DNA of 64,000 nt from an uncultured Amylibacter sp. (GTDB taxonomy: Bacteria; Pseudomonadota; Alphaproteobacteria; Rhodobacterales; Rhodobacteraceae): contig CANMGS010000001.1 in NCBI GenBank assembly GCA_947497475.1, positions 496,001 to 560,000 of the forward strand. The letters run 5' to 3'. Positions 1 to 64,000 of the stretch are shown piece after piece. Under the pieces are notes generated by a model. That model did no database searches. It saw only the letters and a program-made list of their open reading frames with translations, and was not told the DNA's origin. How positions within the stretch are numbered: the stretch's first letter is position 1; each line of letters starts with the position of its first letter. Both the position numbers and the translations under genes were made by a program.

Positions 1-1439
1 TGATCACACCAACTGGATTTCGTGAATATGATGCACGTTGGAAATATCCTGATGATGTAAATCTACTAGGTATTACAGCGCTAGGCCTAGGCCTTGGAAC
101 ACAAATGCACGAAAATGGTATCGAACCTGTAATTGCGGTTGGAAATGATTATCGCGATTATTCGTTATCCATTAAAAACGCTCTAATGCTTGGACTTATG
201 CAAGCTGGCATTCATGTCAAAGATATTGGCCCTGCTGTGTCGCCTATGGCTTACTTTAGCCAATTCCACTTAAACGCTCCTGCCGTAGCTATGGTTACAG
301 CATCTCATAACCCAAACGGTTGGACTGGTGTTAAAATGGGGTTTGAACGCCCTCTAACACATGGCCCCGATGAAATGGGTCGTTTACGTGATATCGTATT
401 GAACGGCGAAGGTGTTGCACGTGATGGCGGGAAATACGAATTCGTAGACGGCGTTAAAGAAGCATATATTGACGATCTATGTGGTGGCTTCAAAATGTCT
501 CGTAAATTGCGCATTGTTTGCGCAACAGGCAATGGCACCGCATCCGAGTTTGCGCCAGAAGTTTTAAAACGCATTGGTGTAGAGGTCATCCCATCACACA
601 ATGAGCTAGATTACACATTCCCGCATTACAATCCAAACCCAGAAGCGATGGAAATGCTGCATGATATGGCGGCATCGGTCAAAGAAAGCGGTGCTGATCT
701 GGCACTTGGTTTTGATGGTGACGGTGATCGTTGCGGCGTCGTTGATAATGACGGTGACGAAATTTTTGCTGATAAAGTTGGGGTCATTATGGCCCGTGAC
801 TTATCCAAGATTTACCCAAACTCTACATTTGTAGCAGATGTAAAATCCACTGGCCTTTTCGCCAGTGACCCTGAATTGCAAAAGAACGGTGTAAAAGCTG
901 ATTATTGGAAAACTGGGCACAGCCATATGAAGCGCCGTGTCAAAGAAATTGGCGCACTGGCTGGTTTCGAAAAGTCTGGGCATTACTTTTTGGCGGAGCC
1001 TGTAGGCCGCGGATATGATTGCGGTATGCGTGTTGCTGTTGAGATGTGTAAGCTTTTGGACCGCAACCCTGATATGTCTATGGCTGACCTTAAAAACGCC
1101 CTACCCGTCACATATGCAACACCAACAATGTCGCCGTTTTGCCCTGATCTAGAAAAATACGATGTGCTGGAACGTTTGGTTGCAAAACTCGTTGCAAAAC
1201 ACGAAGCAGGTGAGAAAATTGCAGGACGTAGTATTGCACAGGTTGTGACTGTGAATGGAGCACGCGTAATTCTTGATAACGGTGCTTGGGGGTTAGTTCG
1301 CGCTTCTTCCAATACACCAAATCTGGTTGTTGTTTGTGAAAGCCCTGAATCAGAAGCTGAAATGCGTGCAATCTTTGCAGATGTAGATGCCGTAATACGC
1401 ACTGAACCATCTGTTGGAGAGTATGACCAGACCATTTAA
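1..1439 (+). CDS. Phosphomannomutase/phosphoglucomutase, 5' end outside window
   Basis: The reading frame is open from the first bases of the window (codons from base 3), so the true start lies upstream; 478 residues are visible of an expected 490-500. The first visible residues, GFREYDARWKYP, match the N-terminal substrate loop of alpha-D-phosphohexomutases. The phosphoserine loop TASHNPNGW is at about bases 297-323 and the metal-binding loop DGDGDRCG at about 714-737. The sugar-specificity loop EKSGHYF and the C-terminal phosphate loop RASSNTPN are also present. The family interconverts hexose 1- and 6-phosphates in the cytoplasm for surface polysaccharide precursors. Sequence alone does not separate mannose from glucose preference. 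A hairpin terminator follows, so it is the last gene of its transcript. Confidence 0.93.
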   Translation, partial: ITPTGFREYDARWKYPDDVNLLGITALGLGLGTQMHENGIEPVIAVGNDYRDYSLSIKNALMLGLMQAGIHVKDIGPAVSPMAYFSQFHLNAPAVAMVTASHNPNGWTGVKMGFERPLTHGPDEMGRLRDIVLNGEGVARDGGKYEFVDGVKEAYIDDLCGGFKMSRKLRIVCATGNGTASEFAPEVLKRIGVEVIPSHNELDYTFPHYNPNPEAMEMLHDMAASVKESGADLALGFDGDGDRCGVVDNDGDEIFADKVGVIMARDLSKIYPNSTFVADVKSTGLFASDPELQKNGVKADYWKTGHSHMKRRVKEIGALAGFEKSGHYFLAEPVGRGYDCGMRVAVEMCKLLDRNPDMSMADLKNALPVTYATPTMSPFCPDLEKYDVLERLVAKLVAKHEAGEKIAGRSIAQVVTVNGARVILDNGAWGLVRASSNTPNLVVVCESPESEAEMRAIFADVDAVIRTEPSVGEYDQTI

Positions 1440-1482
1440 AGGTCTTGAATTCCTTATAAATCACCCTATTTAAAACACTATG

Positions 1483-1512
1483 CACCGCGCCTAAAAAGCG
1501 CGGTGTAATTTT
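1483..1512 (+). terminator. Intrinsic terminator after the phosphohexomutase gene
   Basis: CACCGCGC (1483-1490) pairs perfectly with GCGCGGTG (1498-1505) around a CTAAAAA loop, followed by the short T-rich tail TAATTTTGTG. It lies between the stop codon and the next start, so it should separate the two transcripts. Confidence 0.7.
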
Positions 1513-1546
1513 GTGTTTGATACATCGATATAATGGAGCCTAATAC

Positions 1547-2320
1547 ATGCTATCCCGCCTAACCCGATTGATAGAAAGCAATGCTTTTCGCAATTTTATT
1601 TTAGGCATCATTATTTTCAACGCATTGTTATTGGGCTTAGAGACGTCTTCATCCATTATGGCCGAATTTGGTGGGCTGATTACCTTTTTAGACGCCGTTT
1701 GTTTGGCAATCTTTTGCATTGAAATTATTGCAAAGTTAGTCGTTCACAGATTTCAGTTTTTCCGCAGTGGTTGGAATATCTTCGACTTTGTTATCGTAGG
1801 TGTTGCACTGGTTCCAGCAGGACAATCTATATCTGTTCTACGTGCCTTACGTGTTTTACGTGTCTTTCGTGTACTTTCATCGGCTCCACGTCTACGGCGC
1901 GTTGTTGAGGGGTTTGTCTCAGCGCTGCCTGGTATGGGATCTGTCTTTTTACTAATGGCAATTATTTTTTACATCAGCTCTGTAATATCCACGAAACTGT
2001 TTGGTGCAGCTTTCCCAGAATGGTTTGGCGATTTGGGGTTGTCTGCATATTCACTGTTCCAAATCATGACACTTGAAAGCTGGTCGATGGGAATCGTGCG
2101 TCCAGTAATGGAAGTATATCCATTGGCTTGGGCATTCTTCATACCATTCATTCTTGCCACAACATTCGCTGTGGTTAACCTATTGGTCGGTTTGATCGTG
2201 AACTCCATGCAAGATGCCCACTCCGAAGAGGACAATGCCAAAACGGAAGATTATCGTGATGCGGTTTTAGAGCGTTTGGCTGTCATGGAGCAGAAATTGG
2301 ATAGCTTGAAAAAAGATTAA
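1547..2320 (+). CDS. Bacterial voltage-gated sodium channel (NaChBac/BacNav family)
   Basis: A 257-residue six-transmembrane protein. S1-S3 fall at roughly residues 14-32, 43-66 and 77-91. The S4 voltage sensor carries four arginines at three-residue spacing (R99, R102, R105, R108). S5 is at about 128-150, and the pore loop holds the selectivity filter TLESWSM at 175-181, the BacNav signature of sodium-selective homotetrameric channels (potassium channels have TVGYG). S6 is at about 195-221, and the C-terminus (about 236-256) looks like the tetramerising coiled coil of the family. The start has GGAG at a good distance. Expected location is the inner membrane, with a role in sodium-dependent motility or pH and ion homeostasis by analogy. 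The stop codon overlaps that of the convergent downstream gene (TTAA). Confidence 0.93.
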   Translation: MLSRLTRLIESNAFRNFILGIIIFNALLLGLETSSSIMAEFGGLITFLDAVCLAIFCIEIIAKLVVHRFQFFRSGWNIFDFVIVGVALVPAGQSISVLRALRVLRVFRVLSSAPRLRRVVEGFVSALPGMGSVFLLMAIIFYISSVISTKLFGAAFPEWFGDLGLSAYSLFQIMTLESWSMGIVRPVMEVYPLAWAFFIPFILATTFAVVNLLVGLIVNSMQDAHSEEDNAKTEDYRDAVLERLAVMEQKLDSLKKD

Positions 2321-3492
2321 ACAACCTGCCCCGCGGCCCAGCCAGATGACCATGCCCATTGGAAATTATACCCACCAAGCCAACCGGTCACATCAACCAC
2401 TTCGCCGATGAAATACAGCCCTTGAACGGAATTCACTTCCATTGTTTTCGCGTTCAATTCCTTTGTATCAACGCCACCCAATGTGACCTCTGCTGTACGG
2501 TATCCTTCGGATCCTACAGGTTTGATTTGCCAGTTATGAATGGCATCATCCAATTCCATTAAACGCTTGTCCGATTGGTCAGCAAGGTTTCCTTTGATGC
2601 CGATATTTGAAACCACGAATTGCGCTAATGCTTTGGGTAAATGATCTGCCAATGCGGTTTGTACTGCTATGCGCCCGTATTCTGATCGTTTCTTTTGTAA
2701 AGCCGCTAAGATTGGTTCCGAAAATGCAAGGTCAACACTCAGCGTGTCGCCCTCTTTCCAATAGGATGAAATCTGCAGGATTGAAGGCCCTGACAAACCG
2801 CGGTGGGTAAACAGTAAACCTTCTTCAAAACTGGTCCTACCATGTTTCACAGAAGCATATACTGACGTTCCTGACATTGCCGCAATCGGACCAAGGTCTT
2901 GTTCTGCAAAAGTCAGTGGCACCAAAGCTGGGCGCGTTTCAATAATGTTTAACCCAAAGTGTTTTGCGATCTCATACCCCAAGCCTGTGGCACCCATTTT
3001 AGGAATGGATTTACCACCACATGCCACGACAAGGCTCTCGCAATTTACAATGGCGCCCGAGAGCTTGACTATATATTGGTCTTGCTTCTGGACATCTAAA
3101 AAATCCGTTTCCAAAACAAGTTCAACATCTGCATCCTGCAAATGACCCAACAACATTTCGATAACTTGCGTAGATTTACCGTTGCAAAATAACTGACCTA
3201 ATGTCTTTTCATGATATTCAATACCAGCTTGAATAACCATATCAATAAAGTCCCATTGGGTAAAACGAGATAGGGCTGATAAAGCAAAGCGTGGATTTTG
3301 CGACAGGAATTTTTCACGACTGATATTTAGGTTCGTAAAATTACATCGCCCTCCACCAGAGATTCGGATTTTCTCCCCTACAGATTTGGCATGATCGACC
3401 AGCAACACGGAACGCCCTCTGCGCCCCGCTTCAATCGCGCACATCATCCCAGCCGCGCCTGCGCCAATTATAACAACATCATAATATTCCAT
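2317..3492 (-). CDS. BaiN/HI0933-like NAD(P)/FAD-dependent oxidoreductase
   Basis: A 391-residue flavoprotein. The dinucleotide-binding motif GAGAAG is at residues 10-15, and the family motif SGGGRCNFTN at 45-54. GGKSIPKMGATG lies mid-protein, and the C-terminal motif GGYNFQWAWSSG completes the FAD site. These match the HI0933/YhiN/BaiN family (TIGR00275-type flavoproteins), whose physiological substrate in most bacteria is unknown. I start it at the ATG before EYYDVVIIGAG, because FAD proteins of this family begin just before the first beta strand; the frame stays open to 3543 but those residues look non-coding. It is a single gene, convergent with the sodium channel. Confidence 0.88.
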   Translation of the reverse strand: MEYYDVVIIGAGAAGMMCAIEAGRRGRSVLLVDHAKSVGEKIRISGGGRCNFTNLNISREKFLSQNPRFALSALSRFTQWDFIDMVIQAGIEYHEKTLGQLFCNGKSTQVIEMLLGHLQDADVELVLETDFLDVQKQDQYIVKLSGAIVNCESLVVACGGKSIPKMGATGLGYEIAKHFGLNIIETRPALVPLTFAEQDLGPIAAMSGTSVYASVKHGRTSFEEGLLFTHRGLSGPSILQISSYWKEGDTLSVDLAFSEPILAALQKKRSEYGRIAVQTALADHLPKALAQFVVSNIGIKGNLADQSDKRLMELDDAIHNWQIKPVGSEGYRTAEVTLGGVDTKELNAKTMEVNSVQGLYFIGEVVDVTGWLGGYNFQWAWSSGWAAGQVV

Positions 3493-3590
3493 GGTTTCGC
3501 TTACGGTGAATAATCTTTTCACACAAGCGGGCAATTTACACAATTTTTGACTTGCGGACTCATCTTTCTCGGCGTAAACAGCGCCTCAGT

Positions 3591-3665
3591 TGGGTCGTAG
3601 CATAATGGTAATGCACCGCTTTTTGGTAGCGTAGAGTGTAGGTTCGAGTCCTACCGACCCAGCCA
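3591..3665 (+). tRNA. tRNA-Gln (anticodon UUG), CCA encoded
   Basis: The sequence folds by hand into a full cloverleaf. The acceptor stem TGGGTCG (3591-3597) pairs with CGACCCA (3655-3661). The D arm is GCAT-AATGGTA-ATGC. The anticodon loop TTTTGGT has TTG at positions 34-36. The T arm is GTAGG-TTCGAGT-CCTAC, the discriminator is G73, and CCA (3663-3665) is encoded. U1-A72 and G73 fit known glutamine identity elements. One oddity is a C27-U43 mismatch at the top of the anticodon stem. No integrase or duplicated 3' end is seen nearby. Confidence 0.93.
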
Positions 3666-3714
3666 CATTATCATACTTTGAAGAATATAACCAAAGGTTT
3701 AGCCTTAATTGAGA

Positions 3715-4050
3715 TCAGTCAAAATATTGTTCACGATCCATTAAGTAATGCCATAATTCCACTTTATCATAAAATCGCTCATATAGTTCTGGTAGCAATT
3801 CTTTTGCTGCGTGCCGCGCAGGACTTGTGACACCTTTATGCATTGCATCACGGTCAGCATATGTAATCGCAAGGATCAATGGGATTGTCGGCCCATCAGG
3901 ATCTTGATCCATACCATAAAGCACTCGTACTTCTTCGGCACAAGCAAACTTGCGCCATAAAGGCGTTAGATGTTCGGATACCCACTCACGCATTGCTTGT
4001 TCTTGGCCTTCTTTGATCTTCCCACCGAAGATTGCATAACGTGTAATCAT
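3715..4050 (-). CDS. Small protein, probable dimeric alpha-beta barrel fold
   Basis: A 111-residue cytoplasmic protein, last gene of the seven-gene operon. The start is fixed by GAGGTGG seven bases upstream of ATG, one base after the stop of the TPP-enzyme gene. It has no signal peptide or membrane segment. The pattern of short beta strands (RYAIFGGKI, IPLILAITYA) alternating with charged helices, plus the length of about 100 residues, suggests a dimeric alpha-beta barrel like EthD or ABM proteins. I do not recognise the exact family. Its position implies a role with the operon's pathway, perhaps as a small isomerase, lyase or accessory subunit, but this is inference only. Confidence 0.6.
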   Translation of the reverse strand: MITRYAIFGGKIKEGQEQAMREWVSEHLTPLWRKFACAEEVRVLYGMDQDPDGPTIPLILAITYADRDAMHKGVTSPARHAAKELLPELYERFYDKVELWHYLMDREQYFD

Positions 4051-4051
4051 C

Positions 4052-5740
4052 TTATCCACCTCTATGTTTAAAACTGTCACGCCTAAATGAGTAAAGTGCA
4101 TTAGGATCGACTGAAACATCAATGACGGCAGGTTTCCCACACACAAGTGCTGCTTCGATTGCTGGCGCAACTTCTGATAATGTTTCCGCTTTATATCCTT
4201 TTGCGCCATATAATTCAGCAAGCTTATCAAAAGATGGGCTACTAATATCTGCGCCAATATATCGACCATTAAAGAAATCACGTTGATAGGCTTTTTCAGC
4301 CCCCCAGCACTTATTATTCATTACCACAGTTACTGTATTGATATTATGATCAACTGCCGTACTCAATTCGCTGACAGTCATGCCAAAGCCACCATCCCCC
4401 ATCAAACTAACGACAGGCCGCTCTGGTTGCGCACATTTCACACCAAGTCCGCATGCAAATGAAAATCCAACAAGGCCAAAGTCAAGCGGTGTAAATAAGC
4501 TTTTGGGTGTCCAGTAATTTAATGCATCCGTTGCTTGTAGACATAAAGTTCCGGCATCCATCGTAATCGCGGCATCTTTTGGCAAAACCTTGCGTAAAGC
4601 TTTGAATAAACCAGAGGGCTGCATAGGATTAGTTTCAATTGCATCTACATCACGCTTGGCAAGGTATGCTTTGCGCTCTTCTTGGAATGCTGCTGTCCAA
4701 ACATTTGCTTTGGTACGATCACCAAGTTGTCTTAAAGCTTTAGTTAGCTGACTTGCAACTGTCGGGGCATCTGCCCAAATTCCCAATTCAACGGGGAAAA
4801 AACGGCCAATTGCGGTTGGCTCCAATTCAATCTGTATGATCTTAGCATCCTGGTTGATATTATCGTATGTGTAAAAGGTTGCATTGAAGCCTAATCGCGT
4901 TCCAAGAGCTAGAATAACATCAGCCTCTTTAACTAATCTAGACGCGACGATATTTCCACGAGGGCCCATTTGACCAGCATTCAATGGGTGCCCAAATGGA
5001 ATTGCATCCCCATGACCAGGGGAAGTAACAATAGGGCAATTTAGCTGTTCTGCTAAGGCTAATGTAGCTTCATGACCACCAGTGTTTTTAATACCTCCAC
5101 CTGCAATTATGACTGGTTGTTTAGCGCTCGTAAGCAGCTGCACAGCCTGTGCGATATGATCAGGGTGACCTGCGGGTATTGATGTGTTTCTATATTTCTT
5201 TGGTGCTTGCAAAGGTTCAAAATCAGCCTGTGAAGCTAATACATCACGTGGTAAATTTAATTGCACAGGCCCTTTGCGTGGCGTCAAAGCCGTGCGGAAA
5301 GCTTCCCGAAAAAGTTCAGGCACACGATCAACACTGGGTGCTGTCCAAGTTTTTTTCGTTACTGGAGTGAAAAGTGATTGCTGATCCACCTCTTGAAACG
5401 CATCACGGTAAACATGGCCAGATGACAAAGCCCCAGCAATAGATACAACTGGCGAAAACGCCGCCATTGCTTGGCTAAGTCCTGTTACAAGGTTAGTTGC
5501 ACCTGGCCCATTTTGACCTGCTAATATTACACCTGCTTTTCCTGATGCGCGTGCAAATCCATCTGCCATATGCGCACCCGTACGTTCGTCATGTACGCCA
5601 ATAAAATTGATATCATTAGCATCGTATAACGCATCAAACATCTCCATAGTTGCAGAGCCTATCAAACCAAAAACATGACTTGTTTTTTCGACTTTCAAGG
5701 CTTCTACCGCGGCTTGACCACCGCTCATTTTAATTGTCAT
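4052..5740 (-). CDS. Thiamine-diphosphate enzyme, sulfoacetaldehyde acetyltransferase (Xsc)-like
   Basis: A 562-residue three-domain TPP enzyme. The N-terminal domain carries the conserved catalytic glutamate (E52) in HDERTGAHMADGFARASG and a GQNGPGATN loop. The C-terminal domain has the TPP motif starting GDGGF at about 448 and ending NN at 475-476. It continues WGAEKAYQRDFFNGRYIG, which resembles the WGAEK-x-x-Q region I associate with sulfoacetaldehyde acetyltransferases more than with acetolactate synthase. No ilvN-type small subunit and no phosphotransacetylase gene adjoin it, so neither acetolactate synthesis nor classical taurine degradation fits. It is co-translated with the hydrolase upstream (11-base overlap). 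Its substrate is likely a keto acid or aldehyde made by the rest of the operon; this is an inference. Confidence 0.8.
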   Translation of the reverse strand: MTIKMSGGQAAVEALKVEKTSHVFGLIGSATMEMFDALYDANDINFIGVHDERTGAHMADGFARASGKAGVILAGQNGPGATNLVTGLSQAMAAFSPVVSIAGALSSGHVYRDAFQEVDQQSLFTPVTKKTWTAPSVDRVPELFREAFRTALTPRKGPVQLNLPRDVLASQADFEPLQAPKKYRNTSIPAGHPDHIAQAVQLLTSAKQPVIIAGGGIKNTGGHEATLALAEQLNCPIVTSPGHGDAIPFGHPLNAGQMGPRGNIVASRLVKEADVILALGTRLGFNATFYTYDNINQDAKIIQIELEPTAIGRFFPVELGIWADAPTVASQLTKALRQLGDRTKANVWTAAFQEERKAYLAKRDVDAIETNPMQPSGLFKALRKVLPKDAAITMDAGTLCLQATDALNYWTPKSLFTPLDFGLVGFSFACGLGVKCAQPERPVVSLMGDGGFGMTVSELSTAVDHNINTVTVVMNNKCWGAEKAYQRDFFNGRYIGADISSPSFDKLAELYGAKGYKAETLSEVAPAIEAALVCGKPAVIDVSVDPNALYSFRRDSFKHRGG

Positions 5741-6527
5741 TCTCTACTCCTTGTAGAAATTTGAGAATAGGCTTTGTGAAACTGCTAGGAGTTTCCATTA
5801 GTCCTAAGTGCTGAAGCTTTGGAATGATCTGTAATTTCGCATTCGGGATTTCTGCAGCTATATCTTCAGCCATACTAGGTGTACTGCCTGTATCATTTTC
5901 ACAAGTCATGATAAAACTAGGTGCCACAATAGCAGGATCAGGCGAAATTAATTCGCGAACACCATGAGCTAAGACCCATGCTGTTTGAGCATAACTTTCA
6001 GCATCAACTTTCTCACGCCATTTGCGAACCAAATGTGGCCCTGAGCCAGTTAAAAGATAGTCTGGAGTAAACCAGCGCTTTAAAGCAGCATCAAAAGTTG
6101 AAAATGCGCCTTGTTCGCGAACAGAACGTGCACGAGATTCAACCCTTTCTTGAGCTTCTGATCCACGATTATGCGGGGAATTCAAAATTACGAGAGACGA
6201 TAGTTTATCTGGATAATCTAATGCAAATCTTCGGTTGATCATTCCACCAATAGAAAACCCAATTATATGCGCTTTATCCACACCTAATTCATCTAGTAAA
6301 TTGGCAAGCTGGTCAGAAAAAACAGTCAAAGAAGCCTCCATCGGCGGTGGCGAACTATCACCATGGCCAAAGAGGTCATATGCAATAATTCGATACCCCT
6401 CGAAGCCTTGTAAATGATCATCCCACAAGCCACGACATAAGCCTAGGCCATGGATAAGAACCAAAACAGGCCCTTCTTTCGGTCCTAAATCATCATAGGC
6501 CGTACCCTCTTTTGTTTTCTTAGACAC
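5730..6527 (-). CDS. Alpha/beta hydrolase
   Basis: A 265-residue alpha/beta hydrolase fold protein. It has the oxyanion motif HGLG (26-29), the nucleophile elbow GFSIGG with S92, an acid at D212 (CENDTGSTP) and the catalytic histidine H240 (LQHLGLME). This is a complete Ser-Asp-His triad. There is no signal peptide, so it is cytoplasmic. The start overlaps the end of the DUF1185 gene by 8 bases and its end overlaps the TPP-enzyme start by 11, indicating translational coupling. Enzymes like this (RutD, MhpC, PcaD types) act on ester, amide or C-C bonds; in this operon it probably hydrolyses the monooxygenase product. The substrate is unknown. Confidence 0.88.
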   Translation of the reverse strand: MSKKTKEGTAYDDLGPKEGPVLVLIHGLGLCRGLWDDHLQGFEGYRIIAYDLFGHGDSSPPPMEASLTVFSDQLANLLDELGVDKAHIIGFSIGGMINRRFALDYPDKLSSLVILNSPHNRGSEAQERVESRARSVREQGAFSTFDAALKRWFTPDYLLTGSGPHLVRKWREKVDAESYAQTAWVLAHGVRELISPDPAIVAPSFIMTCENDTGSTPSMAEDIAAEIPNAKLQIIPKLQHLGLMETPSSFTKPILKFLQGVENDN

Positions 6528-7116
6528 CTGCAGGATTGTCCACGTCGTGACCCATTTCTTTTAGGTCTTCGTAACGATCTCCAATACGGTGATTAGGATG
6601 ACCCCCTATAGATGCACCAAGAGCAACTAAAATCTCATCATCGGCAGGTGCATCTGGAACAGTTAAGTGAATGGTTTGATAATGCGACCGCTTCCCTCCA
6701 TCATCTTTGTGCATCAAAGGGATCATCATTGAGCACCCAGCTGCACCACGCGTATTTGAAAATGCCAAATATGATTTGGCATTAATTGCTTCGCGGAATT
6801 GATTGCCGAAATGCAGCGTGTGCGTCATAGCTTGAGCATGCTCAATCTCGCCACCCATACCAACAATCGATGCTTTACCGCAGCCTTCTAATTTATCACC
6901 AGTTACATCTAATAGCATATCTGTAAGCAGTTTACCTAAGCTAGGAGCCACGTCATGAATTTCAGGGCGTAGATTTTCAACGTATCCACGTCCAAACCAT
7001 GGGTTTTTGATAATCGCAATTGCAGCCACTAACTTAGTGGGTTTATCGACAGTCTTCCCACCTTCTTCAAAGGTAGTTTGTACACTTAAAACAGTACGGC
7101 GTATTTCGGCAGGCAT
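6520..7116 (-). CDS. DUF1185 ('amino acid synthesis' family) protein
   Basis: A 198-residue soluble protein matching, from memory, the DUF1185/AA_synth family. It starts MPAEIRRTVLSVQ and contains NPWFGRGYVENL, a GCGKASIVGMGGEIEHAQA stretch, SNTRGAAGCSMMIPLMHK and a C-terminal ALGASIGGHPNHRIGDR. The family name rests on an old annotation and no reaction is established that I know of. The start overlaps the stop of the LLM monooxygenase gene as TAATG, and the end overlaps the hydrolase gene. Conserved histidines and glycine-rich loops suggest an enzyme rather than a structural protein. Its co-occurrence with an LLM monooxygenase and a flavin reductase points to a catabolic step. Confidence 0.82.
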   Translation of the reverse strand: MPAEIRRTVLSVQTTFEEGGKTVDKPTKLVAAIAIIKNPWFGRGYVENLRPEIHDVAPSLGKLLTDMLLDVTGDKLEGCGKASIVGMGGEIEHAQAMTHTLHFGNQFREAINAKSYLAFSNTRGAAGCSMMIPLMHKDDGGKRSHYQTIHLTVPDAPADDEILVALGASIGGHPNHRIGDRYEDLKEMGHDVDNPAGV

Positions 7117-8147
7117 TATGCAAACTCCGGCATGACTTCATTGATAAATAATTCCATGGAGCGCTTCTGCACATCCATATCCAGCCCCATAGAAGCATAG
7201 TAAATGAAGGCATCAACACCCAATGCTTCATAGGCTTTCAGTTTTTCGATCACTTTTTCTGGTGACCCAAACATAAGGTTCTCTTCTAGCATTTTAGGAT
7301 CAACACGAACGTTACCCTCAAGCTCTTCAAACGGTACGCTCTCTGGAAATCCATTGATGACATCCCCTTTTTTCATCATCAAGTTACCGAATTTCCCTAG
7401 AACATTTCGTATTGCTGATACACATTGTGTCCGATCATCTTCGTTACCGTAAACAGCGGTATGGCGCATTAATGCAAATGTACCATTCCAGCCCCCTGCT
7501 TTAGCAATACTCTCATCTAACTGAACTCTATATTTCTCGGCTTCTGACATAGGCATCGTTAATGGCCAACACATGATATTACAGCCATTTTCCACAGCAT
7601 AATCGAATGTAATCGGAGATCTTGCAGCGACCCACATAGGTACTTCATCTTGAAGCGGTTTCGGACAAGATGTTGCCTTAGGGAATTGCCATTTATCACC
7701 ATTATGCTCTACATCACCTTTCCAAAGTTCTTGAACAAGCGGCAGCATCTCTTGCATATATTTATAGCTTTCAGGCTGCGGCAAACCAGGCTTCATACGA
7801 TCAAACTCACGCTGATATGCACCAGAGCCCAACCCCAAATCCAATCGTCCACCTGAGAGCAGATCAACCATCGCTGCTTCACCAGCTAAGTTAATTGGAT
7901 GCCAATATGCAGCGTTAGCTACACCACACCCAAGGCGGATGTTTTCTGTATGGTCTGCCCACCATGTCATGATTTGAAATGGGTTTGGGGCAATTGTCAT
8001 TTCCAAAGCATGATGCTCAGCGGCCCAGGCAATCTCAAATCCAGCCTTATCGGCCATTTTAACCATTTCTAGTGTGTGGTCACGCACAGCAACAATATCG
8101 ATATTGTCGTCCATGCGTTCTAAATTTATAGCAAGATGAAATTTCAT
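7116..8147 (-). CDS. LLM-class flavin-dependent monooxygenase
   Basis: A 343-residue luciferase-like (bacterial bioluminescence/SsuD/RutA superfamily) TIM-barrel protein. Supporting segments are AWAAEHHALE near residue 45, the family signature LSGGRLDLGLGSGAYQREF near 100-120, MWVAARSP in the middle, and a C-terminal FGSPEKVIEKLKAYEALGVD. These enzymes use reduced FMN delivered by a separate reductase to insert oxygen into sulfonates, heterocyclic amides or aldehydes. The reductase is presumably the first gene of this operon. The gene begins 3 bases after the aldehyde dehydrogenase stop and shares its stop codon bases with the DUF1185 start. The substrate cannot be read from the sequence. Confidence 0.9.
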   Translation of the reverse strand: MKFHLAINLERMDDNIDIVAVRDHTLEMVKMADKAGFEIAWAAEHHALEMTIAPNPFQIMTWWADHTENIRLGCGVANAAYWHPINLAGEAAMVDLLSGGRLDLGLGSGAYQREFDRMKPGLPQPESYKYMQEMLPLVQELWKGDVEHNGDKWQFPKATSCPKPLQDEVPMWVAARSPITFDYAVENGCNIMCWPLTMPMSEAEKYRVQLDESIAKAGGWNGTFALMRHTAVYGNEDDRTQCVSAIRNVLGKFGNLMMKKGDVINGFPESVPFEELEGNVRVDPKMLEENLMFGSPEKVIEKLKAYEALGVDAFIYYASMGLDMDVQKRSMELFINEVMPEFA

Positions 8148-8150
8148 GCG

Positions 8151-9626
8151 TTACCTCGGTTTAAAAGGGTTAGAGATTGGTTCGTCAGACAAGTTCATCC
8201 AAACTGTTTTAGGACGGGTGTAATCATAAATCGCTTGCAAACCACTTTCACGGCCATAACCAGAACTTTTCATCCCTCCAAATTCAGCAATTGGGCTAAT
8301 CACACGATATGTATTCACCCATACGATACCTGCCTTGATCTTTTTTGACATACGAACGGAACGAGCAGAGTCTCTTGTAAATATGCCAGCAGCAAGCCCA
8401 TGCTTTGTGTCATTCGCCAACCGCAAAACTTCATCTTCAGTCTTGAAACGCTGTACGGCCAAAACTGGTCCAAATAATTCTGTATCCACAATTGTCATAT
8501 CTTGACTTGGGCATTCTACGATCGTGGGTTCAAAATACAGTCCATCAATATCAGGACGCTTTCCACCATGAAGCAACTTACCACCTTCTTTTTGAGCCAA
8601 GTTTACTTGATTTTGAATATGCTCCAGTTGACCTTGCGTACATAGCGGCCCCATTTCAGTCTCATCAGCTTGCGGGTCTCCGATAGAAATATTACGCGCA
8701 ATTGCGATCATTTTTTCCAGAAATTCATCTGCGATATCTTCATGTAAATAAAGCCTAGAACCAGCAACACAACTTTGTCCTGTCGCACCAAATATTCCAG
8801 CTACAGAGCCATTCACAGCGCTTTCAATATTAGCATCGTCAAATACTATAAAGGGCGATTTCCCCCCCAATTCCAAAGAAACTTCTGCAAAATTTTCTGC
8901 GGAATTGCGCACAATATGTCTTGCCGCAACTGGACCGCCTGTAAACGCAATTTTTGCGACCAAAGGATGCTTCGTCAAAACGTCACCACATGGTGCAGCG
9001 TGCCCAGTTATAATATTCACAACGCCATCAGGTATCCCTGCTTTTGCAATCAATTTACCAAATTCAAGGAGTGGAGCAGAAGCATGCTCTGATGCTTTTA
9101 AAACTATTGTATTACCTGCTGCCAATGCAGGTCCAATTTTCACAGCACTTAAAAACATCTGGCTGTTCCAAGGCACAACAGCAGCGACAACGCCTATTGG
9201 CTCACGGTCCGTAAAAACAAACATATCAGGTTTGTCTATCGGTAATGTGTCACCGTGGATCTTATCAGCAGCACCAGCATAAAAATGCAAGAATTCGGCA
9301 ATATATGTTGCTTGCCATGCAGTCTCTTTAAACATCTTACCTGTATCAGTGGTTTCAATACGGCCAAGATGTTCAGAATTTTCAGCTAACAAATCTCCCA
9401 AACGACGCAAACATTTACCGCGTTCTGTTGGCGTCATATCTCCCCATGGACCCGACAAAGCCGCATTCGCAGCGCTTACGGCCCGATTAACATCATCTGT
9501 CGTAGCTTCTGGTACTGTTGCCCAGATCTGAGACGTTGCAGGGTTTATGCTATCAAAAGAAGAACCATCTGATGCATTCACCCATTTACCGTCAATTAAC
9601 ATCGAGTATGTTTGAACTTCAGTCAT
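8151..9626 (-). CDS. NAD(P)-dependent aldehyde dehydrogenase
   Basis: A 491-residue member of the classical aldehyde dehydrogenase superfamily. The active site is complete: N154 in VPWNSQMF, E252 in LELGGKSP and the nucleophile C286 in ATGQSCVAGSR. The length and the C-terminal FGGMKSSGYGRESG are typical. It oxidises an aldehyde to the acid in the cytoplasm, presumably an intermediate of this operon. The start overlaps the flavin reductase stop by 4 bases. It resembles betaine- and 2-hydroxymuconic-semialdehyde-type dehydrogenases in length and motifs, but I cannot assign a substrate. Confidence 0.92.
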   Translation of the reverse strand: MTEVQTYSMLIDGKWVNASDGSSFDSINPATSQIWATVPEATTDDVNRAVSAANAALSGPWGDMTPTERGKCLRRLGDLLAENSEHLGRIETTDTGKMFKETAWQATYIAEFLHFYAGAADKIHGDTLPIDKPDMFVFTDREPIGVVAAVVPWNSQMFLSAVKIGPALAAGNTIVLKASEHASAPLLEFGKLIAKAGIPDGVVNIITGHAAPCGDVLTKHPLVAKIAFTGGPVAARHIVRNSAENFAEVSLELGGKSPFIVFDDANIESAVNGSVAGIFGATGQSCVAGSRLYLHEDIADEFLEKMIAIARNISIGDPQADETEMGPLCTQGQLEHIQNQVNLAQKEGGKLLHGGKRPDIDGLYFEPTIVECPSQDMTIVDTELFGPVLAVQRFKTEDEVLRLANDTKHGLAAGIFTRDSARSVRMSKKIKAGIVWVNTYRVISPIAEFGGMKSSGYGRESGLQAIYDYTRPKTVWMNLSDEPISNPFKPR

Positions 9627-10120
9627 TGAGCCGCCTGCTGTTTAAAAACCTGATCGTAGCGCCCATCTAGATAGGTTAGGGGTACATTCGCCCCAGAAGC
9701 TACATGATTAACCAAACCGAAACAGACTAGATGTGTTCCAGCTATGACCGTATTTGCCAAGGTACACGAAAAGGATGTGGCACCTGGTAACCCTGGTAAT
9801 TCTCCAGAAGTCGGAACACCTTCAAATCTATCCGTTAAATTGCAATCATCGCGCCCAGCAAAACGATCAGCAACATCCGAAGCTCCAGCTGGTAATACAT
9901 TAATTTTGAATGCGCCGTTTTCTTTGACCAATCGCGCTATTTTTGATGATGCGTTCAAGCAAGCTAACACCATAGGCGGATCAGCCGATACTGAGCAAAA
10001 AGAGGAAACTGTGCTCCCGTGGCGCCCAGCAGGCCCATCCGTTGTAACCACACTTACACTATTTGCGACACGCCGCATTGCAGCGATAAATTCGTCACGA
10101 CTCATTGTTCTTTGTCCCAT
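9623..10120 (-). CDS. Flavin reductase (FMN/FAD:NAD(P)H), monooxygenase partner
   Basis: A 165-residue flavin-reductase-like (RutF/HpaC type) protein. The family segments are FIAAMRRVANSVSVVTTDG at the start, VSSFCSVSADPPMVLACLN around 40-60, FKINVLPAG, FAGRD and a C-terminal GTHLVCFGLVNHV. It supplies reduced flavin and is the obvious partner of the LLM monooxygenase two genes downstream. The start at 10120 is chosen because AGGAGAAG precedes it by 6 bases; the upstream in-frame stretch to 10252 overlaps the divergent LysR gene and lacks family similarity. It is the first gene of the operon. Confidence 0.9.
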   Translation of the reverse strand: MGQRTMSRDEFIAAMRRVANSVSVVTTDGPAGRHGSTVSSFCSVSADPPMVLACLNASSKIARLVKENGAFKINVLPAGASDVADRFAGRDDCNLTDRFEGVPTSGELPGLPGATSFSCTLANTVIAGTHLVCFGLVNHVASGANVPLTYLDGRYDQVFKQQAAQ

Positions 10121-10152
10121 GATTCTTCTCCTGAATAAGACTATAGGGCGAA

Positions 10153-10214
10153 AAGTTATATCTGAATAACGAATAATTCTGGACATTATATTCGAAATGT
10201 TCGAAGTATAACTT
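10153..10214. promoter_or_regulatory. Divergent control region with nested inverted repeats (LysR site)
   Basis: The interval between the flavin reductase and LysR starts carries an outer inverted repeat AAGTTATA (10153-10160) / TATAACTT (10207-10214). Inside it are two TTCGAA palindromes (10191-10196 and 10200-10205) separated by ATG. TATAAT is present on the minus strand at 10185-10190 as a likely -10 box for the operon. LysR regulators usually bind such dyads next to their own gene, so control of both directions is likely. Confidence 0.6.
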
Positions 10215-11072
10215 ATGAATATAAATGAACTGAAAACATTTTTAGCGATCATTGAAACAGGCAGTCTTGTGCGTGCTTCGCAGAATTTGAATGTAACGCA
10301 GTCTACTGTGACAGCCCGCCTTAAAGTTTTAGAGGATGAATTAGGGCAAACATTAATTAACAGACATAAGTCTGGCGCAACACTTACACCAGCAGGTGTA
10401 AGATTGGAGCGTTACGCATTAACGATTTCGGATCTATGGGGACAAGCCCGACAAGAAACAGCACTACCAGATGGAATGAATGGCATTTGCAACATTGCCT
10501 GTGAACCCGATCTATGGCCTGTTTTAGGAGAACGGTTCTTTAGCTATTTACGTCAAAACTGCCCAGAGGTAGCAATTTCTGTTTGGTTGGGAAACCAATC
10601 CGAAATTGCTGATTGGATGGCAGGGGGAAAATCCGATATAGCCTTTACTTACCGCTCGGCCATGGGTGCACGCGAAAAGCAAATTGAGCTGCCTGCCGAT
10701 ACATTAATCCTAGTATCAACTCTGCCAAACAGTCCTATGCGATTTGATCCCAATTATGTCTTTGTCGAAGCTGGTGAAACTTTTGGTCGTGAACATGCCG
10801 CAGCTTATGCTGATGCTGACACAGCACGTTTGAGTTTCAACAGCGCACAAATAGGATTACAACATCTTAAAACATCAGGCGGCAGCGCATATTTACCCAT
10901 GCGATTGGTGGAACATGAATTGCAAAAAGGTAAGCTGTTTAAAATACCGCAAGCTCCTGAGTTTAAGCGCAGAATTTACCTAACCGCTAATACCGCAGCA
11001 CTTGATGCTTGGGATTGGTTCGAGAATTGTTTGTCTTACGTTACAACCAAAAGTGAAATTAACGAAAATTAA
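10215..11072 (+). CDS. LysR-family transcriptional regulator
   Basis: A 285-residue LysR regulator. The N-terminal winged helix-turn-helix covers about residues 3-60, with LKTFLAIIETGSLVRASQ and the recognition helix in NVTQSTVTARLKVLEDELG; an effector-binding domain follows. The N-terminus fits the family start (about ten residues before the HTH). No strong ribosome-binding site precedes the ATG, and the start abuts the right arm of the inverted repeat. It is divergent from the seven-gene operon and is therefore its probable regulator, sensing a substrate or intermediate. It is convergent with the GMC oxidoreductase gene, with 4 bases between stops. Confidence 0.9.
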   Translation: MNINELKTFLAIIETGSLVRASQNLNVTQSTVTARLKVLEDELGQTLINRHKSGATLTPAGVRLERYALTISDLWGQARQETALPDGMNGICNIACEPDLWPVLGERFFSYLRQNCPEVAISVWLGNQSEIADWMAGGKSDIAFTYRSAMGAREKQIELPADTLILVSTLPNSPMRFDPNYVFVEAGETFGREHAAAYADADTARLSFNSAQIGLQHLKTSGGSAYLPMRLVEHELQKGKLFKIPQAPEFKRRIYLTANTAALDAWDWFENCLSYVTTKSEINEN

Positions 11073-11076
11073 CACA

Positions 11077-12660
11077 TCAGCGCATTTTTATTATGTCCGC
11101 AGCTTTTTCTGCAATCATAATGGTTGGGGAATTTGTATTCCCTGAAGTAATCGTAGGCATCACTGAAGCATCAACCACCCTTAGATTTTCAATTCCACGC
11201 ACTTTAAGGTCAAAATTTGTAACAGCTCGGTCATCTGTCCCCATACGGCACGTACCTACAGGATGAAAAATAGTTGTGCCTATATCACCAGCAGCTTTGA
11301 TCAGTTCTTCATCACTGTCACCTGCGTGCTCTGGCAAAAATTCTTCTGCAGCATATTTTGCAAAGCTTGGTTGGTTCACAATGCGGCGTGTTAATCGTAT
11401 TGCATTTGCAGCAACAACTTGGTCCTCAACTTCTGACAAGTAATTTGGTGCAATTTTAGGATGCACTATTGGGTCGGGTGAGGCAATCTCTACTGTCCCA
11501 CGGCTTTGCGGCCGCAGGTTACAAACGCTAGCAGTGATTGCAGGGAAATCATGAAGTGGTTGTCCAAATGCGGGTAATGATAACGGCTGAACATGATATT
11601 CCAAATCGGGCGTAGCTTTATCTTTCGATGAATAGGCAAAAGCCGCTAATTGACTAGGAGCCATAGACATTGGGCCCGTTCGTTTCAAAGCATACTCAGC
11701 CCCAATTTTGAATTTACCCCATAAAGATTGGGTCATTGTATTTAATGTCTTTGCACCCTTAACTTTATAAGCACATCTAATTTGTAAATGGTCTTGTAGA
11801 TTGCGCCCAACATCAGAGGCTTCGTATATAACATCAATCCCCATTTCTTGTAATAATGCGCCTGGGCCAATTCCAGACACCTGTAGCAATTGAGGAGATC
11901 CTATTGCGCCCGCTGATAAGATCACTTCGCTTTTAACATAAATCTCATCACCACCACACAATTTTACGCCTAAAGCTTTTTGATCTTTTATAATAATACG
12001 CGCCACTTGTGCGTTTGTGCGCACTGTTAAGTTTTTACGGTTTTTCACAGGGCGCAAGAAGCCTTTAGACGTATTCCAACGCCATCCAGACTTTTGGTTC
12101 ACTTTGAAATACGCAACACCATGATTATCGCCGTCGTTCAAATCATCCGAATGAGGAATGCCTTCTTCTACACAAGCCTTAGCAAAATCGTCCAAGACAT
12201 CCCAGTGTAGGCGTTGATCTTCAACACGCCACTCACCGCCCGTACTGTGCGCATCATTAGCACCAGCAAAATAGTCTTCAGACTTCTTAAAATAAGGTAA
12301 GACATCATCCCAACCCCAACCCACGCCGCCCAATTGGCGCCACCCATCATAATCTTGCGCTTGGCCACGCACATATAGCATACCATTGATTGACGAACAT
12401 CCACCTAAGACACGACCACGCGGATATAACAATTGGCGCCCATTTAACCCAGCTTCGGCTTCGGTTTTAAAACCCCAATCTGTGCGCGGGTTTCCAATGC
12501 AATACAAGTAACCAATTGGGATATGAATCCAGTGATAATTATCTTTTCCACCTGCCTCTAATAAAAGAACGTTTTTGCTTGGGTCTTCGCTAAGACGATT
12601 GGCTAAAACACAGCCCGCAGAGCCTGCACCGATGATCACGTAATCATATGGTGTCGTCAT
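11077..12660 (-). CDS. GMC-family oxidoreductase (choline/alcohol dehydrogenase-like)
   Basis: A 527-residue FAD enzyme of the glucose-methanol-choline family. It has the N-terminal GAGSAGC (11-17) FAD motif, the GMC signature around GRVLGGCSSINGMLYVRG and the second signature SAGAIGSPQLLQVSGIGP. The catalytic region is FHPVGTCRMG with a downstream NTNSPTIMIAEKAAD. Family members oxidise choline, alkanols or terpenoid alcohols and pass electrons to the respiratory chain. It starts 6 bases after liuC ends, on the same strand, with no terminator between, so it is probably the last gene of the leucine operon. That placement suggests an alcohol feeding branched-chain catabolism rather than choline, but this is inference. 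Confidence 0.88.
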   Translation of the reverse strand: MTTPYDYVIIGAGSAGCVLANRLSEDPSKNVLLLEAGGKDNYHWIHIPIGYLYCIGNPRTDWGFKTEAEAGLNGRQLLYPRGRVLGGCSSINGMLYVRGQAQDYDGWRQLGGVGWGWDDVLPYFKKSEDYFAGANDAHSTGGEWRVEDQRLHWDVLDDFAKACVEEGIPHSDDLNDGDNHGVAYFKVNQKSGWRWNTSKGFLRPVKNRKNLTVRTNAQVARIIIKDQKALGVKLCGGDEIYVKSEVILSAGAIGSPQLLQVSGIGPGALLQEMGIDVIYEASDVGRNLQDHLQIRCAYKVKGAKTLNTMTQSLWGKFKIGAEYALKRTGPMSMAPSQLAAFAYSSKDKATPDLEYHVQPLSLPAFGQPLHDFPAITASVCNLRPQSRGTVEIASPDPIVHPKIAPNYLSEVEDQVVAANAIRLTRRIVNQPSFAKYAAEEFLPEHAGDSDEELIKAAGDIGTTIFHPVGTCRMGTDDRAVTNFDLKVRGIENLRVVDASVMPTITSGNTNSPTIMIAEKAADIIKMR

Positions 12661-12666
12661 GTTTCA

Positions 12667-13431
12667 CTACCCTTCTAAAAACTGCTCTATTAATTTTTGT
12701 GCCTCATCACTCTCCCAGCAATCGGCCAATGCGTTAATAGTCGAAGTGATTTTTGCAGCCTCACCTTCACTTTGTAAATCGTGTAGAAGCGCTTTTGCCT
12801 TTGCAACTGCATTCGGTGCTGTTTTTAAGATCGCTTTTATTTCACTTTCAATCAATGCATCCATTTCAGCAGCAACGCATATCGTGCTTACCAAACCCGC
12901 CCTTTGCGCAAAATCACTGTCGAATATCTTAGCGCTAAAAAATATTTGACGACTAAAAGATTGAGGCACTTTGCTTAGCACAAAAGGGCTTATCGTTGCA
13001 GGGATTAACCCAAGCTTTGTTTCAGTCAGTGCAAACTTCAAATCTGGCAATGCGAATACAACATCACATACGGCCATCATGCCAATACCGCCACCAAAAG
13101 CATTACCCTCAACACGGCCAATCAGAGGTTTAGGGAACTGGTTCAAACATGACAACATGTTTGCAAGAACAGTTGCTCCAGCAATCTTGCCTTTCCGATC
13201 CAAGTTGGCTTGCTCGCGCATCCAGTTCAAATCGGCACCAGCACAAAAACTTTTACCATTGGCACATAAGATTGCTAAGCGCACACTATCATCGGCAGCC
13301 AGAGATGTAATCGCCTCAGTAATCTCAATCATCATTTGCGCGCTAAGCGCATTATGTTTCTCTGGCCGTGCTAAAGTTAACGTCGCAATGCCACGTGTAT
13401 CTTTTACAACTGTGATCGTTTCGTATTTCAC
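12667..13431 (-). CDS. liuC: Methylglutaconyl-CoA hydratase (LiuC)
   Basis: A 254-residue crotonase-fold protein. It contains ARPEKHNALS, the oxyanion-hole segment SFCAGADLNWM, GNAFGGGIGMMAVCD and LTETKLGLIPATISPFVL. The last segment, ending ATISPFV, is characteristic of LiuC-type 3-methylglutaconyl-CoA hydratases, which hydrate 3-methylglutaconyl-CoA to HMG-CoA in leucine breakdown. The context supports this, since the gene overlaps the HMG-CoA lyase gene by 4 bases and follows both methylcrotonyl-CoA carboxylase genes. Confidence 0.9.
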   Translation of the reverse strand: MKYETITVVKDTRGIATLTLARPEKHNALSAQMMIEITEAITSLAADDSVRLAILCANGKSFCAGADLNWMREQANLDRKGKIAGATVLANMLSCLNQFPKPLIGRVEGNAFGGGIGMMAVCDVVFALPDLKFALTETKLGLIPATISPFVLSKVPQSFSRQIFFSAKIFDSDFAQRAGLVSTICVAAEMDALIESEIKAILKTAPNAVAKAKALLHDLQSEGEAAKITSTINALADCWESDEAQKLIEQFLEG

Positions 13432-14294
13432 TTATGTGTCCCCAAAGGCCATGATGATAGAATTGCTTGTGCTGCTTCTAATTTTTCCATACTCAGATCT
13501 GTTTCCCATCCATTCTCTTTTAGCATTTTCACTAAAGAAATTGTGGATAAATTTCCCTTTGCACCTGGTGCATACGGACACCCACCCAAGCCTCCAATAG
13601 CGCTATCAAAAGTACGCAAACCATATGGCAATGCAGCTTTAACATTTTCCAATGCATTTCCCTTTGTATCGTGAAAATGACCAGCAAGCTTAGATGGCTG
13701 CTCTATTGGTACTATATAATCCAGTAGGCGTTTGATGTCAGCAGTGTCCGCTGAACCAATCGTATCGCCCAATGATACTTCATAACATCCCATATCAAAG
13801 AGCGCCTGTGTTACATGAAGAACAGCTTCCGCATCTATTTCACCTTCATATGGGCAAGCAACAACGCAAGACACATAACCGCGCAATTTTATCTTATTTT
13901 CCAAAGCTCCCTTAGCAACTGGAGCAAAACGTTTTAAACTTTCTTGAATGCTACAATTGATATTCTTTTGACTAAAACTTTCTGATGCGGAACCAAAAAT
14001 AGCAACTTCATCCACAGCAACACTTAATGCAGTTTCTAACCCTTTCATATTTGGGGTGAGTGCTGCGTAAGTTACATTTTCTTGTCTCTTTATTCCTTGC
14101 ATAACAGCAACAGCATCTGCCATCTGTGGAACCCATTTAGGGGAGACAAAACTGGTCGCTTCAATTTTTTTCAAACCTGTTTCAGCAAGAGCTTCAATAA
14201 GCATAATTTTATCGTTGGTAGGAATAACAGTGGATTCATTTTGCAAACCGTCGCGCGGGCCAACCTCATAAACGGTAACAAAGTTATCCTTCAT
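13428..14294 (-). CDS. liuE: Hydroxymethylglutaryl-CoA lyase (LiuE)
   Basis: A 288-residue TIM-barrel lyase. It starts with EVGPRDGLQNE (10-20), has the metal-binding HFHDT (206-210), and the signature GLGGCPYAPGA with the catalytic cysteine C239. It cleaves HMG-CoA to acetyl-CoA and acetoacetate, the last step specific to leucine. Length matches the bacterial family. The start overlaps the biotin carboxylase subunit stop by 4 bases and the end overlaps liuC by 4, so the three are translated together. Confidence 0.95.
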   Translation of the reverse strand: MKDNFVTVYEVGPRDGLQNESTVIPTNDKIMLIEALAETGLKKIEATSFVSPKWVPQMADAVAVMQGIKRQENVTYAALTPNMKGLETALSVAVDEVAIFGSASESFSQKNINCSIQESLKRFAPVAKGALENKIKLRGYVSCVVACPYEGEIDAEAVLHVTQALFDMGCYEVSLGDTIGSADTADIKRLLDYIVPIEQPSKLAGHFHDTKGNALENVKAALPYGLRTFDSAIGGLGGCPYAPGAKGNLSTISLVKMLKENGWETDLSMEKLEAAQAILSSWPLGTHK

Positions 14295-16252
14295 TCATCT
14301 GCCTCTACCATTTGAATAAGTAATTGGCCTTGTTCAACCGCATCAGATACACCACACATAACAGATTTAACTTCCCCGTTTTCAGCAGCAACTACAACAT
14401 GCTCCATCTTCATTGCTTCTACAGCGAAAAGTGGTGTTCCTTTTTCTACGACTTGACCATCTTTGACATGAACAACGGTCACCACTCCTGTCATTGGTGA
14501 TATAATTTGACCTGTATCCTGCGTATGATCCAATCCTAAAGCCAACAGATCAAGCATTTTGAATTCAAATTGACTGGTTCCGGATTTTACGGTCGCTATA
14601 TCTTTATGTCGCGAGATAAGAGCACTATAATTTGCTGCATCATTTTTTGCAGTGACACAGTTGCTATCTATATGGACATTATTAAATGTGATTTCTTGAT
14701 CTTTAAATTTAACATTTATTGTCTGAGAACCAAGAAAACAGATAATCCCCTCAAGAAGGGTGTCATCAAAGACCATATTATATGCATGATTAGTCTGTCC
14801 CCAAAGTTGCCAACCTAACCGAGGAGCAGACATATCCAATGGGTTTAATGTTAGGAAAGCTGCCATAATATCAAACAAGGATGGTGTCACTTGAGTGGTT
14901 AAATCTTCTTGCTTTCGCGCAATCAAACCAGTGTCGAAAGCCCCATCTACAAAATCCTGATCCTGTGCTAAGTTAGAAAGGAAGCTAATGTTATTTCTGA
15001 TACCGGTACAATACGAATTGTCCAAACCATTTACCAAAGCAGCAAGAGCGTTAGATCGTTCTGATGCATGCGTCGTAATTTTCGCAATCATTGGATCATA
15101 GAATGGGCTAACGGCGTCTCCACTTTGTATACCTGTATCAATACGGCAATCTTGTGCGAATTTTATATTATGTACGGTACCAGGTGATGGCTTAAAATCA
15201 TCTTGTGGGTCTTCGGCATAAATTCGAGCTTCGAATGCATGACCATTCATTGTAATTTCATTCTGTGACAATGGCAAAGTCTCGCCAGAAGCAATGCGCA
15301 ACTGCCATTCTACCAGATCAACACCAGTAATTGCTTCGGTAACAGGATGCTCAACCTGCAAACGTGTATTCATTTCCATGAACCAAAAACCGTCTGTACG
15401 AAGTGGACCAGAGCCATCAACGATGAACTCAATAGTACCTGCCCCTTGATAATTTATCTTCTTAGCGGCTTCTATCGCTGCCTCTGTCATAACAGTACGA
15501 ACATCAGCAGGCATTGCAGGTGCTGGTGCTTCTTCAATGACTTTCTGATGACGTCTTTGCAATGAACAATCCCGTTCATACAAATGTACAACATTGCCAT
15601 GGTTGTCACCAAAAACTTGGACTTCAATATGACGTGGTGAGCTTATGAACTTCTCAATCAACACATGTGGATCACCAAAGCTGGCTTGACCTTCTCGTTG
15701 TGCTGAAGCTAATGCATCTTCAAAATCAACAGCATCTTCAACCAGACGCATACCTTTACCGCCGCCACCCGCGCGCGCTTTGATAAGAACAGGGTATCCG
15801 ATATTTACGGCTTCAGCTGCTAAAAAATCAATAGCTTGATTTTCTCCGTGGTACCCAGGTACGACAGGGACATTTGCATCCTCCATCAATCGTTTAGCTT
15901 CATCTTTCAAACCCATCTTCCGAATAGAAGTTGCCGACGGGCCTATGAAAACTAGACCAGCTTTGGTCACTTGTTCCACAAACTCTGGGTTTTCGGATAA
16001 AAAACCATATCCAGGATGGATCGCTTGCGCACCTGTATCGAGTGCAGCTTGAATAATACGGTCCCCTCTCAGGTAACTATCCTCACTGGGCGCAGCTCCT
16101 ATCAAAACAGCTTCGTTCGCTTTTTTTACATGTAATGCATCGACATCGGCCTCAGAATATACGGCAACCGTTTTCATACCCAGTTTATGAGCTGTCTTCA
16201 TGATACGGCAAGCAATCTCACCACGGTTAGCAATTAGGATTTTATCAAACAT
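14291..16252 (-). CDS. liuD: 3-methylcrotonyl-CoA carboxylase, biotin-containing alpha subunit
   Basis: A 653-residue protein with a biotin carboxylase N-terminal half (FDKILIANRGEIACRIM at the start, the glycine-rich ATP-grasp loop KARAGGGGKGMRLV, MNTRLQVEHPVTE) and a C-terminal biotinyl domain. The biotinylation motif EAMKMEH places the modified lysine at about K615. It carboxylates biotin with ATP and bicarbonate for transfer by LiuB. Being paired with LiuB, isovaleryl-CoA dehydrogenase and HMG-CoA lyase genes identifies it as the methylcrotonyl-CoA enzyme rather than propionyl- or acetyl-CoA carboxylase. Confidence 0.95.
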   Translation of the reverse strand: MFDKILIANRGEIACRIMKTAHKLGMKTVAVYSEADVDALHVKKANEAVLIGAAPSEDSYLRGDRIIQAALDTGAQAIHPGYGFLSENPEFVEQVTKAGLVFIGPSATSIRKMGLKDEAKRLMEDANVPVVPGYHGENQAIDFLAAEAVNIGYPVLIKARAGGGGKGMRLVEDAVDFEDALASAQREGQASFGDPHVLIEKFISSPRHIEVQVFGDNHGNVVHLYERDCSLQRRHQKVIEEAPAPAMPADVRTVMTEAAIEAAKKINYQGAGTIEFIVDGSGPLRTDGFWFMEMNTRLQVEHPVTEAITGVDLVEWQLRIASGETLPLSQNEITMNGHAFEARIYAEDPQDDFKPSPGTVHNIKFAQDCRIDTGIQSGDAVSPFYDPMIAKITTHASERSNALAALVNGLDNSYCTGIRNNISFLSNLAQDQDFVDGAFDTGLIARKQEDLTTQVTPSLFDIMAAFLTLNPLDMSAPRLGWQLWGQTNHAYNMVFDDTLLEGIICFLGSQTINVKFKDQEITFNNVHIDSNCVTAKNDAANYSALISRHKDIATVKSGTSQFEFKMLDLLALGLDHTQDTGQIISPMTGVVTVVHVKDGQVVEKGTPLFAVEAMKMEHVVVAAENGEVKSVMCGVSDAVEQGQLLIQMVEADE

Positions 16253-16263
16253 CAGCCATACCC

Positions 16264-17865
16264 TTACATTCTAAACACAGAAAACTTTGTTTCTTTTACG
16301 GGAGCATTCATTGCAGCGCGTAAGGATAGTGCAACAACATCACGTGTCTTGCGCGGATCAATAATACCATCATCCCAAAGACGTGCAGAGGCATAAAGCG
16401 GTTGAGCTTGCTCTTCGAATTGGTCCAAAATTGGTTGCTTTAATTTTTTTTCATCCACATCCGAAAAGACGCCTCCCTTTGCTTCAATTGCAGCACGTGT
16501 AACTGTTGCCATTACACCAGCGGCTTGTTCTCCGCCCATCACAGATATCTTAGCATTAGGCCACATCCACATGAACCTTGGGCTATAAGCGCGCCCACAC
16601 ATGCCGTAGTTACCAGCGCCGTATGAGCCCCCAATAACGACCGTGACTTTGGGAACATCAGCACAAGACACTGCGGCGACTAGTTTTGCCCCATCTTTTG
16701 CAATTCCGCCTGCTTCGTATTTTGAGCCAACCATGAAGCCCGTAATGTTTTGTAGAAACAACAAAGGAACTTTGCGCTGGCAACAAAGCTGAATGAAATG
16801 TGCGCCCTTTTGTGAGCTTTCTGAAAACAAAACGCCATTGTTGGCTAAAATACCAACCTGAATGCCATCAATTTTGGCAAAGCCGCAAATTAATGTGGTT
16901 CCAAAACGTTCCTTGAACTCTTCAAAGTCAGAATTGTCAACTATACGACCAATGACCTCTCGAATATCAAAAGGTGTTTTCGGATCAACAGGCACAACAC
17001 CTAATAATTCATCAGGATCAAGTATTGGTGGAGCTCCATTAGCGACTGACGTTGTTTTCTCAAAGCCAAGATTGCGAATACATTGGCGCGCTAAAGCAAG
17101 TGCATGTTTATCATCCTCTGCTAGGTAATCCGCAACCCCAGAAAGGCGCGTGTGTGTATCCCCACCACCTAAAGTTTCCGCGTCAACAATCTCACCTGTT
17201 GCCTCTTTTACCAAAGGTGGGCCTGCTAAGAAAATCGTCCCTTGCTCGCGCACAATGATTGTTTGATCAGACATCGCTGGCACATAAGCACCACCTGCAG
17301 TGCATGACCCCATGACGACAGCAATCTGTGCAATACCCTTTGCACTCATACGCGCTTGGTTATAAAAAATGCGTCCAAAATGATTTTTATCCGCAAAAAC
17401 CTCGTCTTGGTTGGGAAGGTTTGCTCCACCGCTATCAACCAAATAAATGCATGGTAGATTATTTTCTTCTGCGACCTCTTGGGCACGCAAATGTTTTTTT
17501 ACAGCCAACGGGAAATACGTTCCGCCTTTAACCGTTGCATCATTGCAAAGGATCATACAATCACGACCTTCTACCCGACCGATACCAGCAATAACACCTG
17601 CAGCTGGTAGATCTGTTTCGTAGACATTATGCGCGGCAAACAAGCCAATCTCTAAAAAGGGTGAACCCGTATCTAACAATCCTGTGACACGGTCGCGTGG
17701 TAGTAGCTTACCGCGTGAAACATGGCGTGCACGAGATGCTTCTCGACCACCCAAAGATATTTTTGTGGCCAATTCAGAAACTTGATCTAAAAAAACTTTA
17801 TTAGCGTTCACGTTTTCCATAAAATCTGGCGTACGTGGATTAAGTTTCGTTTCAATTCTAGCCAT
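16264..17865 (-). CDS. liuB: 3-methylcrotonyl-CoA carboxylase, carboxyltransferase beta subunit
   Basis: A 533-residue carboxyltransferase. Diagnostic stretches are [21 protein letters not shown] near the N-terminus, [54 protein letters not shown] and [16 protein letters not shown]. It transfers the carboxyl group from biotin to 3-methylcrotonyl-CoA. I start at 17865, where GGAG precedes ATG at 6-7 bases; this start overlaps the acyl-CoA synthetase stop by 8 bases. The gap to liuD is 11 bases. Confidence 0.95.
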
Positions 17866-19447
17866 TGTTTTTCTCCACTTCGCCATTTGCAAGTGCGCGT
17901 AATTCTTTACGCATAATTTTACCTGTTACTGTTATTGGTAGCTCTTTCATAAACTCCACCTCGCGTGGATACTCATGCGCAGCTAAATTATTGCGAACAT
18001 GGTCTTGGAGCACTGAAACCAGTTGTTCATCACCCTGAACTTCTGATTTCAACTTTACATAAGCCTTGATAATTTCGCCTCGTTTTTCATCGGCTTTGCC
18101 AACAACACCAACGGCTTCAACACAGGCGTGACCTAAAAGACAGTTTTCAATCGCACTTGGCCCAATGCGATATCCTGCTGAATTGATCACATCATCATCT
18201 CGTCCAATAAATCGAATATACCCGTTTTCTAAAATGCCGCGATCACCAGTAATTAACCAATCACGTCGAAATTTTTCAACTGTGGCCAATGGGTTTTTCC
18301 AATATTTCAACATCATTACTGGCGTTCCGACGCGAACGGCAATATCGCCTTCTTTTAATGTTTCATTTCCATCGTCATCTATAATTGCTAAATGATGTCC
18401 AACAACGGGGCGCCCAATACATCCCTCTTTTGCATCAAATAAACTGCTACACGAAGACACAATCATGTTGCATTCTGTTTGCCCGTAGAACTCGTTCATT
18501 GTCAGTCCAAAGCTTTCCCGCCCCCAGTCTAATAATTCACCCCCCAATGCCTCACCACCAGATGCAACAGTACGCAAACCATTAATAGAAGCATCTTCGG
18601 CTTTTAAATGTTTCAAAGCGGTTGCTGGAAAAAACACATTTCGAACTTGCCCTTTTTCAATAATATCTTGGCACCCTTTTGCACTGAATTTATCCATACG
18701 CGCAGCAACAACAGGAATACCGTGATGCAGCCCAGGCATCAAAACATCCAACAAACCACCAATCCATGCCCAATCTGCAGGCGTCCAAAGGCAATCGTTC
18801 TCTTGTGGTAAAAAATCATGACTGACTTCCACACCAGGTAAATGCCCCAACAAAACACGATGTGGTAACAATGCTCCTTTCGGCGCGCCTGTTGTTCCAG
18901 AGGTATAGATAATTATTGCAGGATCATTCGACCCAGTTACAACTGGCATGAAACCATCTACATCAACCAAGTTGACCGCATCTGGGTCAATTAAATGTTT
19001 CAAATCTGGCAAGCTATCCCGCATATCTTCAATTATGGGTAAAGATACCTGATCCGTAATAACAACGCTTGCTCCAGAGTTGCTCAGGCGTGTTTCCAGC
19101 GCATCTTTACGAAAAAGGGTAAACAATGGGACAGATATCGCCCCAAGCTTCCAGATAGCGATATGCGCCGCTGCAGTCCAAACAGATTGACTTCGAAACA
19201 CACCAACACGATCGCCAACAGCAACACCTAAACTGCGTAAGTGCACTGCCAATTTATCTGAAAGCTTTCGCAATTCACCAAAGCTTATATCAAGCCGTCC
19301 GCTGGATGTGAGATCAATGAGAGCAGTACGGTCAGGGTCTCTTTGCGCCCATTTATCGCAAACATCCACGCCCATATTATACAACTCGGGAATGTCCCAT
19401 GAGAAACCCTCGACCAGTTCTTCATATGTTGCTGCTTTAGTCAGCAT
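17858..19447 (-). CDS. AMP-binding acyl-CoA synthetase
   Basis: A 529-residue adenylate-forming enzyme. It shows the P-loop [18 protein letters not shown], the substrate/adenine motif [13 protein letters not shown] with a following hinge, [16 protein letters not shown], and the C-terminal catalytic lysine in [11 protein letters not shown] at about K510. It activates a carboxylic acid as its CoA thioester. Sequence resembles acetyl- and medium-chain acyl-CoA synthetases. Inside the liu operon, between liuA and liuB, candidate substrates are isovalerate, acetoacetate or another short branched acid. The gap to liuA is 2 bases. Confidence 0.88.
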
Positions 19448-19449
19448 GC

Positions 19450-20616
19450 TTATATTCTCGTCTCATTAAACAATTCGCGCCCAATCAGCATGCGACGGAT
19501 TTCAGATGTACCCGCACCAATTTCATATAGTTTTGCATCGCGCAACAAACGACCTGTAGGGTAATCATTGATGTATCCATTCCCACCCAGACATTGAATT
19601 GCTTCTAAAGCAATCTGAGTGGCCTTTTCAGCAGCATACAAAATACATCCAGCACTATCCTTACGCGTGACTTCCCCGCGATCGCAAGCTTGAGCAACTG
19701 CGTAAACATATGCTCGGCATGCATTCATAGTTGTATACATATCCGCCAACTTTCCTTGCATTAGTTGGAAAGTTCCTATCGGTTTACCAAATTGCTCACG
19801 TTCATGGACATATGGCACAACTACGTCCATGGCCGCCGCCATAATACCAATTGGACCAGCAGCAAGTGTGACACGCTCATAATCCAAACCAGACATTAAA
19901 ACCGTTGCACCCATACCTTCTTCGGCAAGAATATTTTCAAAAGGCACCAAGCAATCCTCAAACACCAATTCGCATGTGTTTGAGCCACGCATCCCTAGCT
20001 TATCCAGCTTTTGGGCCGTAGAAAAACCTTCCATTCCTCGCTCAATCAAGAATGCGGTGATACCTTTAGATGCAGCTTCTGCATCTGATTTTGCATAGAC
20101 GATCAGTGTGTTCGCATCAGGTCCATTTGTAATCCACATTTTATTACCGTTTAGCATGAAACCGTCGTTCCGTTTTTCTGCACGTAACTTCATCGACACG
20201 ACATCAGAACCAGCACCTGGTTCAGACATGGCCAAAGATCCGACATGCTCCCCTGAAATCAATTTCGGCAAATATTTGGCTTTTTGCTCGACGGTTCCCC
20301 AACGATTAATCTGATTGATACATAAATTAGAATGTGCGCCATAAGACAGTCCAACAGACGCACTGGCACGGCTGATTTCTTCAATAGCTATACAATGCGC
20401 GAGATACCCCATAGCAACACCACCATCCTCTTCAGGAACAGTCATTCCATGCAAACCAAGTGCACCCATTTTTTCCCATAAATCCATTGGAAACTCGTTA
20501 GATGCATCAATTTCAGCGGCACGTGGAGCAATTTCGTTTGCGCAAAAGCGTTGGACAGTATCACGAAGAGCATCGATATCTTCACCTAAATTAAAATTCA
20601 TTGTGGAATTAAACAT
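19450..20616 (-). CDS. liuA: Isovaleryl-CoA dehydrogenase
   Basis: A 388-residue acyl-CoA dehydrogenase. The flavin motifs [11 protein letters not shown] and [11 protein letters not shown] are present, with the C-terminal [19 protein letters not shown] and [15 protein letters not shown]. In [14 protein letters not shown] the glutamate (E247) occupies the helix position used as catalytic base in isovaleryl-CoA dehydrogenases. Correspondingly GAGTSEI lacks the C-terminal catalytic glutamate of other family members. This makes the assignment specific. It oxidises isovaleryl-CoA to 3-methylcrotonyl-CoA and passes electrons to ETF. The start at 20616 has AAGGGA upstream and overlaps the tetR stop by 8 bases. 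Confidence 0.94.
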
Positions 20617-21220
20617 ACGATTTCCCTTTGGTTTCATATCCAACACTGCGTAAAGTCAGGTCTACATAATTATCTTCAATTTGCTTTTGAGAGAGGCGGC
20701 CATCTGCACTGAACCAAGTATTGACACCCGTCAGTGATGCGATGATTGACATCGCTGCAACATGAGCATCAGGCGTGTTAAATTCACCTGTATTGATCCC
20801 ATCACGGATGATCTGACGCAAAACATCTTCATAGGCACGACGCTGGCTTTCGATTTTTTTATGACCATCATCCTCTAAGGAGCGTAGCTCCATATAAGAG
20901 ATGAACACGGCCTGCGGTTTTTCGATATGAAATCGAATATGAAACCGAGTGAAAGCTTCCAACTGCTCTGCAGCTTGCCCTCTAGAAATTTGTTCACTCC
21001 ACGCTGCCATTAAGCCATCCATGTGATCCATTAAAAGGCGAACAAGGATTTGCTGTTTATTTGGGAAGTGATTGTATAAAGCGCTGACATTCACACCAAC
21101 AGCCTCTGCAATCTGTCGCATAGAAACCGCCGCATACCCATATTGCGCAATCAATGGCAAAGCAGTCGATAATATTGCAGCTTTGGTTTCTGAACCAATG
21201 GATCCTTTAACGCGCGCCAT
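20609..21220 (-). CDS. TetR-family regulator of the branched-chain acyl-CoA operons
   Basis: A 203-residue TetR protein. The N-terminal helix-turn-helix spans about residues 10-57, with the recognition region in [24 protein letters not shown] ligand domain with acidic and aromatic helices follows. It is the first gene of the liu operon and its stop overlaps the liuA start. A palindrome (ATGAACG-TT-CGTTCTT) sits at the -10 box of its own promoter, and the same 20 bases recur before the thiolase gene. This fits an autoregulated repressor responding to a branched-chain or other acyl-CoA, like LiuQ or PsrA-type regulators. The ligand is not deducible here. Confidence 0.9.
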
Positions 21221-21236
21221 GTTAATCCTTAATTAA

Positions 21237-21278
21237 ATGAACGTTCGTTCTTATAATATAAAAAAACGCACCCGTCAA
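21237..21278 (-). promoter_or_regulatory. tetR-liu operon promoter with overlapping TetR operator
   Basis: On the minus strand, TTGACG (plus-strand 21273-21278) is followed after exactly 17 bases by TATAAG (21250-21255), a good housekeeping-type promoter. The palindrome ATGAACG-TT-CGTTCTT (21237-21252) overlaps the end of the -10 box, a position expected to block RNA polymerase. The 20-base sequence 21231-21250 is repeated identically at 26230-26249. Confidence 0.75.
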
Positions 21279-21294
21279 TATTTACGACCTCAAT

Positions 21295-22065
21295 CTACTT
21301 ATCTTTGAAGCTTGGCTTGCGCTTTTCAATAAACGCATTCATGCCTTCTTTTTGGTCCTCAGTCGCAAAAAGAGAATGAAATATCCGGCGCTCAAAAAAC
21401 AAACCTTCTGTTAAGCTGGTTTCGTCCGCACGATTTACGACATCGCGCACCAAAGCAGTCACAGGTTTGGAATACTCCGCGATCTGCGCAGCAGCAGCCA
21501 TAGCTGTTTCCACGACTTTGTCATCAGGTACGACGCGGGCAACTAAACCGCTAGCTAGTGCCTCGTCAGCCATCATCATACGACCCGTAAGGTGCATATC
21601 CATCGATTTTGCACGACCAATCAATTTCGTCATACGTTGTGACCCGCCCATGCCTGCAATAATACCAAGCTTGATCTCAGGTTGACCGAATTGCGCACCT
21701 TCTCCTGCTACGATGAAATCGCACATCATTGCCAACTCACAACCACCACCCAGCGCATAGCCGTTTACCGCAGCAATCTTAGGTGTCCGAAGGTTTACGA
21801 ATGTATCCCAATCCGCAAAATAATCTTCGGTGGAAGCTTCCGCATATGTTAAAGTAGACATTTCTTTTATATCGCCACCCGCGGCAAATGCCTTTTCATT
21901 TCCTGTTATTACAAAACACCGCACGGATGAATCTGCGTCAAGCTTCGGCAATTCTGCCAATATTTCATCTTTGAGCTCTTTATTTAGGGCGTTTAGTTGT
22001 TTTGGGCGATTTAACCGTACCAAAACAACGCCAGCTTTACGTGTGATTTCAATTGTCTTTGGCAT
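21295..22065 (-). CDS. Enoyl-CoA hydratase
   Basis: A 256-residue crotonase. Both catalytic glutamates expected for hydration are present, in GGGCELAMMCD and FGQPEIKLGIIAG, with the oxyanion segment AFAAGGDIKEM. It hydrates short-chain enoyl-CoAs such as methacrylyl-CoA and tiglyl-CoA in valine and isoleucine breakdown. The start is the ATG at 22065; an in-frame TTG two codons upstream is less likely. The gene is the last of its operon and lies 3 bases after the HIBYL-CoA hydrolase region on the same strand. Confidence 0.93.
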   Translation of the reverse strand: MPKTIEITRKAGVVLVRLNRPKQLNALNKELKDEILAELPKLDADSSVRCFVITGNEKAFAAGGDIKEMSTLTYAEASTEDYFADWDTFVNLRTPKIAAVNGYALGGGCELAMMCDFIVAGEGAQFGQPEIKLGIIAGMGGSQRMTKLIGRAKSMDMHLTGRMMMADEALASGLVARVVPDDKVVETAMAAAAQIAEYSKPVTALVRDVVNRADETSLTEGLFFERRIFHSLFATEDQKEGMNAFIEKRKPSFKDK

Positions 22066-22067
22066 AA

Positions 22068-23105
22068 TCAAAAAATCTCCAAGCTAAAATCACCACCTTC
22101 AGCAGGCCTGTCCATTTTTGCAAGCAACTCTTTAGGGACTTTATCCAAAGTTTCATACTTCCACTGCGGGTTGCGATCTTTGTCGATTACTGCAGCTCTG
22201 ATCCCTTCGAGAAACTCACCTTCGCTCGTCGAGATACTTACAAATCGATATTCGTTCCTAAGCGCTCTTTCTAAATCGCTACCACGCACATCACGAATAG
22301 CTGCCAATGTCGCGATTTGGGAATATGGCGCGCCATGCCCAATAGACTTAAGAGCTTTTACGCTGAATTCTGTATCTGCTTGAGAAAGTGCCGCGACCAT
22401 ATCCACAACTGTTTCTAAACCAAATATTGCATCAATCTCGGGCTGCTGAGCCTTTAAAATAGAACTATCAGGTTTTTCATTAAAATCTTCAATGATTGAT
22501 AAATCAGCGTCTTTTAATAAAGCGTCCCGCAAAGCATCAATCTTTTCAGATACCACAAAATAATCGGCGACACCCGTATACAAACAATCTGCTCCAGACA
22601 TGCGTGCTCCTGTTAAGCCTAGGTATTCGCCACATGACCCAGGTGTATTTGCCAGCAAATATGTCCCGCCAACATCTGGTAATAATCCAATCGCACACTC
22701 AGGCATCGCCAGCATAGTTCGGTCTGTCACAACACGATGCGACCCATGTGCTGAAATACCAACGCCTCCACCCATCACAATACGATCCATCAATGCAACA
22801 TAAGGTTTTTGATAATTGGCTATTCTAGCATTCAGTCGGTATTCATCACGCCAAAAATCCTGTGCCGCTTTATGATTTCCAGAAATGCCTTGTCTGTAGA
22901 AGTAAGCAATATCACCACCAGCGCAAAATGCTTTTTCGCCTTCAGCATCAATCAATATAAACTCTATTTCCGCATCATGCTCCCATTTGATCAATGCTTG
23001 CTCAATCGTCAAAGCCATTTCATGGTTCAAAGCATTCAATGCTTGTGGACGTGTTAATGTTATATGGCCAACACGCCCAACCTTACGAATTGATAGATCA
23101 GTCAT
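22068..23105 (-). CDS. 3-hydroxyisobutyryl-CoA hydrolase
   Basis: A 345-residue crotonase-superfamily enzyme with the longer ECH_2 architecture of HIBYL-CoA hydrolases. It carries KAFCAGGDIAYFYRQG, DRIVMGGGVGISAHGSHRV, and MPECAIGLLPDVGGTYLL followed by a C-terminal alpha-helical extension. It hydrolyses 3-hydroxyisobutyryl-CoA in valine degradation, removing the reactive methacrylyl-CoA pool. The start overlaps the acyl-CoA dehydrogenase stop by 4 bases. The order dehydrogenase, hydrolase, hydratase fits the valine pathway. Confidence 0.93.
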   Translation of the reverse strand: MTDLSIRKVGRVGHITLTRPQALNALNHEMALTIEQALIKWEHDAEIEFILIDAEGEKAFCAGGDIAYFYRQGISGNHKAAQDFWRDEYRLNARIANYQKPYVALMDRIVMGGGVGISAHGSHRVVTDRTMLAMPECAIGLLPDVGGTYLLANTPGSCGEYLGLTGARMSGADCLYTGVADYFVVSEKIDALRDALLKDADLSIIEDFNEKPDSSILKAQQPEIDAIFGLETVVDMVAALSQADTEFSVKALKSIGHGAPYSQIATLAAIRDVRGSDLERALRNEYRFVSISTSEGEFLEGIRAAVIDKDRNPQWKYETLDKVPKELLAKMDRPAEGGDFSLEIF

Positions 23106-24253
23106 GAACGGTCTCTTTCTTGCAATACTGCGCGACTGATTATCAAGCGCATTACTTCATTGGTGCCTTCTAAGATTTGATGCACTCGAATGTCGCGCAA
23201 TAATTTTTCAATGCCATAATCTTCTAGGTATCCATAACCACCAAGCATCTGTAAGGCATCATTGGTCACATCATAGCATGTGTCCGTTACAAACATCTTT
23301 GCCATAGCACAATGCTTCGTAGCATCAGGTGCATTTGTGTCCAATTTCCATGCAGCTTGACGGAGGAATACACGAGACGCCTGTAGCTTAGTTTCCATCT
23401 CGGCCAATTTAAATTGCAATGCTTGAAAGCTATCAATCGTTTTACCAAATGCTTTACGTTCACCCATATAAATCGCGGCAGTCTTTAACGCCTGTGAAGC
23501 CGCTCCCAATGAGCAAGCTGCAATATTCAAACGTCCACCATCTAACCCCTCCATTGCGTAGTTGAAACCTTTACCCTCTTCCCCCAATAAATTATCGGCA
23601 GATACAGAACAATTATCCATCTGAACTTGAGCCGTAGGTTGCGCACGCCATCCCATTTTTTGTTCTAAAGCACCAAAGGATAATCCAGCACTTCCATTGG
23701 GGACAGTAATAGCAGAAACACCTTTAGACCCCTCTTCACCCGTTCGGCACATCACAAGATACAAGTCGGCATAACTGCCACCTGAAATAAATGCCTTATT
23801 GCCCGTTAAAGAGTACCCCTCATTTGTACGTATCGCTTTTGTCCGCAAGGCCGCGGCGTCAGACCCTGAACCAGGTTCAGTTAAACAGTATGAACAATAC
23901 GCTTCCAATGAAATCAGTTTATCCAACCATTCCGTTTTCAATGCTTCTGTACCATTCTTTGCAACCATGTTTGCACACATATTATGAATAGAAATAAACG
24001 CAGACACGGCAGGACATGCCATTGCAAGTGCTTCAAATACTAATGTTGCATCTAAACGCGACAACCCAGAGCCACCTTTATCTTCTGGCACATACATCGC
24101 TCCAAAGCCAAGTTCTGCTGCAGCCTTCAAAACTTCACGCGGGATTGTTTCATCCTTTTCCCACTGCAGTGCATGAGGCGCGATTGCATCTTGCCCAAAA
24201 TTATAGGCCATTTCAAAAATCAAATTCTGTTCTTCTGTCAGCTCAAAATTCAT
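23102..24253 (-). CDS. Acyl-CoA dehydrogenase, probably isobutyryl-CoA dehydrogenase
   Basis: A 383-residue acyl-CoA dehydrogenase. It has the flavin loops CLTEPGSGSDAAALRT and GNKAFISGGSYAD, ERKAFGKTIDSFQALQ, and QMLGGYGYLEDYGIEKLLRD. The usual catalytic glutamate lies in ILEGTNEVMRLI (E362), unlike the liuA product. Co-operonic HIBYL-CoA hydrolase points to isobutyryl-CoA to methacrylyl-CoA, though 2-methylbutyryl-CoA is also possible. AAGGA precedes the ATG. The gap after the SDR gene is 20 bases. Confidence 0.9.
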   Translation of the reverse strand: MNFELTEEQNLIFEMAYNFGQDAIAPHALQWEKDETIPREVLKAAAELGFGAMYVPEDKGGSGLSRLDATLVFEALAMACPAVSAFISIHNMCANMVAKNGTEALKTEWLDKLISLEAYCSYCLTEPGSGSDAAALRTKAIRTNEGYSLTGNKAFISGGSYADLYLVMCRTGEEGSKGVSAITVPNGSAGLSFGALEQKMGWRAQPTAQVQMDNCSVSADNLLGEEGKGFNYAMEGLDGGRLNIAACSLGAASQALKTAAIYMGERKAFGKTIDSFQALQFKLAEMETKLQASRVFLRQAAWKLDTNAPDATKHCAMAKMFVTDTCYDVTNDALQMLGGYGYLEDYGIEKLLRDIRVHQILEGTNEVMRLIISRAVLQERDRS

Positions 24254-24273
24254 ATTCTATCCTTTTCAACTGT

Positions 24274-25026
24274 CTAACGCGGCTGCATTCGTGTTGCACC
24301 ATCAAGACGAATAACTTCGCCATTTAAGAAGCTGTTTTCAGCAATGTGCATAGCAAGTTTTGCGAACTCATCAGGTGATCCCAATCGACTCGGAAAGGGA
24401 ATATTCGAAGCCAATGAATCTTGAACTTCTTGCGGGAAAGCCGTCACCATTGGCGTGCCGAATATTCCAGGAGCAATAGCCATAACGCGGATACCAAGCT
24501 TTGATAAATCACGTGCCATTGGGATTGTCATTGCAGCAACACCGCCTTTAGATGCGCCATAAGCGATTTGACCGATCTGTCCCTCAAAGGCAGCAACAGA
24601 AGCTGTATTTATAATAACACCGCGTTCACCATCTGCATTCAATGCGTCAGCCTCTGACATACCTAATGCAGATTGGCTGCTCACATTGAAACTACCAACC
24701 AAATTTACGTTGATTACCTTTTGGAACAAAGCTGCATCATGTGCCATACCACGTGATACTGTTTTGGCAGCTGGTGCAATTCCTGCACAATTAACACAGA
24801 TGCGTTCTTGCCCATTAATCGTTCTTGCCTGCTCCAGAGCAGCTGCAACACTTTCGGGTTCAGTCACATCTGTTTGACAAAAAATAGCATTGCTCTCATC
24901 AGCAGGCGCGTTCATGTCCAAGATAGCGACTTTAACACCTTTGGTTAATAACCCAGTAACTACTGCAGAACCAAGACCAGAAGCCCCACCAGTCACAACA
25001 GCAGCAATTTGATTGCTCAATTCCAT
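24274..25026 (-). CDS. SDR dehydrogenase, 3-hydroxy-2-methylbutyryl-CoA dehydrogenase-like
   Basis: A 250-residue short-chain dehydrogenase. The cofactor motif is TGGASGLGSA (12-21), the structural motif is NCAGIAP, and the catalytic S143-Y156-K160 (YGASKGG) is intact. The insert around INTASVAAFEGQIGQIAYGASKGG and the APGIFGTPMV stretch match the HSD17B10/3-hydroxyacyl-CoA dehydrogenase type II group. That group oxidises 2-methyl-3-hydroxybutyryl-CoA in isoleucine degradation with NAD. It lies 3 bases after the thiolase stop, the partner for the next isoleucine step. Confidence 0.9.
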   Translation of the reverse strand: MELSNQIAAVVTGGASGLGSAVVTGLLTKGVKVAILDMNAPADESNAIFCQTDVTEPESVAAALEQARTINGQERICVNCAGIAPAAKTVSRGMAHDAALFQKVINVNLVGSFNVSSQSALGMSEADALNADGERGVIINTASVAAFEGQIGQIAYGASKGGVAAMTIPMARDLSKLGIRVMAIAPGIFGTPMVTAFPQEVQDSLASNIPFPSRLGSPDEFAKLAMHIAENSFLNGEVIRLDGATRMQPR

Positions 25027-25029
25027 TCC

Positions 25030-26211
25030 TTAAGCCCTTTCAATAGCAATTGCAGTTCCTTCGCCACCACCAATGCAAATAGCCGCAATACCACGTTTAA
25101 GCCCTCGCTTTTCTAAAGCATTCAAAAGCGTCACAACAATCCGCGTACCAGATGCACCAATAGGGTGGCCTAATGCACAAGCGCCGCCATTCACATTTAT
25201 CTTATCACGTGAAATTCTCAGCTTTTGCATAAATGCCATTGGCACAACTGCGAACGCTTCATTGACTTCCCACAAATCAACATCGTCTACAGACCATCCA
25301 ATTTTTGACAATAACTTCTCTGCTGCTGGAACAGGCGCCGTTGTAAACCAACTTGGTTCTTGCGCATGGCTTGCATGGCCAACGATCTGTGCTCTTACAG
25401 TTAAACCTAAGTCTTTCGCACTCTTCTCCGCCATCATGACAACTGCAGCTGCGCCATCCGAAATAGACGATGCATTTGCAGCTGTTACGGTTCCATTTTT
25501 GTCAAACGCAGGTCGCAGTGTTGGTATTTTTTCTGGGCGTGCCTTCGCTGGTTGCTCATCTGCATCAATAAATATGTCACCCTTCCGCGATTGAATTCTA
25601 AATGGTACAAGCTCATCTTCAAAAGCTCCTGACTCTTGCGCAGCCAAAGCATTTGATAAAGATGTCAAAGCATACTCATCTTGCGCTTCACGCGTAAATT
25701 GAAATTCCTTTGCACATAACTCTGCGAAATGCCCCATCAAATTACCTTTATCGTAAGCATCTTCTAAACCATCGAGAAACATATGATCTTTCAATTCAAC
25801 ATGACCTAAACGTGCCCCGCCTCGCGTTTTAGAAGACAAATATGGTGCTTGGCTCATATTTTCCATACCACCTGCAACCATAATTCCCTGGCTGCCTGCA
25901 CTTAATTGATCATACGCAGACATGATGGTTTTCATACCAGAGCCACAAACCTTGTTTACGGTTGTGCACGGGACAGACTGAGGCAAGCCGGCGCCTAAAG
26001 CCGCTTGCCTAGCAGGCGCTTGCCCAAGCCCCGCAGACAGAACACATCCCATTAGAACTTCGTCTATTTTATCTACATTTATGCCTGCATTAATTACTGC
26101 AGCCTTAATTGCTGCGGCACCAAGCTCAGGAGTTGGCGTATTTTGGAAGTCCCCTTGGAACCCTCCCATTGGCGTACGCGCAGCGCCAACTATTGCGATT
26201 GTATCTGGCAT
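25030..26211 (-). CDS. Acetyl-CoA C-acyltransferase (thiolase)
   Basis: A 393-residue thiolase with the nucleophile C89 in NKVCGSGMKT, the histidine H349 in GHPIGASGTR and the second cysteine C379 in CIGGGEGTA. It cleaves acetoacetyl-CoA or 2-methylacetoacetyl-CoA. Acetoacetate comes from leucine and the methyl form from isoleucine, so it can serve both branches. The start at 26211 has AGGAA nearby and fits the family's short N-terminus (MPDTIAIVGAARTPMG). It is the first gene of the second operon, with the TetR operator 24 bases upstream. Confidence 0.93.
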   Translation of the reverse strand: MPDTIAIVGAARTPMGGFQGDFQNTPTPELGAAAIKAAVINAGINVDKIDEVLMGCVLSAGLGQAPARQAALGAGLPQSVPCTTVNKVCGSGMKTIMSAYDQLSAGSQGIMVAGGMENMSQAPYLSSKTRGGARLGHVELKDHMFLDGLEDAYDKGNLMGHFAELCAKEFQFTREAQDEYALTSLSNALAAQESGAFEDELVPFRIQSRKGDIFIDADEQPAKARPEKIPTLRPAFDKNGTVTAANASSISDGAAAVVMMAEKSAKDLGLTVRAQIVGHASHAQEPSWFTTAPVPAAEKLLSKIGWSVDDVDLWEVNEAFAVVPMAFMQKLRISRDKINVNGGACALGHPIGASGTRIVVTLLNALEKRGLKRGIAAICIGGGEGTAIAIERA

Positions 26212-26235
26212 AATTGTTCCTAACCACACAATTAA

Positions 26236-26251
26236 ATGAACGTTCGTTCAT
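26236..26251 (-). promoter_or_regulatory. TetR operator before the valine/isoleucine operon
   Basis: ATGAACG-TT-CGTTCAT is a perfect palindrome with 7-base arms, 24 bases upstream of the thiolase ATG. Bases 26230-26249 are identical to 21231-21250 at the tetR-liu promoter. TTGACT on the minus strand (plus 26283-26288) may be a -35 element, but no clear -10 at proper spacing is seen. Confidence 0.72.
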
Positions 26252-26330
26252 ATTTACATATTGGAATGGAATTTTAAATGAGAGTCAACAACCCCTTCTT
26301 CCACAATATTTATTTAAAAAGCAAAGTTGG

Positions 26331-27557
26331 TTAACTCACATCTCGCATATCATGAATAACCAAGCCATCTTTGGGAAGGCTGCCAAGTGCACAAAGCTCA
26401 ATCTCACTACGTAGTTTCAATATATCTTTAATACTCGCCTGATATTTTGCACAATCACATTCGTTCGTTTCAAGCTTCACACGCATTATGTCGCTCTGCC
26501 CATCGTTATCGACCTCGACCCGAACCTTGCTGACTTCAGGATGTCGCTCAACAAATGTAGCAACCTGTTCAGGACGAACAAACATTCCTTTAACTTTGGT
26601 TGCTTGATCCGCACGGCCACGCCACCCAACGATACGTATATTCGTACGCCCACATGGGCTTTTTCCGGCCATCACAGCTGATAAATCCCCTGTTGAAAAA
26701 CGTATCAAAGGAAAGTCAGGGTTTAAGCTGGTAACAACAACCTCGCCAATTTCACCATCAGCAACAGGCATCCCTGTTCCTGGCGTAACAATCTCGACAA
26801 TCACACCTTCATCAACAATAAGCCCATCCATTGCAGGGGACTCGTACGCAACATTTCCGAGTTCTGCAGTACCATAAACCTGCAAGCACTGAATGCCACG
26901 ATCATGATACGTTTGGCGCATTTGTGGGAATAACGGGCCGCCACTGACGGCCGCCGCACGTATGGACGAAAGATCAAGACCCAGTTCATCACCTTTTTCC
27001 AAAATACGCCCTAAATAATCTGGAGTACCCGCATAAGCTGTTACACCTAAATCAGCAGCTGCTTGCGCTTGTAACTCGGTCTGACCTGGGCCTGTCGGAA
27101 CAATCGTTGCCCCAACTGCAGCCGCTCCATTTTCAAACATCATACCAGCAGGAGTAAAATGATACGAAAACGTATTTTGAATAATGTCACCTTTGCCAAT
27201 ACCAGCTGCATTTAAAAATCGACCAAACCTCCACCAGTCTTTATCGCGTTGACCCATCTCGTAAATAGGTCCCGGAGACTGAAAGAGCTGATGCACATCA
27301 CCCATCTGTAGAGCTGAATATCCCCCTAAAGGACGTTGTTTTCTTTGTGCCTCTGATAAACCAGACTTACGCAAAACAGGTAACGTTTCTAAATCAGAAA
27401 TGCTTTTTATCTCTGCGGGGTTAATACCCGCAAAACTTTCCGCAAACCCTGTAGCTTTCGCTTTTGCATTTGCAATCGCAAGCGGCAAAGCCTTTGCAAT
27501 GTCTGCAGCACGCTCATCATCAGAACGCGTTTCTAATATATCGTAAAATCCAGTCAT
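26331..27557 (-). CDS. PaaK-like phenylacetate-CoA ligase family protein
   Basis: A 408-residue adenylate-forming enzyme of the short PaaK type. It has LFQSPGPIYEMGQRD near 95, QNTFSYHFTPAGMMFENGA, TGPGQTELQ, VYGTAELGNVAYES, and the hinge/C-terminal RFSTGDLSAVM and GRADQATKVKGMFVRPEQV. It activates an aromatic or other carboxylic acid with CoA. The ATG at 27557 overlaps the transporter gene stop as TAATG, indicating translational coupling. Last gene of the ABC transporter operon, it probably activates the imported acid. The substrate is unknown. Confidence 0.87.
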   Translation of the reverse strand: MTGFYDILETRSDDERAADIAKALPLAIANAKAKATGFAESFAGINPAEIKSISDLETLPVLRKSGLSEAQRKQRPLGGYSALQMGDVHQLFQSPGPIYEMGQRDKDWWRFGRFLNAAGIGKGDIIQNTFSYHFTPAGMMFENGAAAVGATIVPTGPGQTELQAQAAADLGVTAYAGTPDYLGRILEKGDELGLDLSSIRAAAVSGGPLFPQMRQTYHDRGIQCLQVYGTAELGNVAYESPAMDGLIVDEGVIVEIVTPGTGMPVADGEIGEVVVTSLNPDFPLIRFSTGDLSAVMAGKSPCGRTNIRIVGWRGRADQATKVKGMFVRPEQVATFVERHPEVSKVRVEVDNDGQSDIMRVKLETNECDCAKYQASIKDILKLRSEIELCALGSLPKDGLVIHDMRDVS

Positions 27558-28381
27558 TAGCTTAACCATCTCTTACGACGGCGATAACTGCGCACATCAC
27601 GGAATGATTTACGGCCTTCATCGGACATGCCCAAATAGAACTCTTTTACATCAGGGTTCTCACGTAACTCTGCGGCAGGGCCATCCATAACAACACGGCC
27701 AGATTCCAAAATGTAACCGTAATGCGCAAAACGTAAAGCTACATTCGTATTTTGTTCGGCTAGCAAAAATGAAACACCTTCTTTTTCATTCAGATCTTTT
27801 ACGATCCCAAAAATCTCTTCCACCAATTGAGGCGCTAAACCCATACTTGGTTCATCCAATAGAACTGTTTCAGGTTTTGACATCAAAGCACGCCCAATCG
27901 CACACATCTGTTGTTCCCCACCCGATGTATAACCTGCCTGACTTTTACGGCGCTCTTTCAGACGCGGAAAATATTCATAAACCAAATCTAAATCCCGTGT
28001 AATTTCTGCACGGCTAGCACGGCGCGTATAACTACCTGTCAATAAATTCTCTTCAATGGTCAGATGTTCAAAACAATGGCGGCCTTCCATCACTTGGATT
28101 ACACCAGATTTCACTAAGGCCGCAGGGTTAAGGTCAGCAACAGGGCTTCCGCGATAGGTTATCGTGCCCTTTGTAACCTCTCCACGTTCAGAGTGTAATA
28201 AATTCGAAATCGCTTTTAGTGTCGTGGTTTTACCAGCACCATTACCACCTAATAATGCTGTGATACCACCCTTTGGAACCGACAGGCTCACACCTTTCAG
28301 AACAAGGATTACGTGATTATAAATCACTTCAATATTGTTCACTTCCAACAATTTTTCTTGCGTGTTTGTGTCATCCAACAT
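27557..28381 (-). CDS. livF: ABC transporter ATP-binding protein, LivF type
   Basis: A 274-residue ABC ATPase. It has the Walker A GGNGAGKT (45-52), the family Q-loop region VMEGRHCFEHLT, the signature SGGEQQMCAIGRAL, the Walker B VLLDEPSMGLAP, and AEQNTN in place of the usual H-loop histidine context of LivF. A basic tail (SFRDVRSYRRRKRWLS) follows the normal LivF end. The start is the ATG at 28381; a TTG four codons upstream is in frame but less likely. Works with LivG on the LivHM permeases. Confidence 0.9.
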   Translation of the reverse strand: MLDDTNTQEKLLEVNNIEVIYNHVILVLKGVSLSVPKGGITALLGGNGAGKTTTLKAISNLLHSERGEVTKGTITYRGSPVADLNPAALVKSGVIQVMEGRHCFEHLTIEENLLTGSYTRRASRAEITRDLDLVYEYFPRLKERRKSQAGYTSGGEQQMCAIGRALMSKPETVLLDEPSMGLAPQLVEEIFGIVKDLNEKEGVSFLLAEQNTNVALRFAHYGYILESGRVVMDGPAAELRENPDVKEFYLGMSDEGRKSFRDVRSYRRRKRWLS

Positions 28382-28414
28382 GGGTGTTTCCAACAGTAAA
28401 ATTCAAAAAGGAAC

Positions 28415-28438
28415 CTCTGGCCCTATCATGGGCCAGAG
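28415..28438 (-). terminator. Stem-loop between substrate-binding protein and livF genes
   Basis: CTCTGGCCC (28415-28423) and GGGCCAGAG (28430-28438) form a perfect 9-base stem with a 6-base loop. On the coding (minus) strand it is followed by GTTCCTTTTTG, so it can act as a partial terminator and 3' stabiliser. It would give more substrate-binding protein than ATPase from one transcript. Confidence 0.7.
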
Positions 28439-28453
28439 ACAATTTAGCAGTGC

Positions 28454-29740
28454 TTACTTACAGCCTTCTGCAATGTTGTTTTCTGCAGCAAATGCAGCAC
28501 TGTCTTCTGCGATCAAAGCATTGATAATTTCATTATCAGATGGCTCAAAACCAGAGATCAAAGACCACTTCTTCGCAGATGCATCCCACTGGCTGATCGC
28601 GCCCAAACCTGGGCCACCGTGGTTTTCACATGACACGCTGAATGTTGGGCCAAAGTTCGGCATACCAAGCGCTGTCATTTTAGCTTCATCAATCACCAAA
28701 GCTTCCATGCCATCACGCATCATCGCAGGTGTGATATCCGCTGTGCCGTGAATTTCTTGGGCTGTTTTAGCCGCTTCTACAGCCAACATCGCAGCATACA
28801 TACCGCGGTTGTAAAGCACCGTACCAACTTGGTCGCCAGCACCCGCTGCTTTACCAGCATCAACAACATATTTCTTAATGTCATCAAACACTGGGAAATC
28901 AGAGCCAACGTTGTGCATAGCCAAAGCTTTATAACCATTCGCACCATCACCAGCTGGCAGCACGTCATTTTCAGAACCTGACCACCAGATGCCCACAAAC
29001 TTGTCCATTGGGTAACGGATGTTCGCAGCTTCTTGGATTGCCACTTGGTTCATCACACCCCAGCCCCACATGAACACGTAGTCTGGTTTCTCACGACGAA
29101 TTTGTAGCCACTGTGATTTTTGCTCTTGGCCTGGATGATCCACAGCCAACAGGCTTAATTTAAAGCCGTGCTTTTTAGACAGCTCTTCCAATGTACGGAT
29201 AGGCTCCTTACCATATGCAGAGTTGTGATAGACAAGCGCAATAGTTTTACCGCTAATATCACCACCGCTATCTGCAATAGCGTGGTTCACAGCATGACTT
29301 GCACCATTCCAATAATTTGCAGGATAGTTAAAGATGTTTGAAAACACTTTACCGTTTGCTGCGGACGTACGGCCATAACCCATTGAGTGCACCGGAATAC
29401 CGTCAGCTGTCGCTTTTGGAATCAACTGGTATGTAATGCCTGTTGAAAGCGGTTGATACACAAGCGCACCTTCACCTTTTGTAGACTCGTAACACTCAAC
29501 ACCTTTTTCAGTGTTATAGCCTGTCTCACAAGCAATCACTTTCGCAGCAACACCACCGATGCCTCCGTCACGCGCATTAACTAGCGTAAAGTAATCTGCA
29601 TAGCCGTCTGCAAACGGAATACCGTTCGCCGCATATGGCCCTGTTCTGTAATCCAATGATGGGAACACTAGGTCCGCCAAAACTGGAGTTGCGGCGATTG
29701 ATGCCGCGACAGCTGCTGCTGCCAGTTTGGTTAGTTTCAT
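28454..29740 (-). CDS. ABC transporter periplasmic substrate-binding protein (LivJ/K-like)
   Basis: A 428-residue protein with a Sec signal peptide (MKLTKLAAAAVAASIAATPVLA) and a Peripla_BP_6-type binding domain. The start is fixed by GGGAGGAA seven bases before the ATG at 29740. Segments such as GKTIALVYHNSAYGKEP, and AVDHPGQEQKSQWLQIRREKPDYV fit the two-lobed Leu/Ile/Val-binding fold. At over 400 residues it is longer than classical LivK. That length and the neighbouring acyl-CoA ligases suggest an aromatic or other carboxylate ligand rather than an amino acid; this remains inference. Confidence 0.9.
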   Translation of the reverse strand: MKLTKLAAAAVAASIAATPVLADLVFPSLDYRTGPYAANGIPFADGYADYFTLVNARDGGIGGVAAKVIACETGYNTEKGVECYESTKGEGALVYQPLSTGITYQLIPKATADGIPVHSMGYGRTSAANGKVFSNIFNYPANYWNGASHAVNHAIADSGGDISGKTIALVYHNSAYGKEPIRTLEELSKKHGFKLSLLAVDHPGQEQKSQWLQIRREKPDYVFMWGWGVMNQVAIQEAANIRYPMDKFVGIWWSGSENDVLPAGDGANGYKALAMHNVGSDFPVFDDIKKYVVDAGKAAGAGDQVGTVLYNRGMYAAMLAVEAAKTAQEIHGTADITPAMMRDGMEALVIDEAKMTALGMPNFGPTFSVSCENHGGPGLGAISQWDASAKKWSLISGFEPSDNEIINALIAEDSAAFAAENNIAEGCK

Positions 29741-29799
29741 GTCAGGTTCCTCCCTATAGGTTGACATATAGTGATACGCCTTTGCGGCGCGTGGTATTG

Positions 29800-29820
29800 G
29801 GCCCTAATGTGGGAAGGGCC
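29800..29820 (-). other. Stem-loop at the livM stop codon
   Basis: GGCCCT (29800-29805) pairs with AGGGCC (29815-29820), overlapping the livM stop codon on the minus strand. A second weaker stem (ATACGCC 29774-29780 with GGCG..GTAT) follows. No T-run follows. It may protect or process mRNA upstream of the highly expressed binding-protein gene. Confidence 0.4.
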
Positions 29821-30880
29821 AAAGTCTTAGTTTTTCTTTTGCAAGGCGCCATAATTGCGCAAAGCCATGTGGTTCTAGAATTAGGAAAATTACGATGAGG
29901 CCGCCAACGATAACGAATTGAAAATGCGATGCCAGATCAGTCGGCCATCCTAGATAACCCACCATGATATTTTTCAGCAAAACCGGCATTAACACCATGA
30001 AAGCTGCCCCTGCGAATGAGCCAAAAATGGATCCAAGGCCGCCAATAATAATCATAAAGAGCACAAGGAATGATTTACTAATATCAAATGCTTCACCCAC
30101 TTCGGCTGCACCAAGATAAATAGCAAACAGCAATGCCCCTGCGATACCAATGTAAAACGAGCTAACACCAAAGGCTGTAAGCTTAGTCTTCAACGGATCA
30201 ACACCAATGATCTCTGCCGCGATATCCATATCGCGGATCGCCATCCATTTACGTCCATTCGCACCACGCGTTAGGTTACGCGCAACCCAAGCTAAAACAA
30301 AAACAAAGCATAGACAGAACAAATAACTTACGGCAGGTGTAACATTCGCACCTGTCACCGCAAACCCAAATACGCTACGTTCTGGTGCTGAGATTTGGCC
30401 AGAGGCCGAGTAGTTATAGAACCACGGAAACTTGTTAAACATCCAGACAAGGAAGAACTGTGCAGCCAGTGTTGCCACTGCCAAATAGAATCCTTTGATG
30501 CGCAAACTCGGCAACCCAAATAGAATACCAACAAATGCCGTTACACCACCTGATAACAAGATAACAATAATCATGCTTAACTCAGGAAAAGCCGTCATCA
30601 ACTTATAGGCTGAAAAAGCCCCTACAGCCATAAAGCCACCTGTCCCTAGGCTAACTTGTCCACAATACCCTGTCAGGATGTTAAGACCGATCGCAGCTAC
30701 TGAATAGATAAGGAACGGCAATACGACCGCATTAACCCAATAGTCATTGATCAGAAATGGCACCACAAGAAACGCAAATGCAACTGTGATGAAATACCCC
30801 CAGCGATCAAACGCAATTGGAAAGGTTTGTTGGTCTTTTGCATAAGATGTTTTGAAATCACCTGCTTCACGGTACAGCAT
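29804..30880 (-). CDS. livM: ABC transporter permease, LivM type
   Basis: A 358-residue integral membrane protein with about eight to ten hydrophobic segments. The family landmarks are NILTGYCGQVSLGTGGFMAVGAFSAY near 75-95, FGLPSLRIKGFYLAVATLAAQ near 135-155, GRKWMAIRDMDIAAEIIGVDP, and the C-terminal IIGGLGSIFGSFAGAAFM. It forms the translocation pore with LivH. It starts 2 bases after the livH stop. Confidence 0.92.
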   Translation of the reverse strand: MLYREAGDFKTSYAKDQQTFPIAFDRWGYFITVAFAFLVVPFLINDYWVNAVVLPFLIYSVAAIGLNILTGYCGQVSLGTGGFMAVGAFSAYKLMTAFPELSMIIVILLSGGVTAFVGILFGLPSLRIKGFYLAVATLAAQFFLVWMFNKFPWFYNYSASGQISAPERSVFGFAVTGANVTPAVSYLFCLCFVFVLAWVARNLTRGANGRKWMAIRDMDIAAEIIGVDPLKTKLTAFGVSSFYIGIAGALLFAIYLGAAEVGEAFDISKSFLVLFMIIIGGLGSIFGSFAGAAFMVLMPVLLKNIMVGYLGWPTDLASHFQFVIVGGLIVIFLILEPHGFAQLWRLAKEKLRLWPFPH

Positions 30881-30882
30881 CG

Positions 30883-31881
30883 TTACACCCTCTCAATAAT
30901 CTTTTCGCCAAACAGACCTTGGGGTCTGAAGACTAGGAACAATAGGGCAAGCATATAAGCAAACCAGTTTTCTGTGGCACCACCCAAGAACGGCGCGCCA
31001 ATTAAGAATTCAAATAGTTTTTCACCGACGCCAATAATCAACCCGCCGATGATCGCACCCGGGATGGATGTAAACCCACCCAGCATTAAAACAGGTAACG
31101 CCTTGAGCGCGATCAAAGACAGGGAGAACTGAACCCCTGATTTAGAACCCCACATAATACCCGCAACAAGAGCTACAAATCCTGCGATTGCCCACACAAT
31201 TACCCAAATGGATCGTAGCGAAATACCAACAGACAAAGCTGCTTGGTGGTCATCAGCCACAGCGCGCAAAGCACGGCCTGTCTTTGTATATTGGCTAAAG
31301 ATCACAAGGCTTATCACAAGGATGGCTGCAAAAATCGTCGCCCAGATATCTAGGTTATCAATGTAGAACCCATAGAAATCATCACCACCAAGGAACGCTG
31401 TGTTTTCTTCCAGCCAGATATTCCCACCCTGTGGAATACCCACATCAAGCTTCTTGATATCCGCGCCCCACATAAGGTCGCCAAACCCTTCCATGAAATA
31501 AGCCAACCCAATGGTTGCCATAAACAAAATGATAGGTTCTTGATTGACCAGATGCTTAAGGATGTATTTTTCCACTAAGAAAGCGAACAGGATCATCACA
31601 GCCAGCGCACATAAAATCGCAAAGAAAGCGGGCATATGCCAGCCAAAGTGATGCACATCCGTTCCAAAAATCGCATTAATCAGATGTGAAAATGGAATTT
31701 CACCGTTTTGAAAACCAACCAAAGTTAAAGCAGCAAACAACGCCATTACACCTTGAGCATAATTGAAAATACCCGAAGCTTTGAAAATCAAAACAAAGCC
31801 AAGGGCTACAAGTGAATACATCACCCCAGCCATTAGCCCGTTTAAGATCACTTCTATGGCATAGTAAAAATCAGCAGACAT
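30883..31881 (-). CDS. livH: ABC transporter permease, LivH type
   Basis: A 332-residue membrane protein with about eight hydrophobic segments. Diagnostic stretches are GLMAGVMYSLVALGFVLIFKASGIFNYAQG at the N-terminus (split by TM1), TGRALRAVADDHQAALSVG, and LKALPVLMLGGFTSIPGAIIGG. It partners LivM. GGGGG lies upstream of the ATG, and a 32-base gap separates it from livG. Confidence 0.92.
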   Translation of the reverse strand: MSADFYYAIEVILNGLMAGVMYSLVALGFVLIFKASGIFNYAQGVMALFAALTLVGFQNGEIPFSHLINAIFGTDVHHFGWHMPAFFAILCALAVMILFAFLVEKYILKHLVNQEPIILFMATIGLAYFMEGFGDLMWGADIKKLDVGIPQGGNIWLEENTAFLGGDDFYGFYIDNLDIWATIFAAILVISLVIFSQYTKTGRALRAVADDHQAALSVGISLRSIWVIVWAIAGFVALVAGIMWGSKSGVQFSLSLIALKALPVLMLGGFTSIPGAIIGGLIIGVGEKLFEFLIGAPFLGGATENWFAYMLALLFLVFRPQGLFGEKIIERV

Positions 31882-31913
31882 AGAAGCCCCCTATTGTTTT
31901 TAATGTCCCAAAA

Positions 31914-32729
31914 TCAGTCATGTGACACCCCCAAATACGCGTCGATCACAGCTTGATTGCTGCGCACCTCATCAGGTGTGCCATCGCCAATCTTTTGACC
32001 GTAATCCATCACCACGACACGGTCGGCGATATCCATCACCACGCCCATGTCATGTTCAATAAGAGCAATCGTTGTGCCGAATTCATCATTCACGTCCAAA
32101 ATAAAACGAGACATATCTTCTTTTTCTTCAACATTCATGCCTGCCATTGGCTCATCCAACAGCAACAACTTTGGTTCCGCCGCCAAAGCGCGCCCAAGTT
32201 CAACACGTTTTTGCAATCCATAAGGCAAACGCCCTACAGGGGTTTTCCGAATGGTTTGAATTTCTAAAAAGTCGATAATCTTTTCAACGACCTCGCGGTT
32301 CGCCGTTTCCTCATCTTGAGCCTTACCCCACCATGCCATTTGACTAACCATGTTTGACTTCATATGCGTCAAACGTCCTGTCATAATGTTATCCAGCGTG
32401 GACATCCCCTTGAACAATGCGATGTTTTGGAATGTCCGCGCCAAACCTTGTTTCGCAATCTGATGCGGCTTCATTGGTTTGCGTTTTTTGCCGCGAAACC
32501 AAACTTCGCCTTCTTGTGGGTGATAAAACCCGTTAATCACATTCAACATCGACGATTTACCAGCCCCATTCGGGCCGATAATCGCACGAATTTCGCCTTC
32601 ATGAATATCAAAGGAAATATCCTTGATCGCCACCACACCACCAAAACGTAGCGTGATGTTTTTCATCTCCATCACTGGCGCACCAATGGTACGCCCGTCA
32701 GCGGTTATATAACTGTCTTGCATGTTCAT
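31914..32729 (-). CDS. livG: ABC transporter ATP-binding protein, LivG type
   Basis: A 271-residue ABC ATPase with Walker A GPNGAGKS (52-59), Q-loop region LARTFQNIALF, signature LPYGLQKRVELGRAL, Walker B LLLDEPMAGM and the H-loop IALIEHDMGVV. The LPYG signature and FQNIAL are typical of LivG. The start overlaps the stop of the upstream acyl-CoA synthetase gene by 4 bases, so ligase and transporter are co-translated. Confidence 0.93.
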   Translation of the reverse strand: MNMQDSYITADGRTIGAPVMEMKNITLRFGGVVAIKDISFDIHEGEIRAIIGPNGAGKSSMLNVINGFYHPQEGEVWFRGKKRKPMKPHQIAKQGLARTFQNIALFKGMSTLDNIMTGRLTHMKSNMVSQMAWWGKAQDEETANREVVEKIIDFLEIQTIRKTPVGRLPYGLQKRVELGRALAAEPKLLLLDEPMAGMNVEEKEDMSRFILDVNDEFGTTIALIEHDMGVVMDIADRVVVMDYGQKIGDGTPDEVRSNQAVIDAYLGVSHD

Positions 32730-34687
32730 GCCGCCACCTTTGCCCGCGGCTGCATTGCCGTATCACGAATTTCCAATGTTGCAGAAATAGACCCCTTACG
32801 GCCATCTTCATAGCTGACTTCTGTTTCCGTAAAGATTTCAGATTCCCCGCCATAAAGCGCAATCAAAAGATCTTCGTATTTCTCACCTATAATATTGCGA
32901 CGCACCTTTTGTGTCCGTGTCATCTCGCCATCATCTGCATCCAATTCTTTGTGCAAAATAAGGAAGCGGCTGATCTGACATCCCGACAACATCTCATCTT
33001 GTGAAACAGATTTGTTTACCTCTTCTACATGTCCTTGGATGGTTTCATATACTTGTGGATGAGCTGCTAATTCTTGATAAGATGAATACGCGATATTATT
33101 ACGTTCCGCCCAGTTCCCGACAGCGGTTAAATCAATATTAATGAACGCAACACATTCATTGCGCCCATCACCAAACACAACAGCTTCCAGAATGTTTGAA
33201 TAGAATTTCAATTTATTCTCAACAAACTTCGGCGCAAACATAGAACCATCTTTCATCTTGCCCACATCTTTGGCCCGATCAATGATCCGTAATTGCCCAG
33301 TATCTTTTTCGATAAAACCTGCATCGCCAGTAGCAACCCAACCTTCTTTATCTTTAGTATCTTTGGTGCTTTTCGGGTTCTTATAATATTCCACGAAAGC
33401 TCCAGGGGAACGGTAAAACACCTCGCCCTTATCATCGATACGCAGCTCAACACCTGGCGATGGCACACCAACTGTATCTGCCCGCACACCACCATCTGGT
33501 TGCTGCGTAATAAAAACACTTGCTTCTGTTTGACCATAAAGCTGTTTTAAATTGATCCCCAAAGATCGGTAGAAATCAAATAACTCAGGTCCAATCGCTT
33601 CACCTGCAGTATACCCCACACGTACGCGGCTTAGACCAAGTGTGTTTTTCAACGGTCCAGTGATTAACACCTTACCCAGTTGGTATTTCAGCTTATCAAT
33701 AGCCCCAACAGGTTTACCATCCAACAACTTCGGGCCAATCACAGCAGCATGATCCATAAAATATTTGAACATCCGCTGTTTAAACTTACCAGCATCCTCC
33801 ATACGGATCTGAACAGTCGTTAGCATATTCTCAAAATATCGTGGTGGAGCAAAGAAATACGTTGGGCCCAATTCGCGCAAGTCATGCTGCATCGTGTCGC
33901 CACTTTCAGGGCAGGCCACACAAAATGCAGCTGAATACGCCTGACCGATAGAAAAGATAAAATCGCCAACCCATGCCATCGGCAAATAAGCCAGAACACT
34001 GTCATTAACAGAAAGACTGTCAAATTCGCTGGTCGTGCGACCCGTTTCGATAATGTTGTAGTTTGACAGAACAACCCCTTTAGGCCGACCTGTGGTGCCA
34101 GACGTATATAGCATCACACAGGTCGTATCTGCTCCTTGCACATCCAAACGTTTTTCCAGCTCTGGCATCAATTCAGCTTTTGATGACACACCTTTTGCTT
34201 GCACATCTCTATACTGAAACAATGCCGATTTATCATACTTGCGCATCCCACGCGGATCTAAGTAAACGATTGATTTTAGCGTTTTCAGATCATCCTTAAT
34301 ATCGATAATCTTATCAACTTGTTCTTGATCTTCCGCCACAACAAATCGCGCCGAACAATGCTCCAAAACATAGGCCATCTCTTCAGCAATAGCATCTTTA
34401 TAAAGTGGGACAGGCACAGCCCCAACAGATTGTGCAGCCACCATTGTCCAATACAAATGTGGACGATTGCTGCCTACAATCGCAATGTGGTCCCCAAAGT
34501 TTACACCCATATCCAAAAAACCAAGCGCAAGGTTTTCAATCTCTTGCGCCGTTTCTGCCCAAGTCCAACTTTGCCATATCCCAAGCTCTTTTTCGCGGTA
34601 AGCCGCAGCATTAGGATACTTCGATGCATTACGCGCTAAAAGCTTTGGCACTGTGTTCAATGCCGTTGCAGAATTCATATCGGTCAT
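32726..34687 (-). CDS. Long-chain-type acyl-CoA synthetase (AMP-binding)
   Basis: A 653-residue adenylate-forming enzyme of the long FadD15/ACSL type. It has VMLYTSGTTGRPKGVVLSNYN near 200, MAWVGDFIF, LKQLYGQTEASVF, GWVATGDAGF and IIDRAKDVGKMKDG. A very good ribosome-binding site (GGGAGGAA) precedes the ATG. It is the first gene of the transporter operon and is translationally coupled to livG. It likely converts the imported carboxylic acid into a CoA ester, trapping it in the cell; together with the PaaK-like ligase this gives two activating enzymes for one importer. No membrane anchor is evident. Confidence 0.9.
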   Translation of the reverse strand: MTDMNSATALNTVPKLLARNASKYPNAAAYREKELGIWQSWTWAETAQEIENLALGFLDMGVNFGDHIAIVGSNRPHLYWTMVAAQSVGAVPVPLYKDAIAEEMAYVLEHCSARFVVAEDQEQVDKIIDIKDDLKTLKSIVYLDPRGMRKYDKSALFQYRDVQAKGVSSKAELMPELEKRLDVQGADTTCVMLYTSGTTGRPKGVVLSNYNIIETGRTTSEFDSLSVNDSVLAYLPMAWVGDFIFSIGQAYSAAFCVACPESGDTMQHDLRELGPTYFFAPPRYFENMLTTVQIRMEDAGKFKQRMFKYFMDHAAVIGPKLLDGKPVGAIDKLKYQLGKVLITGPLKNTLGLSRVRVGYTAGEAIGPELFDFYRSLGINLKQLYGQTEASVFITQQPDGGVRADTVGVPSPGVELRIDDKGEVFYRSPGAFVEYYKNPKSTKDTKDKEGWVATGDAGFIEKDTGQLRIIDRAKDVGKMKDGSMFAPKFVENKLKFYSNILEAVVFGDGRNECVAFINIDLTAVGNWAERNNIAYSSYQELAAHPQVYETIQGHVEEVNKSVSQDEMLSGCQISRFLILHKELDADDGEMTRTQKVRRNIIGEKYEDLLIALYGGESEIFTETEVSYEDGRKGSISATLEIRDTAMQPRAKVAA

Positions 34688-34717
34688 TTTTCCTCCCTCA
34701 CGTCAAATGACGCGTGC

Positions 34718-34802
34718 CTTAGAGAAACCGAATCTAAGACATGTATGAAGCTTAACCTGAGGAATGTGTTTTTCAGAAGTATTTCCGAAATGTTTCGAAA
34801 TG
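34718..34802. promoter_or_regulatory. Intergenic control region: inverted repeat plus tandem 10-base direct repeat
   Basis: The 175-base gap between the divergent acyl-CoA synthetase and histidine kinase genes holds the dyad CTTAGA (34718-34723) / TCTAAG (34733-34738). It also has a head-to-tail repeat TTCCGAAATG (34783-34792), TTTCGAAATG (34793-34802), one mismatch, period 10. Tandem half-sites at one helical turn are typical of OmpR-type response regulators such as the one encoded next door. Confidence 0.5.
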
Positions 34803-34862
34803 TAACAAACACAAAAATTTAGTGGCTGGTCATTTTACGCGACCTAATGCTAACCATTTAAT

Positions 34863-36782
34863 ATGGATAGTACGGCATTAGAAATCGACCAAATGACACG
34901 ATCAGGCTTAAACCTGATCAAGCAAGCGATCTCTATTTATGATGGTGATTTAAAACTTGTCGTCGCAAACAGACGTTTCCAAGATATGTTCACTTTACCC
35001 GAAGAATTCGTAGAGGTGGGCGCCACATTTCGCGAGACAATTACATATTTGGCTAAACGTGGTGAATACGGCCAAATAGATGATATTACTACTTTTATTG
35101 AAGAGCGGGTTGCCCAAGCTAGGGAGTTTGAACCTCATTATTTAGAGCGTAAACGCGTAAATGGCACAACCATCTCCGTTGAAGGCAGTCCTTTACGTCA
35201 AGGTGGGTGGGTGACTGTTTATACAGACATCACCGAGATTAAACATCAAGAAGAGTTGCTTCAAATTCATTCTGAGGGGTTATCAGAAAAATTACTCTCA
35301 CGCTCCAATGAGTTGGCAAAAATCAACCGCGAGCTAACTGCATCAGTTACGGCTTTGGAAGAAGCGAAGCGTCAACTTACAGAGTCTGAAGAACGTTTAA
35401 AACTGACAAATTCCATGACACCTGCCCACATTGCGCGGGTGAACCGCGATGGTATTTACACATATTCCAACAATAAATTGGACACAGTAATTCCGACACG
35501 TCCAAAAGATATTATCGGCTTATCGTTCGAGCAAGCCGTCGGTCAAGAGGCCTTTGAAAAACTCAACCCAAAATTCCAAGAAGCGTTGTCAGGTCAATCT
35601 GGTTATTTCGAATTAAATCTACGTGACTTAGGTCGCTATGTGCGCGTTGCATTCACCCCCGACACAAATGCAGATAGTGAAGTCACAGGTGTTTACCTGC
35701 TTTCAATGGATGTGACGGAAGAAACCAAGGCAAGGCAAGCTTTAACTCATGCCAGACGCCGGGAATTAGCAACGCAATTAACCAGTGGAATGGCGCATGA
35801 TTTTGCCAATCTATTAACAATCATCCTAGGGCAGCAAAATAAATTAGAAACACAAAAGGGGTTGTCTGATGATATGCATGAAATTATCGCAACGACCAAG
35901 GCTGCAGCATTGCGTGGTGGCGCTTTGCTTGATGGATTGTCCGCAATCGATGCAACGCGAAACCTGACGATTAGACCCGTTTATTTCAACCACTTCATGG
36001 ATGGCGTCCGCCGTCTTTCTTATGCAGCGGTATCTGACGATGTGGTCGTCAGTGTAAAAAGTAACCTAGACGATATTAAAATTCTTCTAGACCACGGCTT
36101 TACTCAAGATGCTTTGTTAAACTTGGTTCTGAATGCGAATGAAGCAATTGAAGGTTCAGGCAGCATTACTCTTGAAACCAATGTTGTAGAGGATAATTGG
36201 TTAGAGTTCACAGTCACAGATACGGGCACGGGATTTACAGAAGAAGCCATACAAAACGCCTTTACCCCATTTTACACATCAAAAAAAGGCCGTGTCGGGC
36301 GCGGTTTAGGGTTATCAACAGTATTCGATTTTGCCAAAGTCAGTGGTGGCAATGTCAAATTAGGAAACACACCTCAAGGCGGTGCAAAGGTTGCTTTGCG
36401 CATCCCATATAGCGTTGCTGCGGACATAGAACCTGGATTGGTTTTGCTTGTAGAGGACAATCTTGAAATACGCGAAAACATTCGCGGGTATTTACGCGAT
36501 ATGAATCATGCCGTGATTGAAACAAATAGTGCTGAAGAAGCTTTGAATTTAATTCAAGTTTCAAATGTAACCCATGTCATTACAGACGTTATGCTAGAAG
36601 GTAAAATGACAGGTGTAGAACTTGCCAATAAAATCACAAAAGATATCCCGATTTTAGTTATTACGTCTTTGCCTAAAACCGATCCGCTTCGTATAAAAGC
36701 AGAGGAGAAATTTTCTGTTTTGCACAAACCTTTCGAAGCCAATGACCTGATGTATTTTTTCCAAAGAAAGCCACACCAATGA
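34863..36782 (+). CDS. Soluble hybrid sensor histidine kinase (PAS-PAS-HisKA-HATPase-REC)
   Basis: A 639-residue kinase without membrane segments. A PAS_7-type domain covers about residues 15-125 and a coiled region about 126-180. A second PAS-like domain is at about 180-288. The H-box has H312 in GMAHDFANLLTIILG, the HDFxNLL type. The ATPase boxes are N424 in NLVLNANEAIE, the G1 box DTGTGF and GRGLGLSTVFDF. A C-terminal receiver domain (about 525-637) has the acidic E531-D532 pair and phospho-acceptor D575. It must sense a cytoplasmic signal. It is divergent from the transporter operon and coupled (4-base overlap) to the response regulator. Confidence 0.9.
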   Translation: MDSTALEIDQMTRSGLNLIKQAISIYDGDLKLVVANRRFQDMFTLPEEFVEVGATFRETITYLAKRGEYGQIDDITTFIEERVAQAREFEPHYLERKRVNGTTISVEGSPLRQGGWVTVYTDITEIKHQEELLQIHSEGLSEKLLSRSNELAKINRELTASVTALEEAKRQLTESEERLKLTNSMTPAHIARVNRDGIYTYSNNKLDTVIPTRPKDIIGLSFEQAVGQEAFEKLNPKFQEALSGQSGYFELNLRDLGRYVRVAFTPDTNADSEVTGVYLLSMDVTEETKARQALTHARRRELATQLTSGMAHDFANLLTIILGQQNKLETQKGLSDDMHEIIATTKAAALRGGALLDGLSAIDATRNLTIRPVYFNHFMDGVRRLSYAAVSDDVVVSVKSNLDDIKILLDHGFTQDALLNLVLNANEAIEGSGSITLETNVVEDNWLEFTVTDTGTGFTEEAIQNAFTPFYTSKKGRVGRGLGLSTVFDFAKVSGGNVKLGNTPQGGAKVALRIPYSVAADIEPGLVLLVEDNLEIRENIRGYLRDMNHAVIETNSAEEALNLIQVSNVTHVITDVMLEGKMTGVELANKITKDIPILVITSLPKTDPLRIKAEEKFSVLHKPFEANDLMYFFQRKPHQ

Positions 36783-37483
36783 CAACAGACCAAAAGCTTG
36801 TCACTATTTTGGATGACGCACATGAAATTCGCGACATGCTATCAAAAGGATTGGCAGACGCAGGTTTCGCAACCAAATCCTATGGGCGGGCATTAGAGTT
36901 CGAACGCGACATGCGGACAATATCACCCGATGTTTGTATCATCGACCTTGGCCTTCCAGATAAAGATGGCTTGGCTCTGGTTAATAAAATCGCTTTGGAA
37001 AGTGGTGCTGCTATCATCATCATTTCTGGCCGTTCCATGATCCAAGATAAAATTGCTGGGCTCGAATTGGGTGCAGACGATTACATCACCAAACCTTTTG
37101 AATTGGCCGAAGTCATCGCTCGTGTCCGCGCTTTATTGCGCCGCAGCAAGGATGTGGAGAACGTACAAAAACAAGTGGTGCATTTTTCGGGCTGGACTGC
37201 TGATTTTGATCAACACACACTTACAGATCAATCAGGTGATATCCAAAGCCTATCATTTGCAGAAGCCCAAGTTTTACGCCTCTTTCTAGATGCACCAAAT
37301 CGTTTAATCACACGTGAATATATTTTGGATAATCTTGGCACTACAGCAAATGACAACTTTGAACGTGCTATTGATGTACGAGTGTCCCGCTTACGGACAA
37401 AACTCAAAGATGACTCGCAAAACCCCAAGTTAATTAAAACCATCTACGGTGCAGGGTACATCTTTATTGGGGAAACGCCTTAA
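36779..37483 (+). CDS. OmpR-family response regulator
   Basis: A 234-residue regulator with a receiver domain (acidic D12-D13, phospho-acceptor D56, K105 in ITKPFE) and a C-terminal winged helix-turn-helix (about 135-230; RLITREYILDNL, RAIDVRVSRLRTKL, GAGYIF). It is the output partner of the preceding hybrid kinase. The likely target is the divergent ligase-transporter operon and its own promoter, where a 10-base tandem repeat lies. Its stop codon overlaps that of the convergent GlxA-type gene (TTAA). Confidence 0.92.
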   Translation: MTTDQKLVTILDDAHEIRDMLSKGLADAGFATKSYGRALEFERDMRTISPDVCIIDLGLPDKDGLALVNKIALESGAAIIIISGRSMIQDKIAGLELGADDYITKPFELAEVIARVRALLRRSKDVENVQKQVVHFSGWTADFDQHTLTDQSGDIQSLSFAEAQVLRLFLDAPNRLITREYILDNLGTTANDNFERAIDVRVSRLRTKLKDDSQNPKLIKTIYGAGYIFIGETP

Positions 37484-38484
37484 ACAGAGGGCACTGGTGC
37501 GTTTTTATTCACCCGGAACATATTTACTTTTTCACGATCTTCTTGGGGCGTTATACCAAACTCTTCGGTATAATATTTCACCAACAATGCAGACGTCGAA
37601 TACCCAACAGCCAGCGCAATTTGCGACATAGAATCCCCTGAGTATTGCACCAACTGACGTGCTGCATTCATCCGTTTACTACGGTAAAAATGTATTGGGC
37701 TTTGACCTGTCTCTTGTTTAAATTTTCGCTCCATTTGCCGCGGCGACAATCCAACGATTTTAGCAACCTCTGTCATGCTAATTGGTTCATCCATGCTTTC
37801 AGAAAATAACTGAACTGCTTTTTGAATAGCAGGTGGCAACATATCATCCGTACTACTAGAATTCGCAGTCGGAATGCGTTGCTGCACCCCTGCCCCACGT
37901 ACCAAAGGATGTTGGAACCAACAGGCGACCTCTGTCATAATTTCGGCATCCAATTGCTGTTCGATCAATTTTAACATGACATCAAAACCAGCAGCAGCAC
38001 CTGAAACCGTTGTCCGTGATCTATCGGAATAAATTACATCATCCACTGTTTCTAATTGCGGGAATTCCGCTTCAAATGCAGCGCGGTAACACCAATGAAC
38101 ACTTGTGGTAAAACCATCCAACAAACCAGCACGTGCCAATGGAAACACGCCGCCACTGATACCACCAATATGCATACCGTGTTGCACCAATTTGCGTAAA
38201 ATACCATTCGAATGTTTTGGATCGTTGAATTCAGATTGCGGGGCACTCAGAACATATAAATAATCCAACCCGTCAGCAGAATCTAAACCGATGTCAGGAT
38301 CAAATCCAACCATAGCACTCGATGTTACACGTTTTCGGTTTTCACCAATCAATTGCCATGTAAACTTTGTATGTCCTGTGATTTCGTTCGCGGCGCGCAA
38401 CGGTTCAATCATGGATGTCAGACATGCCATAGGGAAACCGTCAAAAATCAAGAACCCTAGTTTTTTAACTGAACAGCCTACCAC
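37480..38484 (-). CDS. GlxA-family regulator (DJ-1/PfpI plus AraC HTH), GbdR-like
   Basis: A 334-residue two-domain regulator. The N-terminal part (about 7-175) is a class I amidotransferase-like fold (KLGFLIFDGFPMACLTS, GGISGGVFPLARAGLLDG). The elbow has no catalytic cysteine, as in other sensory members. The C-terminal AraC domain (about 220-318) has two helix-turn-helices (TEVAKIVGLSPRQMERKFKQ and QIALAVGYST). GbdR of Pseudomonas, which controls glycine betaine, dimethylglycine and sarcosine use, has this architecture. Divergence from soxBDAG makes it the probable activator of that operon. Confidence 0.9.
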   Translation of the reverse strand: MVGCSVKKLGFLIFDGFPMACLTSMIEPLRAANEITGHTKFTWQLIGENRKRVTSSAMVGFDPDIGLDSADGLDYLYVLSAPQSEFNDPKHSNGILRKLVQHGMHIGGISGGVFPLARAGLLDGFTTSVHWCYRAAFEAEFPQLETVDDVIYSDRSRTTVSGAAAGFDVMLKLIEQQLDAEIMTEVACWFQHPLVRGAGVQQRIPTANSSSTDDMLPPAIQKAVQLFSESMDEPISMTEVAKIVGLSPRQMERKFKQETGQSPIHFYRSKRMNAARQLVQYSGDSMSQIALAVGYSTSALLVKYYTEEFGITPQEDREKVNMFRVNKNAPVPSV

Positions 38485-38551
38485 GTTACATTTCCCATTT
38501 TTCCAAAGCCTAGCGTAAAGATTTTCATATGGCTAGAATTTGAATTTCAAT

Positions 38552-38581
38552 ATGTCGGATAAATCTCGATCAATGTCCGAT
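38552..38581. promoter_or_regulatory. Candidate activator site before soxB: two direct repeats
   Basis: ATGTCGGAT (38552-38560) and ATGTCCGAT (38573-38581) are direct repeats with one mismatch, 21 bases apart (two helical turns). They lie between the GlxA-type regulator gene and soxB. AraC-type proteins bind such paired half-sites. The pattern is short and could be chance. Confidence 0.4.
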
Positions 38582-38638
38582 TCAATAACGACTTTAAAAA
38601 GCAACTCTCCTACCCTTTTTATCAAATGGAGTCGTTCA

Positions 38639-39889
38639 ATGCGTTTTTCAGGCTTAAAAGTTATTAAAGAGGCCTTAACAGGCCACAAAGGATGGGGCCC
38701 GCAATGGCGAAACCCTGAACCCAAACCTCACTACGACATTATAATTATCGGCGGCGGTGGTCATGGTTTGGCTACGGCTTATTATTTGGCAAAAGAATTC
38801 GGCCAAAAAAATATCGCTGTGATCGAAAAAGGCTGGATCGGCGGCGGGAATGTTGGGCGCAATACAACAATCATCCGCTCGAACTATTTGTTAGATGGCA
38901 ATGAACCTTTTTATGAATTCTCTCTAAAATTATGGGAAGGTTTGGAACAAGATTTCAACTACAATGCTATGGTAAGCCAGCGTGGCATTTTGAACTTGAT
39001 CCATTCCGATGCTCAACGTGATGCATTCACACGTCGTGGCAACGCTATGATCTTAAACGGGGCAGATGCTGTTTTACTAAATGCCGAAGAGGTGCGTGCC
39101 GAAGTCCCCTTCCTGAACTTCGATGATGCGCGTTTCCCCATCAAAGGCGGTCTTGCCCAACGTCGCGGCGGCACTGTGCGCCACGATGCTGTGGCATGGG
39201 GCTATGCACGTGGTGCCGATCAACGCGGTGTGGATATTATCCAAAATTGCGAAGTCACAGGTTTCCGCATTGAAAGCGGTGTCTGTAAAGGTATCGAAAC
39301 ATCCCGTGGTTTCATCGGTGCGAATAAAGTTGCATCAGCAGTTGCTGGATCATCCAGCCGTCTAATGTCCAAAGCTGATATGCGTCTTCCAATGGAAAGC
39401 CATGTTTTACAAGCTTTCGTGACCGAAGGATTAAAGCCAGTCATCCCAGGCGTCATCACATTCGGCGCAGGCCACTTTTATGTCAGCCAATCGGATAAAG
39501 GCGGCCTTGTCTTTGGTGGCGACATCGACGGTTATAATTCATATGCCCAACGCGGCAATCTACCGACAGTCGAAGATGTTTGCGAAAGCGGCATGGCAAT
39601 TATGCCAATGATTGGTCGCTCACGCCTATTACGCTCTTGGGGCGGTATAATGGATATGTCTATGGATGGTTCTCCTATCATTGATAAAACCCACATTGAT
39701 GGCCTCTATTTCAACGGCGGCTGGTGCTATGGCGGCTTCAAGGCAACGCCTGCATCTGGCTGGTGTTACGCACATCTCTTAGCCACCGATACACCTCATG
39801 AAACGGCCAAAGCTTACCGTTTCGACCGTTTTGAGCACGGTTACATGATTGATGAAAAAGGAATGGGCGCACAGCCCAATTTGCACTGA
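38639..39889 (+). CDS. soxB: Sarcosine oxidase, beta subunit
   Basis: A 416-residue flavoprotein. It has the FAD motif GGGGHG (38-43), EKGWIGGGNVGRNTTIIRSN, and RRGGTVRHDAVAWGYARG, whose histidine (H182) matches the residue that binds FMN covalently in the corynebacterial enzyme. Heterotetrameric sarcosine oxidase demethylates sarcosine to glycine, giving peroxide and methylene-tetrahydrofolate. The start at 38639 is chosen because GGAG precedes it and related proteins begin MRFSxL; upstream in-frame ATGs lack support. It is the first gene of soxBDAG. Confidence 0.95.
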   Translation: MRFSGLKVIKEALTGHKGWGPQWRNPEPKPHYDIIIIGGGGHGLATAYYLAKEFGQKNIAVIEKGWIGGGNVGRNTTIIRSNYLLDGNEPFYEFSLKLWEGLEQDFNYNAMVSQRGILNLIHSDAQRDAFTRRGNAMILNGADAVLLNAEEVRAEVPFLNFDDARFPIKGGLAQRRGGTVRHDAVAWGYARGADQRGVDIIQNCEVTGFRIESGVCKGIETSRGFIGANKVASAVAGSSSRLMSKADMRLPMESHVLQAFVTEGLKPVIPGVITFGAGHFYVSQSDKGGLVFGGDIDGYNSYAQRGNLPTVEDVCESGMAIMPMIGRSRLLRSWGGIMDMSMDGSPIIDKTHIDGLYFNGGWCYGGFKATPASGWCYAHLLATDTPHETAKAYRFDRFEHGYMIDEKGMGAQPNLH

Positions 39890-39890
39890 T

Positions 39891-40178
39891 ATGATTATAA
39901 ACCACCCCATATTAGGCCCGCGTGATGCCCAAGAATTTACATACCTTGGCGATGCATCTTTGATTAACCGCCCTGATTGGCAAGCGGATGATGCTGCTAA
40001 ACAGTTTTATGATTACCAGTACCTGCGCGACAACCCCGCAGGCGAGCACCGTGAATTATGGTTCCATGAACAGGGTGATCGCAGCTGGCTGGTTGTGACA
40101 AGAAATACTGTTACACATGAAATTTCCAAGGTTGAATTGGCATCCGATGTCGCCCGCAAAGAGGGGCGCAGCAAATGA
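39891..40178 (+). CDS. soxD: Sarcosine oxidase, delta subunit, cysteine-free variant
   Basis: A 95-residue protein starting one base after the soxB stop and overlapping soxA by 4. It matches SoxD in GPRDAQEFTYLGDA, the central DNPAGEHRELWFHEQG and the C-terminal VTRNTVTHEI. Classical SoxD binds zinc through cysteines near CPxCGPR and a later HxxGC. Here these are HPILGPR and HEQGDRSW, and the whole protein has no cysteine. The zinc site is therefore absent, though the fold and assembly role are probably kept. Confidence 0.88.
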   Translation: MIINHPILGPRDAQEFTYLGDASLINRPDWQADDAAKQFYDYQYLRDNPAGEHRELWFHEQGDRSWLVVTRNTVTHEISKVELASDVARKEGRSK

Positions 40179-43132
40179 CACAAAAGAACCGTTTAACAGG
40201 TGGTTTGATCGACCACACTAAACCACTAGAATTCAAATTCGATGGCAAGTCCTATCAAGGGTATGAAGGCGACACACTGGCCTCTGCACTCTTAGCAAAT
40301 GATGTCCGCCTTATGGGACGTTCATTCAAATACCACCGCCCACGCGGGCCACTTACGGCAGGATCCGAAGAACCTAACGCAATTATTGAACTGCGCACAG
40401 GCAACCGCCAAGAGCCAAACACACGCGCCACAACCGCAGAACTTTATGATGGTTTGACCGCCAACAGCCAAAATCGCTGGCCGTCTTTGAGACGTGATTT
40501 CATGGCAATCAACGACCGCTTTTCGCAATTCTTTGCCGCCGGATTTTACTACAAAACATTCATGTGGCCTGCCGCATTCTGGGAAAAAGTATACGAACCT
40601 ATCATTCGCAAAGCAGCGGGCCTTGGCTCACTTTCTATGGAAGCAGACCCCGATGCATATGACAAAGGTTTCTTGCATTGTGATCTATTGATCATTGGTG
40701 CGGGTCCTGCTGGCCTGTCCGCAGCCTTAACTGCAGGTCGTGCAGGTGCACGCGTGATCCTATCAGAAGAAGATTATATTTGCGGTGGACGCCTTAATTC
40801 TGAAACAAATGCATTGGATGATATGTCGGGCGCTGAGTGGGCACTGCAAACGTTGGCAGAACTGCAAAGCCTGCCGAACGTGCGTATTATGACACGGACA
40901 ACAGTTATTGGCGCTTATGATCACGGTATTTATGGCGCAGTAGAACGCGTATCAGACCATATGGCTGTTCCAGCAGATGGAGCTCCGCGCCAAACACTGT
41001 GGCGTATCTATTCCAAGCAAGCATTACTTTGTGCAGGATCTACGGAACGTCCAATTGCATTCGAGAATAATGACCGCCCAGGCATCATGCTGGGCGGTGC
41101 TGTGCGGTCATATGTAAACCGCTGGGCTGCTACACCTGCGCAAGAAATCGCAATCTTTACAAATAACGATGACGGTCACCGAACAGCCGCTGACCTTACC
41201 GCAAAAGGTGTGAAAGTTTCTGCAATTATTGACACGCGCACAGATGCACCAACATCTGAACACGCAACTGTTCTTGCTGGTGCTAAAGTCAAAGACAGCC
41301 TTGGACGCTTAGGCGTAAAACAATTGTCTGTGGAATTGGCAGATGGCTCAATCCGCAACGTATCGTGCGAAGCAGTTGCTGTTTCAGGCGGCTGGAACCC
41401 GAATGTGCATATGACATGCCATCAACGCGGACGCCCTACATGGCATGAAAATATTTCAGCTTTTGTTCCAGGCCCAGATGGCCCTCCAGGATTATCCGTC
41501 GCTGGTTCTGCAGCTGGCATCATGTCAACGCATGGTGCGCTTACAAGCGGTGCGAAATCCGCGGTCTCTGCTCTCAAAAGTATCGGGATCAAAGCCAAAG
41601 CAATAAGAACACCAAAAGCAGAAGATGCACCCGTTAATTTACAACCTTATTGGTATGTAAAAGGTGGCAACGGTCGCGCATGGTTGGATCAACAAAATGA
41701 TGTGACGGTTAAAGACGTAAAACTGGCACACCAAGAAAACTTCCGCTCTGTCGAGCATTTGAAACGTTACACCACTTTGGGCATGGCAACGGATCAGGGC
41801 AAAACATCCAACATGGGTGGTTTGGCGATCATGGCTGAACTTGCAGGCAAGTCTATTCCAGAGGTAGGCACCACAATTTTCCGCCCCCCCTACACCCCTA
41901 CATCTATGGGTGTTCTGGGTGGCCGCGCAGTTGGCAAAGACTTCCACCCAACACGCAAAACCCCAAGTCATTTCTGGGCCGAAGAACAAGGTGCTGTTTT
42001 TGTCGAAGTCGGCAACTGGCTGCGTGCCCAATGGTTCCCGAAAGCAGGCGAAACCCATTGGCGTCAATCGGTAGATCGCGAAGTCCTCGCCACACGTAAA
42101 TCTGTCGGTGTTTGTGACGTTACCACATTGGGTAAGGTTGATGTTCAAGGCACCGATGCCGCTGAATTCTTAAACAAAATCTACTGCAACGGCTTTGCAA
42201 AGCTTGCAGTTGGGAAAACACGTTATGGCCTGATGCTCCGCGAAGATGGCATAGCCATGGATGATGGCACTGCGGGCCGTTTGGCCGAAGATCATTTTGT
42301 TGTAACGACAACAACCGCAAATGCTGTAAGTGTATACAGACACATGGAATTCTGTCGCCAATGCTTGTGGCCAGATATGGATGTGCAGCTGATTTCAACA
42401 ACAGAAAGCTGGGCGCAATATGCGGTGGCTGGGCCGAATTCCAGAAAGCTTTTGGAAAAGATTGTGGATAGCGAATTTGATATATCAAATGAAGCTTTCC
42501 CTTTCATGGCTTGCGGCGAAGTCACCGTTTGTGGCGGGTTGCGCGCACGTTTGTTCCGCATCTCATTCTCTGGTGAACTGGCCTATGAAATCGCTGTTCC
42601 AACGCGTTATGGCGATGCCATGATCCGCAAGCTTATGGAGGCAGGTAAAGAGTTTGATGTCGTACCTTATGGCACAGAAGCTTTGGGGGTGATGCGCATA
42701 GAAAAAGGTCATGCTGCGGGCAATGAATTAAATGGCACAACAACCGCATTAAACCTTGGCATGGGGCGTATGGTTTCCAAGAAAAAAGACAGCATCGGAT
42801 CGATCCTATCGGAACGTGTTGGTTTGAACGAAGACGATGCTTTGATGCAGGTCGGGTTCAAACCAGTGGACAACAAAGAACCTGTGATTGCTGGATCGCA
42901 TTTGATGGCGAAAACAGGCGAAGTAAACGCGAAAACCGATCAAGGGTATATCACATCTGCTGCCTATTCACCGATATTGGAAAGCTCTATTGGTATTGGC
43001 TTTTTGAAAGATGGTGGAAACCGCAAAGGGGAAATTTTACGCGCAGTTAACCCATTGAAAAACCAAACAGTATTAGTTGAAGTGGTCAGCGCGCATTTCG
43101 TTGATCCAGAAGGGGAGCGGCTTCGTGCATAG
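40175..43132 (+). CDS. soxA: Sarcosine oxidase, alpha subunit
   Basis: A 985-residue protein. The N-terminal 2Fe-2S-like fold lacks the cluster (about 15-105; KYHRPRGPLTAG). An NAD-binding domain starts at DLLIIGAGPAGLSAALTAGRAG (about 170). A central FAD/NAD-linked region follows (CAGSTERPIAFENNDRPG). The C-terminal third is a GcvT-like folate-binding domain (YGLMLREDGIAMDDGT, ISFSGELAYEIAVP, GTEALGVMRIEKGH). It binds NAD and tetrahydrofolate, catching the one-carbon unit from sarcosine. It overlaps soxD by 4 bases and soxG by 8. Confidence 0.95.
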   Translation: MTQKNRLTGGLIDHTKPLEFKFDGKSYQGYEGDTLASALLANDVRLMGRSFKYHRPRGPLTAGSEEPNAIIELRTGNRQEPNTRATTAELYDGLTANSQNRWPSLRRDFMAINDRFSQFFAAGFYYKTFMWPAAFWEKVYEPIIRKAAGLGSLSMEADPDAYDKGFLHCDLLIIGAGPAGLSAALTAGRAGARVILSEEDYICGGRLNSETNALDDMSGAEWALQTLAELQSLPNVRIMTRTTVIGAYDHGIYGAVERVSDHMAVPADGAPRQTLWRIYSKQALLCAGSTERPIAFENNDRPGIMLGGAVRSYVNRWAATPAQEIAIFTNNDDGHRTAADLTAKGVKVSAIIDTRTDAPTSEHATVLAGAKVKDSLGRLGVKQLSVELADGSIRNVSCEAVAVSGGWNPNVHMTCHQRGRPTWHENISAFVPGPDGPPGLSVAGSAAGIMSTHGALTSGAKSAVSALKSIGIKAKAIRTPKAEDAPVNLQPYWYVKGGNGRAWLDQQNDVTVKDVKLAHQENFRSVEHLKRYTTLGMATDQGKTSNMGGLAIMAELAGKSIPEVGTTIFRPPYTPTSMGVLGGRAVGKDFHPTRKTPSHFWAEEQGAVFVEVGNWLRAQWFPKAGETHWRQSVDREVLATRKSVGVCDVTTLGKVDVQGTDAAEFLNKIYCNGFAKLAVGKTRYGLMLREDGIAMDDGTAGRLAEDHFVVTTTTANAVSVYRHMEFCRQCLWPDMDVQLISTTESWAQYAVAGPNSRKLLEKIVDSEFDISNEAFPFMACGEVTVCGGLRARLFRISFSGELAYEIAVPTRYGDAMIRKLMEAGKEFDVVPYGTEALGVMRIEKGHAAGNELNGTTTALNLGMGRMVSKKKDSIGSILSERVGLNEDDALMQVGFKPVDNKEPVIAGSHLMAKTGEVNAKTDQGYITSAAYSPILESSIGIGFLKDGGNRKGEILRAVNPLKNQTVLVEVVSAHFVDPEGERLRA

Positions 43133-43697
43133 TTTACAACCCATCACCGCTTTGGGCGGGACAGAAGCACAGATAGATGTAATCGGCGACGTTACAATCA
43201 GCGAATGCCCTGACTGGTCTTTGACCTCTATTTCAGCGCGATTAGGTGCTGAAAAAACAATAGCAACTGTATTTAAAAAAGCATTGGGAATTGCGTTTCC
43301 AAAACCGATGTTAAGTGGAACCAAAGACGATATAACTGCGTTTTGGACAGGTCCAGATCAATGCATTGTTGAAGCGCCTTATACAACACATGAAACACTC
43401 GCAGCAACGCTGGCTACGTCTCTGAAAACCAAAGCATCTGTGACAGAGCAATCTGATGGATGGGTACGGTTTGATTTAGAGGGCGCAGACTGCTTTGCAA
43501 CACTCGAACGCAGTTGTGCAGTTGATGTGCAGGTGATGCCAGTGGGAGGCGTAACTCGCACCATTCTTGAACACTTGGGTTGTTTTGTTTTGCGTCGCTC
43601 AGATCATCATTTCAGCATCTATGGCCCACGGTCATCAGCAGGATCTTTGCATCATGCTTTGGTCACCGCAGCACGGTCTGTTTTAGCCCAAAAGTGA
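43125..43697 (+). CDS. soxG: Sarcosine oxidase, gamma subunit
   Basis: A 190-residue GcvT-like subunit. The start is a GTG at 43125, preceded by GGGGAG and overlapping the soxA stop by 8 bases; the frame extends upstream inside soxA without a ribosome-binding site. It contains ISARLGAEKTI, FWTGPDQCIVEAP, and the C-terminal VMPVGGVTRTILEHLGCFVLRR typical of SoxG. It completes the heterotetramer. It is the last gene of the operon. Confidence 0.92.
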   Translation: MHSLQPITALGGTEAQIDVIGDVTISECPDWSLTSISARLGAEKTIATVFKKALGIAFPKPMLSGTKDDITAFWTGPDQCIVEAPYTTHETLAATLATSLKTKASVTEQSDGWVRFDLEGADCFATLERSCAVDVQVMPVGGVTRTILEHLGCFVLRRSDHHFSIYGPRSSAGSLHHALVTAARSVLAQK

Positions 43698-43756
43698 TGT
43701 ATTATCCGCGTGCACAACCTGTACACAGCGCGTATGACTTTTTTACACGCTGAAAA

Positions 43757-44320
43757 TCAGCGCAAACAGGTCTCGACACCACTTGATAGGTGATAAATAC
43801 AGCCTTGCTGGCGCGGTAGCTTTGAAAGCTCTGCTTGGCTTAATCCCAACCACAGACCGCGCATAATAAGTGACGTCACACCGTGGGTTACTACAAATGC
43901 AGGCGCAGTAAGATCATCCATGAATGATTTTACACGCTCACAAATCATCGCATAGTTTTCACCATTTGGACTGTCATAAAACCACAAATTGCTTTCGAAT
44001 GGAGACGTAATTTTATCTTCTAACTCCGCACGCGTCCGCCCTTCCCAATCGCCAAAAGCGATCTCTTGTAAACGGTCATCTTTTGCTGGAGTAATGATAC
44101 CATCTAATGCGATTTTTGCTGTTTGTAACGCGCGCGGTTGCGGACTGACAAATGCCTGCTTTGGTTTGCATGAAAGTGCTGCTGCAATTTCATTTTGCCG
44201 TGCAGCTTGTTCTTTTCCCAACTCCGTTAAATCGGAATTCATTCTCCCTTGAAACCGCCCTGCCAAATTCCAGTCGGTTTGGCCGTGACGTAGAATAAAA
44301 AGATCGGGGTAATTGGGCAT
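43757..44320 (-). CDS. Histidine phosphatase family (phosphoglycerate mutase-like) protein
   Basis: A 187-residue protein of the histidine phosphatase superfamily. The catalytic RHG motif (R11-H12-G13 in LFILRHGQTDWN) is followed by LAGRFQGRMNSDLTELGKEQA; the acid is in QEIAFGDWEGRTRAEL and the second histidine in FVVTHGVTSLIMRGL. It acts on a small phosphorylated metabolite, unspecified. I start at the ATG 11 residues before RHG. A GTG at 44353 is in frame but lies inside a strong palindrome. It is convergent with soxG, monocistronic and downstream of ilvD on the same strand. Confidence 0.88.
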   Translation of the reverse strand: MPNYPDLFILRHGQTDWNLAGRFQGRMNSDLTELGKEQAARQNEIAAALSCKPKQAFVSPQPRALQTAKIALDGIITPAKDDRLQEIAFGDWEGRTRAELEDKITSPFESNLWFYDSPNGENYAMICERVKSFMDDLTAPAFVVTHGVTSLIMRGLWLGLSQAELSKLPRQQGCIYHLSSGVETCLR

Positions 44321-44345
44321 AATAAATGTCTCAAACAAGGGCATC

Positions 44346-44375
44346 GCATTCACCCAACTGTAGTTGGGAGAATGC
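44346..44375. repeat. 30-base near-perfect inverted repeat upstream of the phosphatase
   Basis: GCATTC-A-CCCAACT-GT-AGTTGGG-A-GAATGC is a 14-base-arm palindrome with a single A-A opposition and a two-base centre. It could form a cruciform or transcript hairpin, a regulator site or a small palindromic repeat unit. It lies between the phosphatase start and the ilvD terminator, overlapping an alternative GTG start. Confidence 0.75.
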
Positions 44376-44385
44376 TTATAGAAGT

Positions 44386-44405
44386 GTCAGGCATCTTCGC
44401 CTGAC
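44386..44405 (-). terminator. Stem-loop after ilvD
   Basis: GTCAGGC (44386-44392) and GCCTGAC (44399-44405) form a perfect 7-base stem with loop ATCTTC, 4 bases beyond the ilvD stop on the minus strand. The following sequence ACTTCTAT is only weakly T-rich, so termination may be partial. Confidence 0.55.
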
Positions 44406-44409
44406 GCAA

Positions 44410-46254
44410 TTACTTAGGCTCTAGGCGAATAGCCCCTTGCGAAGCGTTGCCAACCAATGACGCATAAGCACGCAAAGCTTTTGACACTTTACGTTTACGT
44501 GGCTTTTCTGGTTTCCAAGCGCTATCACCCTTAGCTTCCATTTCTGCGCGACGTGTTGCCAACTCTTCGTCAGTCAAACGCACATCCATCTTACGGTTCG
44601 GAATGTCGATATCGATGATATCACCCTCTGCAATCAATGCGATATTACCACCCTCTGCTGCTTCTGGGGAAACGTGACCGATGGACAGGCCAGATGTACC
44701 GCCCGAGAAACGGCCGTCTGTGATCAACGCACAGACTTTACCCAAGCGCATGGATTTCAAATAAGATGTTGGGTAGAGCATTTCTTGCATACCCGGACCA
44801 CCGCGTGGACCTTCGTAGCGGATGACCACAACGTCGCCTGCTTTTACTTCTTTGTTCAAAATGCGGTTCACGGCTTCGTCTTGGCTTTCGCATACAACAG
44901 CTGTACCGCTGAATTTGTGGATGCTTTCATCAACACCTGCTGTTTTCACAACGCAGCCTTCTTGCGAGAAGTTACCGTATAGAACGGCCAAACCACCCTC
45001 TTGCGAGTGGGCATGTGCTAAGTCACGGATCACACCGTTTTCACGGTCTTTGTCCAACTCTTTATAGCGGCGCGATTGGCTGAACGCTTGTGTTGTGCGC
45101 ACGCCCCCAGGTGCTGCTAGAAACAGTTCCTGAACCGCTTCATCATTCGTTTGCATGATGTCCCATTTTTGAATGGCTTCGCCCAATGTATCCGAATGGA
45201 TTGTGCCAACAGATGTATCCAACAAGTTCGCGCGATCCATTTCGCCCAACAGACCGAAAATACCACCTGCACGGTGAACATCTTCCATGTGAACGTTTTG
45301 AACGGCTGGTGCCACTTTACACAAGCATGGTGTTGCACGTGACAGGCGGTCGATGTCTTCTACTGTAAAATCAACTTCGCCTTCTAAAGCAATCGCCAAC
45401 AGGTGAAGGATCGTGTTTGTTGATCCGCCCATTGTGATGTCCATTGTCATCGCGTTTTCAAACGCTGCTTTTGTGGCGATGCCGCGTGGTGACACGGATG
45501 TGTTGCCATTCACATAGTATTCTTGTGTCAGTTCAACGATGCGCTGACCCGCTTTGCGGAACAGCATTTCACGATCAGAGTGTGTTGCCAATGTTGAACC
45601 GTTGCCTGGTAGTGCAAGACCCAAAGCTTCTGCCAGACAGTTCATAGAGTTCGCAGTAAACATACCTGAACAAGAACCACATGTTGGACATGCGCTTTCT
45701 TCGATTGATAGAACCTCTTCATCTGTGCGCTCTGGGTTCGCTGCTTCGATCATGGCATCAACCAAATCGACTTTACGCAAATCACCGTCGATATCTACTT
45801 TACCCGCTTCCATTGGCCCGCCTGATACGAACACAACTGGGATGTCGAGGCGCATTGCGGCCATCATCATACCTGGTGTGATTTTATCACAGTTGGAAAT
45901 ACAAACCATTGCGTCGGCACAGTGTGCGTTGACCATGTATTCCACGCTATCCGCGATAACCTCGCGTGATGGCAATGAATAGAGCATACCGTCGTGACCC
46001 ATTGCGATACCGTCATCCACAGCGATTGTGTTGAACTCCTTGGCAACACCGCCTGCGGCTTCGATTTCACTTGCCACAAGGCCACCCAAATCTTTCAGAT
46101 GCACGTGACCTGGTACGAATTGTGTGAATGAGTTCACCACTGCGATGATTGGTTTACCAAAATCACCGTCTGTCATGCCTGTGGCGCGCCAAAGGCCGCG
46201 CGCACCTGCCATGTTACGACCATGAGTGGATGTACGTGAACGATATGGGATCAT
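44410..46254 (-). CDS. ilvD: Dihydroxy-acid dehydratase
   Basis: A 614-residue IlvD/Edd enzyme, the length of the E. coli type. The Fe-S ligands are in CISNCDK (C122) and [19 protein letters not shown]. Other landmarks are [34 protein letters not shown] and [20 protein letters not shown]. It dehydrates dihydroxy-isovalerate and -methylvalerate, the penultimate step of valine and isoleucine synthesis. This is the biosynthetic counterpart of the catabolic operons at 11-26 kb. Confidence 0.97.
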
Positions 46255-46327
46255 TGTGATGGCTCCGATAGAATTAGCTTGGGCATTTCTGCCCGAAGCA
46301 AAACAAAACTTCCAGAGGATTCAGCGA

Positions 46328-46975
46328 TTATTTGTCAGAACCTGTTGTTTTCTTCCAAAAACGGGACAATCTGCCGCCTGCTTGACCTGCGCGATCGCTG
46401 GCGCCATCCCATGCATCTTCGATATCTTCTAGAACTGGATCAATGCGGCGGCGTTTAAAGCGTTGCATTAGACGGAAGATACCAAGACCGAACAGACCAA
46501 TGATGATGAAAAATATGATGTTGAACCATGGGATCAGACGAACATCTGGGCCATCGACAACTTTCATAGATGTCGCATTGGGGAAAATCGTAAAGAATTC
46601 ATTCCGCCACCCATAGTGACGTACGGCGACCCATGTCGGGTTGTCTTTACTTGATATCAATTCTTTGGCTTGTGCATTCAGGTTGGAACTGTTGAACTTG
46701 AAATAGAACGGCCATGAAAAACTGGTGTCTTCGTTACGATACACCATCACGCTGCCATCAGGCATCACAGTATCAATAAATCTAACATCTCGTGTGGCTT
46801 GTTCTGTTGTGCCTGCATCAGCATTTGCCCAAAACATACGGTTCCAGCCAAAATCTTGACGTTTTTCATAGGCGTCAATGACACGCACGATATCGCGTTG
46901 GGGCAATGTATAGTGGAACAGGCCTGCGACCAGCAAAACCAATACTGTTGTTATGATCCATTTTATCCAACGCAT
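46328..46975 (-). CDS. DUF1523 membrane-anchored protein
   Basis: A 215-residue protein with a membrane segment at about residues 3-22 and another at about 150-172 (FNIIFFIIIGLFGLGIF). Between them lies a periplasmic domain with DIVRVIDAYEKRQDFGWNRMFWAN and TVMPDGSVMVYRNEDTSFSWPFYFKFN. The short C-terminal tail is basic and glycine-rich. This matches the DUF1523 family, common next to ilvD in Rhodobacteraceae; function unknown. The ATG at 46975 is preferred over a TTG two codons upstream because AAGGG fits it better. Confidence 0.82.
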   Translation of the reverse strand: MRWIKWIITTVLVLLVAGLFHYTLPQRDIVRVIDAYEKRQDFGWNRMFWANADAGTTEQATRDVRFIDTVMPDGSVMVYRNEDTSFSWPFYFKFNSSNLNAQAKELISSKDNPTWVAVRHYGWRNEFFTIFPNATSMKVVDGPDVRLIPWFNIIFFIIIGLFGLGIFRLMQRFKRRRIDPVLEDIEDAWDGASDRAGQAGGRLSRFWKKTTGSDK

Positions 46976-47125
46976 TTTCAAAACCCTTATGCTTATTCCG
47001 TCTTATATGGGGATTCTTAGGCCGCTTACCAGTCAGAAACAGTGAAAAATAATTCTGTGTTTATATCTCGTTAATGTTCCGAGCCTAGGCTTCAATTATG
47101 GTTAATAAAATATGAGGGGTATCAA

Positions 47126-47488
47126 ATGTTTGGAGAAACACTCAACACACAACATCAAAATTCGTTAAGCCACAATTTATTTGTCGATGATCGTGCGCGA
47201 GTGTGTGTCACCACAGTTGATCCCGAACAAGAATGTAAAACCACCTGCCATATCCATGCAAGCAAGCAAATTACTGTGTTAGATGGTTATGCCGAGGTCG
47301 ACATCCAAAATAATCGGATCAAGTTGTTTGAAGGGCAATCCACGCATATTCCAAATGGGATAGCACATAAGATTATGAACTTGGGTAAAATACCGCTGAA
47401 ATATGTGGAAATCCGTACAGGCCCTTATGTGAAAGACGACGACTTGGTTACGGAACACGCCAAATTGATGCACATAGGTTGCTCCTGA
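47126..47488 (+). CDS. Small cupin, mannose-6-phosphate isomerase type II-like domain
   Basis: A 120-residue single-domain cupin. The first metal-binding motif is recognisable in CHIHASKQITVLDGYAEV and the second in GQSTHIPNGIAHKIMN, with the family's EIRTGPYVKDDDL near the end. It resembles the C-terminal domain of GDP-mannose pyrophosphorylase/phosphomannose isomerases without the nucleotidyltransferase part. GAGGGG precedes the ATG. It may be a stand-alone isomerase or a sugar-binding protein. It stands alone between divergent DUF1523 and gabD. Confidence 0.8.
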   Translation: MFGETLNTQHQNSLSHNLFVDDRARVCVTTVDPEQECKTTCHIHASKQITVLDGYAEVDIQNNRIKLFEGQSTHIPNGIAHKIMNLGKIPLKYVEIRTGPYVKDDDLVTEHAKLMHIGCS

Positions 47489-47545
47489 TCCTATAATATG
47501 CGACCCATGCGCTGATACTGAAAATTCAACGTAAAAGGTGCACTC

Positions 47546-49033
47546 ATGCTGGATACAACCGATCTACAATCATTATTGAAAGACCCAAGTCTTTTGCCAA
47601 CACAAGCCTATATCAATGGCGAGTGGGTTGATGCCAAGGATGGCGCAACATTTGAAGTCAAAAACCCTGCACGTGGTGATGTACTTGCCAATGTTCCTGA
47701 TATGAGTGTTGCAGATACAGCCGCTGCGATTGAAGCTGCTGCCGTCGCTCAAAAAGAATATGCAACGTGGTCTGGCAAAGAACGCGCTGCGGTTATCCGT
47801 AAAATGTACGATCTGATGATGGCAAACGTTGATGACTTGGCAACAATCATTACCGCAGAAATGGGTAAACCAATGGCAGAAGCCAAAGGTGAGATCGCTT
47901 ATGCGGCAAGCTTCTTTGAGTGGTTCGCAGAAGAAGCCAAACGTGTTTATGGTGAAACCATTCCAGGCCACATGCGCGACAAACGCATTACAGTGATCAA
48001 ACAACCGATTGGTGTTGTTGCCTGTATTACGCCGTGGAATTTCCCATCAGCGATGATCACACGTAAATTGGGCCCAGCATTGGCAACAGGCTGTGCATTC
48101 GTGGCACGCCCATCTGAACAAACACCCCTTTCTGCGTTGGCGATCGGTGTAATTGCAGAACGCGCAGGGTTGCCAAAAGGTATTTTCAGCGTTGTAACAT
48201 CTGCAACACCGCAAGCGGTTGGAGAAGAATTCTGTACGAATGAAACAGTGCGCAAAGTAACATTTACAGGTTCAACAAATGTTGGCCGTATCTTGATGCG
48301 CCAATGTTCGGATCAAATCAAAAAGCTATCTTTGGAATTGGGTGGTAACGCGCCGCTTATTATTTTCAATGATGCCGATTTGGATGATGCGGTTGATGGT
48401 GCAATGGCATCTAAATTCCGCAATAATGGCCAAACATGCGTTTGTGCAAACCGCATTTATGTTCAAGCGGGTGTTTATGATAAATTTGCAGAGAAATTAG
48501 GCGCAGCCGTTGCAAAGATGAAAGTTGGCGACGGCTTTGATGATGGCGTTACAGCTGGCCCATTAATTGATGTGAATGCTTTGAAGAAAGTGAAAAGCCA
48601 TGTGGAAGACGCCACTTCTAAAGGGGCTAAAATTGTTACGGGTGGCAAGCCGCACGATTTGGGCGGTACTTTTTACGAACCTACAATTTTGACAGATGTA
48701 ACATCTGATATGGTCGTCACAGAGAACGAAACATTTGGCCCAGTTGCGCCATTGTTCAAGTTCGAGACAGAAGCAGAAGTCGTACACGCTGCCAACAACA
48801 CGATCTTCGGCTTGGCATCATATTTCTATTCCAACGACCTAAGCCGTGTTCACCGTGTGCAAGAAGCATTGGAATACGGCATTATTGGTGTGAACACAGG
48901 TATCATTTCAACAGAAGTGGCGCCGTTCGGCGGGATCAAACAATCTGGTTTGGGTCGTGAAGGATCGCATCATGGTATGGAAGAATACCTAGAAATGAAA
49001 TATATCTGTACGTCGATCAAGACGACAGAATAA
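47546..49033 (+). CDS. gabD: NAD(P)-dependent succinate-semialdehyde dehydrogenase
   Basis: A 495-residue aldehyde dehydrogenase with N165 (TPWNFP), E264 (LELGGNAP) and C298 in NNGQTCVCANR. The second cysteine C300 two residues later is the redox-switch cysteine typical of GabD. FAEEAKRVYGETIPG and the C-terminal FGGIKQSGLGREGSHHGMEEY also fit GabD. It oxidises succinate semialdehyde to succinate (GABA and related catabolism). A strong terminator follows. Confidence 0.9.
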   Translation: MLDTTDLQSLLKDPSLLPTQAYINGEWVDAKDGATFEVKNPARGDVLANVPDMSVADTAAAIEAAAVAQKEYATWSGKERAAVIRKMYDLMMANVDDLATIITAEMGKPMAEAKGEIAYAASFFEWFAEEAKRVYGETIPGHMRDKRITVIKQPIGVVACITPWNFPSAMITRKLGPALATGCAFVARPSEQTPLSALAIGVIAERAGLPKGIFSVVTSATPQAVGEEFCTNETVRKVTFTGSTNVGRILMRQCSDQIKKLSLELGGNAPLIIFNDADLDDAVDGAMASKFRNNGQTCVCANRIYVQAGVYDKFAEKLGAAVAKMKVGDGFDDGVTAGPLIDVNALKKVKSHVEDATSKGAKIVTGGKPHDLGGTFYEPTILTDVTSDMVVTENETFGPVAPLFKFETEAEVVHAANNTIFGLASYFYSNDLSRVHRVQEALEYGIIGVNTGIISTEVAPFGGIKQSGLGREGSHHGMEEYLEMKYICTSIKTTE

Positions 49034-49036
49034 ACA

Positions 49037-49070
49037 AAAAGGCCCGCATCATAAGCGGGCCTTTTCTTTT
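49037..49070. terminator. Bidirectional intrinsic terminator between gabD and hsp20
   Basis: AAAAGGCCCGC (49037-49047) pairs with GCGGGCCTTTT (49055-49065) around ATCATAA, followed by CTTTT on the plus strand and preceded by A-rich sequence giving a T-run on the minus strand. It serves both convergent genes. Confidence 0.92.
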
Positions 49071-49076
49071 AAGCGG

Positions 49077-49553
49077 TTAAGCTTTTTTCGTGACTTTTTT
49101 TGCCGCTGGTTTTGCTTCGATTGTTTTTGGACCAGCAATTTCAATGGTACGCGGCTTCAATGCTTCTGGTACTTCGCGCACCAGATCAATATGCAATAAA
49201 CCGTCTTTGGTCTCTGCCCCTACTGGGCGCACATGATCGGCCATTTGGAACCGTTTTTCGAATGCACGCGAGGCGATGCCACGGTGCAGATATGTGTTTG
49301 GATCTTTTTCCTCTTCTGCCTTTTTCGCAGAAACAACCAATTGACCATCGCGCATTTCAACGGACAGTTCATCTTCGGAAAATCCTGCGACAGCGACCGA
49401 AATACGGTATTCGTCTTCACCTGATTTTTCGATGTTATATGGGGGGTATGAATTTGTGCCAACATCTGCGGTCAATGCACGATCTAGCATATTTGCCAGG
49501 CGATCAAAACCTACTGTTGAACGGTATAAGGGTGCGAAATCATAAGTACGCAT
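49077..49553 (-). CDS. Small heat-shock protein (Hsp20/IbpA type)
   Basis: A 158-residue Hsp20. A short N-terminal arm (RTYDFAPLYRSTVGFDRL) resembles IbpA. The alpha-crystallin domain (about 35-125) has YRISVAVAGFSEDELSVE and ends in the LHIDLVREVPEALKP region. The C-terminal arm holds the RTIEIAG (I-x-I type) anchor and a lysine-rich tail. It is an ATP-independent holdase in the cytoplasm. The leader carries a heat-shock-type promoter and a probable RNA thermometer that hides its AGGAGGA ribosome-binding site, giving two layers of thermal control. Confidence 0.95.
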   Translation of the reverse strand: MRTYDFAPLYRSTVGFDRLANMLDRALTADVGTNSYPPYNIEKSGEDEYRISVAVAGFSEDELSVEMRDGQLVVSAKKAEEEKDPNTYLHRGIASRAFEKRFQMADHVRPVGAETKDGLLHIDLVREVPEALKPRTIEIAGPKTIEAKPAAKKVTKKA

Positions 49554-49555
49554 AA

Positions 49556-49647
49556 TGCTATCCTCCTAGAGAAGCGATATATTTTCAGTTCGACCTTCCG
49601 ATTGGACAGGCCATTTCAGTTAAATACGGACCCCATTTGGGCATCCG
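49556..49647 (-). promoter_or_regulatory. ROSE-like RNA thermometer in the hsp20 leader
   Basis: Reading the minus strand, three hairpins follow the predicted transcript start. I (49627-49647) is CGGA..CCCA/TGGG..TCCG. II (49592-49612) is GGCCT..TCC-AATC-GGA..AGGTC. III (49556-49578) encloses the Shine-Dalgarno AGGAGGA (49561-49567). Hairpin III contains TCGCT (49573-49577), fitting the UYGCU motif of ROSE elements, opposite the ribosome-binding site. ROSE thermometers are established in alphaproteobacterial small heat-shock genes. Pairing was done by hand, without energies. Confidence 0.7.
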
Positions 49648-49654
49648 GTAGGAA

Positions 49655-49684
49655 ATATATGGGCATTAAATGCGGATCGTCAAG
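49655..49684 (-). promoter_or_regulatory. Heat-shock-type promoter of hsp20
   Basis: On the minus strand CTTGAC (plus 49679-49684) is followed after 15 bases by CCCATATAT (plus 49655-49663), resembling the RpoH consensus CTTGAAA/CCCCATNT. The same bases also give TTGACG-18-TATATT, a fair housekeeping promoter. The transcript would begin just before hairpin I of the leader. Confidence 0.65.
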
Positions 49685-49687
49685 ACC

Positions 49688-50500
49688 CTATGGGCGGAGT
49701 GTTTTTGCGGTTTGTTGGACATTGCCCAATTGTTCACTGATGGACTTGCCGTTGGGCCGTTTGCCTTGGAAAACACCGCGATTAGAGCGCAATTGGGTTA
49801 GGAGTTGCTCCAATGGCTCCCCTAATGACGCGCCCAAAGCCACTTTTTGCCCCTTTACGACAGCTTTTGCTGAAACGACAGAGGCAATCTTTAATTCACC
49901 ATTGTCTTCGACGAATATAGGCGACCCTGATGCGCCGTAATCTACATTACAGGTCAAAACCAAGGCGCGTACATCACGCCCCATGACTTTGCAGGGTTCT
50001 TCGATGGATGGAACTTCTGCACGATCTTGGGCGTAGGAAACAACTTTTACCTCGTCACCAACAGCAACTTTACCCTTATGTGTGAACGCTTTGATCGCAT
50101 TTGCTGTGATCGGCAATTCCAATTCGATCAATGCGATATCACTGGCAACGTAATCTAATTTCACATCACGCCCAGGTCGGTAATCTTTATGGATCACAAT
50201 ACGGCGTGCTTTGCGCAATGCTCCTGCCCGACCACTGCGCAAGCCTGCTTTGAATTCCATATCTTCTGGGCGAAGCTTCACATTCGTTTCAGGGTGAAAC
50301 ATGCAATGTGCGGCTGTCAGAACCAAATTTGGTGTGATCAATGCGCCTGTGCAAAACCCAGCATCTTTAAGGTCGATACGCCCAACCGCTTGCCATGTTT
50401 TGGCTTCATCTGCAGTTAATAATTTGCGCAAAGGGGTTTGATCAGCATGAGCTGAACAGCCAATCACCAGAAGAGAACTTATTAAACAGAATAATCGCAC
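49688..50500 (-). CDS. Secreted trypsin-like serine protease (S1 family)
   Basis: A 270-residue protein with an N-terminal signal peptide (about 1-19; a VIGC stretch could alternatively be a lipobox). The protease domain has H65 in TAAHC, D121 in SDIALIEL and S191 in GASGSP, a complete triad with a non-canonical nucleophile loop. It should act in the periplasm or outside. The start is a GTG at 50500. The leader can form a stem in which the G-rich ribosome-binding site is paired. Substrate unknown. Confidence 0.88.
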   Translation of the reverse strand: MRLFCLISSLLVIGCSAHADQTPLRKLLTADEAKTWQAVGRIDLKDAGFCTGALITPNLVLTAAHCMFHPETNVKLRPEDMEFKAGLRSGRAGALRKARRIVIHKDYRPGRDVKLDYVASDIALIELELPITANAIKAFTHKGKVAVGDEVKVVSYAQDRAEVPSIEEPCKVMGRDVRALVLTCNVDYGASGSPIFVEDNGELKIASVVSAKAVVKGQKVALGASLGEPLEQLLTQLRSNRGVFQGKRPNGKSISEQLGNVQQTAKTLRP

Positions 50501-50506
50501 GCATCG

Positions 50507-50542
50507 CCCCGTCAGTTTTTTTTCGTAACTGTCTGACAGGGG
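50507..50542 (-). promoter_or_regulatory. Inverted repeat over the protease ribosome-binding site
   Basis: CCCC-GTCAG (50507-50515) is complementary to CTGAC-A-GGGG (50533-50542) across a 17-base A/T-rich loop. In the minus-strand transcript the G-run just upstream of the GTG start lies in the 3' arm, so the stem could limit translation. It lacks a T-run in that direction, arguing against a terminator. Confidence 0.4.
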
Positions 50543-50579
50543 AATGTGATGAAAAAAAGGCGTTTGGCGTTATGTACTG

Positions 50580-51881
50580 TTACTCTGCTGCGACAGCCGA
50601 AGCACCCATTTTACGCGGCTTCGGCCCACCTGTCGCCCAATCCAATAATTCAGCCGTATGCACAACGGGAACGCCCGTACCAGAACCAATTTGCATCATA
50701 CACCCGATATTACCCGCAGAAATAATCTGTGGTTGGGTTGCTTCTAATGTATTGATTTTACGTGTTTTCAACTGTTTTGAAATCTCTGGTTGCATCAAGT
50801 TATATGTGCCTGCAGAACCACAGCATAAATGCGGATCAGCAGGCTCTAGCACTGTAAAACCTGCATTTTTTAACAAGGTTTTTGGATACGTTTTGATTTG
50901 CTGACCATGTTGTAAAGAACATGCAGAATGATAGGCCACGCGCAAATCTTGTGGATTTTCCACCTTTAGCTCTAAATCCATCATGACTTCGGAAATGTCT
51001 TTGGCAAGTTTAGAAACAATGGCTGCTTCTTCTGCCAGTGGTTCATTTTCGAACATATGACCGTAATCTTTGACTGTCGTCCCACAGCCAGATGTGTTGA
51101 TTACGATAGCATCAAGGCCGTCGCCATTTACTTCGGTCATCCATGCACGAATGTTTTTTGCAGCACTTGCATGACTTTGTTTCGTTTTACCCATGTGATG
51201 GGTCAGCGCGCCACAGCATCCTGCTCCATTGGCAACGACAACTTCGCAGCCATGACGACGTAACAAGCGGATCGTTGCATCATTGATATCTGTATCCAAC
51301 GCTTTTTGCGCGCACCCCGTCATAAGCGCCACACGTTTCACACGCGTCCCTTCTGCGGGGAAAACTTGTGGTTTATCATTCAGGCTGGGTGGCGGTAATT
51401 CTTTGGGTGCAAATTCCACCATGTTGCGGATCTTTGCAGGCATAATGGGCGCGAAAGGCTTTGCAATTTGTGCGCCGCGCATCGCAAAACGAAAGCGTTT
51501 TTCGTAAGGTAAGATTTGCGCCAAAGTTGCGCGTAACACGCGATCAAAAATTGGGCGCTTGTAATTCTCTTCGATGTATTCACGGGCATGGTCAACCAAA
51601 TGCATATAATTCACACCCGATGGGCATGTAGAGACACAAGCCAAACAAGACAGGCAACGATCCACGTGTTTTACTGTTTTCTCATCAGGGGTGCGATTGT
51701 TTTCCAACATATCTTTGATCAGATAAATCCGCCCGCGTGGACTGTCCAATTCATCCCCCAACACTTGATATGTCGGACACGTCGCTGTGCAAAATCCGCA
51801 GTGCACACATTTGCGCAAAATATTATTTGAATGCGCAATTTTTGGGTCAGCCATTTGCTGATCTGTGAAATTCGTTTGCAT
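50580..51881 (-). CDS. glcF: Glycolate dehydrogenase, iron-sulfur subunit
   Basis: A 433-residue protein with two 4Fe-4S motifs (CVHCGFCTATCP at about 25-36 and CLSCLACVSTCP at about 76-87) and two CCG domains (GAGCCGAL and HLCCGSAGTYN). It passes electrons from GlcDE to the membrane quinone pool. It is the third gene of glcDEF, 3 bases after glcE. Length is close to E. coli GlcF (about 407), slightly longer. Confidence 0.95.
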   Translation of the reverse strand: MQTNFTDQQMADPKIAHSNNILRKCVHCGFCTATCPTYQVLGDELDSPRGRIYLIKDMLENNRTPDEKTVKHVDRCLSCLACVSTCPSGVNYMHLVDHAREYIEENYKRPIFDRVLRATLAQILPYEKRFRFAMRGAQIAKPFAPIMPAKIRNMVEFAPKELPPPSLNDKPQVFPAEGTRVKRVALMTGCAQKALDTDINDATIRLLRRHGCEVVVANGAGCCGALTHHMGKTKQSHASAAKNIRAWMTEVNGDGLDAIVINTSGCGTTVKDYGHMFENEPLAEEAAIVSKLAKDISEVMMDLELKVENPQDLRVAYHSACSLQHGQQIKTYPKTLLKNAGFTVLEPADPHLCCGSAGTYNLMQPEISKQLKTRKINTLEATQPQIISAGNIGCMMQIGSGTGVPVVHTAELLDWATGGPKPRKMGASAVAAE

Positions 51882-51884
51882 GTC

Positions 51885-53027
51885 TTACCCCATAATCCCT
51901 GTGTTCAAGATGCCTTTTGGGTCAAACTTTGCACGTAAACCTTGTTCAATCTTCGCAATCGCTGCGTTTTGCGGCACGACACTTTGCCCAGATGCGCCTT
52001 GATCGCGAATGCACACAGCATACCCATCAATCCCCGTCAAAGCAGCACGCACATCAGTTCCATAAGGAACTGAAGCCCAAACAAGCCCACCTCCCCAATC
52101 GTATACAACCTGTGTATCTGTCATATTGCGCAAAGCTTGTGCCACATTTGGTCCGTCAGACGGTGCAACAGAAATACGCCATACAGCTGTTTGCGTTTTG
52201 TGGAATGCTTCAACATCGCGCACGGTTTTCCATAGCATCGCATTTTGCTTGGCGGCAGTGACAACAGAGATATCACCCGTTTTGTTCAGTTGTTCCTTCA
52301 GTTTATCAGCGCGATACGCCACAGATTTTTTGAAACCCTGTAAACGTATCAAAGTTGTTGCATCTTTGGTATCTTGTGCCGTGATATGTGCGGCACCGCT
52401 TACATCGTAAGGTGCTGTTAAAGCTTCGGACAATGTAGCCACAGCGACTTCATCCGTAAGACCTTGGATCTTGATCGTTGCTGTCGCTTCTGATGCAGGT
52501 AGCACTTTAAAGGCGACTTCCGTTAAAACACCCAAAGTCCCAAAACTGCCGCTGGCAAGTTTTACCAAATCGTAACCCGTTACATTTTTCATAACACGGC
52601 CGCCGTTTTTGATGATCGTTCCAGTTCCATCAATCATACGCACACCAATCAGGCTATCACGGCATGATCCAGCTTGGATACGCGCGGGGCCAGAGATATT
52701 ACAAGCCACTACACCACCAATCGTAGGTGTACCTTTACTGCCCAGTAGGCCACGATGATCCATCGGCTCGAACGGCAAACGCTGGCCTTCAGCGGCTAAT
52801 GCTTTTTCAATATCTTCAACAGGTGTCCCCGTCCCTGCAACAATCGTTAATGCGCCAGGTTCATATAAGGAAATGCCATTCAGATCAGACGTTGAAACAG
52901 TCGCGGCTATATCGCATGTATTGCCCAAAGATTGGCGTGTTCCACCACCAATGATACGCAATTTTTGCCCATTCGAATGGGCTTGCGCAACTTGATCCGC
53001 AAGTTTTTGTTCTGCTGTTTGTGTCAT
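51885..53027 (-). CDS. glcE: Glycolate dehydrogenase, FAD-binding subunit GlcE
   Basis: A 380-residue protein with a PCMH-type FAD domain at the N-terminus (RIIGGGTRQSLG, EPGALTIVAGTGTPVEDIE, GVVACNISGPARIQAGSCRD, GGRVMKNVTGYDLVKLASGSFG). The C-terminal FDPKGILNTG is typical. It is smaller than GlcD, as usual. It overlaps glcD by 4 bases. Confidence 0.94.
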   Translation of the reverse strand: MTQTAEQKLADQVAQAHSNGQKLRIIGGGTRQSLGNTCDIAATVSTSDLNGISLYEPGALTIVAGTGTPVEDIEKALAAEGQRLPFEPMDHRGLLGSKGTPTIGGVVACNISGPARIQAGSCRDSLIGVRMIDGTGTIIKNGGRVMKNVTGYDLVKLASGSFGTLGVLTEVAFKVLPASEATATIKIQGLTDEVAVATLSEALTAPYDVSGAAHITAQDTKDATTLIRLQGFKKSVAYRADKLKEQLNKTGDISVVTAAKQNAMLWKTVRDVEAFHKTQTAVWRISVAPSDGPNVAQALRNMTDTQVVYDWGGGLVWASVPYGTDVRAALTGIDGYAVCIRDQGASGQSVVPQNAAIAKIEQGLRAKFDPKGILNTGIMG

Positions 53028-54457
53028 GCTGATCTCCGAGCGTCAGAGCTGGCCAATGGGAACACTTTTGCTGCGTTCAACAACCATTTTGGATCGAATA
53101 CATCTTTAACGCGCATCTGCGCATCCAAGTCAGCATCTGTATATTGTGTACTCATAAGATCGCGTTTTTCAACGCCGACACCATGTTCGCCCGTCAAACA
53201 TCCGCCCACTTCTACGCAAAGTTTCAAGATGTCTGCCCCGAATTCTTCGCATAACTCCAAGTCACCAGGCTTGTTCGCATCAAACAAAATCAATGGGTGC
53301 ATATTGCCGTCACCTGCATGGAATACATTCGCCACTTTCAAACCATATTGTTCGGACATTTCACCGATGCGACGCAATACCAATGGCAACTCGCTGACTG
53401 GGATTGTCCCGTCCAAACACATGTAATCATTGATCCGACCCATCGCCCCAAAAGCAGCTTTACGGCCAGCCCAGATCGCGGCGGATTCTTCTGCGGATTT
53501 ACTTTCGCGTAATTCTACAGGGTCGTGTTTTTTTGCAATCGCTACGATTTTTGAAAGTTGTTCGTCAATTTCCTCATCAGAACCTTCCACCTCGACAATC
53601 AACACGGCCTCTGCGGTTGGGTAGCCCGCTTGAGCGAAATCTTCGACAGCCTCGACGCAAGGCTTGTCCATAAATTCGATTGCTACAGGTAAAACGCCTG
53701 CTTTGATGATGTCTGACACACAAGCACCAGCTACTTCGTTACTGTTAAAGCCCATCAAAATAGGACGCGCACCTTCTGGTTTACGCAAGATACGAAGTGT
53801 TGCTTCGGTAACCACACCAAGCTGCCCTTCGGAGCCACAAATCACACCCAAAAGATCAAGGCCTGCATTGTCCAAATATGCGCCGCCAATGTCGACGATT
53901 TCACCGTCCATCATCACCATTTTGACACCAAGAAGATTGTTTGTTGTAACACCGTATTTCAGACAATGTGCGCCACCTGAGTTCATCGCAACATTACCTG
54001 CAATCGCACAAGCCAATTGGCTGGATGGATCAGGAGCATAAAAGAAATCATTTTCCTCAACCGCACCTGTCACGCTTAGGTTTGTACGGCCAGATTGCAC
54101 ACGAATATAACGGTCATCGTAATTGGTTTCCAAAACACCGTTCATACGGGCAATACCAAGGATTACGCAATCTTCGGTTGGCAGCGCCCCACCTGCAAGT
54201 GATGTGCCAGAGCCACGTGGCACAACTGGTACACCTTCGGCATGGCAAATTTTTAAGACAGCAGATACCTCTTCTGTCGTACTTGGCAGAACAGCAATCA
54301 TGGGTGCACAACGATAGGCTGTTAGACCATCACATTCATAAGCATGTGTTTCACGCTCTTCAAAGATCACAGCGTCTTTGGGCAAAACCTTTAAAAGCTT
54401 TTGTACAATCTCTGATTTACGATCCAAAACGGTTATATCTGGCTTTGGCATTTCCAT
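53024..54457 (-). CDS. glcD: Glycolate dehydrogenase, catalytic FAD subunit GlcD
   Basis: A 477-residue FAD-linked oxidase with the PCMH domain (PVVPRGSGTSLAGGALP, PSSQLACAIAGNVAMNSGGAHCLKYG) and C-terminal FAD-oxidase domain (NVFHAGDGNMHPLILFD, GGCLTGEHGVGVEK). It oxidises glycolate to glyoxylate; glycolate is abundantly excreted by phytoplankton, which fits a marine heterotroph. The first ATG (54457) and a second two codons on are both possible. An operator overlaps its promoter. Confidence 0.96.
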   Translation of the reverse strand: MEMPKPDITVLDRKSEIVQKLLKVLPKDAVIFEERETHAYECDGLTAYRCAPMIAVLPSTTEEVSAVLKICHAEGVPVVPRGSGTSLAGGALPTEDCVILGIARMNGVLETNYDDRYIRVQSGRTNLSVTGAVEENDFFYAPDPSSQLACAIAGNVAMNSGGAHCLKYGVTTNNLLGVKMVMMDGEIVDIGGAYLDNAGLDLLGVICGSEGQLGVVTEATLRILRKPEGARPILMGFNSNEVAGACVSDIIKAGVLPVAIEFMDKPCVEAVEDFAQAGYPTAEAVLIVEVEGSDEEIDEQLSKIVAIAKKHDPVELRESKSAEESAAIWAGRKAAFGAMGRINDYMCLDGTIPVSELPLVLRRIGEMSEQYGLKVANVFHAGDGNMHPLILFDANKPGDLELCEEFGADILKLCVEVGGCLTGEHGVGVEKRDLMSTQYTDADLDAQMRVKDVFDPKWLLNAAKVFPLASSDARRSA

Positions 54458-54480
54458 GGCGCGACTCTCATTTATCCATA

Positions 54481-54519
54481 ATTGGTAATTTTATATTACC
54501 AATTACAGAAATTAACAAG
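54481..54519 (-). promoter_or_regulatory. glcDEF promoter with perfect palindromic operator
   Basis: On the minus strand TTGTTA (plus 54514-54519) and TATAAA (plus 54491-54496) are separated by exactly 17 bases. The perfect inverted repeat AATTGGTAAT / ATTACCAATT (54481-54490 and 54496-54505, 5-base centre) covers the -10 box. TTGGT..ACCAA dyads are typical of FadR-subfamily GntR regulators such as GlcC, LldR and PdhR. No GntR gene lies in this window. Confidence 0.75.
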
Positions 54520-54536
54520 CGCTTTCGAAAAATGCT

Positions 54537-56615
54537 TTATCGGCTTTCAAGCCGCCATGCACCAATGACCAATAATCCAACAAACAGCAATAGCACCCAT
54601 GCTGGTAAAAGCGGTTTACTGGTTATATCCGTCGTCACATATGCATCGCGGGGTGTTAGACCAATCCAATCACGCCCACCTGCCGCTCTGCCTAGCCCAA
54701 CAAGGCGAATTTTTGGTACGTACACATCATGTATAGCTAAGGCTGCGCCTTTGGTCTGCTTAACAATAGGGTTCAGTTTATCAGCACTTGCAATCGTATT
54801 CTCAAATTCTTTGGGTGAACTTGGGCCCAATGCAAATACGGACGATAACAAACCATCCGACAAACGGTATAACCCATTTTCCAACCCTTGGAATTCGCCC
54901 TGCCAACGTCCTGGCCCCACTTCGTTTAAGGATAATTCAAATATTGTTCCATCTGGGGTTTCTATTGTTACAGGCTTATTCGTTTCTTCCACAGAGCGCC
55001 GCACAATTGTGACCTTTTGACCAACAGCCGTTGCAGTCAAACGCTCTTCTTCTAATTCTGGCTCTTTCATCATCCAATGACCAAGACGACGTAGTAATTC
55101 AAGCTGAGGGCCACCGCCCTCAAATCCCCGCGACCAAAGCCAAGCATGATCAGATAAAAGCAATGCAATACGTCCTTGTTCAACACGGTCCAATACCAAC
55201 AATGGGCGTCCATCTACCCCTGTCATGACCGTTGTCCCCGAGACAGGCTCTGCATCGATATGGCGAAACCACCTGCCCCAAGCAGCGTCAGATGCATCAT
55301 CAACAATCGGCGAAAAACTTTCCAGATTTTCTGTTACAGGGTGACGTGTACCGACATCCGATACAGTGGGAGTGTACCCTTCTTCATATATCCGTGCCGT
55401 AGGTTGTGCTGGTAAAACTTCTGCCAAAGGTGTTCTGAACATACTGTTCACACCAGCAAAAGCTGGCCCTGAGGCAACCAATACGGCCCCACCTCGTTTC
55501 ACATAGTTTACAACACTGGATAAATACGACGGCGGCAATAATCCCCGTTTCGAATAACGATCAAAAATAATTAGATCAAATTCATCCACTTTTTCCAAAA
55601 ATAATTCGCGCGTTGGAAATGCAATCAAAGACAATTCTCGTACAGGTACGTTATCTTGTTTTTCAGGTGGGCGAAGAATGGTAAAATGCACCAGATCAAC
55701 AGCGCTGTCTGATTTCAATAAATTGCGCCAAGTCCGCTCTCCAGCATACGGCTCACCAGACACCAATAAAACGCGCAAACGATCCCGAACACCGTTAATA
55801 GATACGACTGCGGAATTATTACGTTCAGTCAATTCACCTTCTACAGGCACAACATTGAATTGCAGGACATTGATGCCACCATGCGGTAAGCGTAAGGGCA
55901 TTTCTAAGTCTTTGTTAGTTTCCAAATCAAAAGCAACGGGATCGCCATCATCTATAGCAATCTCGACACGTGCTTTGCCGCGCACAGCCGCTGGCACCTT
56001 GCCCTGATCTTCTATGCGCAATGTCAGCGTTATAACTTCATCCAAGATGGCAAAGGCGGGTGCATTTTTAACAACCAATCTGCGGTCCCAATCATTCTTT
56101 TCACCTGTAAGTAAAACATGTACTGGAAAGTTAAATTTACTTGCAATCTCTGCATCATGCACTTGGCCATCTGTAACCAAAACAGCACCAGCAATACGGT
56201 TTGAAGCCACTTCATTTATAGTACTGTTCAATGCCGTGATCAGGAATGTACCATCTTCTTGATTAGAGGTGTCATTTTCGATTTCTACTTGCTTAACCTC
56301 AAAATTATCAAGCCCCCCAATTGTGGCGACCAATTCAGTGACTGCGTCTTCGATTTGAAAAGGGCGTGCTGCCACAGTTTGGCTTTCAGATTTATCGACG
56401 ACAACCAAAACAATATTTGAAAGCTCTTCACGTGCTTCTTCTTGCAAACTTGGTTCTGCCAATGCCGTCAATAAAGCTAATGCGGCAAGCCCCCGTAAGG
56501 CCCAACCAGATAAACCCCGCCATAAGCAAAAAAGAATACATATGGCGGCAACCGCTGCGAGGCCATAAATGACACTCCAAGGTATTAAAGGATTGAAAGT
56601 AATACTAACATCCAT
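54537..56615 (-). CDS. Membrane protein with vWA-like and glutamine-amidotransferase-like domains
   Basis: A 692-residue protein with two N-terminal membrane helices (about 13-32, 37-54) and a C-terminal one (about 668-686). After the second helix lies a vWA-like segment with an intact MIDAS triad D74-x-S76-x-S78 (VVDKSES). A later region (LLVSGEPYAGERTWRNLL, FDLIIFDRYSKRGLLPPSY) resembles class I amidotransferase-like folds. It is the last gene of the MoxR operon, one base after the preceding stop. Similar proteins end the conserved envelope-integrity operon of Rhizobium leguminosarum; the biochemical role is unknown. Confidence 0.75.
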   Translation of the reverse strand: MDVSITFNPLIPWSVIYGLAAVAAICILFCLWRGLSGWALRGLAALALLTALAEPSLQEEAREELSNIVLVVVDKSESQTVAARPFQIEDAVTELVATIGGLDNFEVKQVEIENDTSNQEDGTFLITALNSTINEVASNRIAGAVLVTDGQVHDAEIASKFNFPVHVLLTGEKNDWDRRLVVKNAPAFAILDEVITLTLRIEDQGKVPAAVRGKARVEIAIDDGDPVAFDLETNKDLEMPLRLPHGGINVLQFNVVPVEGELTERNNSAVVSINGVRDRLRVLLVSGEPYAGERTWRNLLKSDSAVDLVHFTILRPPEKQDNVPVRELSLIAFPTRELFLEKVDEFDLIIFDRYSKRGLLPPSYLSSVVNYVKRGGAVLVASGPAFAGVNSMFRTPLAEVLPAQPTARIYEEGYTPTVSDVGTRHPVTENLESFSPIVDDASDAAWGRWFRHIDAEPVSGTTVMTGVDGRPLLVLDRVEQGRIALLLSDHAWLWSRGFEGGGPQLELLRRLGHWMMKEPELEEERLTATAVGQKVTIVRRSVEETNKPVTIETPDGTIFELSLNEVGPGRWQGEFQGLENGLYRLSDGLLSSVFALGPSSPKEFENTIASADKLNPIVKQTKGAALAIHDVYVPKIRLVGLGRAAGGRDWIGLTPRDAYVTTDITSKPLLPAWVLLLFVGLLVIGAWRLESR

Positions 56616-56616
56616 A

Positions 56617-59385
56617 TTACTGCCCCAATCTGTCTAATAAAGCGGGCACGTGAACCTGATCGGATTTATAGTTCCCAGTAAGAACGTACATAATCAAGTT
56701 CACACCAAAACGTTGTGCATATTCACGCTGTAGTTGCCCAGCTTGGCCGCGCCCAACAGGGAACATATAGCGTCCGTTTTGATCAATAGCCCAAGCTGCT
56801 GCCCAGTCATTTGCACCGATAACCACGGGTGTCACACCATCATTTGCATTTCGAAACGGAACACCTTCGATTTTTGTTGATTCTGCTTGTGATGCCTCAA
56901 TCCAAACGGTTGAGCCAAGATGACGTCCTGGAAAATCTTTCATCAAGTAAAAAGAACGCGCCAGAACATGGTCTTCTGGTACGGGCTCTAGGGGTGGTAT
57001 TTCCAATTGTGCTGCAATTTTTTTCAATACACGGCCATTTGCTGTACCACCTGTTATTGCAGAAGACAGATGTGCATCACGGGTATCAAATAATATCATT
57101 CCACCACTGCGCAAGAAACGGTTCAATTTTGTAACGGCAGCGTCACTTGGTGGCTTCTGGCCTTCGCTCATAGGCCAATACAAAAATGGATAAAGCGACA
57201 ACTCATCCGTTTCGATATCCACCCCAACTGGGGCAATAGGTTCGACAGAAGTTCGCCGATGTAGCTCTGTTGAAAGGCCCAACAATCCTGCTTCGGATGC
57301 GCGATCCACTTTGGGATCGCCTGTGCGAACATATCCAAGAACCGTATTGTTTATAATACTCGACAAGACGTCATCCGACTGCGCGTAGCTTTTTTCTGGA
57401 ATACCAATAGATGCTAAAATCATTACAGCGGCCATTTGCCCAACAAACCGCTTTGTCAATTTTCCGCTTAACCAAAGAGACGCAAAGATATCCAACAACA
57501 ATAATCCAAAAGCTGCGATCAGAATATATGGCTTTAGAAACAGTTGTGATGTTTTCCCCAATGATAGAAAGGTCGTGCCAAGCGGCCAATCTGCACGGTT
57601 TAAATCTTGGTCATTGGACATCACATTCAATGCTGCTTTGCGTCCCGAGTTCGTATAAACACCAGCAGGTAATTCTGACGATACCGCTTTTGTTGCAAGT
57701 TGCTCACCTTGCACACCCGCCAACCCATCAACAGCTCTTACAGTGCCAAATGCGCCTATAATTTCTTCTGGTTGCCAAACCAAGCCTTCCAAATCATCGA
57801 TTTCATCGATTGTTCCAGAGGTGGATACAGCCAAACGCTCAAACATTTGTACAAACAAGCCTGACAATGGTAAATTTGACCATTCTGCATTGGCAGTAAC
57901 GTGAAATAGAACTACGCGGCCACTTCCAACAGTCTTTTGCGTGACCAGTGGTGTGCCATCTTGCAACTCTGCAACCACACGATCGGCCAGATTTGGATCT
58001 GGTTGGGCAATCACTTGGCTGCTTATACTTACATCTTCAGGCACTTTCAGTCCATGGAAACTGGTCCCTTCGACAAAATCTTGGATAGTTTTAGGAGATC
58101 CCCACGACATTGCTCCACCAACACTGCGGCCGCCAGCACGCAAACGAACAGGCAAAAGTGGGTGTTCTTCACGCAGCCCAATCTGACTGGCTGCCAATCG
58201 TGGGCCTGCAAAACGAACAAGTAAGCCGCCATCTTCGACCCATTTCAAGACATTGTCTGTATCTGTAGAACTGAGTTTACCAATATCTACAAAAATCAAA
58301 ACATCAGGACCAGCTTGCAATGTGGTTTTTAAATCCACTTCGATCACATCTGCGGTCGGCACCAATGCTTTGCGCAAATAAAATACATCCGACACTAAGT
58401 TAGAGCCTTCTTGTTGATCAGACGGTGCAATAATACCAATCTTGCGACGTTGAACTGTATCGCCTGTTACAGCAACCGCACCCGCGGATCGACGATTATC
58501 AACCGCAATAGATTTCACACGATTGCGCAACTCAGTTGGCATATCAAAGATTAAGTCCACATCCGTTTCTGTCGCTGCGAACCTACCAGTAGCAGTTCCC
58601 AAAACTTGCAAAGCACCATTTGGATCTGGGCCAACAGCGTTTAATGTAATTTCAGATACGCCATCTGCAAAGCTGCGGGTCACCTTGGCAACCATATCAC
58701 CCTCTTCTACACGGGGTGAAGACAATGCTATAACAGGGACATCGTTTTGTACAACTGAAACAGACCCTTTATCCGCTAATACATTCATGAGATCCGGACG
58801 ATTAGGGTCTTCCAAACCGTCAGAAAACCACACCGTATCATATGTGCCTTCTTGCGCAGATAAATACGTTTGCCATGCCATATAGTCTGGGCGCCAAGCA
58901 TTAGGGAGTAAGGATGCAACACGTTGTAGTGAAGCTGTTGGTGATGTGAATTGCAAAGGAACATTAGGTTGCGGCGTATCCGTCAGCGTTAATAAAGCCG
59001 TTGGTTGGTTGTTTTGGTCTGCGGCGCGCAAAACTTCGGTTAACTTTTCTTGGCGCTGCTTCCAATCTGGTGCACTCGCCCAACTGCTATCAATAAGAAT
59101 GACGAGATTATTGCTGGACGGTTTTACGTCCGTTGGATTCAGAATTGGCGCAGCAAACCCGATGATAGTGGCCGCAAGAGCCCCAATACGCAAAGCTAAC
59201 AACCACCAAGGCGTTCGATCTGGTGTCGTCTCTTTGTCTTTTAGGCCAAGCAATAATAGGATACCTGGAAAATACGCCCGTATGGGTGCAGGTGGAACTG
59301 CACGTAGTAACCACCATAAAATCGGCAATAAAACCAAGGCCCATAACAAAATTGGCGACACAAAGCTTAAGTTTAACCCGAACAT
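56617..59385 (-). CDS. BatA/vWA-DUF4159 membrane protein
   Basis: A 922-residue protein. The N-terminus has the BatA-type double membrane hairpin (FVSPILLWALVLLPILWWLL and WWLLALRIGALAATIIGFAA). Next comes a vWA-like region with a degenerate MIDAS (LIDSSWAS), a mid-protein membrane segment near 640-665, and a C-terminal DUF4159 domain (PFLYWPMSEGQKPPS, RSGGMILFDTRDA, PVGRGQAGQLQRE, NLIMYVLTGNYK). The ATG at 59385 overlaps the DUF58 stop as TAATG; an upstream frame extension overlaps that gene and is rejected. Probably a partner of the MoxR ATPase. Confidence 0.83.
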   Translation of the reverse strand: MFGLNLSFVSPILLWALVLLPILWWLLRAVPPAPIRAYFPGILLLLGLKDKETTPDRTPWWLLALRIGALAATIIGFAAPILNPTDVKPSSNNLVILIDSSWASAPDWKQRQEKLTEVLRAADQNNQPTALLTLTDTPQPNVPLQFTSPTASLQRVASLLPNAWRPDYMAWQTYLSAQEGTYDTVWFSDGLEDPNRPDLMNVLADKGSVSVVQNDVPVIALSSPRVEEGDMVAKVTRSFADGVSEITLNAVGPDPNGALQVLGTATGRFAATETDVDLIFDMPTELRNRVKSIAVDNRRSAGAVAVTGDTVQRRKIGIIAPSDQQEGSNLVSDVFYLRKALVPTADVIEVDLKTTLQAGPDVLIFVDIGKLSSTDTDNVLKWVEDGGLLVRFAGPRLAASQIGLREEHPLLPVRLRAGGRSVGGAMSWGSPKTIQDFVEGTSFHGLKVPEDVSISSQVIAQPDPNLADRVVAELQDGTPLVTQKTVGSGRVVLFHVTANAEWSNLPLSGLFVQMFERLAVSTSGTIDEIDDLEGLVWQPEEIIGAFGTVRAVDGLAGVQGEQLATKAVSSELPAGVYTNSGRKAALNVMSNDQDLNRADWPLGTTFLSLGKTSQLFLKPYILIAAFGLLLLDIFASLWLSGKLTKRFVGQMAAVMILASIGIPEKSYAQSDDVLSSIINNTVLGYVRTGDPKVDRASEAGLLGLSTELHRRTSVEPIAPVGVDIETDELSLYPFLYWPMSEGQKPPSDAAVTKLNRFLRSGGMILFDTRDAHLSSAITGGTANGRVLKKIAAQLEIPPLEPVPEDHVLARSFYLMKDFPGRHLGSTVWIEASQAESTKIEGVPFRNANDGVTPVVIGANDWAAAWAIDQNGRYMFPVGRGQAGQLQREYAQRFGVNLIMYVLTGNYKSDQVHVPALLDRLGQ

Positions 59386-60275
59386 TATACTTTGCCCCCC
59401 AACGCTTGATACAACCATAACAGTTGTGGTGTTGCTGGTGCATTTGTAAGAACACAAGAGTATCGCCATCCTGTGCGTTTGGATAGTTGCTGCAAAGCTG
59501 CTTTGCGTTCAATTAATCGTTCTTGATATTCTTCGCGCAGCGATTGGGCACGTAGGGTTTCAAATTTCTGGTGTCCATTCATACTGAGCAATACAGTACG
59601 TCCCTTGAATGGGAAGTGCTGTTCCACAGGGTCCAAAACCTGCATAATATAACCATCTACATTTTGATGTGCTGCATGAGATAAGCTTTCAAAAATCATA
59701 TCCCAATCACCAAGGAAGTCCGAAATAAAAACAGCCTTTTGCCCTTGTTTCATATCTTTTTTGGGCGGCACTCCAAAGTCTTGTTCTGGTGATGTCTGTA
59801 CCAATGCAGACGCAAGCTTATCTACATGCCCAATGCCTTGTCGCGCGGAATCAGGCAAATCCATCAAGCCGACTTTCTCACCAGCTTTTGCTAATAAAAT
59901 GCTAAGCGCTAATGCCAAAACATTTGCCCGCATCATTTTCAGAGGCAATGCATCATCAGACCTAAATCCCATAGAAGCACAACGATCCGCCCAAATATGA
60001 ACAGATTGCGTATTTTGCCATTCTTGCTGACGTACAAAATGCGCATCTGATCTTGCAGAACGACGCCAATCTATATCACGTATAGAATCTGTATCCATCG
60101 CTGTACGATATTGCCAAAACTCTTCACCTACACCTGCGCGTCTTCGTCCGTGCGACCCTAAACTAATGGTCGCAGCCAGTTGCCGCGCATCTGCCAAAAG
60201 TTCGGCAAAACCATGTGCCAAATTTTCCGCATCTTTGCGGATAGACACAGGTGACATATTTAGATTTGGGTTCAA
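59385..60275 (-). CDS. DUF58 domain protein
   Basis: A 296-residue soluble protein of the DUF58 family. It has GRRRAGVGEEFWQYRTAMDTDSIRDIDWRRSARSD (family core, split here: RTAMDTDSIRDIDWRRSAR) and the vWA-like HIWADRCASMGFRSDD. The family accompanies MoxR ATPases nearly everywhere. The start overlaps moxR by 4 bases. It probably bridges the ATPase and the vWA membrane proteins. Confidence 0.9.
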   Translation of the reverse strand: MNPNLNMSPVSIRKDAENLAHGFAELLADARQLAATISLGSHGRRRAGVGEEFWQYRTAMDTDSIRDIDWRRSARSDAHFVRQQEWQNTQSVHIWADRCASMGFRSDDALPLKMMRANVLALALSILLAKAGEKVGLMDLPDSARQGIGHVDKLASALVQTSPEQDFGVPPKKDMKQGQKAVFISDFLGDWDMIFESLSHAAHQNVDGYIMQVLDPVEQHFPFKGRTVLLSMNGHQKFETLRAQSLREEYQERLIERKAALQQLSKRTGWRYSCVLTNAPATPQLLWLYQALGGKV

Positions 60276-61279
60276 GCTGCCGCCTCTTTACCCAGCGCTT
60301 TACCTGCAAGGTTTGTGATTATGCGATCCAGAGTCTCGCCTTGAGCTTTGGCGGAGAAATTCAATGCCATACGATGCACAAGTGCAGGATGCGCCAATGC
60401 TTCGACATCATCCAATGATGGCGCCAAACGCCCTTGGATCAACGCACGTGCACGTGTAGCAAGCATCAAAGCTTGCGCTGCACGTGGGCCTGGCCCCCAT
60501 CCGATCGCTTCTTGAATGAATGTATCAGAAGTTTCTTCTGGTCGCGCAGAACGCACCAAATCCAAGATCGCTTCAACAACGCTTTCGCCAACAGGCATGC
60601 GGCGCACAATCTCTTGAGCTGCTATCAACTGTTTTGGTTTGAACACTTGATCAGCAACAGCTTCATCGAAACCCGTTGTTGCCAATAGAATTTCACGTTC
60701 TGTATCGCGGTCAGGAAAGCCAACATCAATTTGCAGCAAAAAGCGATCCAGCTGAGCTTCTGGTAACGGATAAGTTCCCTCTTGCTCAATCGGGTTTTGT
60801 GTTGCCAACACGTGAAAGGGCTCTGCCATTTTGCGCGTTTGCCCAGCGATTGAAACTTCCCGTTCCTGCATCGCTTGCAATAACGCTGATTGTGTACGCG
60901 GACTGGCGCGGTTGATCTCATCAGCCATTAACAGCTGACAAAAAATTGGCCCCTCAACAAAACGAAACGCACGTTTCCCATCTTCGGCAATATCCAAGAT
61001 TTCCGAGCCTAGAATATCCGCTGGCATCAAATCTGGCGTAAACTGTACACGGTTTGAATTCAGTCCCATCACAGTTCCAAGCGTTTCCACCAAACGTGTT
61101 TTCGCCAACCCAGGCGCACCAACCAGCAATGCATGTCCACCACTTAGAAGCGCTGTTAAGGATAATTCAACGACCTTTGATTGCCCAATCACGCATTTTT
61201 CGATGTTATTTTTTGCGGATTCTAATAGGCCACCCAACTCATCTATCTGTTTTGCTAACGTATTTGTCGTATTGGCCAT
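60272..61279 (-). CDS. MoxR-family AAA+ ATPase
   Basis: A 335-residue AAA+ ATPase with Walker A GAPGLAKTRL (54-63), Walker B LLMADEINRASPRTQSALL and a sensor/arginine region in ATQNPIEQEGTYPLPEAQLDRF. These are hallmark MoxR sequences. MoxR proteins are chaperone-like and act with vWA proteins on assembly of complexes. It is the first gene of a four-gene operon (moxR, DUF58, BatA-DUF4159, vWA/GATase). The ATG at 61279 faces the DUF1285 gene across a 66-base divergent promoter interval. Confidence 0.95.
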   Translation of the reverse strand: MANTTNTLAKQIDELGGLLESAKNNIEKCVIGQSKVVELSLTALLSGGHALLVGAPGLAKTRLVETLGTVMGLNSNRVQFTPDLMPADILGSEILDIAEDGKRAFRFVEGPIFCQLLMADEINRASPRTQSALLQAMQEREVSIAGQTRKMAEPFHVLATQNPIEQEGTYPLPEAQLDRFLLQIDVGFPDRDTEREILLATTGFDEAVADQVFKPKQLIAAQEIVRRMPVGESVVEAILDLVRSARPEETSDTFIQEAIGWGPGPRAAQALMLATRARALIQGRLAPSLDDVEALAHPALVHRMALNFSAKAQGETLDRIITNLAGKALGKEAAA

Positions 61280-61345
61280 GACAAAAGCCTTTCAAAATAT
61301 TACTCTTATACTACCTATTAAACGAAACTAATGCGCGCCTGACAA

Positions 61346-61948
61346 ATGACAAATCAAAAAGATGACCAAAAAGTTATAAAACCAACGGCTGACATCATAG
61401 CTCAGTCGGCACAAGCGGTCTCAAAAAAGGGCCCGCCGCCCGTTCACCTGTGGAATCCGCCATTTTGCGGTGATTTGGACATGCGCATCGCGCGTGATGG
61501 TACATGGTTCTATTTGGGAACCCCAATCGGCCGTATGCCGCTGGTTAAGCTGTTTTCATCTATCATTCGCAAAGATGGCGATGACTATTTCTTAGTGACA
61601 CCTGTGGAAAAAGTCGGAATCACAGTGGACGACGCCCCATTCCTTGGCATTGACTACGAGGTTGAGGGTTCTGGCAAAGATCAGGTGATTACATTTACCA
61701 CACAAGTGGATGACACAGCCGTTGCAGGACCTGAGAGCCCCATTCGTGTTGTACGTGACCCTGAAACAGGTGAGCCATCACCCTATGTTTTGATCCGCGC
61801 GAATCTTGAAGCCTTGATCGATCGCAAAAGTTTCTATCGTTTAGTGGACATTGGCGTACATGAGAAACATGAAGGCGAACAATGGTTCGGCGTTTGGTCA
61901 TCAGGAATGTTCTTTCCGATTATTCCATCTGCAGAGTTAGACGGTTAA
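61346..61948 (+). CDS. DUF1285 family protein
   Basis: A 200-residue soluble protein of the DUF1285 family. It has PPVHLWNPPFCGDLDMRIARDG (core GDLDMRIARDGTWFYLGTPI), RKDGDDYFLVTPVEKVGI, and the C-terminal RKSFYRLVDIGVHE and WFGVWSSGMFFP. The function is not established. It is divergent from the MoxR operon, an arrangement that recurs in alphaproteobacteria as far as I recall. Confidence 0.87.
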   Translation: MTNQKDDQKVIKPTADIIAQSAQAVSKKGPPPVHLWNPPFCGDLDMRIARDGTWFYLGTPIGRMPLVKLFSSIIRKDGDDYFLVTPVEKVGITVDDAPFLGIDYEVEGSGKDQVITFTTQVDDTAVAGPESPIRVVRDPETGEPSPYVLIRANLEALIDRKSFYRLVDIGVHEKHEGEQWFGVWSSGMFFPIIPSAELDG

Positions 61949-62006
61949 GTAAAATCTCATACAGTTTTCTTATCGCTTAAATATCCCCTGCGCGGAACGC
62001 AGAAAA

Positions 62007-63422
62007 TCAATCATGCCAAGGGCCGTTTACCTTTTCACCTGGGTTATCCAGACGTTCAAACGTATGCGCACCGAAATAATCACGCAAACCTTGGATCATG
62101 TTCGCAGTAGAACGGCCCGTGCGGCGCATATTGTGATAGTTCAAAGCTGCTGTAAAAGCTGGCACAGCGTGTCCGTTAATCAAACTAAATGAAGCCACGG
62201 CTTGTAAGGCGGGTGCATGTGTTTTCATATGCTTTTTAAACACAGGTGAAAGCACCAAATGCCGCTCATCCGAATTATCAAACACATCAGAAATTTCATC
62301 CAAGAACACAGAACGAATGATGCACCCCGCGCGCCAAACGCGTGAGATCGCAGCCATATCCAAGTCCCATTCAAACTGGTCAGATGCTTTTTGCAAAACT
62401 TCGAACCCTTGCGCATAAGAGCAGATTTTCCCTGCGATCATCGCACTTTCCAATGCGCTAATAGCCTCCACCTTATCCACGTCGGCAATCGGTTTTGGCG
62501 ATGCTCCAAATGCTTTCTCCATTTCCAAACGCGTTTCCAAATCCGCAGAAATATTACGCGCTTCAACCGCAGCAGCCATTAAACTTGCAGGCGCGCCCAA
62601 ATGCAAAGCTTCGATCACAGACCAACGGCCAGTTCCTTTTTGCCCCGCTTTATCCAGAATAATATCCAACATCGCTTTGCCAGTTTTCGGATCTTCGGCC
62701 AAAGCAACTTCTGCCGCGATTTCCATAAGGTAGGAATCAAGCGCACCTTTGTTCCATTCCTTAAATACCACGCCAATTTCTTTGGACGTCATGCCAAAGC
62801 CATTCGCCATCAAACCATAGCTTTCGGCGATAAGTTGCATATCCGCGTACTCGATACCGTTGTGCAGCATCTTGATAAAGTGCCCAGACCCACCTGGGCC
62901 AAACCAATCACAACATGGATCATCACCGAATTTTGCTGAGCTGTCTTGCAACGGGGCCTTCACACGTGCCCAACTTTCTTTAGACCCACCCGCCATAATA
63001 GCTGGGCCATGGCGTGCGCCCTCGGCACCGCCGGAAATTCCCATACCCAAAAACATCAGGCCAGTGTCTTCTAATTCAGCAACACGGCGTTCCGTGTCTG
63101 TGTAATTTGAATTACCAAGATCAGCGATCAAATCACCGTTGTCCAAAAGCGGCTTCAGCATACCGATTACACTGTCCAACGGGCCGCCTGATGGCACCAA
63201 TACAAGTATAGAGCGTGGTTTGGGGAGTGATTGAACAAAAGCATCTGCATCTGCGCAGGCAATCAGTTCACCTGACAGACCCTCTGATTTTGCTTCATCA
63301 ACAGCCTCTGCCATTTTTTCAGCACTACGATCCAGCAAACTGACAGTGTGACCTTTTTCTGCCAAGTTCAGTGCAAAAGCACCGCCCATTACGCCAATGC
63401 CGATCAATCCAATATGTGCCAT
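62007..63422 (-). CDS. gnd: 6-phosphogluconate dehydrogenase, decarboxylating
   Basis: A 471-residue protein. The N-terminal cofactor motif is GIGVMGGAFALNLAEKG. Substrate and catalytic segments include LIADLGNSNYTDTERRVAEL, MGISGGAEGARHGPAIMAGG and GHFIKMLHNGIEYADMQ, with the C-terminal GLRDYFGAHTFERLD. It converts 6-phosphogluconate to ribulose 5-phosphate, CO2 and NADPH. The ATG at 63422 is chosen because the Rossmann motif begins right after it; the frame extends to 63575 without similarity. Single gene, divergent from the M19 gene across about 200 bases in which I see no clear motif. Confidence 0.95.
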   Translation of the reverse strand: MAHIGLIGIGVMGGAFALNLAEKGHTVSLLDRSAEKMAEAVDEAKSEGLSGELIACADADAFVQSLPKPRSILVLVPSGGPLDSVIGMLKPLLDNGDLIADLGNSNYTDTERRVAELEDTGLMFLGMGISGGAEGARHGPAIMAGGSKESWARVKAPLQDSSAKFGDDPCCDWFGPGGSGHFIKMLHNGIEYADMQLIAESYGLMANGFGMTSKEIGVVFKEWNKGALDSYLMEIAAEVALAEDPKTGKAMLDIILDKAGQKGTGRWSVIEALHLGAPASLMAAAVEARNISADLETRLEMEKAFGASPKPIADVDKVEAISALESAMIAGKICSYAQGFEVLQKASDQFEWDLDMAAISRVWRAGCIIRSVFLDEISDVFDNSDERHLVLSPVFKKHMKTHAPALQAVASFSLINGHAVPAFTAALNYHNMRRTGRSTANMIQGLRDYFGAHTFERLDNPGEKVNGPWHD

Positions 63423-63623
63423 TAAGTATCCGTCCCTTATATTCTTTCGGCGTATCTTAGCCATGCAAATGATCTTGTCTATGCTTGCGCGTCTGTTCAC
63501 TGGATTGTGCACAAACTCTATGTCGGAAATCAGCGGCTTCACTTCGCATATCAACTGACAAAATGTTTGACGCATCTCATTTGCATCTCTACCGTTTCTT
63601 ATGTTTTCACATCAGGTTTAGAC

Positions 63624-64000
63624 ATGACATCACACCGCCCATATCGCATCGACAATCTACAATACGCAAAATGGTCAGAAAAAATCTTTCGCCAAATGCG
63701 CGAAGGTGACGTTGATGCCGTACATGTGACGATTGCTTATCACGAGAATTTTCGCGAAACAGTTCTGAATATGGAACAGTGGAACCGTTGGTTTGAACAG
63801 TTCCCTGATTTGATTTTCCAAGGCTTTACTGGCGCCGATGTGCGATTGGCACGTGAGACCAACCGCACAGCAATTTACTTTGGCTATCAAAACCCATCGC
63901 CGATTGAGGATGATATAGGGCTTGTTGAAATCCATCATAAACTTGGTGCGCGTTTTATGCAGCTGACCTATAATAACCAATCCCTACTTGCGACGGGGTG
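63624..64000 (+). CDS. Membrane dipeptidase (peptidase M19) family protein, 3' end outside window
   Basis: The frame is open from ATG 63624 to the window end (125 residues seen; the family has about 330). The segments VHVTIAYHENFRETV, FGYQNPSPIEDDIGLVE and GARFMQLTYNNQSLLATG match an M19 dipeptidase subgroup in Rhodobacteraceae. The N-terminus reads IDNLQYAKWSEK where classical renal dipeptidase-like enzymes have the zinc-binding HxD, so metal binding may differ. The substrate is unknown. Confidence 0.85.
   Translation, partial: MTSHRPYRIDNLQYAKWSEKIFRQMREGDVDAVHVTIAYHENFRETVLNMEQWNRWFEQFPDLIFQGFTGADVRLARETNRTAIYFGYQNPSPIEDDIGLVEIHHKLGARFMQLTYNNQSLLATG

Follow-up and report, generated by a model that had tools for sequence, protein, structure and literature searches.

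The described systems closest to the locus reported here concern the N-methylated compounds trigonelline and homarine. For trigonelline, a 2018 PNAS paper reportedly describes the genes tgnABCDE of Acinetobacter baylyi. Plasmids of S. meliloti (pSymA), Leisingera and A. junii carry a homologous five-gene core, near which an SSADH gene lies on pSymA (by annotation) and in A. junii (above the model cut-off); these rhizobial, Leisingera and Acinetobacter plasmid gene sets we take to be of the trigonelline (tgn) type. Homarine (N-methylpicolinate) is reportedly degraded by five enzymes and a regulator, encoded in Rhodobacterales, SAR116 and SAR11 by an operon named homABCDER in a 2026 Nature Microbiology paper, along a route that is said to lead to N-methylglutamate without requiring a thiamine diphosphate (ThDP) step. 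TgnB of the trigonelline set corresponds to Q6F9F6 according to a figure legend.

The locus analyzed here lies in a 64,000-nucleotide stretch of an uncultured Amylibacter sp. genome, henceforth termed the window. The list of open reading frames and Pfam assignments place seven tightly packed genes at 3715-10252 of the minus strand, next to a divergent LysR gene (Table 1). This layout agrees with a preliminary description of the sequence in strand, in the coordinates of all eight genes, and in junctions of at most 11 bases: overlaps of 1, 4, 8 and 11 bases and gaps of 1 and 3. The best start of the small barrel protein is at 4050, the listed 188-amino-acid frame (3715-4281) starting too early. 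The flavin reductase (FR) probably also starts within its listed frame, whose overlap with the LysR gene arises only with the most upstream start. The top NCBIfam model of the aldehyde dehydrogenase (ALDH) is betaine-aldehyde dehydrogenase, below cut-off (480.8 against 668.6), and the models nearest to the hydrolase are those of PcaD (141.5 against a cut-off of 255.85). A scan for regulatory elements returned 11 promoter-like sites, fewer than in shuffled sequence (15.3), and 13 terminator-like sites, more than in shuffled sequence (7.3).

Table 1. Genes of the operon and its divergent regulator, with positions in the window
Feature	Position	Strand	Evidence
LysR-family regulator, divergent	10215..11072	+	Pfam HTH_1 and LysR_substrate over cut-off
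Flavin reductase (FR), putative FMNH2 supply	9623..10252	-	Pfam Flavin_Reduct, 105.6 bits
Aldehyde dehydrogenase (ALDH)	8151..9626	-	Pfam Aldedh, 538.9 bits
LLM (luciferase-like) flavin-dependent monooxygenase	7116..8147	-	Pfam Bac_luciferase, 178.6 bits
PF06684 protein (DUF1185, "amino acid synthesis", AmS)	6520..7116	-	Pfam AA_synth, 204.3 against cut-off 27 bits
Alpha/beta hydrolase, distantly PcaD-like	5730..6527	-	Pfam Abhydrolase_1, 99.3 bits
ThDP-dependent enzyme	4052..5740	-	Pfam TPP_enzyme N/M/C
Small ferredoxin-like barrel protein (EthD/ABM/NIPSNAP-like)	3715..4050	-	AlphaFold model and Foldseek

The arrangement is not confined to this strain. The best 80 of 524 ThDP-gene relatives were kept as named loci (ThDP proteins 74-87% identical), which therefore lean to close orthologues; 53 of the 80 had enough flanking sequence for neighbour counts, and 27 with short flanks were dropped. 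Neighbour families are single-linkage clusters named by eye, with model tests on examples. Among the 53 judged loci, all within the best 80 of 524, 50 have a hydrolase relative immediately upstream of the ThDP gene, LLM and ALDH genes are nearby in 45 and 40, and a LysR relative of at least 40% identity is near the ThDP gene in 38; AmS was detected in 37 and the small protein in 15. FR is optional in cis: of the 45 loci with both LysR and ALDH, only 17 have it between the two, a count in which the profile overlooked one match (L213). By record titles, the best 80 of 524 include Rhodobacteraceae, SAR116, Granulosicoccaceae and Acidimicrobiales. Because other families share the order, as does another phylum (Acidimicrobiales MAG contigs), the arrangement is more than chance; many records are MAG contigs, so the taxon of any one may be wrong. 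We further scanned 386 genomes of the class, scoring at most three ThDP and five LLM candidates in each. An LLM match at E <= 1e-50 occurred in 31 of the 386, and five of seven further genomes with a 68-79% identical ThDP gene carry the module whole or in large part. Genomes G301 and G376, both outside the 31, have a ThDP gene (71%) without the module, and G020 has LysR-ALDH-LLM-AmS-hydrolase without a ThDP gene at that place. None of 193 matching records in a plasmid collection covered 80% of the operon DNA. The gene block is a feature of many bacteria, mostly marine as read from record names, and the preliminary description survives its own refuting condition of an order confined to this strain.

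The ThDP enzyme has the WGAEK motif, the catalytic Glu and the overall family in common with sulfoacetaldehyde acetyltransferase (Xsc), a resemblance noted previously for the motif, and its best NCBIfam models are those of Xsc. It nevertheless scores below the cut-offs of both Xsc (TIGR03457, 423.4 against 676.4 bits) and acetolactate synthase (TIGR00118, 389 against 538.35 bits). In a quick 43-row tree with SH-aLRT support only, for which the program warned of long branches, the window protein falls in a 22-row clade (98), whereas the annotated Xsc proteins of L231, L232 and L234 and a second gene of the host genome (L235) form a 12-row clade (100). By this phylogeny, the enzyme belongs to a separate clade next to Xsc. 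The second host gene, 79% identical to annotated Xsc, also bears on the missing phosphotransacetylase: none is seen in the window operon, as stated before, and no TIGR00651 match exceeds the cut-off in the genome, which says little because an Xsc-like gene is present all the same. An organosulfonate pathway using an Xsc-type ThDP enzyme would fit the shared motif and model ranking, a gene that looks TauD-like by eye at 5 of the 53 judged loci among the best 80 of 524, and a PLP enzyme at L089 that shows the PALP fold and, by eye only, resembles cysteine desulfhydrase or cysteate lyase. Since the ThDP enzyme fails both models and an Xsc-like gene exists elsewhere in the genome, however, sulfonate use is disfavoured; with an SsuD score of only 34.7 against 518.2 bits, we regard it as very improbable.

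The combination of LLM monooxygenase, FR and hydrolase also resembles the plan of the Rut system, which would open a pyrimidine or cyclic amide. Here the RutF and RutD models remain far under their cut-offs (89.2 against 254.75 and 68.9 against 238.5 bits), RutA is absent from the 25 listed of 31 LLM model matches, and the PDB structure of RutA is matched only at E 8e-4, so that a Rut-like reaction is scarcely credible. The earlier view of a Rut- or Ssu-type pair is accordingly abandoned, as is Xsc identity, while a catabolic operon of conserved gene order, with a logic of oxidation and hydrolysis, is supported.

A quick LLM tree, comprising 61 of 111 rows (of those from L151-L230 at 60% or more, every sixth was kept), places the window protein in clade II of a main split with SH-aLRT support of 100. 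The L046 and L056 clusters, which carry carnitine-type genes, belong to this clade as well, in favour of a betaine substrate. The association of clade II relatives with carnitine-dehydrogenase-like and keto-acid-cleavage genes is consistent with a Baeyer-Villiger route, in which the LLM enzyme would turn a ketone, which may belong to an aliphatic betaine, into an ester or lactone to be opened by the PcaD-like hydrolase. The hydrolase models agree with such a route, the modelled fold of the small protein resembles 4-methylmuconolactone methylisomerase, and diketocamphane monooxygenase is a remote match of the LLM protein. However, that match is very weak (E 1.6e-4), and the operon lacks an alcohol dehydrogenase between hydrolase and ALDH; we consider this route unlikely.

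Genes beside a minority of the copies, for betaine-type transport and for N-demethylase-like proteins, point by their sequence families to a betaine substrate. Among the 53 judged loci (of the best 80 of 524), 12 have a ProW-type permease named by eye, 9 an OpuAC-type binding protein and 4 an MttB-like gene; a cluster of OpuA-like ATPases was mixed with other ABC ATPases and was left out of the counts. Transporter proteins of L228, the one locus tested in this way, exceed the OpuAC (175.5 against 21.2) and proV (353.1 against 326.6) cut-offs. With the DMGDH-like gene of L033 as probe, relatives 69-76% identical were found at L089, L183 and L207, as well as a contig-end piece at L165 (82% over 62 amino acids); the proteins of L033 and L089 contain FAD and folate-binding domains. 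MttB-like genes at L089, L162, L183, L207 and L221 are 40-51% identical to one from Ruegeria, and ThDP relatives at 44-48% identity also lie near MttB-like genes. In the window itself, no betaine transporter, MttB gene or close DMGDH gene adjoins the operon, the best DMGDH match being 31%. Nor did we identify, for the LLM, the hydrolase or the ThDP enzyme, a closely related protein whose reaction has been demonstrated. Because ProW/OpuAC-type, MttB-like and DMGDH-like genes adjoin this minority of copies, a betaine is likelier than the heterocyclic amide or organosulfonate suggested previously.

The AmS gene is the sole PF06684 match in the genome. Its "amino acid synthesis" name rests on fold and gene context, according to PMC2954203. 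Foldseek returned the DUF1185 structures 3byq (E 5.7e-19) and 2qtp (E 1.5e-14) and, at E <= 0.001, no structure other than DUF1185, for which reason a RidA-like role was dropped. Pfam gave no match for the small protein, but its AlphaFold model (mean pLDDT 93.1) matches dimeric ferredoxin-like barrel proteins, among them an EthD-family protein, olivetolic acid cyclase, 4-methylmuconolactone methylisomerase and NIPSNAP proteins.

We propose, at about even odds, that the LysR-controlled operon serves to break down a betaine, an N-methylated quaternary ammonium compound, for example one of marine algae; its substrate and every reaction we infer as follows. FR, in cis or trans, would give FMNH2 to the LLM monooxygenase, which would oxygenate the betaine and open or cut it. 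ALDH would convert the resulting aldehyde to an acid, the hydrolase would cut an amide, lactone or ester, and the ThDP enzyme would cleave the remaining carbonyl compound to central metabolites, with AmS and the barrel protein possibly helping with unstable intermediates. For the initial step, opening of an N-methyl heteroaromatic ring, as reported for trigonelline, is a tentative possibility, and oxygenation of an aliphatic trimethylammonium compound ranks below it as rather unlikely.

One specific betaine deserves separate consideration. Were the operon that of the 2026 homarine study, it would already be described. The window core likewise has about five enzymes and a LysR gene, occurs in Rhodobacteraceae and SAR116, and has betaine-type transporters at some loci. 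Against this identity, a genome of SAR11-like size and G+C (G281; 1.4 Mb, and 30% G+C over the part that was read) has a clade I set with no ThDP gene in that part, and the reported N-methylglutamate route has no need of a ThDP step. As a probe for N-methylglutamate dehydrogenase, a sarcosine-oxidase-like subunit from A. junii, its function unproven, was compared with 33 genomes of the genus; 27 had a match at E <= 1e-150, mostly two and at 34-38% identity, so that the probe does not discriminate. In its favour, PMC13390433 does cite a 2026 paper on homarine catabolism in environmental bacteria. Ruegeria pomeroyi, which according to PMC8269262 could not grow on homarine as effectively as on trigonelline, has a ThDP relative of only 44% on its megaplasmid, the replicon searched, in keeping with a homarine role. 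On balance, we find identity with the homarine operon doubtful.

Our literature search, whose reach excluded the 2018 PNAS paper on trigonelline and the 2026 one on homarine, recognised no publication describing this gene set. With somewhat less than even confidence, we suggest that the betaine pathway is undescribed, cross-phylum and mostly of marine bacteria, that its last step is a cleavage by a ThDP enzyme family separate from both Xsc and acetolactate synthase, and that DUF1185 has its role not in amino-acid synthesis but in connection with the oxidative opening of N-methylated compounds by LLM-type enzymes. If so, the hydrolase-ThDP pair with LLM and ALDH would be a genetic marker for a recurrent step of ocean organic-nitrogen turnover, the ThDP family would gain an assignable reaction, and DUF1185 a context.

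Several known gene sets resemble the operon in part. The homarine operon is, as reported, alike in marine setting, betaine substrate and gene number. A plasmid cluster of Agrobacterium, Shinella and Mesorhizobium has the order FR-ALDH-LLM-hydrolase, and AmS is close by in each of them. The Agrobacterium copy also has NIPSNAP and, at a distance of a few kb, ABC genes of the glycine-betaine type; in Shinella such genes lie at a greater distance. The LLM proteins of this cluster, however, are 44-47% identical to that of the window, and the cluster lacks the ThDP enzyme. In the cluster of Aminobacter, Parasedimentitalea and G028, which also contains AmS and hydrolase genes, LLM identities are 64% and 66%, and ALDH identity is 73%, in Aminobacter and G028, whereas CaiD-like, carnitine-dehydrogenase-like and keto-acid-cleavage genes replace the ThDP gene. 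On the plasmids from S. meliloti, Leisingera and A. junii, the putative tgn-type module is led by AmS and, like the window operon, unites FR, LLM, ALDH, alpha/beta hydrolase and AmS. The window LLM is, however, only 37-39% identical to the three plasmid proteins, and the main split of the 61-row tree separates it from those of A. junii and S. meliloti; the gene order of the operon is unlike, no SSADH was read beside the operon, and the ThDP enzyme and another small barrel protein are added. Judged by its proteins, the operon is related to this known gene set, but ends in an additional ThDP enzyme.

The layout proposed in the preliminary description, seven genes on one strand with a divergent LysR gene, was confirmed in the 3.02-Mb genome (see table), and the operon is very likely catabolic. 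Adjacent genes either overlap, by 1, 4, 8 and 11 bases, or are spaced 1 and 3 bases apart. For the small protein, 4050 is the best start, and Pfam gave no match; because its predicted model (pLDDT 93.1) forms a ferredoxin-like barrel that a structure search placed near EthD-family, olivetolic acid cyclase, 4-methylmuconolactone methylisomerase and NIPSNAP structures, its earlier labeling as a small barrel protein is correct.

Features of the window and of compared loci (coordinates are those of each record; scores are given against model cut-offs)
Record	Positions	Strand	Feature
Window	2317-3543	-	TIGR00275 flavoprotein ("aminoacetone oxidase family"), 403.7 against 183.8 bits
Window	3715-10252	-	Seven-gene block, in reading order flavin reductase (FR), aldehyde dehydrogenase (ALDH), luciferase-like monooxygenase (LLM), PF06684/DUF1185 protein (AmS), alpha/beta hydrolase, ThDP enzyme, small protein
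Window	10215-11072	+	LysR gene, divergent from the block
Window	11077-26229	-	Leucine/isovalerate-type catabolism block by eye (biotin carboxylase, HMG-CoA-lyase-like, acyl-CoA dehydrogenases), adjoined by a choline-dehydrogenase-like GMC gene under its model cut-offs
Window	38540-43697	+	Sarcosine oxidase operon (soxB 682.8 against 529.45, soxA 1331.2 against 1164 bits)
L046 (genome G028)	482-12060		Second LLM module
L058 (Shinella plasmid)	40-13892		Two adjoining LLM modules
L060 (Acinetobacter junii plasmid)	1250-17473		AmS-led five-gene module flanked by sarcosine-oxidase-like genes under model cut-offs (soxB 451.5/529.45, soxA 868.5/1164) and a succinate-semialdehyde dehydrogenase (SSADH) gene
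L087 (genome G301)	8661-14417		ThDP enzyme (71%) flanked by an esterase-like hydrolase (Abhydrolase_3) and, by eye, a TRAP transporter

AmS has the fold of DUF1185 crystal structures, for which the structure paper proposes a role in amino-acid metabolism from fold and context (PMC2954203); Foldseek gave no clue to its reaction. Across 15 aligned AmS proteins from chosen loci, E90, E92, H93, H99, H145 and R177 are invariant, and an LLM gene lies near all except that of a Nitratireductor locus (L054), which reads AmS-hydrolase-SSADH. Since diverged AmS genes (32-39%) occur in tandem without an LLM module at two loci (L049, L051), the LLM context does not span the whole family.

The gene order, which the preliminary description had proposed to check, recurs outside the strain. 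The ThDP gene is present in 3 of 33 genomes of the genus sample (own counted), and ThDP-bearing operons were read in the window's genome, G033 (FR not found), G003 and G028 (small protein not found). A further genome, G020, holds LysR-ALDH-LLM-AmS-hydrolase without a ThDP gene there, faced by a dimethylglycine-dehydrogenase (DMGDH)-like gene. In the class sample, the ThDP search reached E <= 1e-100 in 18 of 386 genomes. Seven besides the window's own carry a gene 68-79% identical, which lies inside the module in five: with AmS and small protein in G331 and G404, with AmS not found in G239 and G204, and with FR in G325, whose LLM sits on a separate contig beside another ALDH. In G301 and G376 it stands without a module; both fall outside the 31 of 386 class genomes that matched the LLM at E <= 1e-50, and neither LLM nor ALDH lies near the G301 gene. 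Among the best 80 of 524 ThDP relatives in named genomes, 53 loci with at least 6.5 kb to the left and 1.5 kb to the right of the ThDP gene were judged. The hydrolase lies immediately upstream in 50, and nearby are LLM (45), ALDH (40), LysR (38), AmS (37), a CMD-family gene (18), the small protein (15), an arginase-family gene (6) and a TauD-like gene (5). In 17 of the 45 loci with both LysR and ALDH, FR sits between the two, a count that misses L213, whose FR match escaped this rule. By record title, carriers among these best 80 include Rhodobacteraceae/Roseobacteraceae, SAR116, Rhizobiaceae and Granulosicoccaceae MAGs, other Gammaproteobacteria and Acidimicrobiales. The hydrolase-ThDP pair forms the tightest unit, with FR, AmS and the barrel protein as accessories.

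Betaine-type neighbors occur at a minority of loci, and none was found in cis to the operon within the window. Among the same 53 loci (best 80 of 524), a ProW-type permease lies near the ThDP gene in 12, an OpuAC-type binding protein in nine and an MttB-like gene in four; the transporter adjoining at L228 passes both OpuAC (175.5 against 21.2) and proV (353.1 against 326.6). MttB-like genes were read at L089, L162, L183, L207 and L221. Relatives sharing 69-76% identity with the DMGDH-like gene of L033 were read at L089, L183 and L207, as was a related contig-end piece at L165, and the L033 and L089 proteins combine FAD and folate-binding (GCV_T) domains. At L183 and L207, the MttB-like and DMGDH-like genes are oppositely oriented neighbors, a few kb away from the ThDP gene. 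A heterocyclic amide or an organosulfonate had been named as plausible substrates; by these transporter, MttB-like and DMGDH-like genes, a betaine is more likely than either. The operon's reactions are inferred.

The module also occurs in a wider family. AmS-hydrolase-FR-LLM-ALDH sets lie on S. meliloti pSymA (AmS 63%), a Leisingera plasmid (65%) and the A. junii plasmid (58%), with additional NIPSNAP, ABC transporter and SSADH genes in S. meliloti and a permease and porin (both by eye) and an SSADH (TIGR01780, 694.7 against 646.35) in A. junii. We take these sets to be the trigonelline gene set, whose TgnB has the accession Q6F9F6. R. pomeroyi is reported to grow better on trigonelline than on homarine (PMC8269262). 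That the window's operon is the homarine operon, already in print, seems improbable. In the LLM tree (61 rows), a single branch (SH-aLRT 100) divides clade I, with the three plasmid loci, relatives from the genus of the window and G281 (a 1.4-Mb genome, G+C 30% over the part that was read), from clade II, with the window's LLM, Agrobacterium, Shinella and Mesorhizobium plasmids and clusters with carnitine-type genes. The Shinella plasmid carries one module of each clade, sharing a single AmS gene between them. The second module of G028 (LLM 66%, ALDH 73%), a genome also bearing the ThDP type, neighbors Rieske-like (by eye), CaiD-like, carnitine-dehydrogenase-like and keto-acid-cleavage genes; the carnitine-type genes among them stay below the curated cut-offs for crotonobetainyl-CoA hydratase (297.7 against 500) and L-carnitine dehydrogenase (312.1 against 414). 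The module therefore seems to be reused with differing downstream enzymes, in the window with the ThDP enzyme.

The nearest relatives of this enzyme beyond its own clade (44-48% identical) are encoded close to MttB-like genes: MttB-class III aminotransferase-two FAD oxidoreductases-ThDP in Ruegeria, MttB-OYE-like (by eye)-ThDP in two further genomes, and MttB about 2 kb upstream in a third. Its closest solved structures are those of BbmA (E 1e-77), for whose reaction a literature search found no account. The enzyme had been described as resembling sulfoacetaldehyde acetyltransferase (Xsc), with scoring against Xsc and acetolactate synthase models suggested; it reached the cut-off of neither (423.4 against 676.4; 389 against 538.35). 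A separate Xsc-like gene of the same genome is 79% identical to an annotated Xsc and clusters with annotated Xsc proteins, in a tree carrying a long-branch warning. The window's enzyme retains the WGAEK motif and catalytic Glu of Xsc, but annotated Xsc proteins fall in another clade of that tree.
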